DNA from: Gossypium raimondii
Taxonomy: Eukaryota; Streptophyta; Magnoliopsida; Malvales; Malvaceae
Reading direction: 5' to 3'
DNA length: 64,000 nt
NCBI RefSeq assembly: GCF_025698545.1
Contig: NC_068569.1
Coordinates: 13,454,001-13,518,000 of the forward strand
The notes under the pieces are model-generated. The model did no database searches and was not told where the DNA came from. It saw nothing but the letters and a program-made list of their open reading frames with translations. Positions 1 to 64,000 of this stretch are shown here, piece by piece (within the stretch, counting starts at the first letter, position 1; every line of letters begins with the position of its first letter). A program made the translations under genes and the position numbers.

Positions 1-32
1 AACAGGGCTCATCTATAATCAACTTACAGGCT

Positions 33-3000
33 CTATACAGGTGCAAACAAAGTAGCTAAACCTTGATCCACGGTTATTTGAAGCTTATCGTACGCCATAT
101 AGCACTTTACATTACCCTTGTATGTTACATTTCCCCTGGCAAGTAGCTCACCATCTGAGTCGATGATCCCTTCCTTCATTGGATCATCGATTCGAGCACC
201 AGGCTCCAACACAAATGCCTTCACCTGTAGTTAATCACAAAGAACATGGATGGTTTTATTGCTAAAGATAGGACCATGGTTCTTCGAATTTTATATAGAA
301 GAAAAGTTACAAAAACCAATCCCAAGGTTAAATGGTTATCGATTAGTTAACTCACCTTAAGGTACATAACGTGTGGACAATGTACATGACTCCCATCATT
401 CATTTTTGATAGTAATGACAGCAAGGATAATTTCGGGATGTCCTTTACGATAATCAAGTCCAAATAACCGTCCGAGAACTGCAATTGCAACCATCAAAAG
501 AAACATGATAGTAATATTAGTCATGCATGCATGTTAGAAACAGAAATCAAACAGAAAATTTCAGACCTGAAAAGTTCAAATTTCAATGGTGAAATCCATC
601 GTGCAAGATTAAACATAATTGAAATTGCATAGAGTAAATGTGGCATGGTTGCAGGAATTTTAATTAGAGATGAAAAATTGAAAAAGTGAGCCGGTCCTTG
701 CTCAGCACATTCTACGTAGTGTAGTAATTCTTTTGGAATCTTAGAGCTTCTAAAGTCTTGAAGACGAAAACAGTCTCTTAGTGAGTGTCGCATTCCTCAA
801 ACTAAGTTTTCTTGAGCTTAAGAGGGCATCAAAATGCAAAACTCTGGCAGCTATGAAGCTTCATATGCTATAGATTATACAGAATGAAACCTCATTTGCT
901 TTGGTTTGTATTAATGGATGCTTTTAAAGTGCTAAGATTAAGTCAGAGAAGAACATAGTAGTATCTTTCTAAACTTTAGTGTCAATTCCACTGGAGTTTG
1001 GACAAACTCAAAATTTGAGGTTAATGACACTGCAGATGCTACTTACGGGTTAAAGGCGAAAGGAAGTTGCTCATGTATAAGGCAGAGGATAGCAAAAAAT
1101 TAAGACATATTTTATGGATAATAGAACAAATAATTGAATTCACAAGTTAGTGTAAAATAAACCATTGCATTGGGTGCAGCCAGGACATCTTCACTTCCCC
1201 ACGGTACATTATGAAGCCAGATTGAAACAAATGGTCCGCTAATAGTCCTCCAATGCATGTTCTCCAACTTAACATCGGATCCAAGGTACCCAGGCTGTTG
1301 AATGTTAAGGGACTCTTGTTGACTTGTGCTTGTTTCACAGGAAGGTTCACCAGAATAACTGGTTTGCTCGCCATACTCTTCAAAGCCAGGAGCAGGCACA
1401 AAAGAAACACGTCCATTGTAATGCCTTAAATATGTTATACGTTGAAGAGCCTACAGAGGAAACACAAAGACTATTCTCATTACCAAATCCCAAACTATTT
1501 ATGCAGCCATACTGGCTGTGCCCTAAATGAGGTGCTAAAGCTATATAAAAGTCCATGTGCACAACAACAACCAGATCAGATGAAGGGATATACATAGAAA
1601 TCAATACGAGCACTCCCCATCCATCTATACTTTTCAGATTCGATGTCAATGTCTGCTATCAGACCTGGAAAAAAAAACATTCGCCAAAATGTTAAAAGTG
1701 CAATAATTTTAAAGTTTGTGACCTGTAGTCAAAACCAGCCAGATACACGCATTGCCAAACTTTGATTAATGGAAGGAGGAATAATTTTACATACCCCATG
1801 CAAGCATCAAGACACTAAAAAATCTTGTTTTCCCTTGCGAGATAGTAGCTACATCCAACGAACGTGTATGCCCTGTCAGGAGTACTATATTAAGCCCAAA
1901 AATTTTTCAATCAAAATGAAATACTATTTGCTGCTCAGAGAAAGAAAAAAATAACTATGTTCTTAATGAAATAAAAGACACCCTTGTTAACCTCTGATAA
2001 CAGCAAGAATGGCATTAGATGGGCTACATATTTCACCAGCTGAATCCAGCAAAGACTTCACCATGCCATTTCCCGTTCCTACACCATATACAATCAGATA
2101 TCAACACTGCCCAAATAAGTCATTAGAATAGTTTTCTAATTAAGTATGGAAAAAAAAAAGCAAACCAATCAGAATCATAATGAACCAGAAAATACTGAAT
2201 AGATAATAAAAATCAAATTGGCAAAGAAACTCTTTACGCCTCACATTCTGAACCAGTAAATCATTGCGAAGAGGTCCCAAAAGTGGTAAACTTTTATGAA
2301 AGAGAGAGCTTTGGTTTCAACTTACAACTAACATAAAACCACAAATTTTAAAGGTTCCAAAAATTAATAAACTCCTTCAAAGCACAATCCAAGCACAGAT
2401 TTACATTCATTAATTACAGTTTAAGAAATTTTATCTTATACTAACATGGTGATAGAGAGAAAACGCACCAGCAGGAACCATTCCTATAGGCATCTTTATT
2501 GCATCACTCCAATCTTCTCTTTCAAGTAATCCATTTATCACCTACTAAAAGGTGGCAACAATGTTGAGATATTGAAAAAAAAAACACCCAAATTTACAAT
2601 AATAATCCAATATTCAGAGAATTGGATTAACTAACCTCAACAAGGATTCCATCGCCACTAACACAAACAATTCCATCATATTTTGATAAATCCAAGGTTT
2701 TGACAACTTCTTTAGCATGCAGCTGATGTTTAGTTTCTGAAAGTTTGTGATTGTCATCGAAATTTATAAAAGAGAACGGAATTGTGTTAAGTTAAAACAT
2801 GGATTTAATGGGGAGAAAAACATTGAATCCAAACCTATGACAGTAAACTGTATATCAGCATCTTCAAGGCAAGGTCTTACATCTTCTACGAAAATTTTAG
2901 TTGCACATTTCTTCCCTCCAAACGGGTTCACAAATATCAATAGTCTCTTTGGCCTACCTGTTACGAAAACAAAAATTGTTACGATAAATAATTCAAATTA

Positions 3001-3376
3001 TAAAACTTGAAAAAAGAAAATGACTTTCTTTTAAAATTGTACCGAGAGAATCAATATAATCACGAAGCTTCTGAGACCAGAGAGTGAGCGATTCCTCAGA
3101 GAGAGGCTCGAACACGAAACTCTGCCTCCCTATACCTCCCATGTTCGCGAAACAGAGGATTCTATCTCTCTTTTCGACGACGACATTGACTCGGATTCTA
3201 GAACCTTCGAAGGTGAATCCGAGAGCCTCCTTCTCAACGTTCAAGCACCGCCGGTCGTTATGGTTCCACAAAAGCTTCCCGTCTCTGGTGAACGTCAGGG
3301 GAACCACTTTCCCGTTGACGAGGACTCGGTCTGATATGAAGGGTGAGAGGTTCTCTGAATCACTACGTTGATCCAT
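33..3376 (-). CDS. SPHK1: sphingosine (long-chain base) kinase, 10 exons, complete
   Basis: Phosphorylates sphingoid long-chain bases to their 1-phosphates, lipid signals tied to ABA and stomatal responses in plants. Reading 5' to 3' on the minus strand, coding exons are 3376-3043, 2957-2835, 2736-2636, 2541-2469, 2078-1992, 1872-1795, 1664-1594, 1450-1163, 478-356 and 224-33. All introns are GT-AG and the joined frame gives 489 residues, close to the roughly 485 of Arabidopsis SPHK1. Residues 1-110 form the plant-type N-terminal extension. The diacylglycerol-kinase-like catalytic domain starts near residue 112 (RPKRLLIFVNPFGGKK), with the nucleotide-binding SGDG at 179-182 and GTGNGM at 211-216. 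The C-terminus YDKLQITVDQGLATLF is typical of the family. Residues about 295-340, between the two catalytic halves, are polar and poorly conserved. The gene is divergent from the NOL12-like gene. Exon borders are mine and not supported by transcripts. Confidence 0.93.
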
Positions 3377-4125
3377 AGTGTTAACTGGTTTTCAAAAATG
3401 GCAGGCATCTGGCAATTATTAATGGGAAGGTACGGTTTGGTTGGGTTTAAGACGGCAGAGGGCGGGGATGGAGTGGGATTGAGAAGTTTCTGATTCGCTT
3501 CGCGGTTCTTGGTCAAATCGTTTGTTGCTTTTGGACGGCTCTTTTTTTCTTTTCCACCCTCTGTGGCGCGCTATTCATTTATTTACATTACACATAATGT
3601 AGCGGGTAAGACTTATGGTATTGTGATTATTTTAATTTCATTTTTTATGACAGTCGATATTTTCATGACGTTCTTTTTGTTGCTGTTGTGAATGATATTT
3701 GTCATCACGTTGAACACCGTTCGAGAAATAATATTGAATAGATTGTAGACAAATGAATCAATCACGTAAAGTAAGTTTTGAAGGTACCATTTCATAGTTG
3801 AAAAAAATATAATGAAATTTGAAATGGATAGTATTCAAGAAAAAAATTTATCATTTTAAAAGTGATTAAAAGATAAATAATAAAGATTTAAGGAAATTTA
3901 CCATAAAAAAATGGAAAGGAGCGTGGCGGGTAATGATTGCGCCATTTAGGATTTCCGATCCCTCCACCGTCGAGCTTGTTTGAGTTGAAAGATAAAATAC
4001 TGGACCGGGTTAATAACCCAACACATGCCACGTTGAGCCCAGACCTAAAGCCTGTCTCCAAAACCCCGGCTCGTTAAACCTTACATTGCAATCTAGGGAG
4101 AGACGAAGCTGCTCTGTTTGCTGCC
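3377..4125. promoter_or_regulatory. shared divergent promoter region between sphingosine kinase and NOL12-like gene
   Basis: The two start codons point away from each other and lie about 750 bp apart, so both promoters must sit here or overlap. AGCCCA at 4036-4041 is a site II element (TGGGCT on the other strand), a motif common upstream of plant ribosome-biogenesis genes, which fits the NOL12-like gene. The middle (about 3560-3900) is AT-rich with no coding signal. Transcription starts cannot be fixed from sequence. Confidence 0.5.
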
Positions 4126-5794
4126 ATGGGAGGAGGAGAAGAAGAATACGAAGAGGAAGCACCGGTGCTACAATCGAAGCCCCGAGGCCGCCACATAACG
4201 AAAAGAGCTCTCAAAAACAAAGCACTCTCCGTTTCTTTCAACGAGAAGGATCTCAGGTACCATACCACGCGCATAACTCATTCTTTATTTCCACCCTAGG
4301 GAAAAAGGCTAATATTTGCTTTGCTTTGCTTTGATACTTGGTGAATTGGTAAGGGATTACGTTACTGGGTTTCACAAGAGGAAGAAGAAGCGAAGAAAGG
4401 AAGCCCATAAGAAGCAAGAGCAGGCTGAACGACGCAAGCGTATTGAACAGCGCAAAAAGGTTTTCCTTTTCTTCTATCTTTTTACCTGTTTCGGACGATG
4501 CTATTGTATTTCGATTCAAATCAAATATCTTCAAACTGCAGCTAATATTTGTTAAATTTGCACTTTTTTGCCATAGTGGTTGCTTTAAAATCGAATAGTT
4601 ACGGCTGTTGAAGATTGCTTGTAACATATAAAGGAAATTAGTTCACCGATTCTATTCCATTTCCCTATGCAAATAGAAACCAATTATCATAGGCATAGCC
4701 ACTCAGAAAGGATTGCCACCATTAATCTGCCAATGAGATTTGAATAACAAGATTGGGAGAAACCTTGTTCTGAAACCTTGTTCTTCCTTTTCATTCCCAC
4801 CTTTGCAATGAAATTAGACTTGTGTTGCTCCTATTCTTCATTTTCTCTAAAGAACTCATGTCCAATGCTTGTAACAGACAAACATTCAAACATGTGTACG
4901 GGTATAGATTCTTCAGATATATGGGAAAAACTTAGAAAACATTAAGCATTCTGTGCAAACACATACCAATATTTGACAATCACCCCCCGAGTTCGAGTAA
5001 CATAGCATTATACAAGGAATTGGAGGATCTCTTCAGGAGTTCACATATCTGCTTTCAACCCTAGTAGATTCAAGCATTTAACTTTGTGTGTTATGTTTGC
5101 TGCATACAGAGTCTACTTAGTTTTATGTTTGTATTTGGCTTTCCTATCTAACTTGAAAACAATCCGAAGTTACTTCTTTGGTTGGTGAAATCATCAGAGA
5201 AAGTTAGAAAAAGAATTTGCCCTATATGGGGGAGCACTTCCCAAGACAAGCTCGGGACCTGATGGAATTGATGAGAACAACGAAGATGATGAACAAAGAG
5301 AGCCAAGTGCATCAGTTTCTGGTATATTTCTAATCCTACAAGCTGATGGATTCACAAGCTACTATAATGTTTATTGACTATAGAGGACAACGGTTTTCTT
5401 TGCTTTCAATCGCTATATTGCACTGGCATTTTTATGATACAAAGCTCAAACATATTGTTTATCTTATTATGTGGTCGGCTTTTGTTTATCTGTGGAAGGG
5501 ACAACTATGTATGATGGTGGAAACATGACAGTCACTGTGATTACTAGTGAGATTTCTCGTGAGGAAGAAGATTTCACTAGTGCAAAGACTCAAACTACGA
5601 TGCTCAGATCAGTCGGAGATAAAGTTGATAAAAAACTCGCCTTAACTGTGAGCAAAAGTAAACCCTTCAAGAGAGTTGCTAAACACAGACCTAAGCCACC
5701 AAGTAAAAGAGAGAAAAATAAGGGGAAGAAAAGGAGCAAGAACTCGCATTTAATCCTACATCGGACAAATTTTTCAGTAGACTTGGATACTTGA
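4126..5794 (+). CDS. NOL12/RRP17-family nucleolar protein, 4 exons, complete
   Basis: A member of the Nop25/NOL12 (yeast Rrp17) family, nucleolar proteins needed for pre-rRNA processing and large-subunit maturation. Exons are 4126-4256, 4354-4459, 5198-5321 and 5499-5794, giving 218 residues; human NOL12 has 213. The acidic N-terminus (MGGGEEEYEEEAP) is followed by VSFNEKDLRDYVTGFHKRK, the conserved family start. A long Lys/Arg/Glu helix follows (about residues 48-90, with KRKKKRRKEAHKKQEQ and RRKRIEQRKKRKLEKE), then ALYGG. The C-terminus is basic and lysine-rich, fitting nucleolar targeting. Intron 3 (4460-5197) is 738 bp with nothing recognisable in it. The ATG at 4126 was chosen because the frame and the family N-terminus begin there and no in-frame ATG precedes it. 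Splice sites are hand-predicted. Confidence 0.87.
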
Positions 5795-6440
5795 TGTTAT
5801 TTTATATGGAAGGGTGTAACACAAGTTTTAACAGCCCGGATGGATTGGCGGTCTGGGAGTGACCCCTATGTTGTCTCTATCCCGTTTCTTCTCCTGCTGC
5901 CTAGTTTGAAGTTTGGTTCAATGGGAAAACTCCCACTTGCAGTGTATGAATATTTTCCCTTGTCCATTTTGAGTTCAAAAATTGAAGAGATTTATTTTTG
6001 TTCCACCTCCCACTTGAATGCATTTCCAGACTCCCTACATCAAAAGTATCAAGGCTTTTGCTTAATTACTCTGTTTTTCCTCTCTTCAATCAAGTAATTA
6101 CTTTGGCAGAAGATAAAAATGGCCATAGGATTGGTAGCTACTACACTTTTCTTGAAATACATGCTGAACAAGATGTGCAACGCATGATCAAAGACATCTT
6201 TTAAAAAATTAATCTAACCATGGAATGATACACTTTACCGTGTTCCATTTTTCTGTTCTCACTAGTGAATTGTTTTGAAAGATTTTAATTCATATACCTT
6301 TAAAGAATTATAACATAAAATCAAATCGATCCAAAAATTCACATACACTTGTTGGAATTTAAGATTTATACATAGCAATTAGAAATTACGGGATTCATTG
6401 TTTTACAAAAAGAAAAACACATTTCCAATCATTCTTAATT
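5795..6440. other. probable 3' UTR and AT-rich flank of the NOL12-like gene
   Basis: The 3' UTR probably lies in the first few hundred bases. The rest is AT-rich with no supported gene; the short open frames at 5840-6204 have no family signature and no codon pattern. Confidence 0.4.
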
Positions 6441-6763
6441 TGAGTAAATTGATTCCTCTAAAAAGAGTAGAGCGATTTTGAAAGCAATGAACTAAGGATA
6501 ATTAATCATGGTGTTAATGTTTTCTATCAATTAGACATAATTTTAATTGGTATTAATAGCAAATTTAGCTCCCAATGTTTATATATTATTTGTAAATATT
6601 GACCAAATGTGTAAACATTGAAAGCTAAATTTGTTATTATACCGATAAAAGATATGTACAACAAATGAAAACTTTAATATTGTAATTAATTGTCCTTAGT
6701 TGCTCACTTTGAAATTGACAATGATTAAATTGATTTAATTTTTTAGAGGGACTAAATTGCTTA
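6441..6763. mobile_element. foldback MITE of about 320 bp
   Basis: Two inverted arms of about 140 bp flank a short loop near 6590. The inner arms are nearly perfect: AGCAAATTTAGCTCCCAAT on the left, and its complement, with two changes, at about 6618-6640. The outer ends also pair (AAATTGATTCCTCTAAAAA against TTTTTTAGAGGGACTAAATT). TTAA occurs just outside both ends, a possible target duplication. It has no coding capacity, as expected for a non-autonomous DNA element. Confidence 0.65.
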
Positions 6764-7690
6764 ATATCGAAATTGAGATAAACTATAATACGAATGTTTT
6801 TTTTTCTATTGAGAGTGAAATATTATATTATATATATATACATTATTACAAGTAAAAAAATTGAACACGGTTTTTTTACATTTGGTAAATTAGAAATTTT
6901 CACATCTTAAACTAATTTTCAAAACAAAATTTTCATATTAATATCACTAATATTAAAGTTTATCCACATTTAAATTAATGCATATAATCTAAATTCAAAC
7001 TTATTAAAGTTTAAATTATCATGTTTTAAATAAAATATATAATATGGATTAAAATTTACCTAATTTTATTGTATTAATAAAATCCCTAATTAAGTTAGTG
7101 TCACAAGTTAATCATGTGCCAACTTGATTAAAAATTATTACTATACCTGTTATTAAATGATTACATTTATTATTTTGATAATTTATTTTATATTTTTAAA
7201 ATAAAATAATTAAAATTGACATGAATTTATGTTTAATGGAGTTATGAACTTGTGTATACAATGTTGGATAAGAAAATCAATTACATCTTGTAAACAAGAC
7301 ATTAAGGGATATTATCTCATTAAGTCCTTTTGTGTTTTAATAGCTTTCTTTGTGGAATTCCATCTCACCATTTTATTTATGTAGTCCTCTGTATTTATCA
7401 ATGGATTTAAATTGAGGCTTAATTAAAATACAAATTATGCCATTAAAATTTTCAGTGTTTTTATAATTTTTTAAAAGTTCTAACTCAAAAATTCATTTTG
7501 TAGTCGTCCATCTTATTTGAAGCTTAATTAAAAAAATTGCAAAATAAACCCTCACATATTTTATTCATTTTTAAAGTTTAACATCAATACAATTAATAAT
7601 GAAAATATTCATAGCATTAAATATTTTTTAACTAAATATATATTTCTTACAATATTCCTAAACAATTCCTTTGAATATTATTTCCTTTTT

Positions 7691-7996
7691 TATATATTAA
7701 AATTAGTGAAAATAATAAAATAATTCTTAAATGCATTAGATTAATTGTTTTTCCCCTCAGGAACTGAACTAAATATTTTGGATCTTTTGAATTAATCGCA
7801 AACATATTTGGATAATATCAAATATAACTCCACATATTTGCTAATTAATTTGTACATATTAAAATTTAGTGAAAACAATAAAATAATTCTTAAACGCATT
7901 AAAATGATTATTATTTTTCCTTAATTTGGATCTTTTGAATTAATTGCAAACATATTCAGGTACTATCAAATATAACTTCACATATTTACTAATTTA
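7691..7996. repeat. imperfect tandem duplication, unit about 150 bp
   Basis: Copy 1 (about 7691-7850) and copy 2 (about 7851-7996) share AATAAAATAATTCTTAAA, TTTGGATCTTTTGAATTAAT and ACATATTTRCTAATT in the same order. Copy 2 has lost about 15 bp in the middle. It is a local segmental duplication in non-coding DNA. Confidence 0.75.
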
Positions 7997-9053
7997 AAAA
8001 TAAAAATAAATTAAGAAAAATTGAATAAAAATAATATGAAGCATGTTCAATAATTTAAGGAAATTTGTATAGTTTTAACATTTTCACCTTACAAATAATG
8101 AAGTTGCAAACACATATAATTTTTCAACATACAATTAAAAAATTAAATTAAAATTGACACAAATCAATCATAAATCATAATATAAACTATCAAGATTCTA
8201 AAAGTTAAAAATATATTTTTTAATTTTCTCAATCATAATATTTTCAAAATGTTAGAAATTTTGTAATAATTTTTAATAAATAAATGTAATACATTTTGAA
8301 TTTATATATACAATCAAAGTCGTGCATTGCACATGATAACAAAGTAACAAACTAGTGTATATATATATTATAAGGTTGTTAAGTTTTAATGTGTTCATAC
8401 TATAAATATTTGACATGTGTCGAGGGAAAAAATATTTATGGAAGAAAAATTACAATATAAACCCTTAACCTTTTTTATATAATTTTTAATGGAGCTTTGC
8501 AAGTTATATTTTTGTAACAAATCTTTCTAATTTACTAGTATTCAATAATTCAATTTACAATTTTACATAATGTTAGAAATAAATTATTAGTGGTCACAAT
8601 AATTAAATTTAATTAGCAATCTATATTCACTTTGTATTCAATGATTTATCTAGTAGTGGGATAATATTTATATAAAACCTTCACAGATATCTGAGTGATT
8701 CATTTATAATTTAAACTTAAAAAGAAAAAAAAATCCCTTTTGATTTCAACCAGAATTTTTCCTAGCCTTTTTAAAATAATTTTTTTGCGACATAATTGAA
8801 GTTTGTGAAAAGAATAGGTTATCTGATTTGATAGTCATATAATGCGGTTGCATGACTGATCCCGTCCCGGGTGTTTTTGTCTGGTTGAGAATAAATGGAC
8901 CAAAACTGTTGCCTTTTTTTTTAAAAAAAATAGAATAAAATCTGTCCGAAGTCTTGGATGAAATGATGGTTAGGTTTGGCCTCTGTTTCCTTTTAACATA
9001 AAGTTTTGCTTAAACCACAACAATGGATTGGAAATTAGTTAACTAAGCCAGAC

Positions 9054-9117
9054 AAAACAGATCCCCCCCCCCCCCATGAGTAATGCCACAAAACAGATCC
9101 CCCCAATGATTAATACC
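9054..9117. repeat. poly-C tract with a short flanking duplication
   Basis: AAAACAGATC followed by 13 C and ATGAGTAATGCC recurs about 36 bp later as AAAACAGATC, a shorter C run and AATGATTAATACC. The C tract has changed length between copies. Confidence 0.75.
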
Positions 9118-9132
9118 TAAGGGAAGTATTTG

Positions 9133-9513
9133 ATTATGATTAGGTTAAAATTTGTCATAACTCCTGTACTATTTGAAAATTAAAAATTTTCTCCTTGTAT
9201 TTTTATTTTAGAATATTAATTTTTATCTTTCAAATTTTAAATTTTAAGTCCAGTTATTAAATTTTAAAATTAAATTGAAGTTCAATATAACATATTATTT
9301 TGGTTACATAGTTATGAGGTGAGTTTTTTTTAATTTTAAATTGTTATACCAACAAATTTAACAAAATACTTTAATAATATTAACAACTGGACCTGAAATT
9401 TAAAATCTGAAAAGTAGATGAATTAAATTTTAAAATTAAATATAAAGGACTAAATTCTAAATTTTCAAAAGATAGAGGGACTTATAACATATTTTAACTT
9501 TATGATTATTATG
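9133..9513. mobile_element. foldback MITE of about 380 bp upstream of CBP60
   Basis: The left arm (ATGATTAGGTTAAAATTTGT, then ACTCCTGTACTATTTGAAAA) pairs with the complement of the right arm, which ends in ATATTTTAACTTTATGATTA. Arms of about 130 bp surround a loop near 9300-9370. Divergent members with the same layout lie at 24925-25270, 39040-39462 and 58068-58332. It is non-coding. Confidence 0.65.
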
Positions 9514-10185
9514 TATGGATATTAGTAATAAGGAAAATAAACCTGTATGCGAAATCGACAGAAATTCAAACAATTTCGTAAACGTAACAGTGCCTATCAC
9601 GTACGTATACGAACCAACAATCATTACTCCTAACTACAAAGTTGAAATTAAACGCAAATAATTACAAACACGTAAAGCGTAGGAGAGATTCCGTAATCGA
9701 ACGGCTCTGTAAAAGAAGGGAAAAAAAAAAGGACAACGAAGATCATAGCTGAGCGGGGACGACCGTGCGAATTTTGTAAAGAGATTTCTAAACAGATTGG
9801 CCACAGTGCCAAAGTCATCACTGTGAGTAAACACAACATTGTCCACAACGCAATAACAACAACGAAAGTTCGCCGACGTTTCCTTGAACCTTCTCTTCCT
9901 AAAATCCAATTCCCTCGCTTTTCACTTTACTCCTCCTCTCTTTTTCTTTTTCAAAAAGGAAAAAAAAAAAGGAGAGAGAAATTTTATTCTCTTCTTTTTT
10001 GGGTGGATAAAAATCGAATCACCTTTGAAGAGAAAGAGAAGTGTTTTTCGAGTTTGGGGTTGTGTTTTTTTGAGAAATGCAAAGTTCAAAATAAGCTAGG
10101 AGAAGTGGGAAAAGAAAGAGAGAGAGAGAAGTTTTGCTGTGTTAGTAGTTTCTGGGCAACCAAACAGGGCTGAGTTTGAAAAAAA
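9514..10185 (+). promoter_or_regulatory. promoter and 5' leader of the CBP60 gene
   Basis: About 670 bp between the MITE and the CBP60 start codon. From about 9880 it becomes purine- and T-run-rich like a plant 5' leader, including a GAGAGAGA stretch near 10116-10130. A five-codon upstream reading frame (ATG at 10077, stop at 10092-10094) lies in the probable leader. No clear TATA box was chosen. Confidence 0.4.
10077..10094 (+). promoter_or_regulatory. upstream open reading frame in the CBP60 leader
   Basis: ATG CAA AGT TCA AAA TAA encodes MQSSK and ends 91 bp before the main start codon. If the transcript starts upstream of 10077 this short frame could slow initiation. No conserved peptide is recognised. 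Confidence 0.35.
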
Positions 10186-13100
10186 ATGCAAATGAAGTAT
10201 CTGGCGAGAGAGAAGAGAGGTTTAGATTCGAGTTCTGGTGATGAAGGGCCTGACAGGAAACGACCTGCTCTTGCTAGGTCTCTTCACTCTCCTCTTTTCT
10301 CAAATCAAACATTTTGTTGATTTTGTATTATATTTATTTATTTTGGGTGCAATGCGGTTAATGTAAGGATACAGTTTTAATTGAATTCCGAGTTCAGTGA
10401 ATTGAATCTGAAACATGCTATGCATTAAATGGTTTACTTTAGATTCTGTTAGACGTTATTGGAATTTGGCATAGCCAATATATATATTTAGACAAAAACT
10501 CTTAAACAGCTTTCTCAGGGAATAAAATCTATTCTTTTAAAAGAATAATTTTGGATTATTCTGGTTTAATTATATATAAAATATAAAGAGCATGGAGACC
10601 ATAGTTGTGTTGTTTTATTACGAGCCAAATGAAAAATGGGGCATGGGTGTTAGTGCCAGTTGCAGTGTTTGACTGACCGAGCTTAGTAAAACCATAAAAA
10701 AAATAAAAAAAAAAATAAACCTGTCTTTCTTGCCTCGACTTTGTTTTTGTAAGATTTATGAAAAACGAGCAACTTTACTACTGAGGAATCAAGATTTGAT
10801 GTATAGTTTTAAATGGTGTTTGGGTTCATCCTTGTGTCAAACTGCTGCTAGTTTTTTTGGTAACATAAAGCTTTAACATTGATGCAGTGTGATTGTTGAA
10901 GCACTGAAGGTGGATAGTCTGCAGAAACTTTGCTCATCATTGGAGCCTATTCTTCGGAGAGTTGTAAGATTCTGTTTTTATTCTTCTCTTTTGATCTTCT
11001 TTCCATATTCTCATTTTGAAGCTGATGTTCTATAAACTCAAACACTTCTGGTCTGGGTAATATGAACAGGTCAGTGAAGAAGTGGAACGTGCTTTAGCAA
11101 AGCTGGGCTCTGCCAAGCTTTCGGCTAAGTATGGAATTCCTTTTTTTTTCTTTTTTGGTTCTAAAATTGTAATAATAATACAAGAAGAAAATGGTTTCAA
11201 TACTTTTGGAAAACTTTCTTTTTAATCATTGCTCTATCTCCCAATAAAATTTTATTGCAAAAATAATCAGGTTTGGAATAACACTTACATTGTACTAGCG
11301 CATTTGGTTTTTCTTTCACTTATGTGCCCCATTACTGTTCATCTAATCACAACATTATTGTCTATTATAATACTGTTGGTTGCATTCATTCTCATTTATT
11401 TGGCTTCAAATTTCATCTCTTCTTCTCTTGATTATTCGGAAATCTGGTGACTGTTGCTTCTACTGATGCAGTTTTTCCCCGCATTGTTCCAATTAATGTG
11501 TTTTCCAGTTACCATTAAGAGTATTTTTGTGAGGAGTTTTTGATGATTCTGCATTTTGTTTTCGTACTCACAATGGTTTAGAAAATGCAGGTCTTCTCCT
11601 AAGTGGATGGAAGGACCTGATGGAAGAAATTTGCAGCTGCACTTTAGATCCAGGTTGTCCCTTCCTCTGTTTACAGGAGGGAAGGTCGAAGGGGAGCAAG
11701 GTACCGCTATCCATATCGTCCTGGTCAACGCAAACACCGGTCATGTCGTAACATGCGGTCCCGAATCCGTAGCCAAGCTTGATGTCTTCGTGCTCGAGGG
11801 TGATTTTAACAATGAAGATGATGATAACTGGACTGAAGAAGAATTTGACAGTCATATCGTCAAGGAGCGTGAAGGGAAGAGGCCACTACTAACTGGAGAT
11901 CTGCAAGTAATGCTCAAGGATGGTGCAGGAACACTAGGGGAGTTGACATTTACTGACAACTCGAGCTGGATTAGGAGCAGGAAATTCAGGCTGGGGCTAA
12001 AGGTTGCCCCTGGTTGTTGTGATGGTATCCGTATTCGTGAAGCGAAAACAGAAGCCTTCACCGTTAAGGATCACCGAGGAGAATGTGAGTGCTCTTAAAT
12101 TTGGTTATAAAACCAAGCATCCGTATTTGGGCAGTGAAACAGACTTAAAAGCCAGTAAACCATTGTCTATTTTCTTTTCCTTTTTGTTTTCACTTAACAG
12201 TATATAAGAAACACTATCCACCTGCGTTACACGATGAAGTGTGGAGATTAGAGAAGATTGGCAAAGATGGGTCGTTTCACAAGCGGCTCAATAAAGCTGG
12301 GATCTTTACAGTTGAAGACTTTCTACGACTTGTGATTAGGGACTCACAAAGGCTGAGAAATGTAAGGCTTCTTTGTCTCATCCTCTAATCTCAATCATAT
12401 TTTAATTCTTCTTCTTCTTCTTCTTCTTCTTCTTTCTGTAACTAAATTTTGACCCATTTCTTGTAGATTCTTGGAAGTGGAATGTCTAATAAGATGTGGG
12501 ATGTTCTGGTGGAGCATGCAAAAACTTGTGTTCTAAGTGGGAAACTTTATGTTTATTACCCTGATGATGTGAGAAGTGTTGGCATAGTCTTTAACAGCAT
12601 CCACGAGTTGAGTGGCCTAATTGCTAATGGACAATTTTATGCAGCTGATTCTCTTGCAGACAACCAGAAGGTAAATATATACTTGCATTCATCTTCAAAC
12701 CGGTTTAGGCTACAGAAGAAAATGGAACATTATCTACTACTCCTAATTTTTCCTATATGATAATTAATTGAAATGGCTTTGTTTTTGGCTTCTTGCAGGT
12801 TTACGTGGATGCTTTGGTGAAGAAAGCATATGAAAATTGGATGCATGTTATAGAGTATGATAGTAAATCTCTGCTAGGGTCTAAGGAAGATGACAGTGCA
12901 GGTCCTTCACAAGCCAATGTTCCAATGGATCCACAAGGTTATCCAATTTCAATCAACCAGCAACACACTCTACCAACCCTGTCAGTCCCAGTTCCTTCTG
13001 AGCAGCCTCCTATAGATTCTAGTCTAAATGTTGGAGGTAATGAGATTTTCACTTTTTATGTGCTGTCTGCTTTTCAGCTTGTCAGACTGTTATATATTAA

Positions 13101-13703
13101 GTTCGTCTTACTGTGTTGTTTGTCTCCCTAGGTTATGATGATAGTATGGCGGCAAGAATGTCAATGCAATCACAAAATGTGCATCTTCATGCTCAGAATC
13201 AGTTCAGTGGCTCTTCATTCACTCTACAAAATCCTTTGGTCAGTGGTTCACACCAGGTCCAGGTTCCAGGACATGACAATGGCCCAGCTCTTGGTCCATG
13301 TCAATCGTCCATGCCAGGTTTCCATGAGGGCGGGACATCACACATTCCTACTTACAAGGGAATCGATGATTTCTTCTCTGAGGAGGAGATTAAAATGAGA
13401 AGCAATGAAATGCTTGATAATGAAGACATGCAGCATTTGCTTCGTATCTTTAACATGGGAAGCCATTGCCATGCTACTCCTCCTCCTCCTCCCTTTAATG
13501 CTATTGAAGATACTCATCCGTATCCCTCAACATATATGCCCACCCCATCCCTGGCTTACGGTTTCGATAATGATGCTTCACGTTCATCAGGCAAAGCCGT
13601 AGTGGGATGGCTCAAGCTTAAGGCAGCTCTGAGATGGGGCATCTTCATTAGGAAAAAGGCTGCTGAAAGACGAGCACACCTCATCGAGTTAGATGATTCG
13701 TAG
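10186..13703 (+). CDS. CBP60B: calmodulin-binding protein 60, CBP60B/C/D type, 8 exons, complete
   Basis: A plant-specific transcription factor of the CBP60 family, which acts in the nucleus and links calcium-calmodulin signals to immune and growth gene expression. Exons are 10186-10277, 10888-10963, 11070-11128, 11591-12084, 12201-12361, 12467-12670, 12799-13036 and 13132-13703, giving 631 residues; the Arabidopsis relatives have about 600-650. The N-terminus holds a basic patch (DRKRPAL, residues 23-29). The conserved CBP60 DNA-binding core covers about residues 76-360, with [17 protein letters not shown] at its start and [20 protein letters not shown] in the middle. The C-terminus 598-623 ([20 protein letters not shown]) is an amphipathic basic helix and the likely calmodulin-binding site, as in CBP60a-type rather than CBP60g-type proteins. 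Intron 5 holds a TTC microsatellite. The paralogue letter is uncertain. Confidence 0.93.
12406..12435. repeat. TTC microsatellite in a CBP60 intron
   Basis: About ten TTC units lie in intron 5, upstream of its acceptor at 12465-12466. They add to the polypyrimidine content and are a likely length polymorphism. Confidence 0.9.
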
Positions 13704-16700
13704 ATTATATCTATAGCCTCCCAAGTCCAACCAGAGCAAGAAGGACTCAAAAGACATTTAGGTTTGTTGGCAGGGTCTGGCTGCCATCAATGAACTATTC
13801 CTGTTTGTACATTTCTTGTCTGTACAGTATGCTTCCATCCTAAACTAGGAAGGTCACAATCCGGGTGGAGGCTAGAAATGTTAGCGGATGTAACAGATGC
13901 ATGTTACTAGTCTAAGACATATAGATGACCAACATCTATTGTATTATGTTGAGGTCTAACGAAATAAAAACAAAGTAAGGCAACGTTTATTTGTGGTAGT
14001 GATAACATTGCCTGCGCAAAATCTCACTGCTGTATAAATTAATGGGACTATGTTTTTTATTTACCCTGCAATGGCGGCTCATAAAAGGGACCAAAAAGAA
14101 AAGGAGTGATATTCGTTGTGGCAATTATGGAATTTTATAGGGTTAAACACGTTATCCACGAGTGCATGGATTACTACAGACCAATAATTGCGAGTGAAAT
14201 GTTATAATTCGAGGATTGAGGAACGTGGACGTGGGAAGACGTTTAAACTTTAAAGAGAGTGAGTCCAAGTATAGTTGAGAACATGATGTGCGGATCTGGT
14301 CCCCAGCAGGAGAGGAGATTCCGACTCACCCTTTCATGTCTTTTCATTAGTAGTTTTCAATGGATATCGTCGCCTCTGCCAGTATCCCGTCGCTCTCTTG
14401 TTTTCTTCTGCCGTATGCAAAACAGTAAGGACTCGTGTATGGTTTGATGAAACGACATGGAAGTCTACGGCAGGTTTTGCTACCCATTTTACTTTGATGA
14501 AAATCTATTCCTTTGTTTCTCAGTCCTACGCATTTTACTTTTTGTTAATAGATTTTTTTTATATCTATTAACAGGGGTGAAAGTAAAAAAATTTGGATTC
14601 TGGGTTAATTTTTTTAAAAAATAAAATGTTTATAAAAATTCATATAAACTAATATGTTCTTTCTCTACATCATTGATAGACTTTATTTAAAAATATTTTT
14701 CATGTTAAATATTTAAAACAAATAAATCTAAGTCTTTAAATACATAAAGGTTTTCACCAAGCCAATATACAATTAGAATTTTTTTCACAAAACAAAAATC
14801 ACTTTGCTTTTGGTGTAAGAATGCAATATTTCAAGCACAAGATTCACAATAATCACACTAGCAACAACAATTTTAAATAAAATGTTTAATTTCTAATCAA
14901 TATTAAAAAAATTCAAGATTATAAATACAATTATTTCAAATATATATAAATACAATCAATGCTAATTTCTTCAAGGAATTGTATTAATCAACCTCTAAAA
15001 TTATTATTCACTCACGATGCTAGAAATCTCATGAAAATCAATATCCCAAAATGATTCACTAAATGAAAAACTAGATCTTGCAAAAATAATTCCTAATTTA
15101 TCATAAGAAAAGCTAGAATCTTACTTTTTAGATATTAATCAATAAGAAAAATTAAGAAAGAATTGTTACTAAGTTAGAGAGACCTTGAAAATTTGAAGAT
15201 CTATCTTGTAAAGATATTAGAGAGCTAGAGAATAAAAGAAATTTATTTATTTTTATATAAAATAATTCCTTTTCAAAAATTTTGGTGGATTATCCTTTTC
15301 AATTTTTTTATGGGTTAATACATCAATTATATAAATTTTAATAAATAAGATATATTTTGTGGGGTATGATAAACATATTAAATCCAAGTTAAATTTAGAG
15401 TGAACAAAGTTATCCTAACAGTGTATTTATCATCCACAAAATTGGAACCAAGACAACGAGAATAGTTGTACGGTCTCAATTTGAAATTTACTACCCAAGA
15501 AACATGAGAAGGGGAGAGGGGGTAACAGGTGATTTGCATCATTGTGATATTGGATAATGTACTTGGTTGAAAATAATTCATTGAATTATTCAACATATTA
15601 TACTTAAGAGGCTGTCAAATGAAATCTACTGCTTAGATTAATGGCATGTCTTATTCTGAGCAGCTGAGTTTATGAAACAGACATGTATGCATGGCCCTGT
15701 GTCCCTACAATGGCATCACATTCTTCTGCAGTTTTACTTTTTCATTTCTTTAGCCCCAAAAAGAAAGGGAATTATTCTTATGCTAATAATCAGAAGCTCG
15801 AGTAGCGTAAAGGGATGCTCTCTTTTCTTTTTAAACCTTTGCATCCATTTTCTTTTTTTTACGAAACCTCAAAGTGTAGCACTCGGAAAAAGTGTGTAGC
15901 TACTTTGAAAATAAAACATGCTTTGTCAATAGCTGTGTGGACAGTACATTATCCTTGTAAAATTCAAAATACCTTAAAAAACGATAAATATCATCTTCTA
16001 CATGCATGCAGATAGACAAAAGTCGGAGGAGGTAGCAGTCATTCGGTATCTGATTCTCAAAACAGCATCTTCATCCACTATGTAGACCAAGGCACGCCTT
16101 CTTAAATACAGCAAAAGTATAAGCTCTACACCTGCCTTTGGATTCTTTGGTATAGGAGATGTACACATTTCAGATCCTTCATGTTAATTTCTTTGGGTCA
16201 TTCAGCCTGAGAGTATTTGTCTATTTCTTAAAAAAGACTCGAGGCCCATCTACTTAGATTCTGACTCAAATGTAAACACTACAGTAAATTATATTTTTAT
16301 CAGGATAATTATTGAAAATCCTTAACAGTCGGTACATGAGAACTAGTTTTAGCCATTTATATAATCCAATCAGTACAATTGGATCTGAGGAGCTCAACTA
16401 TAAATAGAGTCCTTGCATTTTTTTAATTAAGAATATTTTTAAAAACATTTGTTCAAACACTTGGTGTGATTTGCCAGACTAAAATTTTAGCTCCGCGATA
16501 CATGAATATAATTGCTAACCAAAGAGACTGAAAATATTAAAGAAAAAGATGATATGGTGTGACCAAGAGTAAGCAGAGCAATAATAATAAAAGTATAGGT
16601 AATTTTGTAAGGTCTAAGGACGTGAAGTGCAAAAAATTAACAGATGTCAAACCATGTAAAAGCTATAAATTTATTTTGAGCTTACAGTGATATTGAAATG

Positions 16701-17620
16701 TTCAAGGCACATTAGACAAAGGTAATCGGGGTTCACATACCTTGCTCCTGACATTTTTTTTTTAAGTTCTGTGTTCGATATTCGGGAATAGACACACAAG
16801 GAGCCCCTAAAGTAAAACCAAGCTTTTCACCTTATATAAAGATGATAACCATCAGGAATAGACAACAAAAGAGCTTCCAAAGGAGCAGAGTCATCAGCAC
16901 TATGTATTTTTCCCCCTTTCATATGTCTTCAGGTCATTAGCGGTATCTGAGGAAGAGCCACCAGCTATTTGGAACGAAGATAAAGAAAATAACATAATGC
17001 TGACAATGTTTTAGTGATGATAATATGAAATTATATATAAAATAGCCTTTACAACTTTCACTTAAACATAGAAACAAATAAATGTTTGACCAGGGAGGAG
17101 AGTGCCTTGTAGTAAGCAACTGACATAAAAAATAGCTGAAAACATAGATGCTGATAAAGATGGGAGAGCAAATACTGGAGCCGTTGGCAAGTTTTGTGGT
17201 TTGAATACCGTAATATGAAAGGAATGCAAATGAAATAAAAAGCCATCTCCAAGAGTGATGTTGCTAGATATATTAGCGCGATTCCATTTAAAACCCAGTT
17301 TCTTGGAAGCAAAGGGAGTAAAAGGAAGGTGGGGAGATAGGCAGAGGATTGTGTAAAAATAATGTCCTCCTTTCCATGCAAATGGTAGACTTGCTAATAG
17401 ATTACTTAACAACACATTAAGTTGTCTTAACTTAAAACGTTCCCATATATCTGCAGGAGTCGGTGCAAATAGTGTATGCTTCAGCATCTATAACACAGAT
17501 GCATGCAAAAAAATTCATCCGCGCATGCCACAAGTATATACAGGTAAATCAACAGTCACTGAAGGTGTGTTGATGAAAAGCACTCAGACTTATCATTCAA
17601 AGTCATTGTTCATAAGCAGT
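13704..17620. other. CBP60 3' flank and gene-free AT-rich DNA
   Basis: The first 250-300 bp are probably CBP60 3' UTR. The rest has no supported gene. An isolated TATA-like CTATAAATAG stands at 16398-16407 with no gene after it. A minus-strand stretch at about 16905-16975 looks weakly coding (see findings), as does the 141-codon minus frame at 17062-17487, but neither shows a known domain. Confidence 0.45.
16398..16407 (+). promoter_or_regulatory. orphan TATA-box-like element
   Basis: CTATAAATAG matches the plant TATA consensus closely, but no reading frame of note follows on the plus strand. It may serve a non-coding transcript or be chance in AT-rich DNA. Confidence 0.25.
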
Positions 17621-17886
17621 GCAGTAGTGCATTTGTACGCTCTGATTCGCGATTGCTCAAGAACATAGGTAAGGTGTAGGTGTGCAATAAATGTAGTCTC
17701 ATGCTGTGACTGTGTGAAACACTTGTAAGTGGCAAAATAAGGAAAACCCAAAAGAGCAGTAGTGCATTTGTACGCTCTGATTGCCGATTGCTCAAGAACA
17801 TAGGTAAGGTGTAGGTGTGTAATATATGTAATCTCATGTTGTGTGAAACACTTGTAAGTGGCAAAATAAGAAAAACCCAAAAGAGC
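17621..17886. repeat. tandem duplication directly 3' of the tRNA-Asp gene
   Basis: Two copies of a unit of about 133 bp, 17621-17755 and 17756-17886. Both contain GCAGTAGTGCATTTGTACGC at the start, GATTGCTCAAGAACATAGGT in the middle and CACTTGTAAGTGGCAAAATA near the end. Similarity is about 90 percent by eye. The array ends within about 9 bp of the tRNA 3' end. The overlapping open frames on the minus strand are a by-product of the duplication and show no family signature. Confidence 0.9.
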
Positions 17887-17889
17887 AAT

Positions 17890-17893
17890 AAAA
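17890..17893 (-). terminator. RNA polymerase III terminator of tRNA-Asp
   Basis: TTTT on the minus strand begins one base after the tRNA 3' end. Four T are the minimum for Pol III termination. Confidence 0.7.
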
Positions 17894-17894
17894 T

Positions 17895-17966
17895 CGCCGT
17901 TGCCGGGGATCGAACCCGGGTCACCCGCGTGACAGGCGGGAATACTTACCACTATACTACAACGAC
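17895..17966 (-). tRNA. trnD-GTC: tRNA-Asp (anticodon GTC)
   Basis: A 72-nt tRNA read on the minus strand, starting GTCGTTGTAGTATAGTGG and ending GGCAACGGCG. The acceptor stem pairs with one G-T near its base. The A box (TAGTATAGTGG) and B box (GGTTCGATCC) are intact, the anticodon loop reads CTGTCAC with GTC in the middle, and there is no intron and no encoded CCA. These are features of a plant nuclear tRNA-Asp. It should deliver aspartate to GAC and GAU codons. A four-T Pol III stop follows at once. Confidence 0.97.
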
Positions 17967-18349
17967 TCAATTGACAATTTAGTCACATATTAATATTTAT
18001 TTTGTATACTGAACAACAATGCTCTCAGAATAATAATTAGTAATAACTTATAATCTAAAGAAGAACCAGATAGGAAAATAAGATTGAGGTTTAACAGAGT
18101 TTAAAATTTCAAAAATTTTTCTTTGTAGGGGATAATTTTTAGAGTTACAATTTGTTTATTGTAACCCATAAATATTTTTAATAGTTATTTAGCACTGAAC
18201 CATGTGAAATATTAGTCCATTTGACTAACATATGTATCCCAGCCATTTTTATATGTAATAATTATAAAACTAGATTTTTTTTAAATTATAAGAGAAGAAT
18301 AAAACTCTAATCGTAATGATTAGCACAACTTAAACTTTAGCCACATGTA
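17967..18349. other. short gene-free spacer
   Basis: AT-rich flank 5' of the tRNA gene. It contains no coding or repeat signal I can support. Confidence 0.5.
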
Positions 18350-19682
18350 GACTCTGTTTGTTTGGCAGTAAAATGGTTTCCGGAAAATGATTTCTGGAAA
18401 ATGTTTTACTTTTCTGAAAAATGATTTACTGGAAAATATTTTCTGGTGTTTGAATTAATCTGTGTAAAATATTTTCTGTTGTTTGGCAGATTTCCTGAAA
18501 ATATTTTCCGGAAAAGTTGATTTTACATATATATATTAATATTTTTTATATTTTAAATTGTTTTTACATATATTGCAATGATTTTGTTGTTTTTACATAA
18601 TATATATTAATAAATTTTTATATTTTAAATTATTTTTACATATATTGCAATGATTTTATAATTAAATTAAATATATAATAATACTCAATTATTAAGCTAC
18701 ACTATTAACCATCATAAATTGAAAACAACTAATATCAATATTTGTAATTGTGTTAAAATAATAATACTCAATTATTTGTAATTGTGTTAAAACAATAAAA
18801 CCAAAGATTGAAATTAGCTTGAAACCACAAGTAAAGGAATCACATTATAAGTAATAATTTTCAATATCAAAATCGATTTTGTTTATGTTTGGCCATGAAT
18901 AAATAAAAAATACTATTGATTATTTGCTTATAAAATTAAAAAAAACACATACACAAATTATAAACACTTGTGTACCTACCACATTAACAACTTTAATATA
19001 ATGTATTAAAAAACATACAACACCAATAATAAACACATCAAATAAAAGCTGTCTATACAACAAGCACGTATGTAAATACATATTTGATCTGCATGTTTTA
19101 AATATAATCAACATGAAATTTGAAATTCATCTAAGCTAATAGGTTGATAAGGCTTAACTGGATACAATACATATACTTTGAGGACTTAATGAAACAAAAT
19201 TTATAGAGACCAATTTAAAATCTAGATTATAGTTTGAAGATGTACTAATCGGATTTTTCGTAAAAGATTTTGATATCGATTACTTGTAAATAAAGAAAGA
19301 TGAATAAATTCACAAAAAAGATAAAGAAAAACGAATAATCCATATTTCATTATGTTAAGTATCTTAATTAAATTATTATCCGATTACGAGTAGAAATAAT
19401 TAACATTTATGAGATAGCAATTATTATCAAAGAAGATTGACTGTTAAATCATAAGAGTTGAATTCTGTTATGATTTGCTATAAAAGTATAGTGTTCCTTA
19501 AAAAGTTTATGCATTTTGTATCACATGAGTTGCTGATAAAATTTTCATTTCTCAAGATTTGACATAATAATCAATGCCATTAACATTGAAACCGGAATCT
19601 GGATTTTGAAACCTCTAAAATTAACCCTAAACGAATATTTATCCCATAAGAAACAACACAAGCTTCATATATATATATATAT

Positions 19683-20058
19683 ATGAAAAAACTCAAAGAA
19701 GAGACCAAAGTAATGAACAAAGCTGAGAAAAGGCTCAAACTGTTGATGAAGAAGCTTGAGTCCCTCAAGTTAGTGCCTAGTTAGGAAGAATCAGAGCACT
19801 CTGTAGCAGTTTTTTTATATTTCATCCACAAGCAGTTCAGGTACCAAAAACCCAGAAAGAACAGCTTCCAAGTCTCAAAATGCAGTTCCAAGAATTTCAA
19901 AAAATATGGAGGAAAATGCATCAGACACCACTACATCTATACCAAGCTTTAAAATTTCTTTCAGCAGAGAAAATTCTTTTTCTTCACGTGAAAACTCCAG
20001 TTTTAAATCAAGTTCAGTCCATGAAGACCCAAAGGTTGATGACACAAGGACAATGTAA
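19683..20058 (+). pseudogene. decayed fragment of a plant gene with a Lys/Glu helix and Ser-rich tail
   Basis: Reading from ATG 19683, 33 codons give a coiled-coil-like stretch (MKKLKEETKVMNKAEKRL, then LLMKKLESLKLVPS) and then a TAG stop with EESEHSVA after it in the same frame. From about 19818, in another frame, coding-like sequence continues as SSTSSSGTKNPERTASKS, SIPSFKISFSRENSFS and SSVHEDPKVDDTRTM to TAA at 20056-20058. The frame break sits at a T-run near 19810. The composition is that of a real protein, but I could not name the family. One stop and one frameshift make it a pseudogene or a captured fragment. Confidence 0.5.
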
Positions 20059-21279
20059 TAGAACACAAAGTGACAGAATTTCTCTCGCGCATTGAAACAT
20101 AAATGGGGGAATGTAGGTAATAGAACTATGATGCAACTATGATGCAGTAAAATCCTTATTAAATATTCAAAGTCTAATAATTCCATGGGAACCTTTACCA
20201 AATACAGATTTCAGATTTCAGCATATACAGATTTCAGAAGCTCACTCTTCAGCAAATAAATTATATGGGACTTTAATTAAGGACTTCATGTAGGACTTCA
20301 GCAAATAAAACAATTGTTTTATCATATAGGACTTCAGCAAATAAACACATCTTCAGCTTCTTAGAAACACATCTTCAGGAAATAAATCATTAACAAGCAT
20401 TCAACATACAAATTAAGTAAACTAGAGGACTTTAATTCCTGTAGGAATCAAATTGCCATATCATTTTTACTCGACAAAAATATTCAATGAAAGCCAGGAA
20501 TAACAAGTTCAAACAATAGCCCTTTAGCCATTAATTCTTCACACAGAGCTCTAGGTATCCATTAAGCTAAATCTAGAAATTCATATATGTTGAACTGAAC
20601 AATGAGGAATTGAAACATAACCTACCAGTCTCAAAGGAAGCCATTTTCTCTAGCATCAAATACTAACAAATTTAACTTCTAACTAGATAAGTAATAAACT
20701 GCGACCAACGACAAAACCATGGATTAAACTACATTTGACTACATTTGATGCTGTTAGAACATCAAAAGCATGGATTAAAATCTAAGCTGGGACAAACGAT
20801 ACAATAAATGGTAACCAGAGAAGACTGTCAGCACAGATCAGTGAGAGCAGAGGTGACATTCAACATAACCAGGGGCCAAAATATTTCAGTTACTATTCTC
20901 AACCACCAAATGTATGAGCAAGAAACCAAGAACATAAAGGAACTAACCCAGAAACCAATTCACAAAACTATGGACAAGAAAATATACCTATCTAAAGAAA
21001 GTCTGCGAAGAAAGTCTGCCCAAGACAAGCCAAACACCACAGGCTACAAAATGGTAACAAAAACCTGAGCAAAGGAGAGAACCCAAACTAGCAGAAAACC
21101 CAAGCAAGAGATCTCAGACAAAAATAACACACAGTAATGAAAATCCCCAAATCAATTTATAAAAAGAAGAAGAAATCAAGGGGGAAAAAGGAGCCCGAAA
21201 CCAGATCAAGGGAGAACGAAAGGGAGAACGAAACCAAATCAGTGTAGAAAGGAGAAGGGAGAACGAAAGGGAGAACAAG
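20059..21279. other. interior of the candidate TIR element, no gene
   Basis: Contains short direct repeats built on GACTTCAGCAAATAAA (about 20240-20390). The minus strand of 21060-21279 is pyrimidine-rich, with TTCGTTCTCCCTTT repeats, like a 5' leader. The 86-codon plus frame at 20808-21068 has no recognisable domain and no ATG-led coding bias, so I do not call it a gene. Confidence 0.4.
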
Positions 21280-22621
21280 TGTAACAGCCTGATTTTAGGC
21301 CTAGTCGGAGCAGTGGTTTCGGGACCACAAATCCGGCAAGGAAAAATTTAATTTTCTTATATTTTTATGGTCTACGATTTCACGGAATGATTTTGTGAAA
21401 ATTTCGTTCGAAAATTTCGACGTTTGGGAACTCAATTTAGTCAAAAGGACTAAATTATAAAAAGTGAAAAAGTTGAGTTCTACATGTTAGAAGTGTTCAA
21501 TTATTATGAAACTTTAAATTGGAGGTCCTTATATGGTAATTAGACCATTGGTTAAGTTGGTAGACAAAAATGGGCATGAGATAAGTGAAATAGGAATTTT
21601 TTAAGTTAGGGGCAATTTGGTAATCTAGTAATTAAAATGAATTAAAAGGGAAAAAGATGGCAAATTGTGCTCATCTGGAAAATTGTGCTCATCTTCTTCA
21701 TTTGGACGAAATCAGCAAGGGGGGAAGCCATTGTTAGGGTTTTCAAGCTTCCAAGCTCCATAGTAAGTGATTCTAAGCCTCATTTTTAATGTTCTTTACG
21801 TTTTTGGAGTCATGGTAACTTGATTTTGCTTATTCTAGCAATAATTTAATCTAGGATTTATATTTGGAAAAATACACATATGTGAAATGTGTTTATTTTG
21901 ATGTTTTATGGTAAAATATGAAGCTAGAAATTATGTTAAGCAACTTTTGCTAAGCGATTTTGAGTGAAAACAAGTAAAACGACGTAATCGATAAAAATGC
22001 TAAATGTTCATAAGTAAGTGTTAGAGTGGGAATTTGATGTTGCCATAGAAGGGAAAAATGTTCATCATGTCATAATAAATAAGAATAAGGGATGAAGTTT
22101 AATTTACGAGCTTTGGGGGAAAAGTGTAAATATGAAAAAGTTCAGGGGCAAAATTGTAATTTTTCCAAAGTTTAAGTCAAGGACTGTTTTGATAAATGTG
22201 AGTACTAAATAAGTCAAATGTGTTATTATAGATCAAGAAAGAAGTGGAATCGACCTTGACCAGAGAAAAGAAGAGATTAAAGACTAAATTGCTAAATTTT
22301 TATATTGTTACATCAAAGTAAGTTACATGTAAATAATAGTTATATTTTTATAAATTGTGAATTATACTTGATATGTGAATTAATATTCAATGTGGAAGGA
22401 AAATTATTCATGAATTATTCAAGTGATAAAGTGTTGAAAACAAAGTGTTAAGTGTAAATTCCTGGTTGAACATAGGAATAGAAGTGGATACAAGTGACAT
22501 GTCACTAGAGATCAGTGTTACAGTGTTACAGTGAGTCCGGGTCTTTGGGTGATCTAGCATGTGTTGCGACACTGACGACTTGTGTGAGCAGGCCTGTGGA
22601 CATTTCCAGTGTTATTGATCA

Positions 22622-22686
22622 GTGGTAGCTTCGGCTACATATCAGTGGTAGCTTCGACTACATTTCAGTGGTAGCTTCGGCTACAT
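22622..22686. repeat. three short tandem repeats in the LTR
   Basis: Units of about 23 bp read CAGTGGTAGCTTCGRCTACA, with small changes between copies. Confidence 0.85.
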
Positions 22687-22919
22687 ATTTGTGTGGCACT
22701 TATGTGCTAATTCTCTACGTATCTGTGTATATTCCGAGTGTTCAACGGGAAATTGACTAAGTGAAAATACATTAGATCATGTAACGATTAAGTGTAATTG
22801 AATAATGAATATATGTATGGAATTGAATTGAATATTGACTTGAAAATGGAAAAGTGAATTTTGAATTGAATAGTGATTAAAAGTGAAAAAGTGAAATTAT
22901 GAAAAAGTAGAATTAGCAA

Positions 22920-23460
22920 CAAAATAGTTTTGGACAGTAACAATAGTGTGACTTTGAAAAATCACCAAAAATGGTGGAAATTGAATTAGAGAGTGAATAA
23001 GATATGAAATGAAAGCTTAAGGAGTCTATTTTTACATAAAAGAAACAGAGAAAGAAAAAGAGTTATACATTTTGAGATATTTGAATTTTAGTGAGGCAAG
23101 GGTGGATTGATTTCAGAATCCTCTGTTCTGACTTTGGAAAATAATTAAAAATTGTAAAAAAATGATTATAAGTTTTAATTTATATGATTAGAATCCTTAA
23201 TGAGTATATTTTCAAAGGGAACAAACGTAAATATCATCCGAGTTCTGTACAATGAGATAATTCATTTTTAGTGAAGAGAGGTCAGAGATGTTGAGCAGTG
23301 AAACAGGGGTGACTTTAAAGAATAAAATGTACTAATTGGCCAAGTCAAAAATTCTGAAAATTTTATGGTAAGAAGACATGTGAGTATAGTTTCAAGGGAA
23401 ATTAACAGATCTTAATTTGGAGCTTTTTAGCTTTGAATAAAAATGATTTAGTGACTTTGA
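22920..23460 (+). repeat. shared LTR module, copy 1
   Basis: Matches about 48945-49475 with the same order of words: TTTTGGACAGYAACARTAGT, GAAAAATCACCAAAAAT, GAGTCTATTTTYACATRAAA, AAATTTTATGGTAAGAA and AGTTTCAAG. The two host LTRs are otherwise divergent. Confidence 0.75.
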
Positions 23461-23895
23461 CTCAAATAGACAGCTTTGAATTTAAATATAAGTGAATAGT
23501 GAAATTATGTATAATGCTATTTAAGCATGTTTTATACATAAAGGATGTAGAATGGAGAGGAGGAGGAGGACAATAAAATGTATGAAAGAATTGTGTATAA
23601 TGGTCATTTGCCCGATTATAATTGGTAAATGTTAAATTGAATGGTAAATACGTATTGGTACTGAAGGAACTATTGCGGTATTGAAAAGCAATTGATCAAA
23701 TGTTTAAGAAATTTAGTCATGACATATATATATATGTGATAATAATGATATATGGATGATTATATCATTGAGTTGCATTGATTAATTCGGTTTATGTGAT
23801 GGAAATGTCAATAACATTTGCCTTTGATATGTGATGATCATGGTTTAAGCTCATATGGGAAAAATAAAGTTTCATAGTATGAGAGTGTGGTATTG

Positions 23896-23897
<2 letters not shown>

Positions 23898-23959
<62 letters not shown>
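23898..23959. repeat. TA dinucleotide run, about 31 units
   Basis: An uninterrupted AT/TA run of 62 bp inside the LTR. Its length is likely to vary between individuals and to cause assembly error. Confidence 0.95.
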
Positions 23960-23961
<2 letters not shown>

Positions 23962-24442
23962 ATTGAGAAATTGATTTGAATTGTGAACATGAAAGATTGT
24001 GAATTGAATAAAATGGAAATGGAGCTTTAAATTACATGAGTAAGTATCGAGCCTCGTAGGCCCTATTTGTTATGAATATAATATTTTGAGGATATGTTGT
24101 AAAGAATTATAAAAGTATGTTAAAAATTTGAAGAGTTTAAATTTGAATGAAATTTTGTAACTCGGTTTAATACGTTTACATGTGTAAGTGTTCTAGTAAT
24201 GCCTCATACCCTATTCCGGAGTTGAATACGGGTAAGGGGTGTTACAACGAGAGTGTAGAGAAGGGAGAACGGGAAAATGTCTTACTGATTCCAAATCGGT
24301 AAGACGTTTTCCATAAATTGGGGCCTAATTTTACCCGTGTTTGTAAAATATTTTCTTTTAGTATTTCATTTTTCACCAACCAAACGCCGGAAAATTCGAA
24401 AAATATTTTCTGAAAAATATTTTCCACCAAACAAACGGAGCC

Positions 24443-25643
24443 TTAGTAAATTCTCCAACCATCACATCATAAAATTTCATAAAAATAAAGTTTAAACCTT
24501 CCCATTTAAAATTTAATGATACAATATATTTGATACACAAAACTGTAATGAACCAAACCATGCCATATGATTAAAAATAAGTTCTAGAAGTTATTTTTAA
24601 ATATAATTATATGAATTAATACATAATAAATATACTGTCAATATTCCAAACTTAATCATATAAACCCAAACAATCTTCGCAATTAGAAATGTAATGAGAA
24701 AGGACCATAAAAGTGATGGGCCTGGCCTTATATTCCTACCTAAAAGTAGGCCCCTAACTCCCAGTTTCTAGCTAAACCAAGGAAGTATGGTTTTCAAATT
24801 TCAGTTTATGGGGTCTCTGTACATATTATTTGGGCCTCACTCACGACCCGCTATGTAATGGCATGCATATTGATTTTTATTCTTGGGGGGGCATTCAAAG
24901 TCACTGTCTCATATATGCAGTAAGTCTGTTTATTTTTCACGAATTTAAAATTTAATCATTGTATTTTTATTTTTAAAAATTTAATTTTTTACTTTTTAGA
25001 TTTTAAAATTTTAGTTCAGTTATCAACCTGCTAAAATTACTAACGTGACATTTTAAAATAATAATAAAATACTCACTTGATAATCATGTAACTAAAAAGA
25101 TGACATTACAATAAGAAAGAATTTAACAAAATAATTTTAATATCTTAATAGTTGGATTTATATTTTGAAATCTGAAAAGTAAAAGGACTAAATTCATAAA
25201 ATAAAAATATATAGGTTAAATTCTAAAATTACGAAGAATACAAAGACTTATGACATATTTTTAACCATAATATAATTACATCCATTTTTTCTGAGATTTT
25301 TCATATTCAGTATGGTCGCAATGGGCTGAGGCAGATTTTTACCCGCCTTGGTCCTGATTCGAATTTTCACTCCCAAACCTCAACTCCTATCCAACCCTAA
25401 CATTTAAAAAAAATAAACATTCTCCAACATGACTCTAAATTTTCATAATAAATTTGGTTCATTTTATTTATTTTTTATTAAATTGCTTCAATTTGTTTTT
25501 TTGTGCTAAAATCTTTGCTATAAAACAATAATTATTCATTAAATGATATGCTGAGTTAGATGTTTGGCAATGCAATTAAATTGCTAACAAAATTTTATTT
25601 GCTTACTTTATTTATATAATATGTATATTAGAATATTAGTTAC
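24443..25643. other. AT-rich spacer with one MITE
   Basis: No gene. The only structure is the foldback element at 24925-25270, listed separately. Confidence 0.5.
24925..25270. mobile_element. foldback MITE, same group as 9133-9513
   Basis: Left arm words (CATTGTATTTTTATTTTT, TACTTTTTAGATTTTAAAAT) pair with the complement of right arm words (ATTTTGAAATCTGAAAAGTA, AAAATAAAAATATATAGG). Arms are about 120 bp, with more decay than the copy at 9133. It is non-coding. Confidence 0.55.
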
Positions 25644-26011
25644 ATGCCTCGAGTTCCGGGAATTGATGGGTTGCATGTGTTTTTCTTCCAAAATAATTGG
25701 AACGTGGTGGAGAGAAATGTTTGCCCATTTGTATGTCATATTATGGCGAGGGGCCATTTAGATGGGTGGCTCAACAAAACCATTCTTGTTTTGATACTAA
25801 AGAAGAAGGTTTCGGAATCAATACAACAATTTCGTCCAATAAATTTGTATACAGATCATCACAAAAGTTATTATGAACATATCGAAGCGCTTATTCCCTA
25901 CTTAGGTCTCTCTAAATTATTACAGTTTTGTTCTTATACGATGATGTATTACAGACAACATTATCATTGCCAATAATATCATTCATTCTATGTATAAAAA
26001 GTTGGGAAACA
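25644..26011 (+). pseudogene. LINE (non-LTR retrotransposon) reverse transcriptase relic
   Basis: The frame from 25644 encodes PRVPGIDGLHVFFFQNNW, then WLNKTILVLILKKK and FRPINLY. These match the start of plant LINE reverse transcriptase (family consensus of the PGPDGF...FF, LIPK and FRPISL type). The frame is lost near 25860, and the next conserved block, ITDNIIIANNIIHSMYKK, appears in a different frame at about 25949-26005. The catalytic YADD region, endonuclease and 3' tail are absent. It is a short, dead, 5'- and 3'-truncated copy. Confidence 0.8.
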
Positions 26012-26915
26012 ATAGTGGATAGACATCAAAACTAACCTTTGATCAGTTGCGTGCATACATATTAAAACATTGAATTTATAAAACAATTTTTAAAACCCGA
26101 TTTTACTGTAAACGTACAGTGTCAGTTGTAATATTTATAATTCCGCTGAAACACAAAGTATTCCAAGGGGTTGAATCCAAAAGAAGAGGCGGTTGAGCAA
26201 TAACTAACATATACAATAGCGTCTAAGCGACTACTAATGCGATTTTATGGTACGACAATTCATAAAAAGATGAGTTTGCAAGAAAATTAAATATTCTACT
26301 CTATGGACCAAATTGCAAGAAATGTAAAACTAGAGGGACTATCCAACAACTAACTAATGGGGTTGGTTGACTTCGATGTGGTTCACAAAATCTCAAAATA
26401 TGGACATAAATCGCGTAAATTACCGAGTGACTCCATTTTATCTTCCGATCTCAATTTTACCGACTTAGACCAATTAGGTCTAATTTATCTTCTGATCTTG
26501 CCTGTTAATCCGAAACTAACGAACAGGTGCGCGACAATATTACCTTCTGGTCTCACTTTATCTTGATATTCACTTAGGGGCATCATTATCTAAGGTCTTA
26601 GTTCTATTCAAATTAGTCCAATTTGTTACGATTTAGTCATTTGTCAAAAGGACGTTAGTTTACCCACATCTCCATCAACCAACCTCTTTAAAGGTTTAAC
26701 TACACATGCTTAAAGTAAGAAAAGTAAACATAAATATGGAAAATAAGGCATCTATAAAAGTAATGCTTGAGAAAAATATAAAATTATTTTTATGTAAGAA
26801 AACTTAAATAGCATGAAACCAAAAGCATTTAACAAAAAAAAAAACAAATGCAAGAAACATAAAAGGAACAAGCTTTAATAGATTTAAAGTAAAATAAACT
26901 GAAATATATTAAACT
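26012..26915. other. gene-free DNA, probably old repeat
   Basis: No coding region supported. The 69-codon plus frame at 26357-26566 has no domain. CGATTTTACTGTAAACGTAC-type words suggest decayed repeat DNA, but I could not assign it. Confidence 0.35.
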
Positions 26916-28618
26916 TGTAATGGCCTAAATTCAAGGTTATCGGAACAGTGGTTTCGTAACCACAAATCCGATTTAAAGAGAATTTTATTTTAATATTTTT
27001 GCATGAATATTGATATGATAGGAAAATCGTACGAAAATATCGATAGAAAAATTTTACCGATTTAGTGGTTAGTTAGAAAAAGAAATTATTGAATAAATTG
27101 GGTAAAACAAGGTATTGAGACCTCGATATCATAAACCTGAGTCGGAAATATTTTTATAAAAACTTATGAAGTGTTAGTAATATGGTATTAAAATTTCGTT
27201 AGAAAATTTCTACGTTTGGGTAGTAAATTAAGTGAAAAGGACTAAATTGAAAAGGGTGTAAAAGTTACTAGAAGGATTAAATAGCTCAATTGTTAAATGA
27301 GGAGGGACATAAATTGCAAATAAGCCCACAAAGCGATATTTTGGGCGGCATAAGCTGAGAAAAATTAGGAGAATTGGTGAAATAAGGGCAAAATGGGAAA
27401 ATAACAAAATTTATTAAAATAAAATTGGGAACAACTTGTAATATCTAGAATTCTCTTCATATTTTCTTCATTATCATCAGCCAAAAACGTCCTAAGGGTT
27501 TATTCAAGCTGGTATTTCATAATTTTTGCACCAAGTGAGTTAATCTTTGCCTTTTTCTTGTAATTTTCTTCATTATCTAGACTTTGTCATGTATAGAGTT
27601 TCTAATTTTCTCCACAAGGCTGTTGACGTTTTCTCTGTAAGCACCTCCTACAACACATTGTTCGTGAGACACAATTGAATTGTTGATAGAGCCTTCTCAT
27701 CAAGCTCTTCCCATTTTGATTGCTCTAGATTTTCGGGCTTTTTCCCGGTAACAACCTCTTTTAAGTCGCTCTGTACTAGAATATCATCCGAACTTACCAC
27801 AAACTGAAATTTGTGATCCCGTTGAAATTTTGGTATTAGTATATAGAAGGAATTGATAAAAACTTTGGTTATATGTTTAATTATGTATTAGTCGAATATG
27901 AGATCATTGAATTAGTCTTGTATATGACCTTTGTTATATATTTCATAATAGGTAATATTATCATGTATGGATTCGATTTTGGCTAATTTAAGTGTTAGTC
28001 AAAATGGTTGTTATGTATCATGCATATATCTATATTTGTGATGAGTTAATGAAAAAGTCGAATTGTGTTTGATATATGGGTTTGGTTCTTTAAAATGTTT
28101 TGCCTTGTTAAATGTTTGAGTTAAGTTGATAGTGAGCATTGTTAAAGCATAAATATTAAATACATTTGCATTTGGCTCAAGCTTTGGAAAATGATCAAAT
28201 GAATAGTAACATATGTTAATTATTGATAATGAGTAGTTTGAGTGCATGCCTATATTCAGTCAAATAGTATGACATTATGGTGATGTGTTTGTTTTAATAT
28301 TTAATGACATGTAATACTTTTTTATTTAGTATTATTATTTATGCAAGTAAGTTAAGGAAATTGGTAATTATGTTTTGAGGTATTACTATATATACAATGA
28401 GTAATGCTAGTTAATAGAACATGTTTCATGAATCTTTGCCGCATATAATATTAATCAATGTGTTTCGATACATGCTATATTAGATGGTAATAAATGCATG
28501 ATTATAATGTAATATTCAAATTTTATAAGGTGATTAGTTAAAAATATGAAAGTTGTGTATTGTCCGGTAATGCCTCGTTACCCCATTATGGTGGCGGATA
28601 CGGGTTAAGGGTGTTACA
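26916..28618 (+). mobile_element. solo-LTR-like element, about 1.7 kb, carrying copia gag DNA
   Basis: Starts TGTAATGGCC and ends AAGGGTGTTACA. The opening GGAACAGTGGTTTCGTAACC is close to the openings of the LTRs at 21280, 43498 and 45229, so it belongs to the same broad group. Its flanking 5-mers (AAACT and CTATA) do not match, so no target duplication survives. Positions 27579-27826 are a foreign block copied from copia gag DNA. There is no gag or pol of its own. Confidence 0.7.
27579..27826 (-). repeat. 248-bp copy of copia gag DNA inside an LTR
   Basis: Aligns to 29010-29261 in the same orientation with about seven substitutions, mostly C/T, and one 4-bp deletion. Edges are sharp: LTR sequence ends at TTCATTATCT and resumes after GATCCCGTTGAA. 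On the minus strand it encodes part of a Ty1/copia gag with the same internal breaks. Confidence 0.85.
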
Positions 28619-29324
28619 CTATAACATTCTGTCTTTATATGACCCAACTTCTTTCAGTAGTTACATATATTATTATGATTCCTCGACTTCGATCTTGACT
28701 TAGATTTGTTCTGGCCTGAATCCTTAGACTGTTGTCTGCCTCTAGCAACCAGAACTGGGGATTGACTAACAAACTTGCTACCCGAACCTAACTCATTATC
28801 GAGTTTTTCCTTACTCGACAAGTTACCTTTCGCATCATCAAATGAGAGTTTATCTCTAGCTTAGTCTGATCTCCATCATCTATGTTAACCTCGACATTCT
28901 TCAAATCGTTCAAAAGAGTAACAAATTGATTGATGTGACACTTAAGGTTCTCACCTTCGTCCATACTGAACGTGTATAGGTGTTGTTTCAATACTAATCG
29001 ATTAGCTAAAGACTTTGTCATGTATAGAGTTTTTAATTTTCTCCACAAGGCTGTTGACGTTTTCTCTGTAAGCACCTCCTACAACACATTGTTCGTGAGA
29101 CACAATTGAATTGTTGATAGAGCCTTCTCATCAAGCTTTTCCCATTTTGATTGCTCTAGATTTTTGGGCTTTTTCCCGGTAACAACCCCTTTTAAGTCGT
29201 TCTGTATTAGAATTATCGTCATCCGAGCTTACCACAAACTGAAATTTGTGATCCCGTTGAACTTCTCAATATTGAATCTCATTGTTGCCATCTTGAATGA
29301 GTTAATCTGCGAAAGTTAAACCAA
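28619..29324 (-). pseudogene. Ty1/copia gag pseudogene, 5' part
   Basis: On the minus strand translation starts near 29291 with MATMRFNIEKFNGITNFSLW, the usual copia gag opening, and meets a TAA right after SLW. It later runs through KWEKLDEKALSTIQLCLTN, a frame change near GENV, and ALWRKLKTLYMTKSLANRL and HINQFVTLLNDLKN of the gag UBN2 region. Near 28625-28670 lie NHNNICNY, a stop and KKLGHIKTECY, a decayed CCHC zinc knuckle. The gene ends abruptly at the LTR at 28618; protease, integrase, RT and RNase H are missing. Several stops and shifts show it is dead. Confidence 0.87.
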
Positions 29325-29336
29325 GCTCTGATACCA
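29325..29336 (-). promoter_or_regulatory. copia primer binding site (initiator tRNA-Met type)
   Basis: TGGTATCAGAGC on the minus strand, the usual primer binding site of plant copia elements, lies about 35 bp upstream of the gag ATG. It fixes the orientation of the element and places its 5' LTR to the right (29337 onward). Confidence 0.85.
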
Positions 29337-29810
29337 ATTTATTAAGGATAAACTCGTAAAAGTAACGAAAAATAACGAAAAGAGAAGAAATTTGGGCACA
29401 TAAATATTTACGTGAAAAACCCTCAAAGCGAGAAAAACCATAGCCAAAAGAGGTACTCTAAACCCAACCTCAACTATTTTTAAATTTAATTCACTCCAAA
29501 TTTGATTTCAAAAATAGATAAAATCAGTCTAAACTCTTCCGTTTCAAAATTTTTATTACGTTAATGTAACATTTAATCAAGAAACTTCTTACCACTCGAC
29601 TTGACAACTACGCAAACTCTAGAGGTTTACTAGAGGGTAAAATAAAATAAGGAATCTGGTATTATTATTTACATTAAATATACAATTCATTTATCCAACC
29701 CATATATGACACGTTACTTTGACCTCCTGATGAAAAACCAAGGGCATAAAAGCTTTAACAGGTTCCATTAAAAGGGAGAAGAAAAATAAAAGAAATATTT
29801 CCTTTTCTTT
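29337..29810. other. probable remnant of the copia 5' LTR, then gene promoter
   Basis: Sequence next to the primer binding site should be the inner end of the 5' LTR. No outer LTR end could be set, because the second LTR is missing. The right part is upstream DNA of the F-box gene. Confidence 0.4.
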
Positions 29811-29820
29811 TATATATTTA
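29811..29820 (+). promoter_or_regulatory. TATA box of the F-box/LRR gene
   Basis: TATATATTTA lies 66 bp before the start codon and implies a short leader of about 40 nt beginning near 29845. Confidence 0.55.
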
Positions 29821-29885
29821 AAAAGAGAAAAACATTGAAACTACTCCTCTGTACACTCTCATCTCAGTACTGAGATTAATCAAAA

Positions 29886-32544
29886 ATGGAAGATCCGAAG
29901 AGTTTGGTTTCTTCGGAGAAAAGCACCGGTTCTTCGAGCTCGGTTTTGGGCACGATCCAAGGCCTTCCCTATCGGACCAACCAAATCACTGATTCTTTCA
30001 ATTCGGTTCTAGCCATGATTCAGGGCCTTCACAATCATCATCATGATCATCATCGTTCAAATCGGACCAATCCCAGTTCTCCTCAGTTCCCTTCGAAACA
30101 ACCCAAATATTGGCCAGTTTTCGGTCCTCCCGACGAGGACCTGATCAGCAGTTTACCAGATTCTCTGTTGCAGGAAATCCTTTGTTTTTTACCCATCGAA
30201 GACGCTATCAAAACCAGCTTTTTGTCTCGACGATGGAGGTCTCTGTGGACCCAAATGCCCACCCTTTCATTTACTCGTGAATGCTTTGCTTCCAAGCACG
30301 CTAAACGTGCTGCCTTCGTTAACGAAACGCTGGCGCGCTTCATTGGTCCCAAGATTAAGAATTTCCTCATCAACTTCAAATTCGATGAATTCATGGATGC
30401 TTCCCTCGATGAATGGGTCCTTTTTGCTACATCCCACCATGTCGAAAAGCTCTCTCTGCTTCTCGATGGTGGGTTCCTTTATGCCCCGTTTGCTGAGTGT
30501 AAACCTTACAGTTTGCCTCAGTTTCTGTACGTGAATTTTTCTCTGAATGTGTTAATTTTAAGACAATGTGTTGTCTCACCCACCAGCCAAGTTTCTTGGC
30601 CAAGCCTTAAGGTCTTATCTATAAACTATTCCAGGTTGGATACTGAGGCAATTGAATATGTTCTGTCTGGCAGTCCCAATTTGCAGAAATTGAAATTGCA
30701 TAACTGTGGAGGGGTTAATCGAATCAGTTCCATGAGTTTGGAGGTTCTTGTGGTGGATGCAATCTATGAGCCTCATGAGAAAAATGAGTTAGTGACACAG
30801 ATTTCATGCCCAAATCTTCAGTCATTGAGCCTGTCGGGGTATATGTACCGTCGAACATTTAGACTGATGCATGCTTCGTCTTTATCAAAAGCCAATCTGA
30901 GTTTTGTGATGACCATTGACAAAAAAGATAAGTATGATTGCAAAAAGCATCGGTCCATCTTGAGGGACCTCCTAGAAAAGCTTTGCCATGTTGAGGAATT
31001 GACCGTCGGGACTTGGTGCCTTCAGGCAGGTTCACTGGCTCACTATTCTCTGTACATGCATGCTCTACACTATACATATTCAATTGATTTAACTATGTAC
31101 ATACATCTTTAAGAGTTGAAAGTCCAAAGAGATCCTCAAAAAGGCTTTGAACATTGGGGATTTACCATTCGTTCTTACTTTGTTGATGTCATGTTGCTTT
31201 TCCAAATTGAACTGTCATCAATCAACATGTTTGTTTTCATCTTGATATAGTTCCATTACATTCTAATGATCATTTTTTCCTTTTGTCTTGTTGTGAAAGG
31301 TTTTATCAATATGGGAAATAAAGGGCATATCTTCTCCATTGTCGAAACGCCATTGTTTGGTACTGGAAACTGAAATATGTGAATGGGATATTCCTGGGAT
31401 CGTGAATCTGCTTCACAGTTCACCTTATCTGAAGAAACTGGTGATAAATTTGAATTACTGTGACAACTCTAAGGTAAACATCATGGCTTCTCTTTCATTG
31501 AATATATCAGATATGCTGCATATTGAACAATGGGAAATCAGTGAACACTAAATAGTGGATTAATGACCTTGATTCAATCTGATAATGGATTAATGAACAT
31601 TAAAAGGTTTCCTCATTCAATGCAAGATTTAAGACAAAACCAAGAAATGGAAATAAACTTCAAAGCTTTCTTGTATCCATACTTAACAATCTGAGAACAT
31701 CTTTTATATGATGTTGTGCTTCAAAAGACATCAGATATTGTCATTCCAATTAAACTAAACTTGCAAGTTATGTTCTTTCTATATGTTTTCTAATTTCATG
31801 CTATGTTTCCTTCCTATCTTGTTTGAATACAATTTCTGCTGATGTTATTTCTTTATGTTTTCTCATTTCTATTTCTTTTGACAAGTATAATGTTTTATTT
31901 CTTTTCAAGTTCCAAGGACTGTGAAGTATGAACAATAGGCCCTAAGACTGGTATAGTTGGGCCAAGTTAAAAGACAAAACAAGAAATTGAAAAGGCCCAC
32001 TGAAAGTGGGTTTACTACCTAACAATTAATGGAAGATCACAATTACATGCTCTTTACAATGCATATTATGATTGATGAAAGACACATAGCACCTAACGAC
32101 ACACACAGTCTTGCTTGAAATTCTCTAATTGTGAAGACCTAATGTGTACTTTTTGTCTGGTTGTAGTTTGAGTTTGATCAGACCTTTTTTGACTCTTATG
32201 AATTTGATGGAGTGGAATTCCTGGCTTCAGCTAACTGGATTTTCAAGTGTTTTCTGCAAAGTCTAGAGGATATTGAGCTAACTGGTTTCCAATCAAGTTC
32301 TTGGGGGTCCGAATTTTTAGTGAGGTTCATGAGATTTCTGCTCAACAACACAAAAGTGCTCAAGAAGGTGACTATCTATGAACAGGGTGGCACTCTTCTT
32401 GAATCCTGGCAATTTTCTGGACCAAACATGAATCCTGAATTGGAAAGTGCTAAGAGAAACCAGATTCTATTGATCCTGTCAAGTGGCTTTCTCTTAAATG
32501 CCAATATCCCAGATCTTAATTCTTTCAAGGATTTCCTTTTATAA
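29886..32544 (+). CDS. F-box/LRR/FBD-type protein, 3 exons, complete
   Basis: A substrate-recognition subunit of an SCF ubiquitin ligase, judged by family. Exons are 29886-31025, 31300-31473 and 32167-32544, giving 563 residues. The F-box covers about residues 84-126 (ISSLPDSLLQEILCFLPIED, then SFLSRRWRSLW). Leucine-rich repeats follow (for example SWPSLKVLSINYSRL and SPNLQKLKLHNCGGV), and the end has the FBD-like LEDIELTGF and FLLNNTKVLKKVTIYEQG. Intron 1 must use a GC donor (CAG|GCAGGT), since only that keeps frame into VLSIWEIKGISSPLSKRH. Intron 2 is 693 bp. The N-terminus is unusual: SVLGTIQGLPYRTN recurs as SVLAMIQGLHNHH with a His cluster (residues 49-56). The substrate is unknown. Confidence 0.87.
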
Positions 32545-35290
32545 ATCCAGGTTTTATCAGAATTGGTTCTTTTGATAGATGAGATTTATCAGGATCAGGA
32601 TTCAAATCTCAGCGTCTGCAATTTATTTGCCTTTTACTAGTTAGACTAAGTCTCCTTTATACCATAAAAAGAATAAAATTCCTTTTTTCTTTCTTTTTCT
32701 TCTAAATTACATCATAGATGCAATTTCGTTTTCTTTAAACAAAATAGTAGTTTAGCCTGAACTGTGGAGTTAGAACTCAGAAGAAGCATATCAGGATGCC
32801 AAACCATTTCTTGGTATGTTTGTAGTGTTGGACAATGACGGGAATGTTGAACCTTAGCAATATTTTAAAAAAAAGAAAGAAAAGAAAACTGTTCTTTTTT
32901 AATTGGAGGGAGTATATTTCTATTTGAAAGCACAAGAATTTATTTATAGTATAAATTATGAACCAGAAAGAGACGGGCAATAAAAAGACCAGACATCAAA
33001 CAGAAATAGCCTGCCCTGTTGTAGTATTCTTAAAATTCTAGGTTCTGTTGTGACACATCTGCTTGAAGGCTTACGTGGCTTGACAAGTAATTCATTAGCA
33101 GAAATCTCCAAGAGAAGCTCCAAACTGAATGAAGCCGGTGGTCTGTTCTGTGATCCTGCTTTTATTTGGTATTCTGATTCGTGGTTTTCTAAAATGAAGT
33201 CATTCTTATTCTTGGAAAATGAAATATATATATGTTTAAAAAATTATTTAGTTGATAAAATAAAAAAGAAAGAGTTTTGGAAAATGAGAATATAAAAACT
33301 TTAAAAAAAGTTAAATCGGAAAAATTGAAAACAAATGTTTTAAAATTTAATTGATGAATATATATATTTTCAACATCCAAGACTTACCAAATCCTAACTT
33401 GATTTCAGTCCACACAAATGAAGGAGCTTTTTAACAAAAAATTTATTTTATTTTATTTTTATGTGGTCACTTATGTTTATTTAAACTAATTCTATTTTAC
33501 TATTTAATAAAAATATACTTTAACTAATTACTATTATTTATCAAATTCTGATTTTTGGAATGCTCACAGCAGAACACAACCAGTATGCCAAGAGATGCTG
33601 AGTATTGTAAAAAAATTAGTACTAAATTTTTCATGATTGAAAATAGTTTTTTTCCCTTTTCATTTAATAAACATATTTTTAATTTTAAGAAATTTAAAAT
33701 ATAACTTTTAAATGAAAAAAAAAACCAGAATTTCTTTTTCAAATCAAACGTAGCTTAGATTTGAATTTCAGGTCTTTCCAAATATTTGACGTAAAAATCT
33801 GTAACTTGATTCTCCTCTATGGTATTGATGATAAAAGTAACGTATTGGTCGTTGTCCAATGTCCACTACGGGCATATGTCCAATGCCACTACGAAAGTTA
33901 GGCATATGCTAAAGACGAAAAGAGAATATACCGTTTAATCTTTTCTATCTACATTCCAAATACTAAATCCCATAATCTATGTCAGTAACATATTTTATAT
34001 ACTTTTTCTTTTTGCAAATAATAAATGTATCAAATTTTAATATCAATATTTGAATTTAAGTTGGGTTCATTTTTTTAATTATTTAAATTTGAATTGCAAC
34101 GATGTTACTTGTTGTAAGGGTGTGTTTGCAATGAATTTTGTTGAACAAAATCATGTTTAAGTATATTTTAAATATCTTATATCTTTTTTATTTTCTTGAA
34201 AAGATTATTTTCACATTTTTAAATATATCAGGTTCATGTTATATGTTAGTTCAAAACCTTTTCATTTATTTTAAAAAATTCAATTATATTAGGTTCATAA
34301 TCTCTTTTACCATTTCCTTTTCCTATAGGAAGAAAATAGGTTGGTATTATAAATGTATATGATGAAAATAAACAAATTTTAGTACTATGAAAATAGATAG
34401 ATTTCACAAAACTAAAGACATTAGCCTAATTTTAGGGGTTTGTTTATAATTAAAAAAATTAAGTAATGAATTTAAGATATGTAATTTCTTTCGTATATTA
34501 TTTAAAATTAGATTATCAATTTTAAAATAAATTATTGAAATATTAAAATAAAATAAATTGAAAAAAATCTAAATTTAGTATAGATTGTTAAAAATTAATT
34601 TTTAATTTTCCAATAAACTATCAACTTAAAATTGAAATATCTACAAAAGAATACGTAGGGACAATTATTGTCCCAATGCCATAAAAAACAACTTTATTCG
34701 TGTTAAAATAGATTTGTTGAAAGTGGTTAACAATTTTTCTTTCTTTATAAAATACAAATGGATAATCTCAACATTATACAACAACTTTAATTCAATTTGT
34801 AATTTGATACATAAATTTTGATTTAGTGCAATTATGTATACAAAACTTTAACTGTAGTTCAAATGTATAAGTGAAACTTTAATTTTAATTCAATCATACA
34901 AATTTAAAGAAATAAGTACATCAATTTATTTTCATATTGAATAAATATAATTATTTATATATGTAATATATAAATATAAAATGATGTTGTATCAATAATT
35001 ATGATAATAATTTATGAAAATTGAATGAAATTAAAATATATACAAAATTACATAAAACTAAAATTTATTTATAAAATTACATATGAAATCGAAATTTATA
35101 ATTTATATATAGTATTGAGATTTACTCCATGAAGTTTTTAGAAGAATATTCCATGGAGGGAAAAAAGATTTCCTTTTCTGTTTTATATTTTGTTGACGTG
35201 GATTTTTCATATCGAAAGTCATAAAGTTCTCTCCGAGCAGCCAACCAAGGAAAGAAAAAGGCAAAAATCCTTACCGAATTTTCTGGCCAT
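32545..35290. other. gene-free AT-rich DNA between F-box/LRR and FMN genes
   Basis: About 2.7 kb. The first part is 3' UTR of the F-box gene. A coding-like piece near 33047-33180 (GLRGLTSNSLAEISKRSS) has no start, splice sites or family match. A weak foldback lies at about 34770-35110. Nothing else was recognised. Confidence 0.45.
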
Positions 35291-35298
35291 TATAAATA
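35291..35298 (+). promoter_or_regulatory. TATA box of the FMN hydrolase/riboflavin kinase gene
   Basis: TATAAATA places the start of transcription near 35322, giving a leader with a likely 5' UTR intron (GT at 35412, AG at 35634-35635). Confidence 0.6.
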
Positions 35299-35654
35299 AC
35301 CAGAAACACAGGCCTCCGTGAATTGAACTCACCACCATTAACAATCGACTACTACACCGCGCCTCCATTTCTTCTTTGATCAGCGCCAATTAACCCATTC
35401 AATTTTCTACTGTAAGCTTTTCTTCTGCAAATTATTTTACTGAATTTTCCTTTAAAATTTATCTTGATATCTAAAAATATAGATAATAGTAATATTTGCA
35501 GTTTATCTTAAATTACAGTTTTTTTCTTTTCCTTTTAATTTGTGAAATTCAGGCCTAAGTTCAATGTTTTTCTTGTTAAGAATTGATCTATTTCGATTTG
35601 CAAGGTAATTAATAAGTGCTTCTTTCGCTTTTCAGCGGTAGTATTTCGAGATTA

Positions 35655-35669
35655 ATGTCTGATTGCTGA
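35655..35669 (+). promoter_or_regulatory. minimal upstream ORF before the FMN hydrolase start
   Basis: ATG TCT GAT TGC TGA ends 7 bp before the main ATG at 35677. It remains in the leader if the predicted 5' UTR intron is removed. Such a short frame so close to the start could limit translation. Confidence 0.4.
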
Positions 35670-35676
35670 AACATCG

Positions 35677-38480
35677 ATGGCCAAACCTTTGAAGAAGTTG
35701 GTTTCATGTGTTATTCTTGATCTGGATGGTACACTTCTTAACACTGGTAAGCTTAATTTCTTCATATTTCTTTGAAATTTTGTTCTTTTTTCTGCTTCTT
35801 AACACGTTTTGGGTTGATAGCTTTTCTTCTCTTCCCCCCCCCCTTTAAATGCATTTTCAGATCACCCGCTTTTAGTCTCAATTATATGAAATAAAAGAAT
35901 ATATGTGCACACAGACATACTTTTGGGTGCTCCGATTATGGACCCAATTTTAAAATATTTGAGACTATTGCTTTCTTGATGTTTTGCAACTATTTGCTTT
36001 TGAGTATTGATTTATATAGTAATGATTTGTTTTACTTTCATGATAGATGGTGTAGTAAGTGAGGTTTTAAAAGGATTTTTGGCTAAGTATGGGAAACAAT
36101 GGGATGGAAGAGAAGCTCAAAGAATAGTAGGTAAAACACCATTGGAAGCTGCTGCAGCTGTAGTGGAAGAATATGGTCTTCCTTGTGGAAAGGAGGAATT
36201 TCTTGCAGAACTTCATCCAGTATTCTATGCACAGTAAGTCAGGTTTTATGTGTTTGCTGTTAGGCGTGGAAATAACTTGAACTGGTACAATGTTGAGGCT
36301 CTTATTTATGTACTTTGTAATTGTAGGTTGTGCAACATTAAACCTCTTCCAGGTGCCAGTCGGCTACTTAAACATTTGAGTGGTCATGGTGTGCCCATGG
36401 CTTTAGCTTCAAACTCTCCAAGGGGAAGCATAGAATCCAAAATTTCTTATCACCAAGGTTTTCTTCATAGGAACTTCTAGTGACTCTTGAATCTCTTATT
36501 GGAGCTGTCTACTTAACCTTTACTTTGCAGGTTGGAAAGATTATTTCTCCGCCATTGTTGGTGGTGATGAAGTGACTGCAGGGAAGCCAAGTCCTGAGAT
36601 GTGAGTTGCATCAGTATATGGTCTGATCTTCTGTTAGATATATTTTCTCTAATGTGCAAATAAAATTCTAGCTTTTCTTTTTTGTTTTACCTTATAAAAG
36701 TCTAACACTCTCGATTTCCTATTAAAGATTCCTGGAAGCTGCTAAAAGGCTAAATAGAGAACCTTCAAGCTGCCTAGTCATTGAAGATTCTATGTAAGTG
36801 GCTTCCACCTTTATTAAGGTTTCCTGGCTAATATGTTCTCTCTTTTGATGATGCTCTATTAGTTACACTTTCCATTTTGTAATAATTTAAGTTAATTTTT
36901 TACCCAGAACATGCTCTGTATCTATTATTTTGTTCCTTGAAACAATTCCTTAATTTTTTATACTAATTGTTCCTTGAAATAATTCATCTCGTTATGCGCA
37001 CAAGTATTTAAATGTTCACGATAGCAGCTGGTATTTTTTTTTTTTTTTTGCAAGAGAAATTATAGCTCTAATTAATTTATATGGATGACAAAATGAAATG
37101 AAAAAGGTAGAAAGAAAGGAACTCTAGCTGTCTCAAGTCCCTAGTAAATTTCATTGCTCTAGCAGTCCTTTTGGCAACTTAGGAACATTTTGAGCTAGCC
37201 TTTAAGTATTGAAAGCATGCCCTATTTTTCCTGACTTATTGTCTTGCAACGTTTAGATGTTTTGTTGTTTTTATTAATTAGCACTAGCAACTCGTAAGCA
37301 TATGACATAGTTTTTTCTTTCACTAATACTGGGAACTTGCATTGCCAGGCCAGGTGTTACAGCTGGTAAGGCTGCTGGAATGGAAGTGGTTGCTGTGCCA
37401 TCTGTTCCAAAACAAGCGCATCTTTACACCTCTGCAGATGAAGTGATAAACTCTCTGCTTGATTTGCAACCTGAAAAGTGGGGCCTACCTCCATTTCAAG
37501 ATTGTAAATCTCTTGACACCTACATCTTTGTATTACATCATGGTTAGTAACCTTTACTTGTAAACAATAATCATGAGAAAATGGTGTTGTGATTGCAGGG
37601 ATAGAGGGAACTTTGCCAACAGAACCTTGGTATATCAGTGGTCCCGTCATTAAGGGATTTGGCCGTGGCTCAAAAGTTCTTGGGATCCCTACAGGTATAT
37701 AATAAACTGTTTGCTAAGCTAGTCTCTGTCTTTACGCTATTTTGGCCTTTGTGTGGGAAGAAATCACACAGATATCTACCTGTAACTCAGACCCCTAATA
37801 ACTTAAAGAGTCTTTGAGCCATGTTGCTTTGTTATAACATCCAAAGTCTTAGACATTTGTTCCTATTTCGTCTGTTTTGCTTCGTATCCTGTTCTCTTAC
37901 GTTTCTTTTTTCCAGCCAACTTGTCACCCAAAGGTCACTCAAGTCTCCTTTCAGAACATCCTTCAGGGGTATATTTTGGTTGGGCTGGATTGTCTACAAG
38001 AGGTGTTTATAAAATGGTCATGAGCATCGGTTGGAACCCATATTTCAACAATGCTGAAAAGACTATAGTGAGTGCAATAATAACTTGGATGTTAACCACT
38101 GTAAGTCTTATTAATGATTGTAACTCTTTATTTTCTAAACATGATTCATGCTGCAGGAACCATGGTTGCTTCATGAATTTACAGAGGACTTCTATGGTGA
38201 GGAATTGCGTCTTGTCATAGTCGGCTATTTACGACCCGAGGTATCATCCAAAATAGTTGGCATGCCTTTGCAGTTGTCCCTCCCTCCCCCAAAGTTGTGC
38301 TTTTTAGTGACAAGTTTTGCATGCTAACAGGTTAATTTCCCATCCCTCGAAAGCCTGATAGCGAAGATTCATGAGGACAAACGAATAGCAGAGAGAGCCC
38401 TTGATCTTCCATTGTATTCAAAGCACAAGGATGACCCATATCTAAGTAGTTCTTTGCACAGTGAAAGCAACCATTCATGA
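35677..38480 (+). CDS. FHY: bifunctional FMN hydrolase/riboflavin kinase, 10 exons, complete
   Basis: The kinase half converts riboflavin to FMN with ATP; the HAD-type half hydrolyses FMN back to riboflavin. Exons are 35677-35746, 36047-36233, 36327-36457, 36531-36600, 36728-36793, 37349-37503, 37599-37694, 37916-38067, 38157-38240 and 38331-38480, giving 386 residues; the Arabidopsis enzyme has about 379. The HAD nucleophile motif DLDGTLLNT starts at residue 15 with Asp15 and Asp17, followed by [10 protein letters not shown], the Lys motif AGKPSPEIF and CLVIEDS. The flavokinase domain starts near residue 237 ([20 protein letters not shown]) with the PTAN motif at 257-260 and [11 protein letters not shown] later. 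No transit peptide is evident, so a cytosolic site is likely. A four-codon upstream frame precedes the start. Gene order supports synteny with the Arabidopsis FHY region. Confidence 0.94.
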
Positions 38481-39573
38481 TCTACTGGATTTTCAGTTTT
38501 CATTTGGAAAGAAACTAATTTGTGAAAATATTGTTTCCTTCTTTCATGACGAAGCCATTCAATACGAACACAAGGGCCATCAGCCTTTATTTTTAGATTG
38601 GATGTTAAAGAGACTATGAACATAGATCAAGTTTTCAATCTGTTGTATAAGTCGTTATTGTCATATGAAAATATCATTTGCTCCCCTCCGTGCACGTTTA
38701 TATACTATTTTCTTCATTCATGTACTCGTATTCATATGGCAAAAAGTACAGACTTTTTCTTCTTTTTGATAATCTACTCTGTTCATTATACCTAAATAAA
38801 ATTTTAACTTTTAGCCCAAATAATTTTAAATGGTATTCAAATAAGTTTTAAAGCTTATTATAAACCAATATTTTTATCTAGGTATAATAAAAGTATAAGA
38901 ATTTACTTAAAATACTCAAAGAGGACAAAAGGGAAAAAAGGGAGTGTATTGTGGCGAAATATGCAATTCAATTAAAGTTTAGAGGTTTCTAAGCAAATTA
39001 AGCCAAAAAGTCAAAAACCTAGAAGAAAGAGAGGATAAAATAATATTTATTGTCCAAGTTTGACAATTTCTTTTTACTTTGTTCTTAGAACTTTTTTGAT
39101 CACATCAGTCCTTAATATTCTTTTTTTTAATTTGGTCTTTGAACTTAAAATATTCATTTTAATTGGTCTATGAACTTAAATTCCGTTAAAGTATGATGAT
39201 GTGACATTTAAAGATTACTCCACATCATTACTTGAAAATTTTAAAAATATTTTTTGTATATTAAAGATTTTATATAAATTTTTTTGAACTTTTAAGTGAT
39301 AATGTGATACAATTTTAAAAGTTACACGTCACCAAACATGGACAAAATTCAAGTTTAGAGATCAAATTAAGAATAATAACAAAGTTTCAGGACTAATGTG
39401 GAAAAAATATTCTGGGGCCAAATTGGAAAAGTTGTCAAATACAGGGATTAACTATTGCTTTGTCCAAAAAAAAAAGTAGTGGCAGGAGTGGCAAAAAGAC
39501 GAGACAAGTAGACAACGCCACACTCGCGATTCCAAGCTCCTCTTTCTCAAAGCTTTAGTGTTTTGGCGGCAAA
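38481..39573. other. spacer between FMN gene and WD40 gene, with a MITE
   Basis: The left third is 3' UTR and flank of the FMN gene. The foldback element at 39040-39462 takes most of the rest, leaving only about 110 bp before the WD40 start codon. Confidence 0.5.
39040..39462. mobile_element. foldback MITE directly upstream of the WD40 gene
   Basis: Left words ATTGTCCAAGTTTGACAATT and AATTTGGTCTTTGAACTTAA pair with the complement of AAGTTGTCAAATACAGGGAT and TCAAGTTTAGAGATCAAATT. Arms are about 150 bp around an AT-rich loop. It may supply part of the promoter of the next gene. Confidence 0.6.
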
Positions 39574-42500
39574 ATGGGAGAAGAGGAGCGAGAAGAAGAG
39601 AATCAGCTACCAAGCTCCCAAATCGAACCAACGGAAACCTCAGAATCTCCAAAGCAACAGGAATATGAGTGGCCTAAGATTAGATTCAGTGTTCCTCCCT
39701 ACAGAACTTACCACTTTCATAATCAGTTCAGAACTGGTCCCAACCCTAACAATTTTCTCAAAGGCGTCAAATGGTATTTTTCCTTCCCCTTTTTCCACCT
39801 TCTCCTATTCTCTTTTTCCCCCATTTTATTTTGAGTTGTATGGGTTTGGTCTTTTGCAGGTCTCCTGACGGCTCCTGTTTTCTCACCAGTTCCGAGGATA
39901 ATACTCTTCGCCTTTTCTACTTGTATTTTTTTCTAGTACTTCTTTTTAGCCTTTCTTTTATGGTTTATTTCGTGTGGATTTTTATTAGTTTTTGTCTTCA
40001 AAATTTATTATTAGGCCGGATGATGGAAGCGCTGATCAAATTACTGCATGCTCTTCAGTCTCTGAAGAAGGTAAATTTCTTATGTACTCCTTATAACAGG
40101 TTGTATAGGAAAAACCAGTGTGGCTCTTTTTAGATTTAGTTTAACACTGTGGTTTTACTTCTATACGTATAGATTCCTATGCTGCGCAACTTGTTGTGAG
40201 TGAAGGGGAATCTGTTTATGATTTCTGTTGGTATCCATATATGTCAGCTTCAGGTGCTTTTCTTATTTTTTCATTTCTTTTTTCAGTAAAGTTCTTTAGT
40301 TCTATTTTCATTTGCGGTTTAAATCTAGTCCTATGCTACTGCAATGTTGTTCAATGTAGATCCAGTTACCTGTGTGTTTGCTACCACTACCCGTGACCAT
40401 CCGATTCATCTTTGGGATGCTACTTCTGGCCTGGTAATCATTCATTTCGATCTCATATTTGCATTTATTGAATGAGATAATGGTTTATCATTTAAAGACT
40501 TCGATAAAACTTGATGATTATGTTGTATCTAGCAGCGAGCAGGCAGAGTTTTATTAACCATTTGCATTTACTAAATTTGGCATCTTAACTTTTACAGCTA
40601 CGTTGCACCTACCGAGCTTATGATGCCGTGGATGAAATCACTGCTGCATTTTCAGTTGCATTTAATCCTGCAGGGACTAAGTAAGCTAAAACATCCGCAT
40701 AAAAGCATCATAATTTGCTCAATTTCTTTTCTGTTGAATTGAGTTCATATGTTTTGAGCTTGAAATTTTTCTCTTGAGATTTTTGAAAAATATAAAATTT
40801 CAAACTTATGTTTTCTCATGTACCTTGTTATTCCCTTTGGGGAATGCTCCACTTTCAAAGGAGTTAAATCAGAACATGGGCATTTTCACTGGCTTCCACT
40901 GATATTGCATTCTCTATTTCTTTATTCTTGTAGGGTATTCGCTGGCTACAACAAATCTGTTAGAGTGTTTGATGTACATCGACCTGGTAGAGATTTTGTA
41001 CAATATTCAACACTACAAGGGAACAAAGAAGGTCAAACGGGTAATTTTTGTACTGAGCTAGTTAATGATCGCACTGAAGCTAAAGCATATTGTAATGATC
41101 TTAGCATTGGACTACAGGTATTATATCTGCAATTGCCTTTTGTCCTACTCACACTGGAATGCTAGCGACGGGATCTTACAGCCAGACTACTGCAATATAT
41201 AGGGAAGACAATATGGAGCTCTTATATGTTTTACATGGACAAGAAGGTGGGATAACGCATGTAAGTTAGCATTGATTCCCGTCACATGGTTTTATTTATT
41301 ATACTGGCTAGGAAAGGCAAAATGTTTTTCTTTTTCACCTTTGTTTCAGGTGCAATTTTCAAAAGATGGCAATTATCTATATACTGGAGCCCGGAAGGTA
41401 ACATTCTCTACATAGTCCTCATTCCATATACAACCAATTAAATGAAAGGACAGATTTTGCTTGCCCTTTTCTCTTTCTTCGTTCTTGAGTGATACATACA
41501 ATCTTTGTTGTATAATTAGAGATTATCCCTTTCTTATGAAATAATTGAAGGATCTAAAATGCATTTTGCTTTTGTATACTTATATATGATAATAACTTAA
41601 AACACTTCTAACGCGTTGATTAATTAAGCAATATTAATGTTTAGATCAATGCCATAGAAAGGTTGTTGTATCTCAAATCAGTCTTTAGAATGCTTGACTG
41701 TAGTGTAATTTTACCGGTATCTAAACCACCAAAAGTTAAAGCAGAATCCTTTCCTTGATCGGTTTCAAAAATGCTCCATGAATGGTATTATGATTTGTTA
41801 TTTGTATGAATAACTCTGTTTTTTCATTCCCTTCAAACTTTCCATTTTGATGAAAGTTGCTCTAATCATTTAAATTTTCCTGTCTGAAAATACCCTAAAT
41901 TGTAATGGCATCACCAATGCTTAACATTGACGGTGTCTTTTATCAATTCATCATTTAGGATCCTTATATTATGTGCTGGGACATAAGAAAAGCTGTTGAA
42001 GTTGTCTACAAGTAAGTAATTTAATCTTATAGATGCTGCTGCGAACTTTTTTTTAATTTTTATTTCTTTTGAAAAAGAAAGCAAAAACAAAGAAATATAT
42101 ATAGATTCAAGCAATCAAGTAAAAGAAATGAATTTGAGCACACTCGTATACCTCAGAAATGAAATAGTTTTGAATGCATTGAATTTTAATGCCTATAATC
42201 TTGTTTGTGGCTTCAAAATAACCACCATAAAAGTGGATATACCAATTTTTGTACGTGGTTTTTAGTCTTCTTGACTGCAAGTTTTAATTTATCATGCACA
42301 CTTTTAGTGACAAAATTGAAGTCCATGTCTTATTTACACCTTGTTTGCAGGTTATACAGATCATCTGAATCTACCAACCAACGAATAGCTTTCGATATTG
42401 AGTGCTCAGGTCGGCATCTTGGTACAGGTGGCCAGGTAAAATTTTGTTTTTCATCCATTACTTCTGATCCAAATTCTAATGTCAATGCATGATTTATACT

Positions 42501-43053
42501 CTGCTGATTTCTCTGAAAATTATTTCCAGGATGGTCTTGTTCATATTTATGATTTACAAACCGGGCAGTGGGTATCAGGCTTTCAGGCTGCAGCTGGTTG
42601 AGCATTCTGCATTTCTTTAGGAAGAAAGTGATTCATTTTTTCTTATCTTGAGAAATGATTGATTTCTTACCAGTTGTAATATAATCTACAGATACCGTCA
42701 ATGGTTTCTCTTTCCATCCTTTCCTGCCAATGGCTGCCTCTTCATCAGGCCACCGAAGATTTCAAATTCTCGAGGACGATAATGAGGATTTGCAGTTGAG
42801 AGGTACTTTCAGTTACATCAATAACTACTCCTTTCACAAATTCTTGAGGACGAATAACTTATTATTATGGTTTTCACTCACTTGTTCCGTTTCACAAATA
42901 CTTTTGCACTGTGACAGAATTAAGGTGGTGTTTTTTTTCATAGACGCAAATGATATCTGTCAATGATGCCATTCTGTATTGGATGTAGGTGAGGAAAATT
43001 GCGCTTCTGTTTGGAGTTTCTCGTATGATGTTACTGCTGGAGAACAACCTTGA
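39574..43053 (+). CDS. TCAB1/WRAP53-type WD40 protein, 14 exons, complete
   Basis: Plant homologue of WRAP53/TCAB1, which in animals binds CAB-box small RNAs and telomerase RNA in Cajal bodies; the plant role is inferred only. Exons are 39574-39773, 39860-39922, 40015-40070, 40173-40253, 40360-40433, 40598-40680, 40934-41040, 41118-41260, 41350-41397, 41959-42011, 42351-42435, 42530-42596, 42692-42802 and 42989-43053, giving 411 residues. An acidic N-terminus is followed by FLKGVKWSPDGSCFLTSSED, then WD repeats including HPIHLWDATSGLLRCTYRAY, KVFAGYNKSVRVFDVHRPGR, THVQFSKDGNYLYTGARKDP and MCWDIRK. These blocks are diagnostic for the family. The start was chosen because it is the first ATG in frame after the MITE. 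Many tiny exons and a 561-bp intron 9 are as expected. Splice sites are by eye. Confidence 0.9.
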
Positions 43054-43497
43054 ATGTTGGGTCATTTTGACGGTCAATGGGAACATAGAAAGGGACCCCC
43101 ATTTTTGTAACTAGGTGAACATGCAAGAATGTCATTTTCGTAATTATGGTACTTTGTCACATTTAATACAAACATTACGGCGGTTGAGCAAAATGTTTGT
43201 TTTCTTGGTTCAAAACATATGCCCATGGCAATGATAAGCGCCACCATTTATAACATTGTTGTGGTGGAATGTAATGTTTGATCTCAAAGGTACTTCCATT
43301 TCCCAAAAATATCAAATGTAAAACAACGCTTTGTCACTGCAAGTCTGACTCAACTCTATCTGTGTCTAAAACGCAGGAATTGAAGTCTGACTGATATTTT
43401 TGATAATGGGGCGGCTCCTAGAATTCAGAGCCACACTTGTCATAAAAAGAAAAACCAACCTTTTTTATTGATATTTTTTATTTTGCTTGGAATTATG
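43054..43497. other. 3' flank of the WD40 gene
   Basis: Probable 3' UTR and about 300 bp of spacer with no feature, ending at the target duplication TTATG of LTR element A (43493-43497). Confidence 0.5.
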
Positions 43498-44699
43498 TGT
43501 AGCACCTCGTTTTTAGTAAAATCAGAACAATAATTTCGGGATCACAAATTTGAGTCCGAAAGAAATTTTATTTTAATGTTATTTTATTATCTGCATTATA
43601 ATTAAAATATTTTATGAAAATTTCATAAAGAAATTTTACTGATTTTATGTCTAATCGATAAAAGACTAAATTGCATAAAATGCAAAAGTTGAGTTCTACT
43701 AGTTAAAAGTATAAAATAGCTATGAAATTCAAAATTTGAGGTCCTTATATGGCAATTAGACTATTAAGTGGAGTTAGTAAATAAGTATGATGATTCATCC
43801 ATGGAAATTTAATTAAGGAAAAAGATGAAATTGGAAAATAAAAGATGAAAAGATGATAAATTAATAAAATAAGAAAATATCATCATTTTTCATCATCTTT
43901 CCCAAAATTAAATCCATGGAAACTCTAGTTAAGAGAAAAGAGCTCAAGCAAGCTTATTTAGCTTAATTGGGTAAGTATTCTTATTCCGTTTTTTTAGTAA
44001 TTTTCATATTTCCGAGATCGTAATAGCTTAATCTAACTATTTCGGGGATTAATTTGTAAAGTTATCAAAGCATTAAGGTTTTTTCATGTATGGGTATGCA
44101 TGAATTATGAAATTTATGGTAGAAAATGAAAGGTTTTGATAGGTAAACAACTTTTGTAAAGTGAATTTTTATGAAATTATGATTTAGGGATTAAATTGAA
44201 AAGATGTAAAATTCATGAAAAAATTCTGATTTTTGTGAAATACATGGGCTGTAAATGTTAAATATAAAAATAGGCTAGGCTTGGAATAAGGATTAAATTG
44301 CAGGAATTTCATTTTTCGAGCTTAGGGACGAAATCATAATTAATCAAAAGTATAGAGGCAAAATGGTAATTTTTCCTAAGATGTGAATTAGATTGAATTG
44401 AATGTGAATTTTATTAAATTGAGTTAAATTTACTCGTATAGATCCGGATAGACCTAGTTCGGAATTGGATCGGGAAAAACAAAAAGTATCGAAATAATAG
44501 TCTACAAAACAAACATTATCGAGGTAAGTTCGTGTAACTAAATTGTGTATATTTATATGTTTGAATTGAATGTTATATATGTGAATTGTGAAATTGTTAT
44601 TTATATGAAATTGATTACATATCCGAGAAAACTGATAAATCTCAAGTCCCGTTTGAATAAATGAAATTCGATAAATACAGGATTTCTTGTATTGGTTGT

Positions 44700-45190
44700 G
44701 GTCCTGCATATGTTGCGGACACACCACAGCTCGAAAGAGCGTCTCGTTATAAGCCCTCTCAAGCTTCCTGTTATATGGTTCTTGCGAGCTTCCCGTTAAT
44801 AGCTCTTCGGAGCATCCCGATTGGTTGTGATTCTGCATGTGTTGTAGACACACCACAGCTCTTATGAACGTTCTGATATATGGCTCTTCGTGAGCTTCCC
44901 GATTAAAGGCTCTTTGTGAACTTCTTGATTAATAACAACTCTCCGAAAATTCTCGATATGGCTCGCTTGAACTTTTCGATATATGGCTATTTGGAGCTTC
45001 CCGATTAATGGCTCTACAGAGCTACCTGTTATTGGCTTGCATGAGCTTCCTGATTATGCCTCTTATGAGCTTCCCGTTATAAGGCCCGGATAAGCCTCCT
45101 GTTACATGGTTCACATGAGCTTCCCGTTATATGGTTTGAAAGAGTGCTTCCCGTTAGTGTGCTCTTATGAGCATTCCCGAATATGAATTG
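44700..45190. repeat. degenerate short repeats in element A
   Basis: Units of about 25-40 bp built on GAGCTTCCCGTTATATGGCT, more than ten copies with much decay. Homologous to 46430-46810 in element B. Confidence 0.8.
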
Positions 45191-46429
45191 ACGGGTTATA
45201 GTTTTGTACACTTAATGTGTACTACTCGTGTAACAGCCCATTTTTGGTGAAATCGAAACAGTGGTTTCGGGATCACAAATCCGAGTCTGAAAAGAAAATT
45301 ATTTTAATATTATTTTATGGTCTGCATTATGATAGAAATATCATATGAAATTTTTGTTAAGAAAATTTTACCAATTACATGTTTAATTGATAAAAGGACC
45401 AAATTGCATAAAATGCAAAAAATGAGTTCTAGTAGCTATATGTATCAAATAGCTATGGAATTTAAAGTTTGAGGTCCTTATATTACAAATAGACCATTAA
45501 GAGAAGTTAGCGAGATAAGGATGATGATTCATCTATGAAAATTTAATTAAAGAAAATGATGAAATTGGAAATAAAAGATATTAAAAGATGATAATTGATT
45601 AAACGATGAAAATATCATCTTTTCATCATCTTTCCTAAATTTTTTTATGGAAATCCTTTCAAAGAGAAAAGAGTTCAAGCAAACTTACTTGGCTTAATTG
45701 GGTAAGTAATCTTGTCCCATTTTTAGTAATTTTTATATTTTCGAGATCGTAATAACCTAATCTAGCTATCTTAGGGATTTATTTGCAAAATTATCAAAGT
45801 ACTGGGGTTTTTACATGAATGAGTATGCATGAATTATGAAGTTTCATGGTAGAAAATGAAAGGTTGTTGATAGATAAACAACTTTTGTTAAAGGAATTTT
45901 GATGAAAATGTGATTTAGGGATTAAATTGTAAAGATGAAAAATTTATGAAAAAAATTTTCTGAAATACATGGGCTGCTATTATTATATGTAAAAATCGGC
46001 TAGGCTTGGAATAAGGATTAAATTGCATGAATTTCATTTTTCGAGCCTAGGGATGAAATCGTCACTAATTAAAAGTATAAGGGAAAATTGTAATTTTGCC
46101 TAAGTTATGTATTGGATCGAATTGAGAATAAAATTGTATTAAATTGAGTTAAATTTACTCGTATAGAACCGGATAGACTAAATAGGAATTGGATCGAGGA
46201 AAAGAAAAAGTAACGAATTAGTAACATACAAGTTCACGAACATTGTCGAGGTAAGTTCGTGTAACTTAATTGTGCAATTATATGTTTGAATTAATTTGAA
46301 TTATTTGTTTGAGAATTGTCTACTAGCCATGTATAGGAAGTCTGATCATATATCCGAAAAATACCCGATAAATGTTAAATCTCGTTTGAATAAATGAAAT
46401 TTGATTGGATACAGGGTTCCCGTATCGGT

Positions 46430-46810
46430 TGTGGTCTTGCATATGTTGTGAACACACCATAGCTGGAAAGAGCGTCCCGTTATAAGCACTCTCAAGCTTC
46501 CCGTTATATGGTTCTTGCGAGCTTCCAGTTAATAGCTCTTCGGAGCATCCCGATTGATTTTGACCCTACATGTGTTGTGGGCACACCGCAGCTCTTATGA
46601 GCGTTCCGTATATGGCTCTCTGTGAGCTTCCCGTTATATGGCTATCCGGTGCTTCATGATTAATTGCTCTTCGGAGCTACCCATTAATTATTTTCCGCAG
46701 CTACCCATTATAGGCTCTTTGTGAGCTTTTCGTTCTATTGCCCAGATAAGCTTTCGGTTACATGGCTCACATGAGCTTCCCGTTATAGTGCATGAGAGAG
46801 AGATTTCTGT
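46430..46810. repeat. degenerate short repeats in element B
   Basis: Same GAGCTTCCCGTTATATGGCT-type units as in element A, fewer and with different copy order. Confidence 0.8.
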
Positions 46811-47009
46811 TTATGTACTTGTAAAAGCACTCTTAAACGTGAATTGATGGATTTACAGTAGTGTACGCTTTGTGTGTACTACCCATGTATCCATCAAAAT
46901 TTCAAATGATTTAACGGGTGGAATTCTGACACGAGAACATAGGAAATCAAAATGAATCATTATCTGTATATACTTGAAAACATATGGAAACATTATTGAT
47001 GAGTTCATC

Positions 47010-49739
47010 TATAACAGCCTAATGTTCAGTGGTGTCGGAAACAGTGATTCGAGATCACTAAATCTGACCAGTGAGTTTTAAAATTTAATAAATTAATAAC
47101 TATGGGTCAAGTGTGAATTTAGAAGAATTTTTGAATTAGTGAATTTTGTGATTTAAAAAGAATTCAATAGGTAAATTGAGTCTAAAACGAGGTATCGAGA
47201 CCTCAAATTCATAAGTCGAGCCATAAATATTATTAGAAATATTTATGGAGTGTCATTGAGTTAGTATAAAAGTTTCGTTAGAAAATTTTAACGTTTGGAT
47301 GGTCAATTAACTAAAAAGGACTAAATTGAAAATAGTGTAAAATTTGTTAAATTGTGATTAAATAGCTTAAGTGACTAATAAGGAGGGATTTAAAAGACAA
47401 TTAGACCCAAATTATATGGGCTGGATGGTTGGGCAAGAAAAATCAGCAAGAAAGTAAGGAGAAACAAGGGCAAAATTGGAAATGTTACAAATTAAATATA
47501 TAAAACAAAGATAAAAGTGAAAAATCTAGAGATTTCTTCATAATTTATCAGAAAAAACGCCATAGGAGGTCTGAAACAAGCTTATTTCTCATATTTTATA
47601 CCATGTGAGTTCAATTCTTGCTTTTTTTCTTTGAAATTTTTATGTTTTGTGACTTTTACAACTAGGTCCAACTATTGAATTCATTAGTTTTTGATTCCAT
47701 GGGTGATTTTTTAAGTTACCATGAATAAGTTCTGGAATTTTATGATTAATTATAATATATTTTAAGCTTTAATTTCATTATATTATGATTTTATTAAGTG
47801 ATTTTAGTAGAAAATGATTTTAGGACCTAATTGTGAAAAGTTAGGAATTGGGGTTTTGTACTGAAATTATGAATACCAAAGGATGTATAATAGCCTAAAA
47901 TGGTTAGATAAATTATTATTTGAGGAAAATTTGTTCAATTGAAGTGTTAATTGAGTAGGGACTAAATTGTAAAAATTGTAAATTTTAGGGTAAAGTGTAA
48001 TTTTGAAAATTGAAGGGCATAAATTGCGAAGTGAATTAGTATTGAAATAGATGCTAATGAATGGAAAAAATATTTATATTGTAGATCAGGAATTCGAAGA
48101 TAAATGCGGAAAAGAAAAAATATCAAACTAGTTCCTGAAATATTACAACTCCTACAAATTGGCCCAGGTAAGTTCATACGACTGAACTTTTATGATTAAT
48201 TGTTAATGTGGGAAAGATATATTGTATCAATTCTTATATTGTTGTTGAAATATGATTATGGTAAAAATGAGAAAAAAATGAGATTGTTAGTTCAAATTAA
48301 GGGATATCTAGGATTGAGTACATACGTTTAGTAACCAGTGATGAATTGACGAATAAGTCCATGGTGGATCCATGGCAAAGTGTGGAATGTAGGTATGGTA
48401 TTTTAGTAAAGAAAACTATACTGAGTTGTGAAAAGTAGGTATGGTATTTCAATGAAGAAAACCATACTGAGTTATAGCATTGTAAAATATTCAAGCAAAT
48501 CGTGGCACTGGGCAAACGATGTACTCAAATCCGTAAGACGATCCTCAAATTGACAAGTATTTGTAAGTGCAATTGAAGCTAAATGTTGGAAATAAGTTGA
48601 TATCTGATATTGAGATCGATTGAGTAAATTTATTGTTTGAGATTGTGGTTGGCAGGAAATGTTGAATTATACTTGTTTATTAATATTGTTAGTGAAATCT
48701 TGATAAGATTTTATTATGGGCCTATGAACTTACTAAGCTTTCTGTAAGCTTACTCCTGTGTGTTTAATGTTTTTTGTAGATTGATGTGAAACCGGTGGAT
48801 CGGATCAACACATCAGGGCACACTATCCAGATTACTTTGGTAAATTTTATTGTGCATCAGAAGGTTTATATGGCATGTATAGGGTTTAATTGAAAGGAAG
48901 TGAAGGTGTTATAAACTTGGTTATTAAATTTTTTTTTACTAAAATGGTTTTGGACAGCAACAGTAGTTTGATTTTGAAAAATCACCAAAAATAGTGAAAA
49001 TTGAATTAGAAGCTTAATGAGATATGAAATTAAAGATAAATGAGTCTATTTTCACATGAAAGAAATAGAGTAAGCAAAAGAGTTATATATTTTTATATAT
49101 TTGAATTTTTGTGAGACAGAGTAAGAATGGTTTTTGAAGTCCCCTGTTCTGATTTAGAAAATCATTAAAAATTGTACAGAAAAATTATGAGTTATAATTT
49201 ATATGTCTAGATTCTTTAGTGAGTCTATGTTCAATAGAAACAAGCAGAAGCACCATATGAAGTCTATACAATAAGATAATTGATTTTTAGTGAATAGAGG
49301 TCAGAACCGTCAGACAGTGAAACATGGGAGACTTTAACGAATAAACTATACTAATTGGATAACCCAAAAATTTTGGAAATTTTATGGTAAGAATATATAT
49401 GAGTCTAGTTTCAAGAAAGATTTACAGATCTAAATTTCGAGTTTCGTAACTCGAGTTATAATTAAATTTGTGACAGTTATGCAGGTGGACAATTTTATTA
49501 TGGTGAAATAAAATATTTTGATTTGTATAAGTATTCAGAAAATTTTTAATGTTCCCGGTTTGGACCCAAATCGTTTATGTTGTATGTTTTAGGGTTTCGA
49601 TTACTCTTTCTAGGGACATATTGGTTAAACGCGAGCGAATTAATTTTAAAAGTAAATTTTTATGCTTCGAACTGGTGAGTTAAGTCAGGTAACGCCTCGT
49701 GCCCGACTCCGGCAAAGGTCTCGAGTAAGGGGTGTTACA
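47010..49739 (+). mobile_element. LTR element C, innermost and youngest insertion of the nest
   Basis: Starts TATAACAGCC (TG changed to TA) and ends AAGGGGTGTTACA. A perfect 5-bp target duplication TCATC flanks it (47005-47009 and 49740-49744). Length 2730 bp. Its opening and most of its body differ from A and B, so it is another subfamily. It holds the 520-bp module also seen in the LTR at 21280-24246. No gag or pol frame is present. Confidence 0.87.
48945..49475 (+). repeat. shared LTR module, copy 2
   Basis: Matches 22920-23460 over about 520 bp, by eye 75-80 percent identical, while sequence on either side does not match. Confidence 0.75.
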
Positions 49740-50424
49740 TCATCCTTGTTATTGTTATTCTTATGAAATACATTACTAACTTGTTTGTTGAGTTTATTTG
49801 TGTTAGACTATTTTCCAAATTGTTCTGGATGTAATTTTATATGCTTACCTTAAGCATAAATGTATGGTAAGTTAATTTCTGTTATACGAACTTACTAAGC
49901 ATTATATGCTTACTTTGTTTTATTTTCCTCTGTCTTGTAGTGCTTAGAGGCTCATTGGGTTGGAAATTTGGCGGAGATCACTCACACTATCCACCGGCCC
50001 ATTTCGGTACAATTATGAAACTAATTTTGGTTATAATGGCATGTGTAGGCTAACTTAGCCATTGTTGGCATTTTAAATATTTTGGTTGTAACTAGCCATT
50101 GGTATGACTTGTGTTTGGTACATTTTAAAATGTACATATATATGGCCTTAACCAGTTTGATGTGTGAAATTGAAATGGTTTAATGATGGTAAGCATATGG
50201 ATGAATGGATGAAGATATCATAATTGATAAAGTATGCATAAATGTGAATTTTGATCAATTAGGTAAGATTGAATATATGAATACATTTGATGAAATATCA
50301 TGCATAAGACCTGGTTTTGACTTAGTTTAAATGTCTTGAATTGGTTGGTGAATGTGTTTAAGTGTTTATGTAGGTGGAAGGTGCAATTAAGTGAATAATA
50401 AGGCTTGAAAATGGTCTTATTTTG

Positions 50425-50745
50425 TCCACACGGGCAGAGGCACGGGTGTGTGTCTCAGCCGTGTGTGACACAGGACTTAACACATGGGCGTGTGTTCTGG
50501 CTGTGTGTCCCCTGCATCTTAAAAATTTCAAAACAAAATGCTCAGATTTGATCACACGGCCTAGCACACGAGCGTGTGGCTTGGCCATGTGACCCCTGCA
50601 CCTAATTAATGAAAATTAAAATTTTCACACGGCCTAACACTCGGTCGTGTGACCCAAGTCAGAGAGTTACACGACCTAAGACATGGGTGTGTCACTTGGT
50701 CGTGTGAGCCACATGGGCTGACCAGACAAGCGTGTATGTCTTGCA
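50425..50745. repeat. CACACGG/CGTGTG quasi-palindromic repeats in element B
   Basis: GC-rich units such as CACACGGCCTAGCACACGAG followed by CGTGTGGCTTGGCCATGTG recur several times. Each unit is nearly self-complementary and could form hairpins. This repeat type is frequent in cotton gypsy LTRs. Confidence 0.85.
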
Positions 50746-51804
50746 CTTTAGAAAAATTTTGAAATTTCACGAAAAATTATCTGAGATTCCGATTTAGTCT
50801 CGATTTGTTTCTAATGTATGTTTTGGGCCTCGAGGGCTTATATAAGGGACGATATGATTAATTTATTATTAATTTTTTATATGAATGTGAAGTAATATGA
50901 AATATTTGAGTTTGGTCTATAAACTCCGGTACTGCTCCTAAACCCTGCTCCGGCAACGAATATGGGTTAGGGGTGTTACAACTCGTGTATCCATTGATAT
51001 TTTAAATAATTCAACGGGAAAAAATCCTGACATGAGAACATATGAATCCAAATTGAATCATTACTCGTATATATATATATGAAATACATGGAACTTGACT
51101 TTTGATGAGCTCATCCTTATTATTGATATTCACATGAAATAAATAACTGACATGTTTGGTGAGATTATGTGCTTAGGCTTTTGGCCAAGTTGTTGGAATG
51201 TGTTTGTATACTTACCGTAAATGCAAATGAATGGTAAGATAATTTTCGTTATACGAAGTAAGATAGTTTTCATTATACGAACTTACTAAGCATTAATTGC
51301 TTACTCTGTTTTATTTCTTTTGTTTTATAGTACTAAGAGGCTCATAAAGGTTGGAAGTTGGTTAGAGCTACATCACACTATCCTCAACTCGCTTTGGTAT
51401 AAATAGCAAACTTTCTTTTGAGTATAATGGCATGTATAGGCTAAAGTGGTCAAGGATGGCATGTATGTGTTTGGTTGGAATTAGCCATTGGTATGACTTG
51501 TAAATGGTATGTTTTTATATACTGAATGGTCTTAATATGTTTAATGTGTGTTTGGAATGGATGATTAAGATTCTTGAAAATCATATAGGCATATTAGTTA
51601 TGATAGTAAAATTGATAGAACATGCCTATATGTACATATGGTATTTTGGTATGTATAGATACTTGAACATATGTGTTGATGTCTTACATAAAAATTATTT
51701 TGGCTTGGTTTGAATGATTTATATTGGATTGGGAATGTGTTTAAATGTTAATGTAGGTGAAAGACAAGTTTGGGTGAGAAATAAGGTTTGGAAATGACCT
51801 TATT

Positions 51805-52225
51805 TTGTCCACATAGGCAGAGACACGGGCGTGTGTCTCAGCCGTATGTGACACATGGCCATGCGCACGGGTATTTTCACACGGTTCGGCCGTATGTCCC
51901 CTGCATCTTTAAAATTGCAAAACAGAATGCTCAGGTATTTTCACACGGGCAAAGATACAAGCGTGTATCTCAGCCGTGTGCGGCACACGGGCGTGTGACT
52001 TGGCCGTGTGGCCCCTGCACTTAATTATGTAAAATAAAATGTTCACACGGCCTAGCACACGGGCGTGTGGCTTGGCCGTGTTACTTAAGTCAGTAACCAC
52101 TCTAATTTGGACACGGGTTGAGACACGACCATGTGTCCCTATTTCGAATGTCCACACGGCTTGAAACACGGGCGTGTCTCTCGGCCGTGTGAGACACACG
52201 GCTTGGCCACACTAGTGTGTGTCCC
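51805..52225. repeat. CACACGG/CGTGTG quasi-palindromic repeats in element A
   Basis: Same unit type as in element B (for example CACGGGCGTGTGGCTTGGCC), with about ten copies. The short open frames on both strands here are translations of the repeat and not genes. Confidence 0.85.
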
Positions 52226-52455
52226 TTGCACCTTAGAAAATTTTTGAGATTTTGCAAAAAATTCTTTAAGTTCCCGGTTTAGTCCCGACTTGTTTTAAAT
52301 GCATATTTTGGGCCTTGAGGGCCCATTTAGGGGAGAATATGATTGATTTTGGATATGAATAATTATATGAATCAACTGTATTTGTTCTGTAAACTCCGAT
52401 AATGCTCCGTAACCCTGTTCCGGCAATGGATATAGGTTAGGGGTATTACATTATA

Positions 52456-54700
52456 AAGCTGACAAATCATCTAAAGATAAACCGGAGAGATGATGTTCAT
52501 AGTAGATCAACTGAGGTCTTAGTTAACCTGCCTTTGTTTGATTTCCGGGATGATAATCACTAAGAGGTTTTCATAGATCGGGTTGGGTTTATGCATGATA
52601 TTAACACATTTTATATTTGTTTAAGTTCGGTATGAAAAATGAGCTTAAAATTTTGTTCAAATCTGTCTATATTTGTAAATGGTTAACTGAAATTTATTTT
52701 AGACATGTCCATATTATTTTTTAAAAAAATTTAAAAGATATTTTTATTTAATATTTAATATTTGTATATATTTTTATTTATTAAAATTATATATATAGTC
52801 ACTTAACATTATTTTAATGTTAACATCATAATAGTATTATATACTACTATATTTTTAATTTTTATGTATTATAAATTACATAACATATAAAAAATATCAT
52901 GATGTAAATTATTACTAATTTTAAAACGGGTCAGGTTGGGCTCAAAGCTTGAATGTTTAAGCTCGAGCTTAACTCATATTTTAAAAGTGCCTAATGTTTT
53001 TGTTCAGATCTTCTCAAAATTTAAATAGGCCTTTGAGCTTAAGCAAGTTTTCTGGTCCATGAATAGGTCTAGTGATGACCTAATAAATATCTTGTCTTGG
53101 TTGCCAAACCCCAAAGAATCAAGGAATCTTGCTTCTTTTATCGCAAACTCCATTTGATCCTTGCACTATAAACAAATCAAATAAGGTCAAATTAGAACAA
53201 AGTTAACATTTGATATTTAAAATTTGACATGAAAATTTATTATTATTTTATTTACAGTTCAACTCCAAAAAAAAATACTTTATCTGCAGAACCATAAAAG
53301 AAATTCAAAATATAATTTTGTTAAACAGTAAAAGTCATTCTTAAATAATAAATATTAACTTTGTTCCAATTTAGTGTAGTTTAATTCTCTTTTATAGAAT
53401 ATTACATTTAATAGTAGATGAATTGAATGGAAGTTGCTAAGTACATTCACTTGTAATAAACTAAACAAATATACATATAACTTGGCCCCAAAATTTAATG
53501 CTAAAATCTTGATTGTAAGAATCATAGTTGAGAATTGATTGCTCAATCGATATCATAAAATTAAAATTAAGTAAAAATCAATTTAAAATGCCAAAAAAAT
53601 TATTCCAACTAGTTAAAACTATTTTAAATATTTAATTTTATTATTTCTATTTATTTGTGCTTATTAACTTTCGCATAGAATTTTTAGATTTATATATATT
53701 ATGATTCACCAGCTGAATTACTAATCTAAATCTCACAATATCCACAACTAATCGTCACCTTGGAAGCAATTGACAACCACCATCAAAGTAGCCGACTGCC
53801 ATCATCGTCCCCAAATCCATTTTTTGCCATTTCTTATTTTGTCTATGGATTGAGCTAATCATATTCGGGTCAAGCCCCTATATATATATATTATATTTAC
53901 TCAAATTTAGTCTAATATAAAATATAAGTCTCAAAATTTGTTTAGTCTCATTCATGTTTACAAATGATTAAGCAAAACTTGTATTAGACTTGTTCATATT
54001 ATATTTAATTTAATATGTTTTCTTTTTATTAAAATTTTAAACATGAACGACTTCATATTTTTAATGTTTACATTATATAATATTATATTTAATTTATACA
54101 AATTAAATTTAAAATATATATAAAATAAAACACAATAATATACCAAGTTAAACTTGAATTTTGAGTGTTGAAATCCAAACTTGATTCATATGTTAAAGAT
54201 TTTATCCAAATATTATATTTTTATTTAAACTCTCATATTTTATGAATAAACCCAATAACTTCACCATATCAATCAAGTATACTCATGAGATTTATTCTCG
54301 TCGATAACTTAATCCCTCCTCTGATTCTTCCAATTCAACTCAAAATGTTTTCTCTTTTTCCTCCAATGCTGCTGCTCTTTGATCTTTTTATTCTGTTTAT
54401 CTTATGATTTTTTAAAAAATTGAAGTATGTTGTAATTTTCTTGCTATAAAATGTCAGTAATTGATACCATTGGACACATTTGAAATAAATACGAAAGGAA
54501 AGAAAATAAACAAAGAGAAATAACATTTTTAGAGTGATTCTACATTTGAAATAAATTTTAAAATTTATTTTAAAATTTTCAAAAAATATTTTCGGTAAAT
54601 GGAACCTGAATATTTTAAAGTTTAAACCAAGGTAGCTCACTAAATATAAAAAAGAAGGTCACTTATAGATGTTAATGCGGATGAGTAGAAATAAAAGTAG
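52456..54700. other. AT-rich spacer without a gene
   Basis: No coding or repeat structure supported apart from scattered AT-rich words. Confidence 0.45.
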
Positions 54701-55595
54701 AATTTTAGAAATTAAGTGTTGACGTATGTTGACCGACCAAATGTATAGGAATAGGACCCACCCTTGTTAAATATATGCAACAAAAGCCGTCAGCCTCCAA
54801 ATTGGAAGAACAAAGCAATGGCTGCTGTTAAATCTTTTATTATCGTCCGCCCAATACCACCAAAGTCCAAACTCATATCCACCTTACACGTGCCTCATCT
54901 ACCCACAGATGAGCAAACACCAAAGTTGCTAAAATGAAAGCAGACCGACAAAGCCGACTTGGACCGACCATATCTCCACCATCACCACTCAAGTTGCTTC
55001 TCACCTAAGCTCATTTCTCTACACGTGTACATTCCCAACGGCTATTTTTTTTTGTTTAACCGCGAAGGCAATATATTAAATTCTCTCTCTCCCGACACGC
55101 ACGCGGGAGCGAAAATTAAAATTACAAAAAAAAAACAGAAAATTTATTTATTTTTGGGGTTAAATAATCCAGTAGGTTCTAGATTTAAATTATTAAAAAA
55201 AAGCTAAAATCGCGTAGATATTTCTGTTCTTTTTAAAAAGAAAACCGCTTTTTTACCGGAAGTTTACATTTTTAAAGCAACTCTGTTTATAGAAGGCAGT
55301 TATTGGTTTCCTTTCTTTAGCAGCACAACAGTCAGTTCTTTTCTCTCAATTTTAGGGTTTTATCTGATCTCTATAATCTAATCCATCAGTTTCCTCTGCC
55401 TTTTCTGCTTCTCTAAAGATCCTTTTATTTCGTTTTGAGGTATAAGGTAGTTTCATTAGCTCTTCTTAGATTCTCCTCTGTATAGATATTTATTTATATT
55501 CCATTTACTGATTGTAAAATCTAGTCTTTTAAGTCTCTTATTTGAGTGGGGTTTGGTTCTGATTATCAAAAGACTTTTAACAGTTGGAGTTGGAT
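54701..55595 (+). promoter_or_regulatory. promoter and leader of the FBS-type F-box gene
   Basis: Two W-boxes (TTGAC at 54719-54723 and 54729-54733) lie 10 bp apart. Two G-box/ABRE cores (CACGTG at 54887-54892 and 55022-55027, both as ACACGTG) follow. A telo-box-like TTAGGGTTT is at 55352-55360. WRKY and bZIP sites suit a stress-induced gene. The leader probably starts near 55310; its exact start is not known. Confidence 0.5.
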
Positions 55596-56360
55596 ATGGA
55601 AATGGCTTTGAGCAAAGTACGGAGTACTTCTTCATTGAACTTGAATCACGGTGGAGTAAATGAGGAGGAAGAGTTACGGTTAGGGTTTGTGAGACGCACG
55701 CTTGGATTAGGGAGGAAAAGGGTCGGCATATCAAATGAGATGGAGGATTTTTCGCCTCTTGATTCCTCTGCAGCCAAACTTCCACTGTTGAAAAGGCAAT
55801 GCAGTGAGAGGATAGTCATGATAGTGACGTTTGATGATTACCATGAAAAATCATCTCTTGAATCACTTCCTCAAGATCTTCTTGTGAGTGCTAAAAAAAC
55901 CCATAGCCTCAATTGTTGTTATTAGTTTCTATTTTTGGATTGAATTGTGATTAATGAGAAAGATTTTTGCTTTTCCTATCTGCAGATTAGGATTATTTGT
56001 GGTGTGGACCATGAAGATTTGAAGCGACTCTTAATTGTTTCCAAATCAATCAGAGAAGCTGTGAGTATAGTAAAATCATTTAATTTGGATTGTAAACTGT
56101 TCACTTCCTGCTTGTTAAGTATTTTAACCTGATTTTGACTCTGATTGTTCCATTTCTTTTCTCAGACTGTAATTGCAAAGCAGTTGCATTTTGCTTATAG
56201 CACACCAACAAAGGTCAAGGCTTTTCGAACATCCATTGATTTCGAGGAACCAAGTGAATTGCACGAGATTGAAGCTCCAAATGCACCGAGGCAATGGAGG
56301 TCTCATAGGTCAATCAACCGGAATAAACTGGCTGATATTTCAGTGGCATTGTTTGCTTGA
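55596..56360 (+). CDS. FBS-type (F-box stress induced) F-box protein, 3 exons, complete
   Basis: A small plant F-box protein of the FBS1-FBS4 group, SCF-type adaptors; FBS1 is wound-, ABA- and stress-induced and binds 14-3-3 proteins. Exons are 55596-55883, 55986-56060 and 56166-56360, giving 185 residues, about the length of FBS1. The N-terminus carries ELRLGFVRRTLGLGRKRVG (about residues 28-46), a conserved family block. The F-box is LESLPQDLLIRIICGVDHED and LKRLLIVSKSIREA, residues about 89-121. The C-terminus has HFAYSTPTKVKAF and APNAPRQWRSHRSI. The first ATG in frame (55596) was used; a TTG further upstream is not a start. The gene lies beyond the nested LTR block, and its promoter has W- and G-boxes. 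Which of FBS1 or FBS2 it matches is not settled. Confidence 0.9.
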
Positions 56361-58067
56361 CACGAAGAAGATTGTAAATAGCCTGTAGAAATAGTAGTAG
56401 TTGTTGTAGATTAAAAGGGGATTGATTAGTGGATCTGGTTGTCGGATCATTGTACATGGGGTAAGATTCTAGACAAGCAATTTCTTCAAATGTTTCGTTG
56501 AAGATACATGGTTGCTTTTTAGCTCGTTTTTGTATCTTTGTGTACATGATAGAAAGAAAGGGAGGTTCCAGATTCGGGTGTATTTGTTTGGAGGGCAATC
56601 TTTACCCTTCTGATTTGATAAAGTTGATTCTAAAAATATAATAAATGCAGACATTTCCTCGTATAAACTATAGTCTTGTTTTGTTTACTGGATTATGGTT
56701 AGATATACCTTGAAGTTCTAAAGATCAAGCATAATCTTACCATGTTCTCAGAAAGAAAGTTTCTTGGTAGATTTCAGTTGCTAGATTTTGTGATAAATTG
56801 TACAACTTTGAAGCTGAATCAAAGAGGGGATTTCATGCTTTACTGTTTAATAATGGTGTACAAACATGTCCATTCCTTACTGATATCATCTGAGGTCTTT
56901 CTATAAAAACTGCTGTGCCGGTACCATTTCTTGAGGAAATCTTGAATGGCTTGCCTTTGATCAAAGACATTTCCAATCTATTTTCTTGTGATTTATGACA
57001 GACCATAGATTAATGAATGGGAAATGTATTTCTAAATCTTCTTCCTATATGGGATGAACAACTATTGAAGAGTTTGAAATCCATTGAAAATTTTCAAATT
57101 TTGACTAAAACTTTGTCAAGTAAAAAAGGCAATGAACAGAGAATGAATTGAGGTGTGTGTGAACTGTGAACTAATATGGCTATTGGTTGCAAAATTGTGG
57201 AAATCTTGATTTCAGCAATAAAAAATTAATTGATTTTTAATGCTGGTAATATTTTGAAGAAGGCTTTATAGTTTAGTCTGCAAATTGTCTGTCACTGTTA
57301 AATGTTGATAATAAATTTTACCTTATTTTTATTTGGATTAGGAAAGTGATAAATGGTATTGTTAATGGTAATTTTTGCACAAATTTGGGATTGAGCATCC
57401 GTTAGGATTGTCTTTAGTACATAATTTTGTTTATTCAAGTAAGTCGAGAAAATAATTTTATAAAAAATTCGAATATCTCGTTTTTAAATTTTGGGCAGAA
57501 CTTAGATCACCAAAAAAGCAATATCCAATCTAATTGCATTTAAATGGATTCTACTTGCATTATGAAAGTGATGATACTTTTTTGCACAAATTTCAATTGA
57601 TTGTGGCATTGTTATAGAATCTGTTTAAGGGTCCATGTTTAATACAAGTCAAAGTGCAAAGGGAAAGGCCTCTCTTTTTAGTGCTTACTTTACCAGCTTG
57701 TTAATGCAGAACATCATAAGCCTGATTTGAACTTAAAAGAGAATCCGATGTTTTTTTATCTATAGTATCACCATGTCTTTATCTTTACAATTTAATACGC
57801 ATCTTATTTTAGAAACTGTTGCTAAGATTATGTCATCCGACTAATCTCATTTCTTGCTACATACTTTGCTTCACATTAGCAACGCCATTTCGAGATAAAT
57901 CTTAAAACTAAACATCAACTTTAGTTTAATTTACAACATGATACATAAGTTTTAATTTTATATAATTCTAAACATCGAACTTTTATTTTTATCAATTGAA
58001 CACATTTAAAAAAAAAAAAACTCTACTTGCTTATTTCATTAAAGTTTACGCATTACATTTGTTTGGG
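56361..58067. other. 3' UTR of the FBS gene and gene-free spacer
   Basis: The first few hundred bases are probably 3' UTR. No other gene is supported; the minus-strand frames here are shadows. Confidence 0.45.
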
Positions 58068-58332
58068 TAAATGTACCGAGAGGTCCCTCTACCGATCAAA
58101 TTAGTTCCTCTACTATTAAATGGATCAACTTAGTCTCTATACTGTTAACATAGTTAATATTTTTAAAGCAATTGAAAAAAAATTTCAAGTTATTTTTTAT
58201 ATAGTAAAGATTGATTCTATTACAATTTAAGCTTATTTAATTCTTTTTAATAGTGTAAAGATTAAAATAATGATTTTAATACTGAAGAAACTAATTTAGT
58301 CCAATCCCTGTAATATAGGGACTTTTAACCCA
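58068..58332. mobile_element. foldback MITE, about 265 bp
   Basis: Left words GAGGTCCCTCTACCGATCAA and TAGTCTCTATACTGTTAAC pair with the complement of the right words AATAGTGTAAAGATTAAAAT and CTAATTTAGTCCAATCCCTG. It is short, decayed and non-coding. Confidence 0.5.
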
Positions 58333-61300
58333 TATCTACCCCTAAAACTTTCTTATCTATAAACTTTTCAGAAAGGGGGCATATCTGCAAGAAGCAATTA
58401 TACCAACTTCCAAATTTGATTTACTACGATTTCATAATTGAAGCCCAGGGAAGGGAGCATAGGCCTGATGGGCTTGAAATGCTGCTTATTCACCTGGTTT
58501 CAATGGAATCAGCCCAATAGAGAGGTCCAGTAAAAGATTTATCACGATCTCATCACTCTTCAGTCACGTAAATTATGATGTATTTGGTGGGTATTAATCA
58601 TTAATTTGATACTTCAATTCACACTTGGAATTTGATGGCATTATTACTTGGATTTTGGGTTTGGTGAGATGAAACGGTTTAGGTTTTTGTTGCATGTCAT
58701 CGCAAACAGTCTTGAGCTTCAATCCAATGGCACCATGGCATAAGCTTTGTTTAAGCAACTTTCTGGTAAGCTATATCTTTCAATTTTAAAGCAACCATAA
58801 TAACCATATATTGCTATTGGGATCTATATTTGGAGGTCCCATGCATCACGCTTTTTCATTATCTTGCCCTGGAAGTTACAAAAGCTCCATTCCATCCGTC
58901 AATTAAATACAAAATTTGGAAGCTAATTATTGGATCGCACTTGGAAATACAATTAAATTACGATTGTATAGTCAACTAGTCATGTTTTTGCATATGCAGC
59001 GATTGATGCAATAGCATATAGAGAAAGCAATAAATGGGTGAGAGTTGGAAGGGCTTAATCGCCATGATTTCTGGGTTTCAGCACATGCATGTTTTGATGT
59101 TCAATTTTCATCGACTGGTCACACACTTCATGGTCTCCTAGGCCATATGCCTTAGATAGCTACTTGAAATCAAACCCATTTTTGCTTTGCAGGCTCCACA
59201 TTCTGTAGCGGTCTTTATTATGCTTGTTCAAATAGTAAGCACCCCCTTCAGCCCTCAATAGTAGGCTTAAGGATTCAATTATAGAATCCCTATTAATGAA
59301 TCACATCACCGGTCATTATTAATAGATTTTTCAAATCTGGTTATTTTGAAATTAGATCAAGATGTGTGATTAGAAATTTTATCTTTTATGTCATTAACAT
59401 ATGTTCAACACTGAATTTTTAAGCCCAAACAAGAGAAAAGAATCAACATATAATTGGAAGATTTGATTAAGAAATGAGAGAAATTAAGCAGACCCAAATG
59501 TCTCCATCAACCCAAATTCTGTAATTTTACCCTATTTTAGCTCATTATTGGATCATTTTTCCTTCACTTGTTTTTGGAGTAGATGAGCATGAAATATATT
59601 TATCTTTACCTTTCTCTTTGAAGCAAAGGTATATTGTAATTGTGCACTTGTTTAGCATTTTCACTTGTGACCTACTCAAAGGTGTGCCAAGATCATCACT
59701 TTCCTGCTTTAGCGCACAATTAATAAAACGTACCTAACGCCTCCTTTGGCATTAAACAACAAAAACAGTACAGAGGATTCATTCTACGTCTTTTTACACA
59801 GTGTAGCTCCACAAACAGCTCTATCTCCAATAATGGAATAAAGAAAAATAACTTTACAACTAACACACGAAACTAATGAACAAAAAAATTACAAATCACA
59901 TAACCCTGGTGACAGCAAAACAATCAAAGCTTTTGAAAACTGGTTGAAACTAAATCGTAAGAAAAAGCTTAAGGAACTCCTATCTCATTCTAACTGAGTT
60001 TGCTCATTGGATCTTGTATGATAATGATGAGATGTAGACAAGATAAAAAAATAAAAATAAACCAAGTCCCCACTACTGATAAGGCTGGTGAATATGCAAG
60101 TACTCGACGGATTTGACAAGCATTCGGTCCCCTCAAAGGTGATGGGTTGAGGCCATGTGCTTACCCAATTATGCTGTTAAAAGAGGATGAAGATCATCCA
60201 ACACTGTTTGGGTGAAACATTCAGGTTTTAATGGAATTTGCCGACTCCCTTTGCTTCTTAAAGAAAAACCCATCTCTTTTCTTTAATTAGAGTTTAAATT
60301 TTGATTAATCAAATCCATCTTAAAGGCTTGTAAAGCCTTAGTTATTGTGTAAAGATGTTATGAAAAACATTGATCCGTGACTCGCACAATAATGGGGCAC
60401 TTTGTCTAGGAATACGACAGTTGTAGCATGGAACTAGACATCTAATCATGTCATGTTTAGTTCATGGGTCATTCATTTTTTTATAAACATTTCGTTTGTC
60501 TTCTTCTAAGGGTTGATTTTTATTTTCCTTTGTGCCTCCTCTTTTTTGTGTAAGGAACAGATACCCTAAATTCCTCATCATCTTTTCCTCTAGAAACTTT
60601 CATTAATTTTAATGACTGGGATCAATTCCCTTTATGTTATCTTTTAGCATAATATATTTGCTTTGACAAGAACACAGCTTTTTGGCCTTTTCTTCAGCTT
60701 CTCTCATAAACCTCACCAAGCTTAAAATAGGATAGAAAAAGAAAGCTATATATGTGACTGCTACCTCAAGGCATCTAACAAAGGGGCTTCACATGGTTTT
60801 GAAGTGGTGGAGGGCTTTTTTCTTTTCTTTTCTTCTGTTTTTTTTTTCCATGCTGGGAAAATTGAAAGCTACTTTTTTTTTTTTTTCCTCTCTTTTTTCA
60901 CCAAATGGAAAGGGTGTCCTTAGAAATTGGGTGGTCCATAAAGGCTTTGCCTTTATTTGTTTGTTTATTTGTTTTGTCTCAAAGCCTTAATCCTCTGCAG
61001 CTTTGTCTCTATTGTGGTCTTCATTGTATATCTTACTTATTGGCTAATTTGTGGGTTTTAGTAACCAATTGTCCCAATAACTTTTATTTTTCATATTCAT
61101 TCATACAATCATTTTAATAAAAGTCTTAAAAGATAATATTTCGTGAAAGCTACGACTTTCTAAAAATTTCCTTTGATTTTCATGTGATTCTTAATTAGTA
61201 TACATTATTCATTTACTTGTTAAAGAGATAAAGTAAAGTAAATTTTATAGAGAAGTTTAAGGGATTATATGCGTGAATCAGTAAAGAACGATCACAATCA

Positions 61301-63110
61301 CAATATTCACATCATATTCCTCCCTAAAACTAGTGGTTTAAATTTGTTCATAAATCTCTTTAACAATCATGCTTATCATTTGCTTTTTCAAAGTTGAAAG
61401 TGGGAAGTTTGTAATTTTTTAGTTTAATATATTAACGATTTAATCTTTTATTTGATGGATATAATTGTCGTGTAAAACATTCAATCGATGCTTTTATCAT
61501 ATCAATATTAAAATGTGATTAAATTTCAATTTTAATATAATAATATAATATACATACACGGTGGTCGAGGCACATCATTTCCTGATTTTAAGATTGTTGT
61601 CTATCAATTTTTTAACTATATTTTAGTTAAGGATGGAAGGAATTAAATATTAATATAATTAAGTAAAGTTGAGAATGTTACCAACCTTAAACAACCCATC
61701 TCGTGCATTAGACGCAATGTTTTATATTTTAATGGTTCTGTTAACCCAAGTCTTAAGTCGGAATTAAAATTAGTTAACTGAACTACATTTCAACTAATTA
61801 ACAAAGTTATAGCCATTGTTGTACTCATCTCATCAACTTCCAAACATCTAAGCTGAAGCCTCTCTCACCCAATTCTCGCCTTTTTCATCTTAAACTCTTG
61901 GTTTTAACTATATCTATGAACTTATCACCTGGGATTTAAGTATTGAAGCCGAGGTATATCAAATTATATATGGATCGGACAACTTAAGTAATAAATTGAA
62001 TAACTAACTCGACTCAAATTAATTTATTTTCATGTAGGTGAAACTCGAACCTAAACATTTTGGAACATTTAGTTCGATGAATGTAAAATTAAATCCGTAA
62101 TAACATTATATGAATGTAAGATTATAAGTATGTTACATTGCTGTTTGATTCATTTGGTTAGAATGAAAGATATCGATGTTTAGTTGATGGAAAAAAAGTA
62201 CTTAATAAGAATCTTTATTATAAAATTTATTTATTTTAACAAGTTTAATTTCTTTAATATATTCTAATCTTAATTTTGTAAAATTATAATAATTTTTATT
62301 TTTATTAAGTGAATATATGATAGTGAAATAAATTTATAAATTCATGACAACCTTAAATATTTAAATTAACTAAAAGTACACTCATAAACTAAAATAATTT
62401 AAAGAATAAATTGTATTAATATTATGTTTTACTCTTTAAAAATACAAAATTATGGATGGACTAAAATATGAATAATCTAGAATGGAATATAAAATTAAAA
62501 ATACAAAATTATATTCAACCAACCATTAAAATCTCAGAACATCAACTTTGATCCCATGTGTTAAAAGGCGCGCAAGGTAGATGTGTATGTATTGAAAGTA
62601 ACGGTTACCTAATACGTCAACAGTTAAATTGAGTAGTAATTACTGCACCATATGATGTTCTGCTGCTCTGAAACGTGATTTTGGTTACCTGCTAATCTCA
62701 TTTGCAGGTAGATTTCATTAAAGTTATATTCCTAAAAAGAAAAGAGGCTGTATTTGGGGAATAAATTCCTCTTTCTACAAAGTATTTACTGCCCACTTGT
62801 GATGGCTGCATCCAGATTTTTTGCTACCTAGATTTTTATTCTCAATCAGATAAAACCCAGAGCTAGAGCTACCCAAGGTAAATCCATTCATATATAATCA
62901 TCAGAACAGATAAAATACACTGTTGTGTCGTGGCCTTCATCAGACACACATGTCCTTTTAAACATGCATCTTCTAATCTGAATCACATCACTTACTCTGA
63001 TCTTTAAACATGTTTCCAACTCCCAGCAGTCTGAGTTTCAGCCCCCTTTTTTTAACCATGGTTATTATGACAGAAATACCCTTGGCTTCATCCTACTGAC
63101 TTGTCACTAT
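58333..63110. other. long gene-free interval
   Basis: About 4.8 kb without a supported gene, repeat or RNA gene. Parts (about 58440-59220 and 59740-60300) are less AT-rich than the surroundings and could hold a non-coding transcript or unknown regulatory DNA, but I see no reading frame, hairpin or known small RNA. The frames at 60754-61117 run through T-rich tracts and are not credible. Confidence 0.4.
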
Positions 63111-63118
63111 TATATAAA
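63111..63118 (+). promoter_or_regulatory. TATA box of the ARM-repeat gene
   Basis: TATATAAA, 233 bp before the start codon, suggests transcription from about 63142 and a leader of about 200 nt. Confidence 0.6.
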
Positions 63119-63343
63119 GTTCCAAAATGTCAGCCCTGTAAATGTACAATAAAGTCTCAAATTTGCTTCGGCTGCAAACATAGAGATAACTATGAATATG
63201 GATAGGGAGTCACTGCCTGTTCTTTCTCTCTCTCTCGTCTTCTGATAAGATTACCTATTTCTTCCTTAGATTCCTTTTGTAAAAGAAAAATAAAATGGGT
63301 TTGCTTCAAAATTCGTGATAAAAGATTAAAGAAGACAGCAAGA

Positions 63344-64000
63344 ATGGGAGAAGAAGAGCAACACCAAAACTCGACAGAATCTTTCATGGCAATGAAAGCT
63401 GGTCTCGGGCAGGCCATTGAGGTTATATCTTCTTTGATTTCCCTTTCTCATTCTATCAAAGTTTTCAGCGTTAAATGGCAGCTTATCCGAAAGAAGCTTG
63501 AAGAGTTAAATTCAGGCTTAATGGCCGCTGAAAACTGTGATTCAAGCCAAAACACACAAGTCTTTTCTGGCTTGATCCCTTCCGTTTTGGTCACTGCAAA
63601 TGAGTGTCATAATCTTGCAAGAAGCTGTGCGGATCTTTCCTACAGTGGCAAGCTCTTGATGCAAAGCGACCTTGATGTGATGATTGCAAGATTTGACAGC
63701 CATGTAAAGAATCTCTCTGGGATTTACAGTGCTGGGATTCTGAGCCATGGGTTTGCCATTGTGGTTTCAAGGCCTGGCCTTGGTGCTGGTAAAGACGACA
63801 TGAGGTTTTACATAAGAGATTTGCTGACAAGAATGAAGATAGGCGACATAGAAATGAAAAGGCAAGCCTTGGTTAATTTATATCAAGTTGTGGATGAAGA
63901 TGAGAGGTATGCTAAACTCGTAGTGGAAGTTGGTGGCATTGTGAATGTGTTAGTAGGCTTTCTTGATTCACCTGAGATGGAGATTCAAGAAGAGGCTTCA
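63344..64000 (+). CDS. ARM-repeat protein, 5' part, runs off the window
   Basis: Open from the ATG at 63344 to the last base, 219 codons with no stop and no intron. The N-terminus (MGEEEQHQNSTESFMAMK) leads into an all-helical region (IEVISSLISLSHSIKVFSVK, PSVLVTANECHNLARSCADL) typical of plant ARM-repeat proteins with an N-terminal UND-like bundle. Armadillo-type helices begin near residue 163 (MRFYIRDLLTRMKIGDIEMK, QALVNLYQVVDEDERYAKLV, VEVGGIVNVLVGFLDSPEME). From memory it resembles At1g61350, whose neighbour At1g61340 is FBS1, matching the gene to the left here. The function is unknown; a scaffold role is the usual guess for the fold. The C-terminal part is outside the window. Confidence 0.88.
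   Translation, partial: MGEEEQHQNSTESFMAMKAGLGQAIEVISSLISLSHSIKVFSVKWQLIRKKLEELNSGLMAAENCDSSQNTQVFSGLIPSVLVTANECHNLARSCADLSYSGKLLMQSDLDVMIARFDSHVKNLSGIYSAGILSHGFAIVVSRPGLGAGKDDMRFYIRDLLTRMKIGDIEMKRQALVNLYQVVDEDERYAKLVVEVGGIVNVLVGFLDSPEMEIQEEAS

What the first reader, a model, noticed from the sequence alone, without database searches (positions are those of the whole stretch)
43498..52450. Three-level nest of LTR elements with readable target duplications
C sits in B and B sits in A. Target duplications are TCATC (perfect) for C, ACTCG (perfect) for B and TTATG/TTATA for A. All three are 2.7-3.2 kb, start TGTARCA or TATAACA and end TRTTACA, and none has gag or pol. A and B belong to one family, so a relative inserted into its own kind. 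The order of events is certain from the geometry and gives a small time series at one site. Three empty units in a row raise the question whether these are solo LTRs or an efficient non-autonomous family.
Basis: seen in the sequence. Interest (0 to 1): 0.75.

Follow-up and report, generated by a model that had tools for sequence, protein, structure and literature searches.

The report
Nested solo LTRs in a plant

Summary
The nest is real. A (43498-52450), B (45229-50980) and C (47010-49739) are same-strand LTRs with target duplications TTATG/TTATA, ACTCG/ACTCG and TCATC/TCATC. All three are best read as solo LTRs of a Ty3/gypsy lineage, probably chromovirus Tekay/Del. Full-length-type relatives of A and B exist: LTR pairs, a tRNA-Met-type primer site, a purine tract, and one decayed interior with gag, protease, RT and RNase H matches and weak integrase and chromodomain matches. 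Of 59 sampled relatives with both ends examined, 40 have 5-bp duplications (4/5 or 5/5), 12 border internal sequence, 7 are unresolved. Solo-like and internal-bordered copies mix on a tree, against a separate non-autonomous family. Insertion order A, B, C is certain; the order in which they lost their interiors is not. Divergence marks C as youngest but does not separate A from B. Tekay self-insertion and Tekay solo LTRs are already reported for cotton. Interest is low; a weak lead is clustering of breaks near the LTR's middle.

The parts
43498..45228 (+). LTR A, left part (1731 bp), starts TGTAGCA; TSD TTATG at 43493-43497
   Evidence: best relatives about 90% over the first 1003 bp
45224..45228 (.). 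TSD of B, first copy (ACTCG); second copy 50981-50985
45229..47009 (+). LTR B, left part (1781 bp), starts TGTAACA; its last 5 bases (47005-47009) are the first TSD copy of C (TCATC)
47010..49739 (+). LTR C, whole (2730 bp), TATAACA..TGTTACA
49740..50980 (+). Second TSD copy of C (49740-49744), then LTR B right part (1236 bp), ends TGTTACA
50981..52450 (+). Second TSD copy of B (50981-50985), then LTR A right part (1465 bp), ends TATTACA; TSD TTATA at 52451-52455

Best explanation
A, B and C are three solo LTRs of related Ty3/gypsy subfamilies, probably the chromovirus lineage Tekay/Del, in a cotton-like plant genome. Each arrived as a full element by integrase-mediated insertion that made a 5-bp duplication (TSDs shown; the full element is inferred). 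Each later lost its interior and one LTR, most likely by homologous recombination between its own two LTRs (inferred). B went into the middle of A's LTR and C into the middle of B's LTR, in that order (shown).
For: TSDs at all three levels against a cross-copy control. Relatives without the inserts across both points. LTRs of the A/B type as same-strand pairs: C4:7624284-7635513, and by spacing alone C6:17631044/17638395, C13:13094405/13102208, C8:466300/474183, C11:37354515/37364915. Primer site TTGGTATCAGAGC behind some LTRs and purine tract GGGGGAGAG before others. Interior of L043: stop-free pieces match Retrotrans_gag, RVP_2, RVT_1, RT_RNaseH and SH3_Tf2-1 above Pfam cut-offs. 40 of 59 relatives with both ends examined carry a 4/5 or 5/5 duplication, 12 of 59 border internal sequence, 7 of 59 are unresolved. 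Solo-like and internal-bordered copies mix on a tree of 31 (7 changes, shuffle mean 7.9, P 0.28).
Against: A's TSD has one mismatch and C begins TA. Recombination is not observed. The relatives are best matches to the window's copies, not a census; among the 40 scored hits no two lie as a pair. For C, no clear direct LTR pair was seen among the 40 scored copies; a full-length state rests on one copy with a primer site and one with a purine tract. Integrase core and chromodomain matches of L043 are below Pfam cut-offs (rve E 0.00013, Chromo E 0.018, partial); no RT tree was built, so 'Tekay' rests largely on the literature. The tree test has little power (9 internal-bordered copies).
Confidence: 0.93

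Rival explanations
1. An efficient non-autonomous family: LTR-only units of 2.7-3.2 kb moved in trans by an autonomous partner.
For: Three empty units in a row; most sampled relatives also lack internal sequence beside them (40 of 59).
Against: A lone LTR has neither primer site nor purine tract, so no known route of reverse transcription (established knowledge). LTRs of the A/B type also flank coding interiors. Solo-like and internal-bordered copies are mixed on the tree. No recent LTR-only expansion was seen: the shortest terminal branch among 38 left parts is 0.058.
Confidence: 0.03
2. A variant of the main reading: B entered one LTR of a still full-length A (and C one LTR of a full-length B), and the outer element collapsed to a solo LTR only afterwards, keeping the LTR that held the insert.
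For: Not excluded by geometry. An interrupted LTR that still has a primer site behind it exists: L022, insert of about 2.6 kb.
Against: No direct evidence at this site; recombination between an interrupted and an intact LTR is expected to be less easy (inference).
Confidence: 0.35

Closest known systems
Tekay and CRM solo LTRs of Gossypium (PMC12557855: abstract, section 6 and passages seen)
   Same: Solo-LTR formation by these lineages in cotton; polymorphic solo LTRs there mostly carry TSDs.
   Different: That paper gives counts and distributions; the word 'nested' occurs 0 times in its main text. It finds Tekay solo LTRs more abundant in A than in D subgenomes; the share in my sample is not comparable.
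'Autoinsertions' of plant LTR retrotransposons (PMC6911290: abstract, sections 6 and 7 and passages seen)
   Same: Elements nested in their own lineage; Tekay and CRM autoinsertions are named for Gossypium raimondii.
   Different: It analyses annotated nested/original pairs and finds LTRs (and integrase) the least-hit regions; here both insertions lie inside LTRs and all three units are solo LTRs.

Membership tests
solo LTR | A single LTR with TG..CA-type ends, flanked by a target duplication | tested here: met
   A's duplication is 4/5, C begins TA instead of TG
solo LTR | No purine tract, primer site or internal sequence adjoining | tested here: met
   flanks read; the only primer-site-like match in the window (up to 1 mismatch) is at 29325-29337, minus strand
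solo LTR | Full-length elements with the same kind of LTR exist in the genome | tested here: met
   A/B type: pairs and L043. C type: only internal-bordered LTRs, 2 of 20
Ty3/gypsy chromovirus, Tekay/Del lineage | gag, protease, RT, RNase H, integrase in gypsy order, C-terminal chromodomain | tested here: inconclusive
   Seen in a relative (L043), not in A, B or C: gag, RVP_2, RVT_1, RT_RNaseH, SH3_Tf2-1 above cut-offs; rve and Chromo below
Ty3/gypsy chromovirus, Tekay/Del lineage | Place in the Tekay clade on an RT/RNase H/integrase tree | not tested
   no reference set was used
non-autonomous LTR family (TRIM/LARD type) | Two LTRs around a short non-coding interior with primer site and purine tract | tested here: not met
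   A, B and C are each one LTR without interior

The most novel reading that the evidence does not exclude
The middle of this LTR (A positions about 1600-1910 of 3196) is an insertion hot spot, so that nests grow at one place. Besides B in A (1731) and C in B (about A 1861), 5 of 8 interrupted or broken copies among 34 A-type copies break there, while the interval is 14% of the length after position 1003. The interval was chosen after seeing the data, and some breaks may be truncations.
Probability: 0.15. Interest if true: 0.4.

Novelty: already known. Interest (0 to 1): 0.15.

Why it matters
It shows that a by-eye reading of nested LTRs in raw sequence can be right to the base, and it adds one orderable site to the known picture of insertion and solo-LTR formation in cotton-like genomes. 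It opens no new question except the weak clustering of breaks near the LTR's middle.

Tried and rejected
A non-autonomous family was considered and rejected (see rivals).

Dating: three-point terminal branches on Kimura distances are A 0.055 (0.042-0.068), B 0.061 (0.048-0.076), C 0.029 (0.022-0.036). They use two relatives each, the left 1450 bp for A and B but the whole LTR for C, and are upper bounds on age. They support C as youngest and do not order A and B. On a larger tree of 38 left parts A is 0.092 and B 0.080, with uneven sampling.

Hot spot: one search lists gaps and last aligned positions in 34 A-type copies. I counted as interrupted or broken L013, L021, L022, L023, L027, L028, L033 and L041. 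I did not count L036 (gap of 386 bp in the copy against 695 bp in A, so not an insertion), the gaps in L010 and L017 (beyond the LTR end), or the deletions in L009 and L026. L033 is a rearrangement; L013's continuation about 14 kb away is inferred from a hit; L027 has no right part within 8 kb. So the clustering stays a lead.

Not possible or empty: a comparison with related species (the genome has no relatives in the collection); PMC2764891 and PMC1581434 are not held; an exact-phrase search for nested solo LTRs listed one paper, of which I saw only the listing. I saw no description of this locus in the listings; I made no wider search. Rfam and ARAGORN found only a tRNA in the window.

Errors mended: one search gave nothing through a column error and was redone. 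In one search the automatic start finder misplaced the starts of C-type copies 68 and 70 and B-type copy 86 and found none for C-type 50 and 82; 68, 70 and 86 were re-read by eye (68 and 70 are 5/5, 86 is 3/5), 50 and 82 were left unresolved. L015 and L016 were called purine-tract by eye from variant tracts that the script did not mark; L039 was left unresolved.

Full report
Observation. The window is G000:C5:13454001-13518000 in a 750.8 Mb genome of 281 contigs. Hits fell on contigs C1-C13, each of about 48-63 Mb; size and number suggest Gossypium raimondii or a near relative. That name is recalled and comes from no call. The three units were read base by base. C is uninterrupted at 47010-49739 and splits B, with TCATC on both sides. 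B spans 45229-50980 and splits A, with ACTCG on both sides. A spans 43498-52450, with TTATG before and TTATA behind. All three lie on the same strand. Compared piece by piece, A and B match over 81.9% of 1444 bp on the left and about 69-70% on the right; the right piece of B begins to align at position 131 of A's right piece. C gives only short matches to the pieces of A and B.

Test of continuity. Hits to B_left and B_right adjoin within 0-7 bp in 11 copies, for example C12:35683608/35683607 and C8:59563221/59563220, and four more pairs lie 32-39 bp apart. Two copies read at base level hold TCATC once at that place (L104, L105). For A, ten copies whose A_right hit begins within the first 10 positions run from the A_left end straight into the A_right start. 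The remaining copies of the top-40 lists were not all tested in this way.

Solo or full length. One search listed 39 copies besides the window's own; 34 were fetched and both ends were found in 29. Of these 29, 13 have a 5/5 duplication, 5 have 4/5, 8 border a purine tract or primer site (L009, L012, L015, L016, L017, L022, L024, L032) and 3 are unresolved (L030, L039, L040). Of 10 B-type copies, 6 are 5/5, 1 is 4/5, 2 border internal sequence and 1 is unresolved. Of 20 C-type copies, 12 are 5/5, 3 are 4/5, 2 border internal sequence and 3 are unresolved. Together 40 of 59 are solo-like, 12 of 59 border internal sequence, 7 of 59 are unresolved. The B- and C-type copies were picked because both ends stood in the hit lists, so this is not a genome-wide rate. 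Control: in 57 of the 59 copies (two C-type copies without a readable start left out), 31 own pairs match 5/5, 9 match 4/5 and 9 match 3/5; among 3192 pairs of different copies the shares are 0.19%, 2.5% and 11.8%.

Full-length relatives. Same-strand LTR pairs of the A/B type occur at several places; only one interior was read. At C4 (L043) a whole LTR and the last 278 bp of another lie 4.8 kb apart. Separate stop-free pieces of the interior match Retrotrans_gag, RVP_2, RVT_1, RT_RNaseH and SH3_Tf2-1 above Pfam's cut-offs; rve and Chromo match below them. Stops break its frame, and its two LTRs differ by a Kimura distance of 0.17 over 278 bp, so it is an old copy. The leader behind an A-type LTR (TTTATTGGTATCAGAGCTACAGTTTAGCC, L022) recurs with two changes behind a C-type LTR (copy 62), which puts C in the same wider lineage.

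Family or not. On a tree of 31 left parts, 22 solo-like (A and B included) and 9 bordering internal sequence (L027, by its purine tract only, included) need 7 label changes against a shuffle mean of 7.9, P 0.28. The labels are therefore not grouped beyond chance; with 9 copies the test has little power. It speaks against, and does not exclude, a separate LTR-only family.

Timing. Geometry fixes the insertion order A, B, C. It does not fix when each lost its interior. Three-point branch lengths make C the youngest (0.029) and leave A (0.055) and B (0.061) overlapping.

What is known. PMC6911290 (abstract, sections 6 and 7, passages seen) reports autoinsertions of Tekay and CRM in Gossypium raimondii and the lowest nesting frequency in LTRs and integrase. 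PMC12557855 (abstract, section 6, passages seen) reports solo-LTR formation by Tekay and CRM in cotton. PMC6317226 (passages seen) found chromodomains in 94% of chromoviruses and in no other group it studied. The locus is an instance of these known processes. With 8 of 34 A-type copies interrupted or broken and several thousand loose candidates per query (6130 to 11709), nests of two and three levels are to be expected often (inference).

Lead. The two insertions in the window and 5 of the 8 breaks lie within about 310 bp of the LTR's middle. The interval was chosen after the fact and the count is small.

Noticed in passing
window 21280-24246 (+): A fourth LTR-like unit, TGTAACAGCC..GGGTGTTACA, with acaag before and acgag behind (4/5): probably another solo LTR, 80% identical to C over 506 bp.
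   Followed up: partly
window about 26916-28618; 27579-27829 and 29010-29264: A decayed LTR-like stretch related to C and B, and two 255-bp direct repeats 94.9% identical with about 1.2 kb between them, perhaps the ends of a small element.
   Followed up: no
window 29325-29337 (-): Exact primer-site-like TTGGTATCAGAGC on the minus strand; no LTR was identified beside it.
   Followed up: no
L021, oriented, about 2274-7105: An LTR-like unit of about 4.8 kb (TGTAACAGCCCGG..GTGTTACA) inserted in an A-type solo LTR with TSD CTTGA, close to the same mid-LTR place.
   Followed up: partly
L024: An LTR with a purine tract before it and a primer site behind it, as in an interior-LTR-interior arrangement.
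   Followed up: no
window 48381-48473 (C positions 1372-1464): A 2 x 46 bp tandem repeat in C; overlapping and repeated hits at these positions suggest that its copy number varies among relatives.
   Followed up: no
window 11556-12098, 29886-31112, 17895-17966: Host genes: calmodulin-binding protein N-terminal domain, F-box/LRR protein, tRNA-Asp.
   Followed up: no
window about 42500-42601 (+): By eye, a reading frame resembling the end of a WD-repeat protein stops about 0.9 kb before A; not searched.
   Followed up: no
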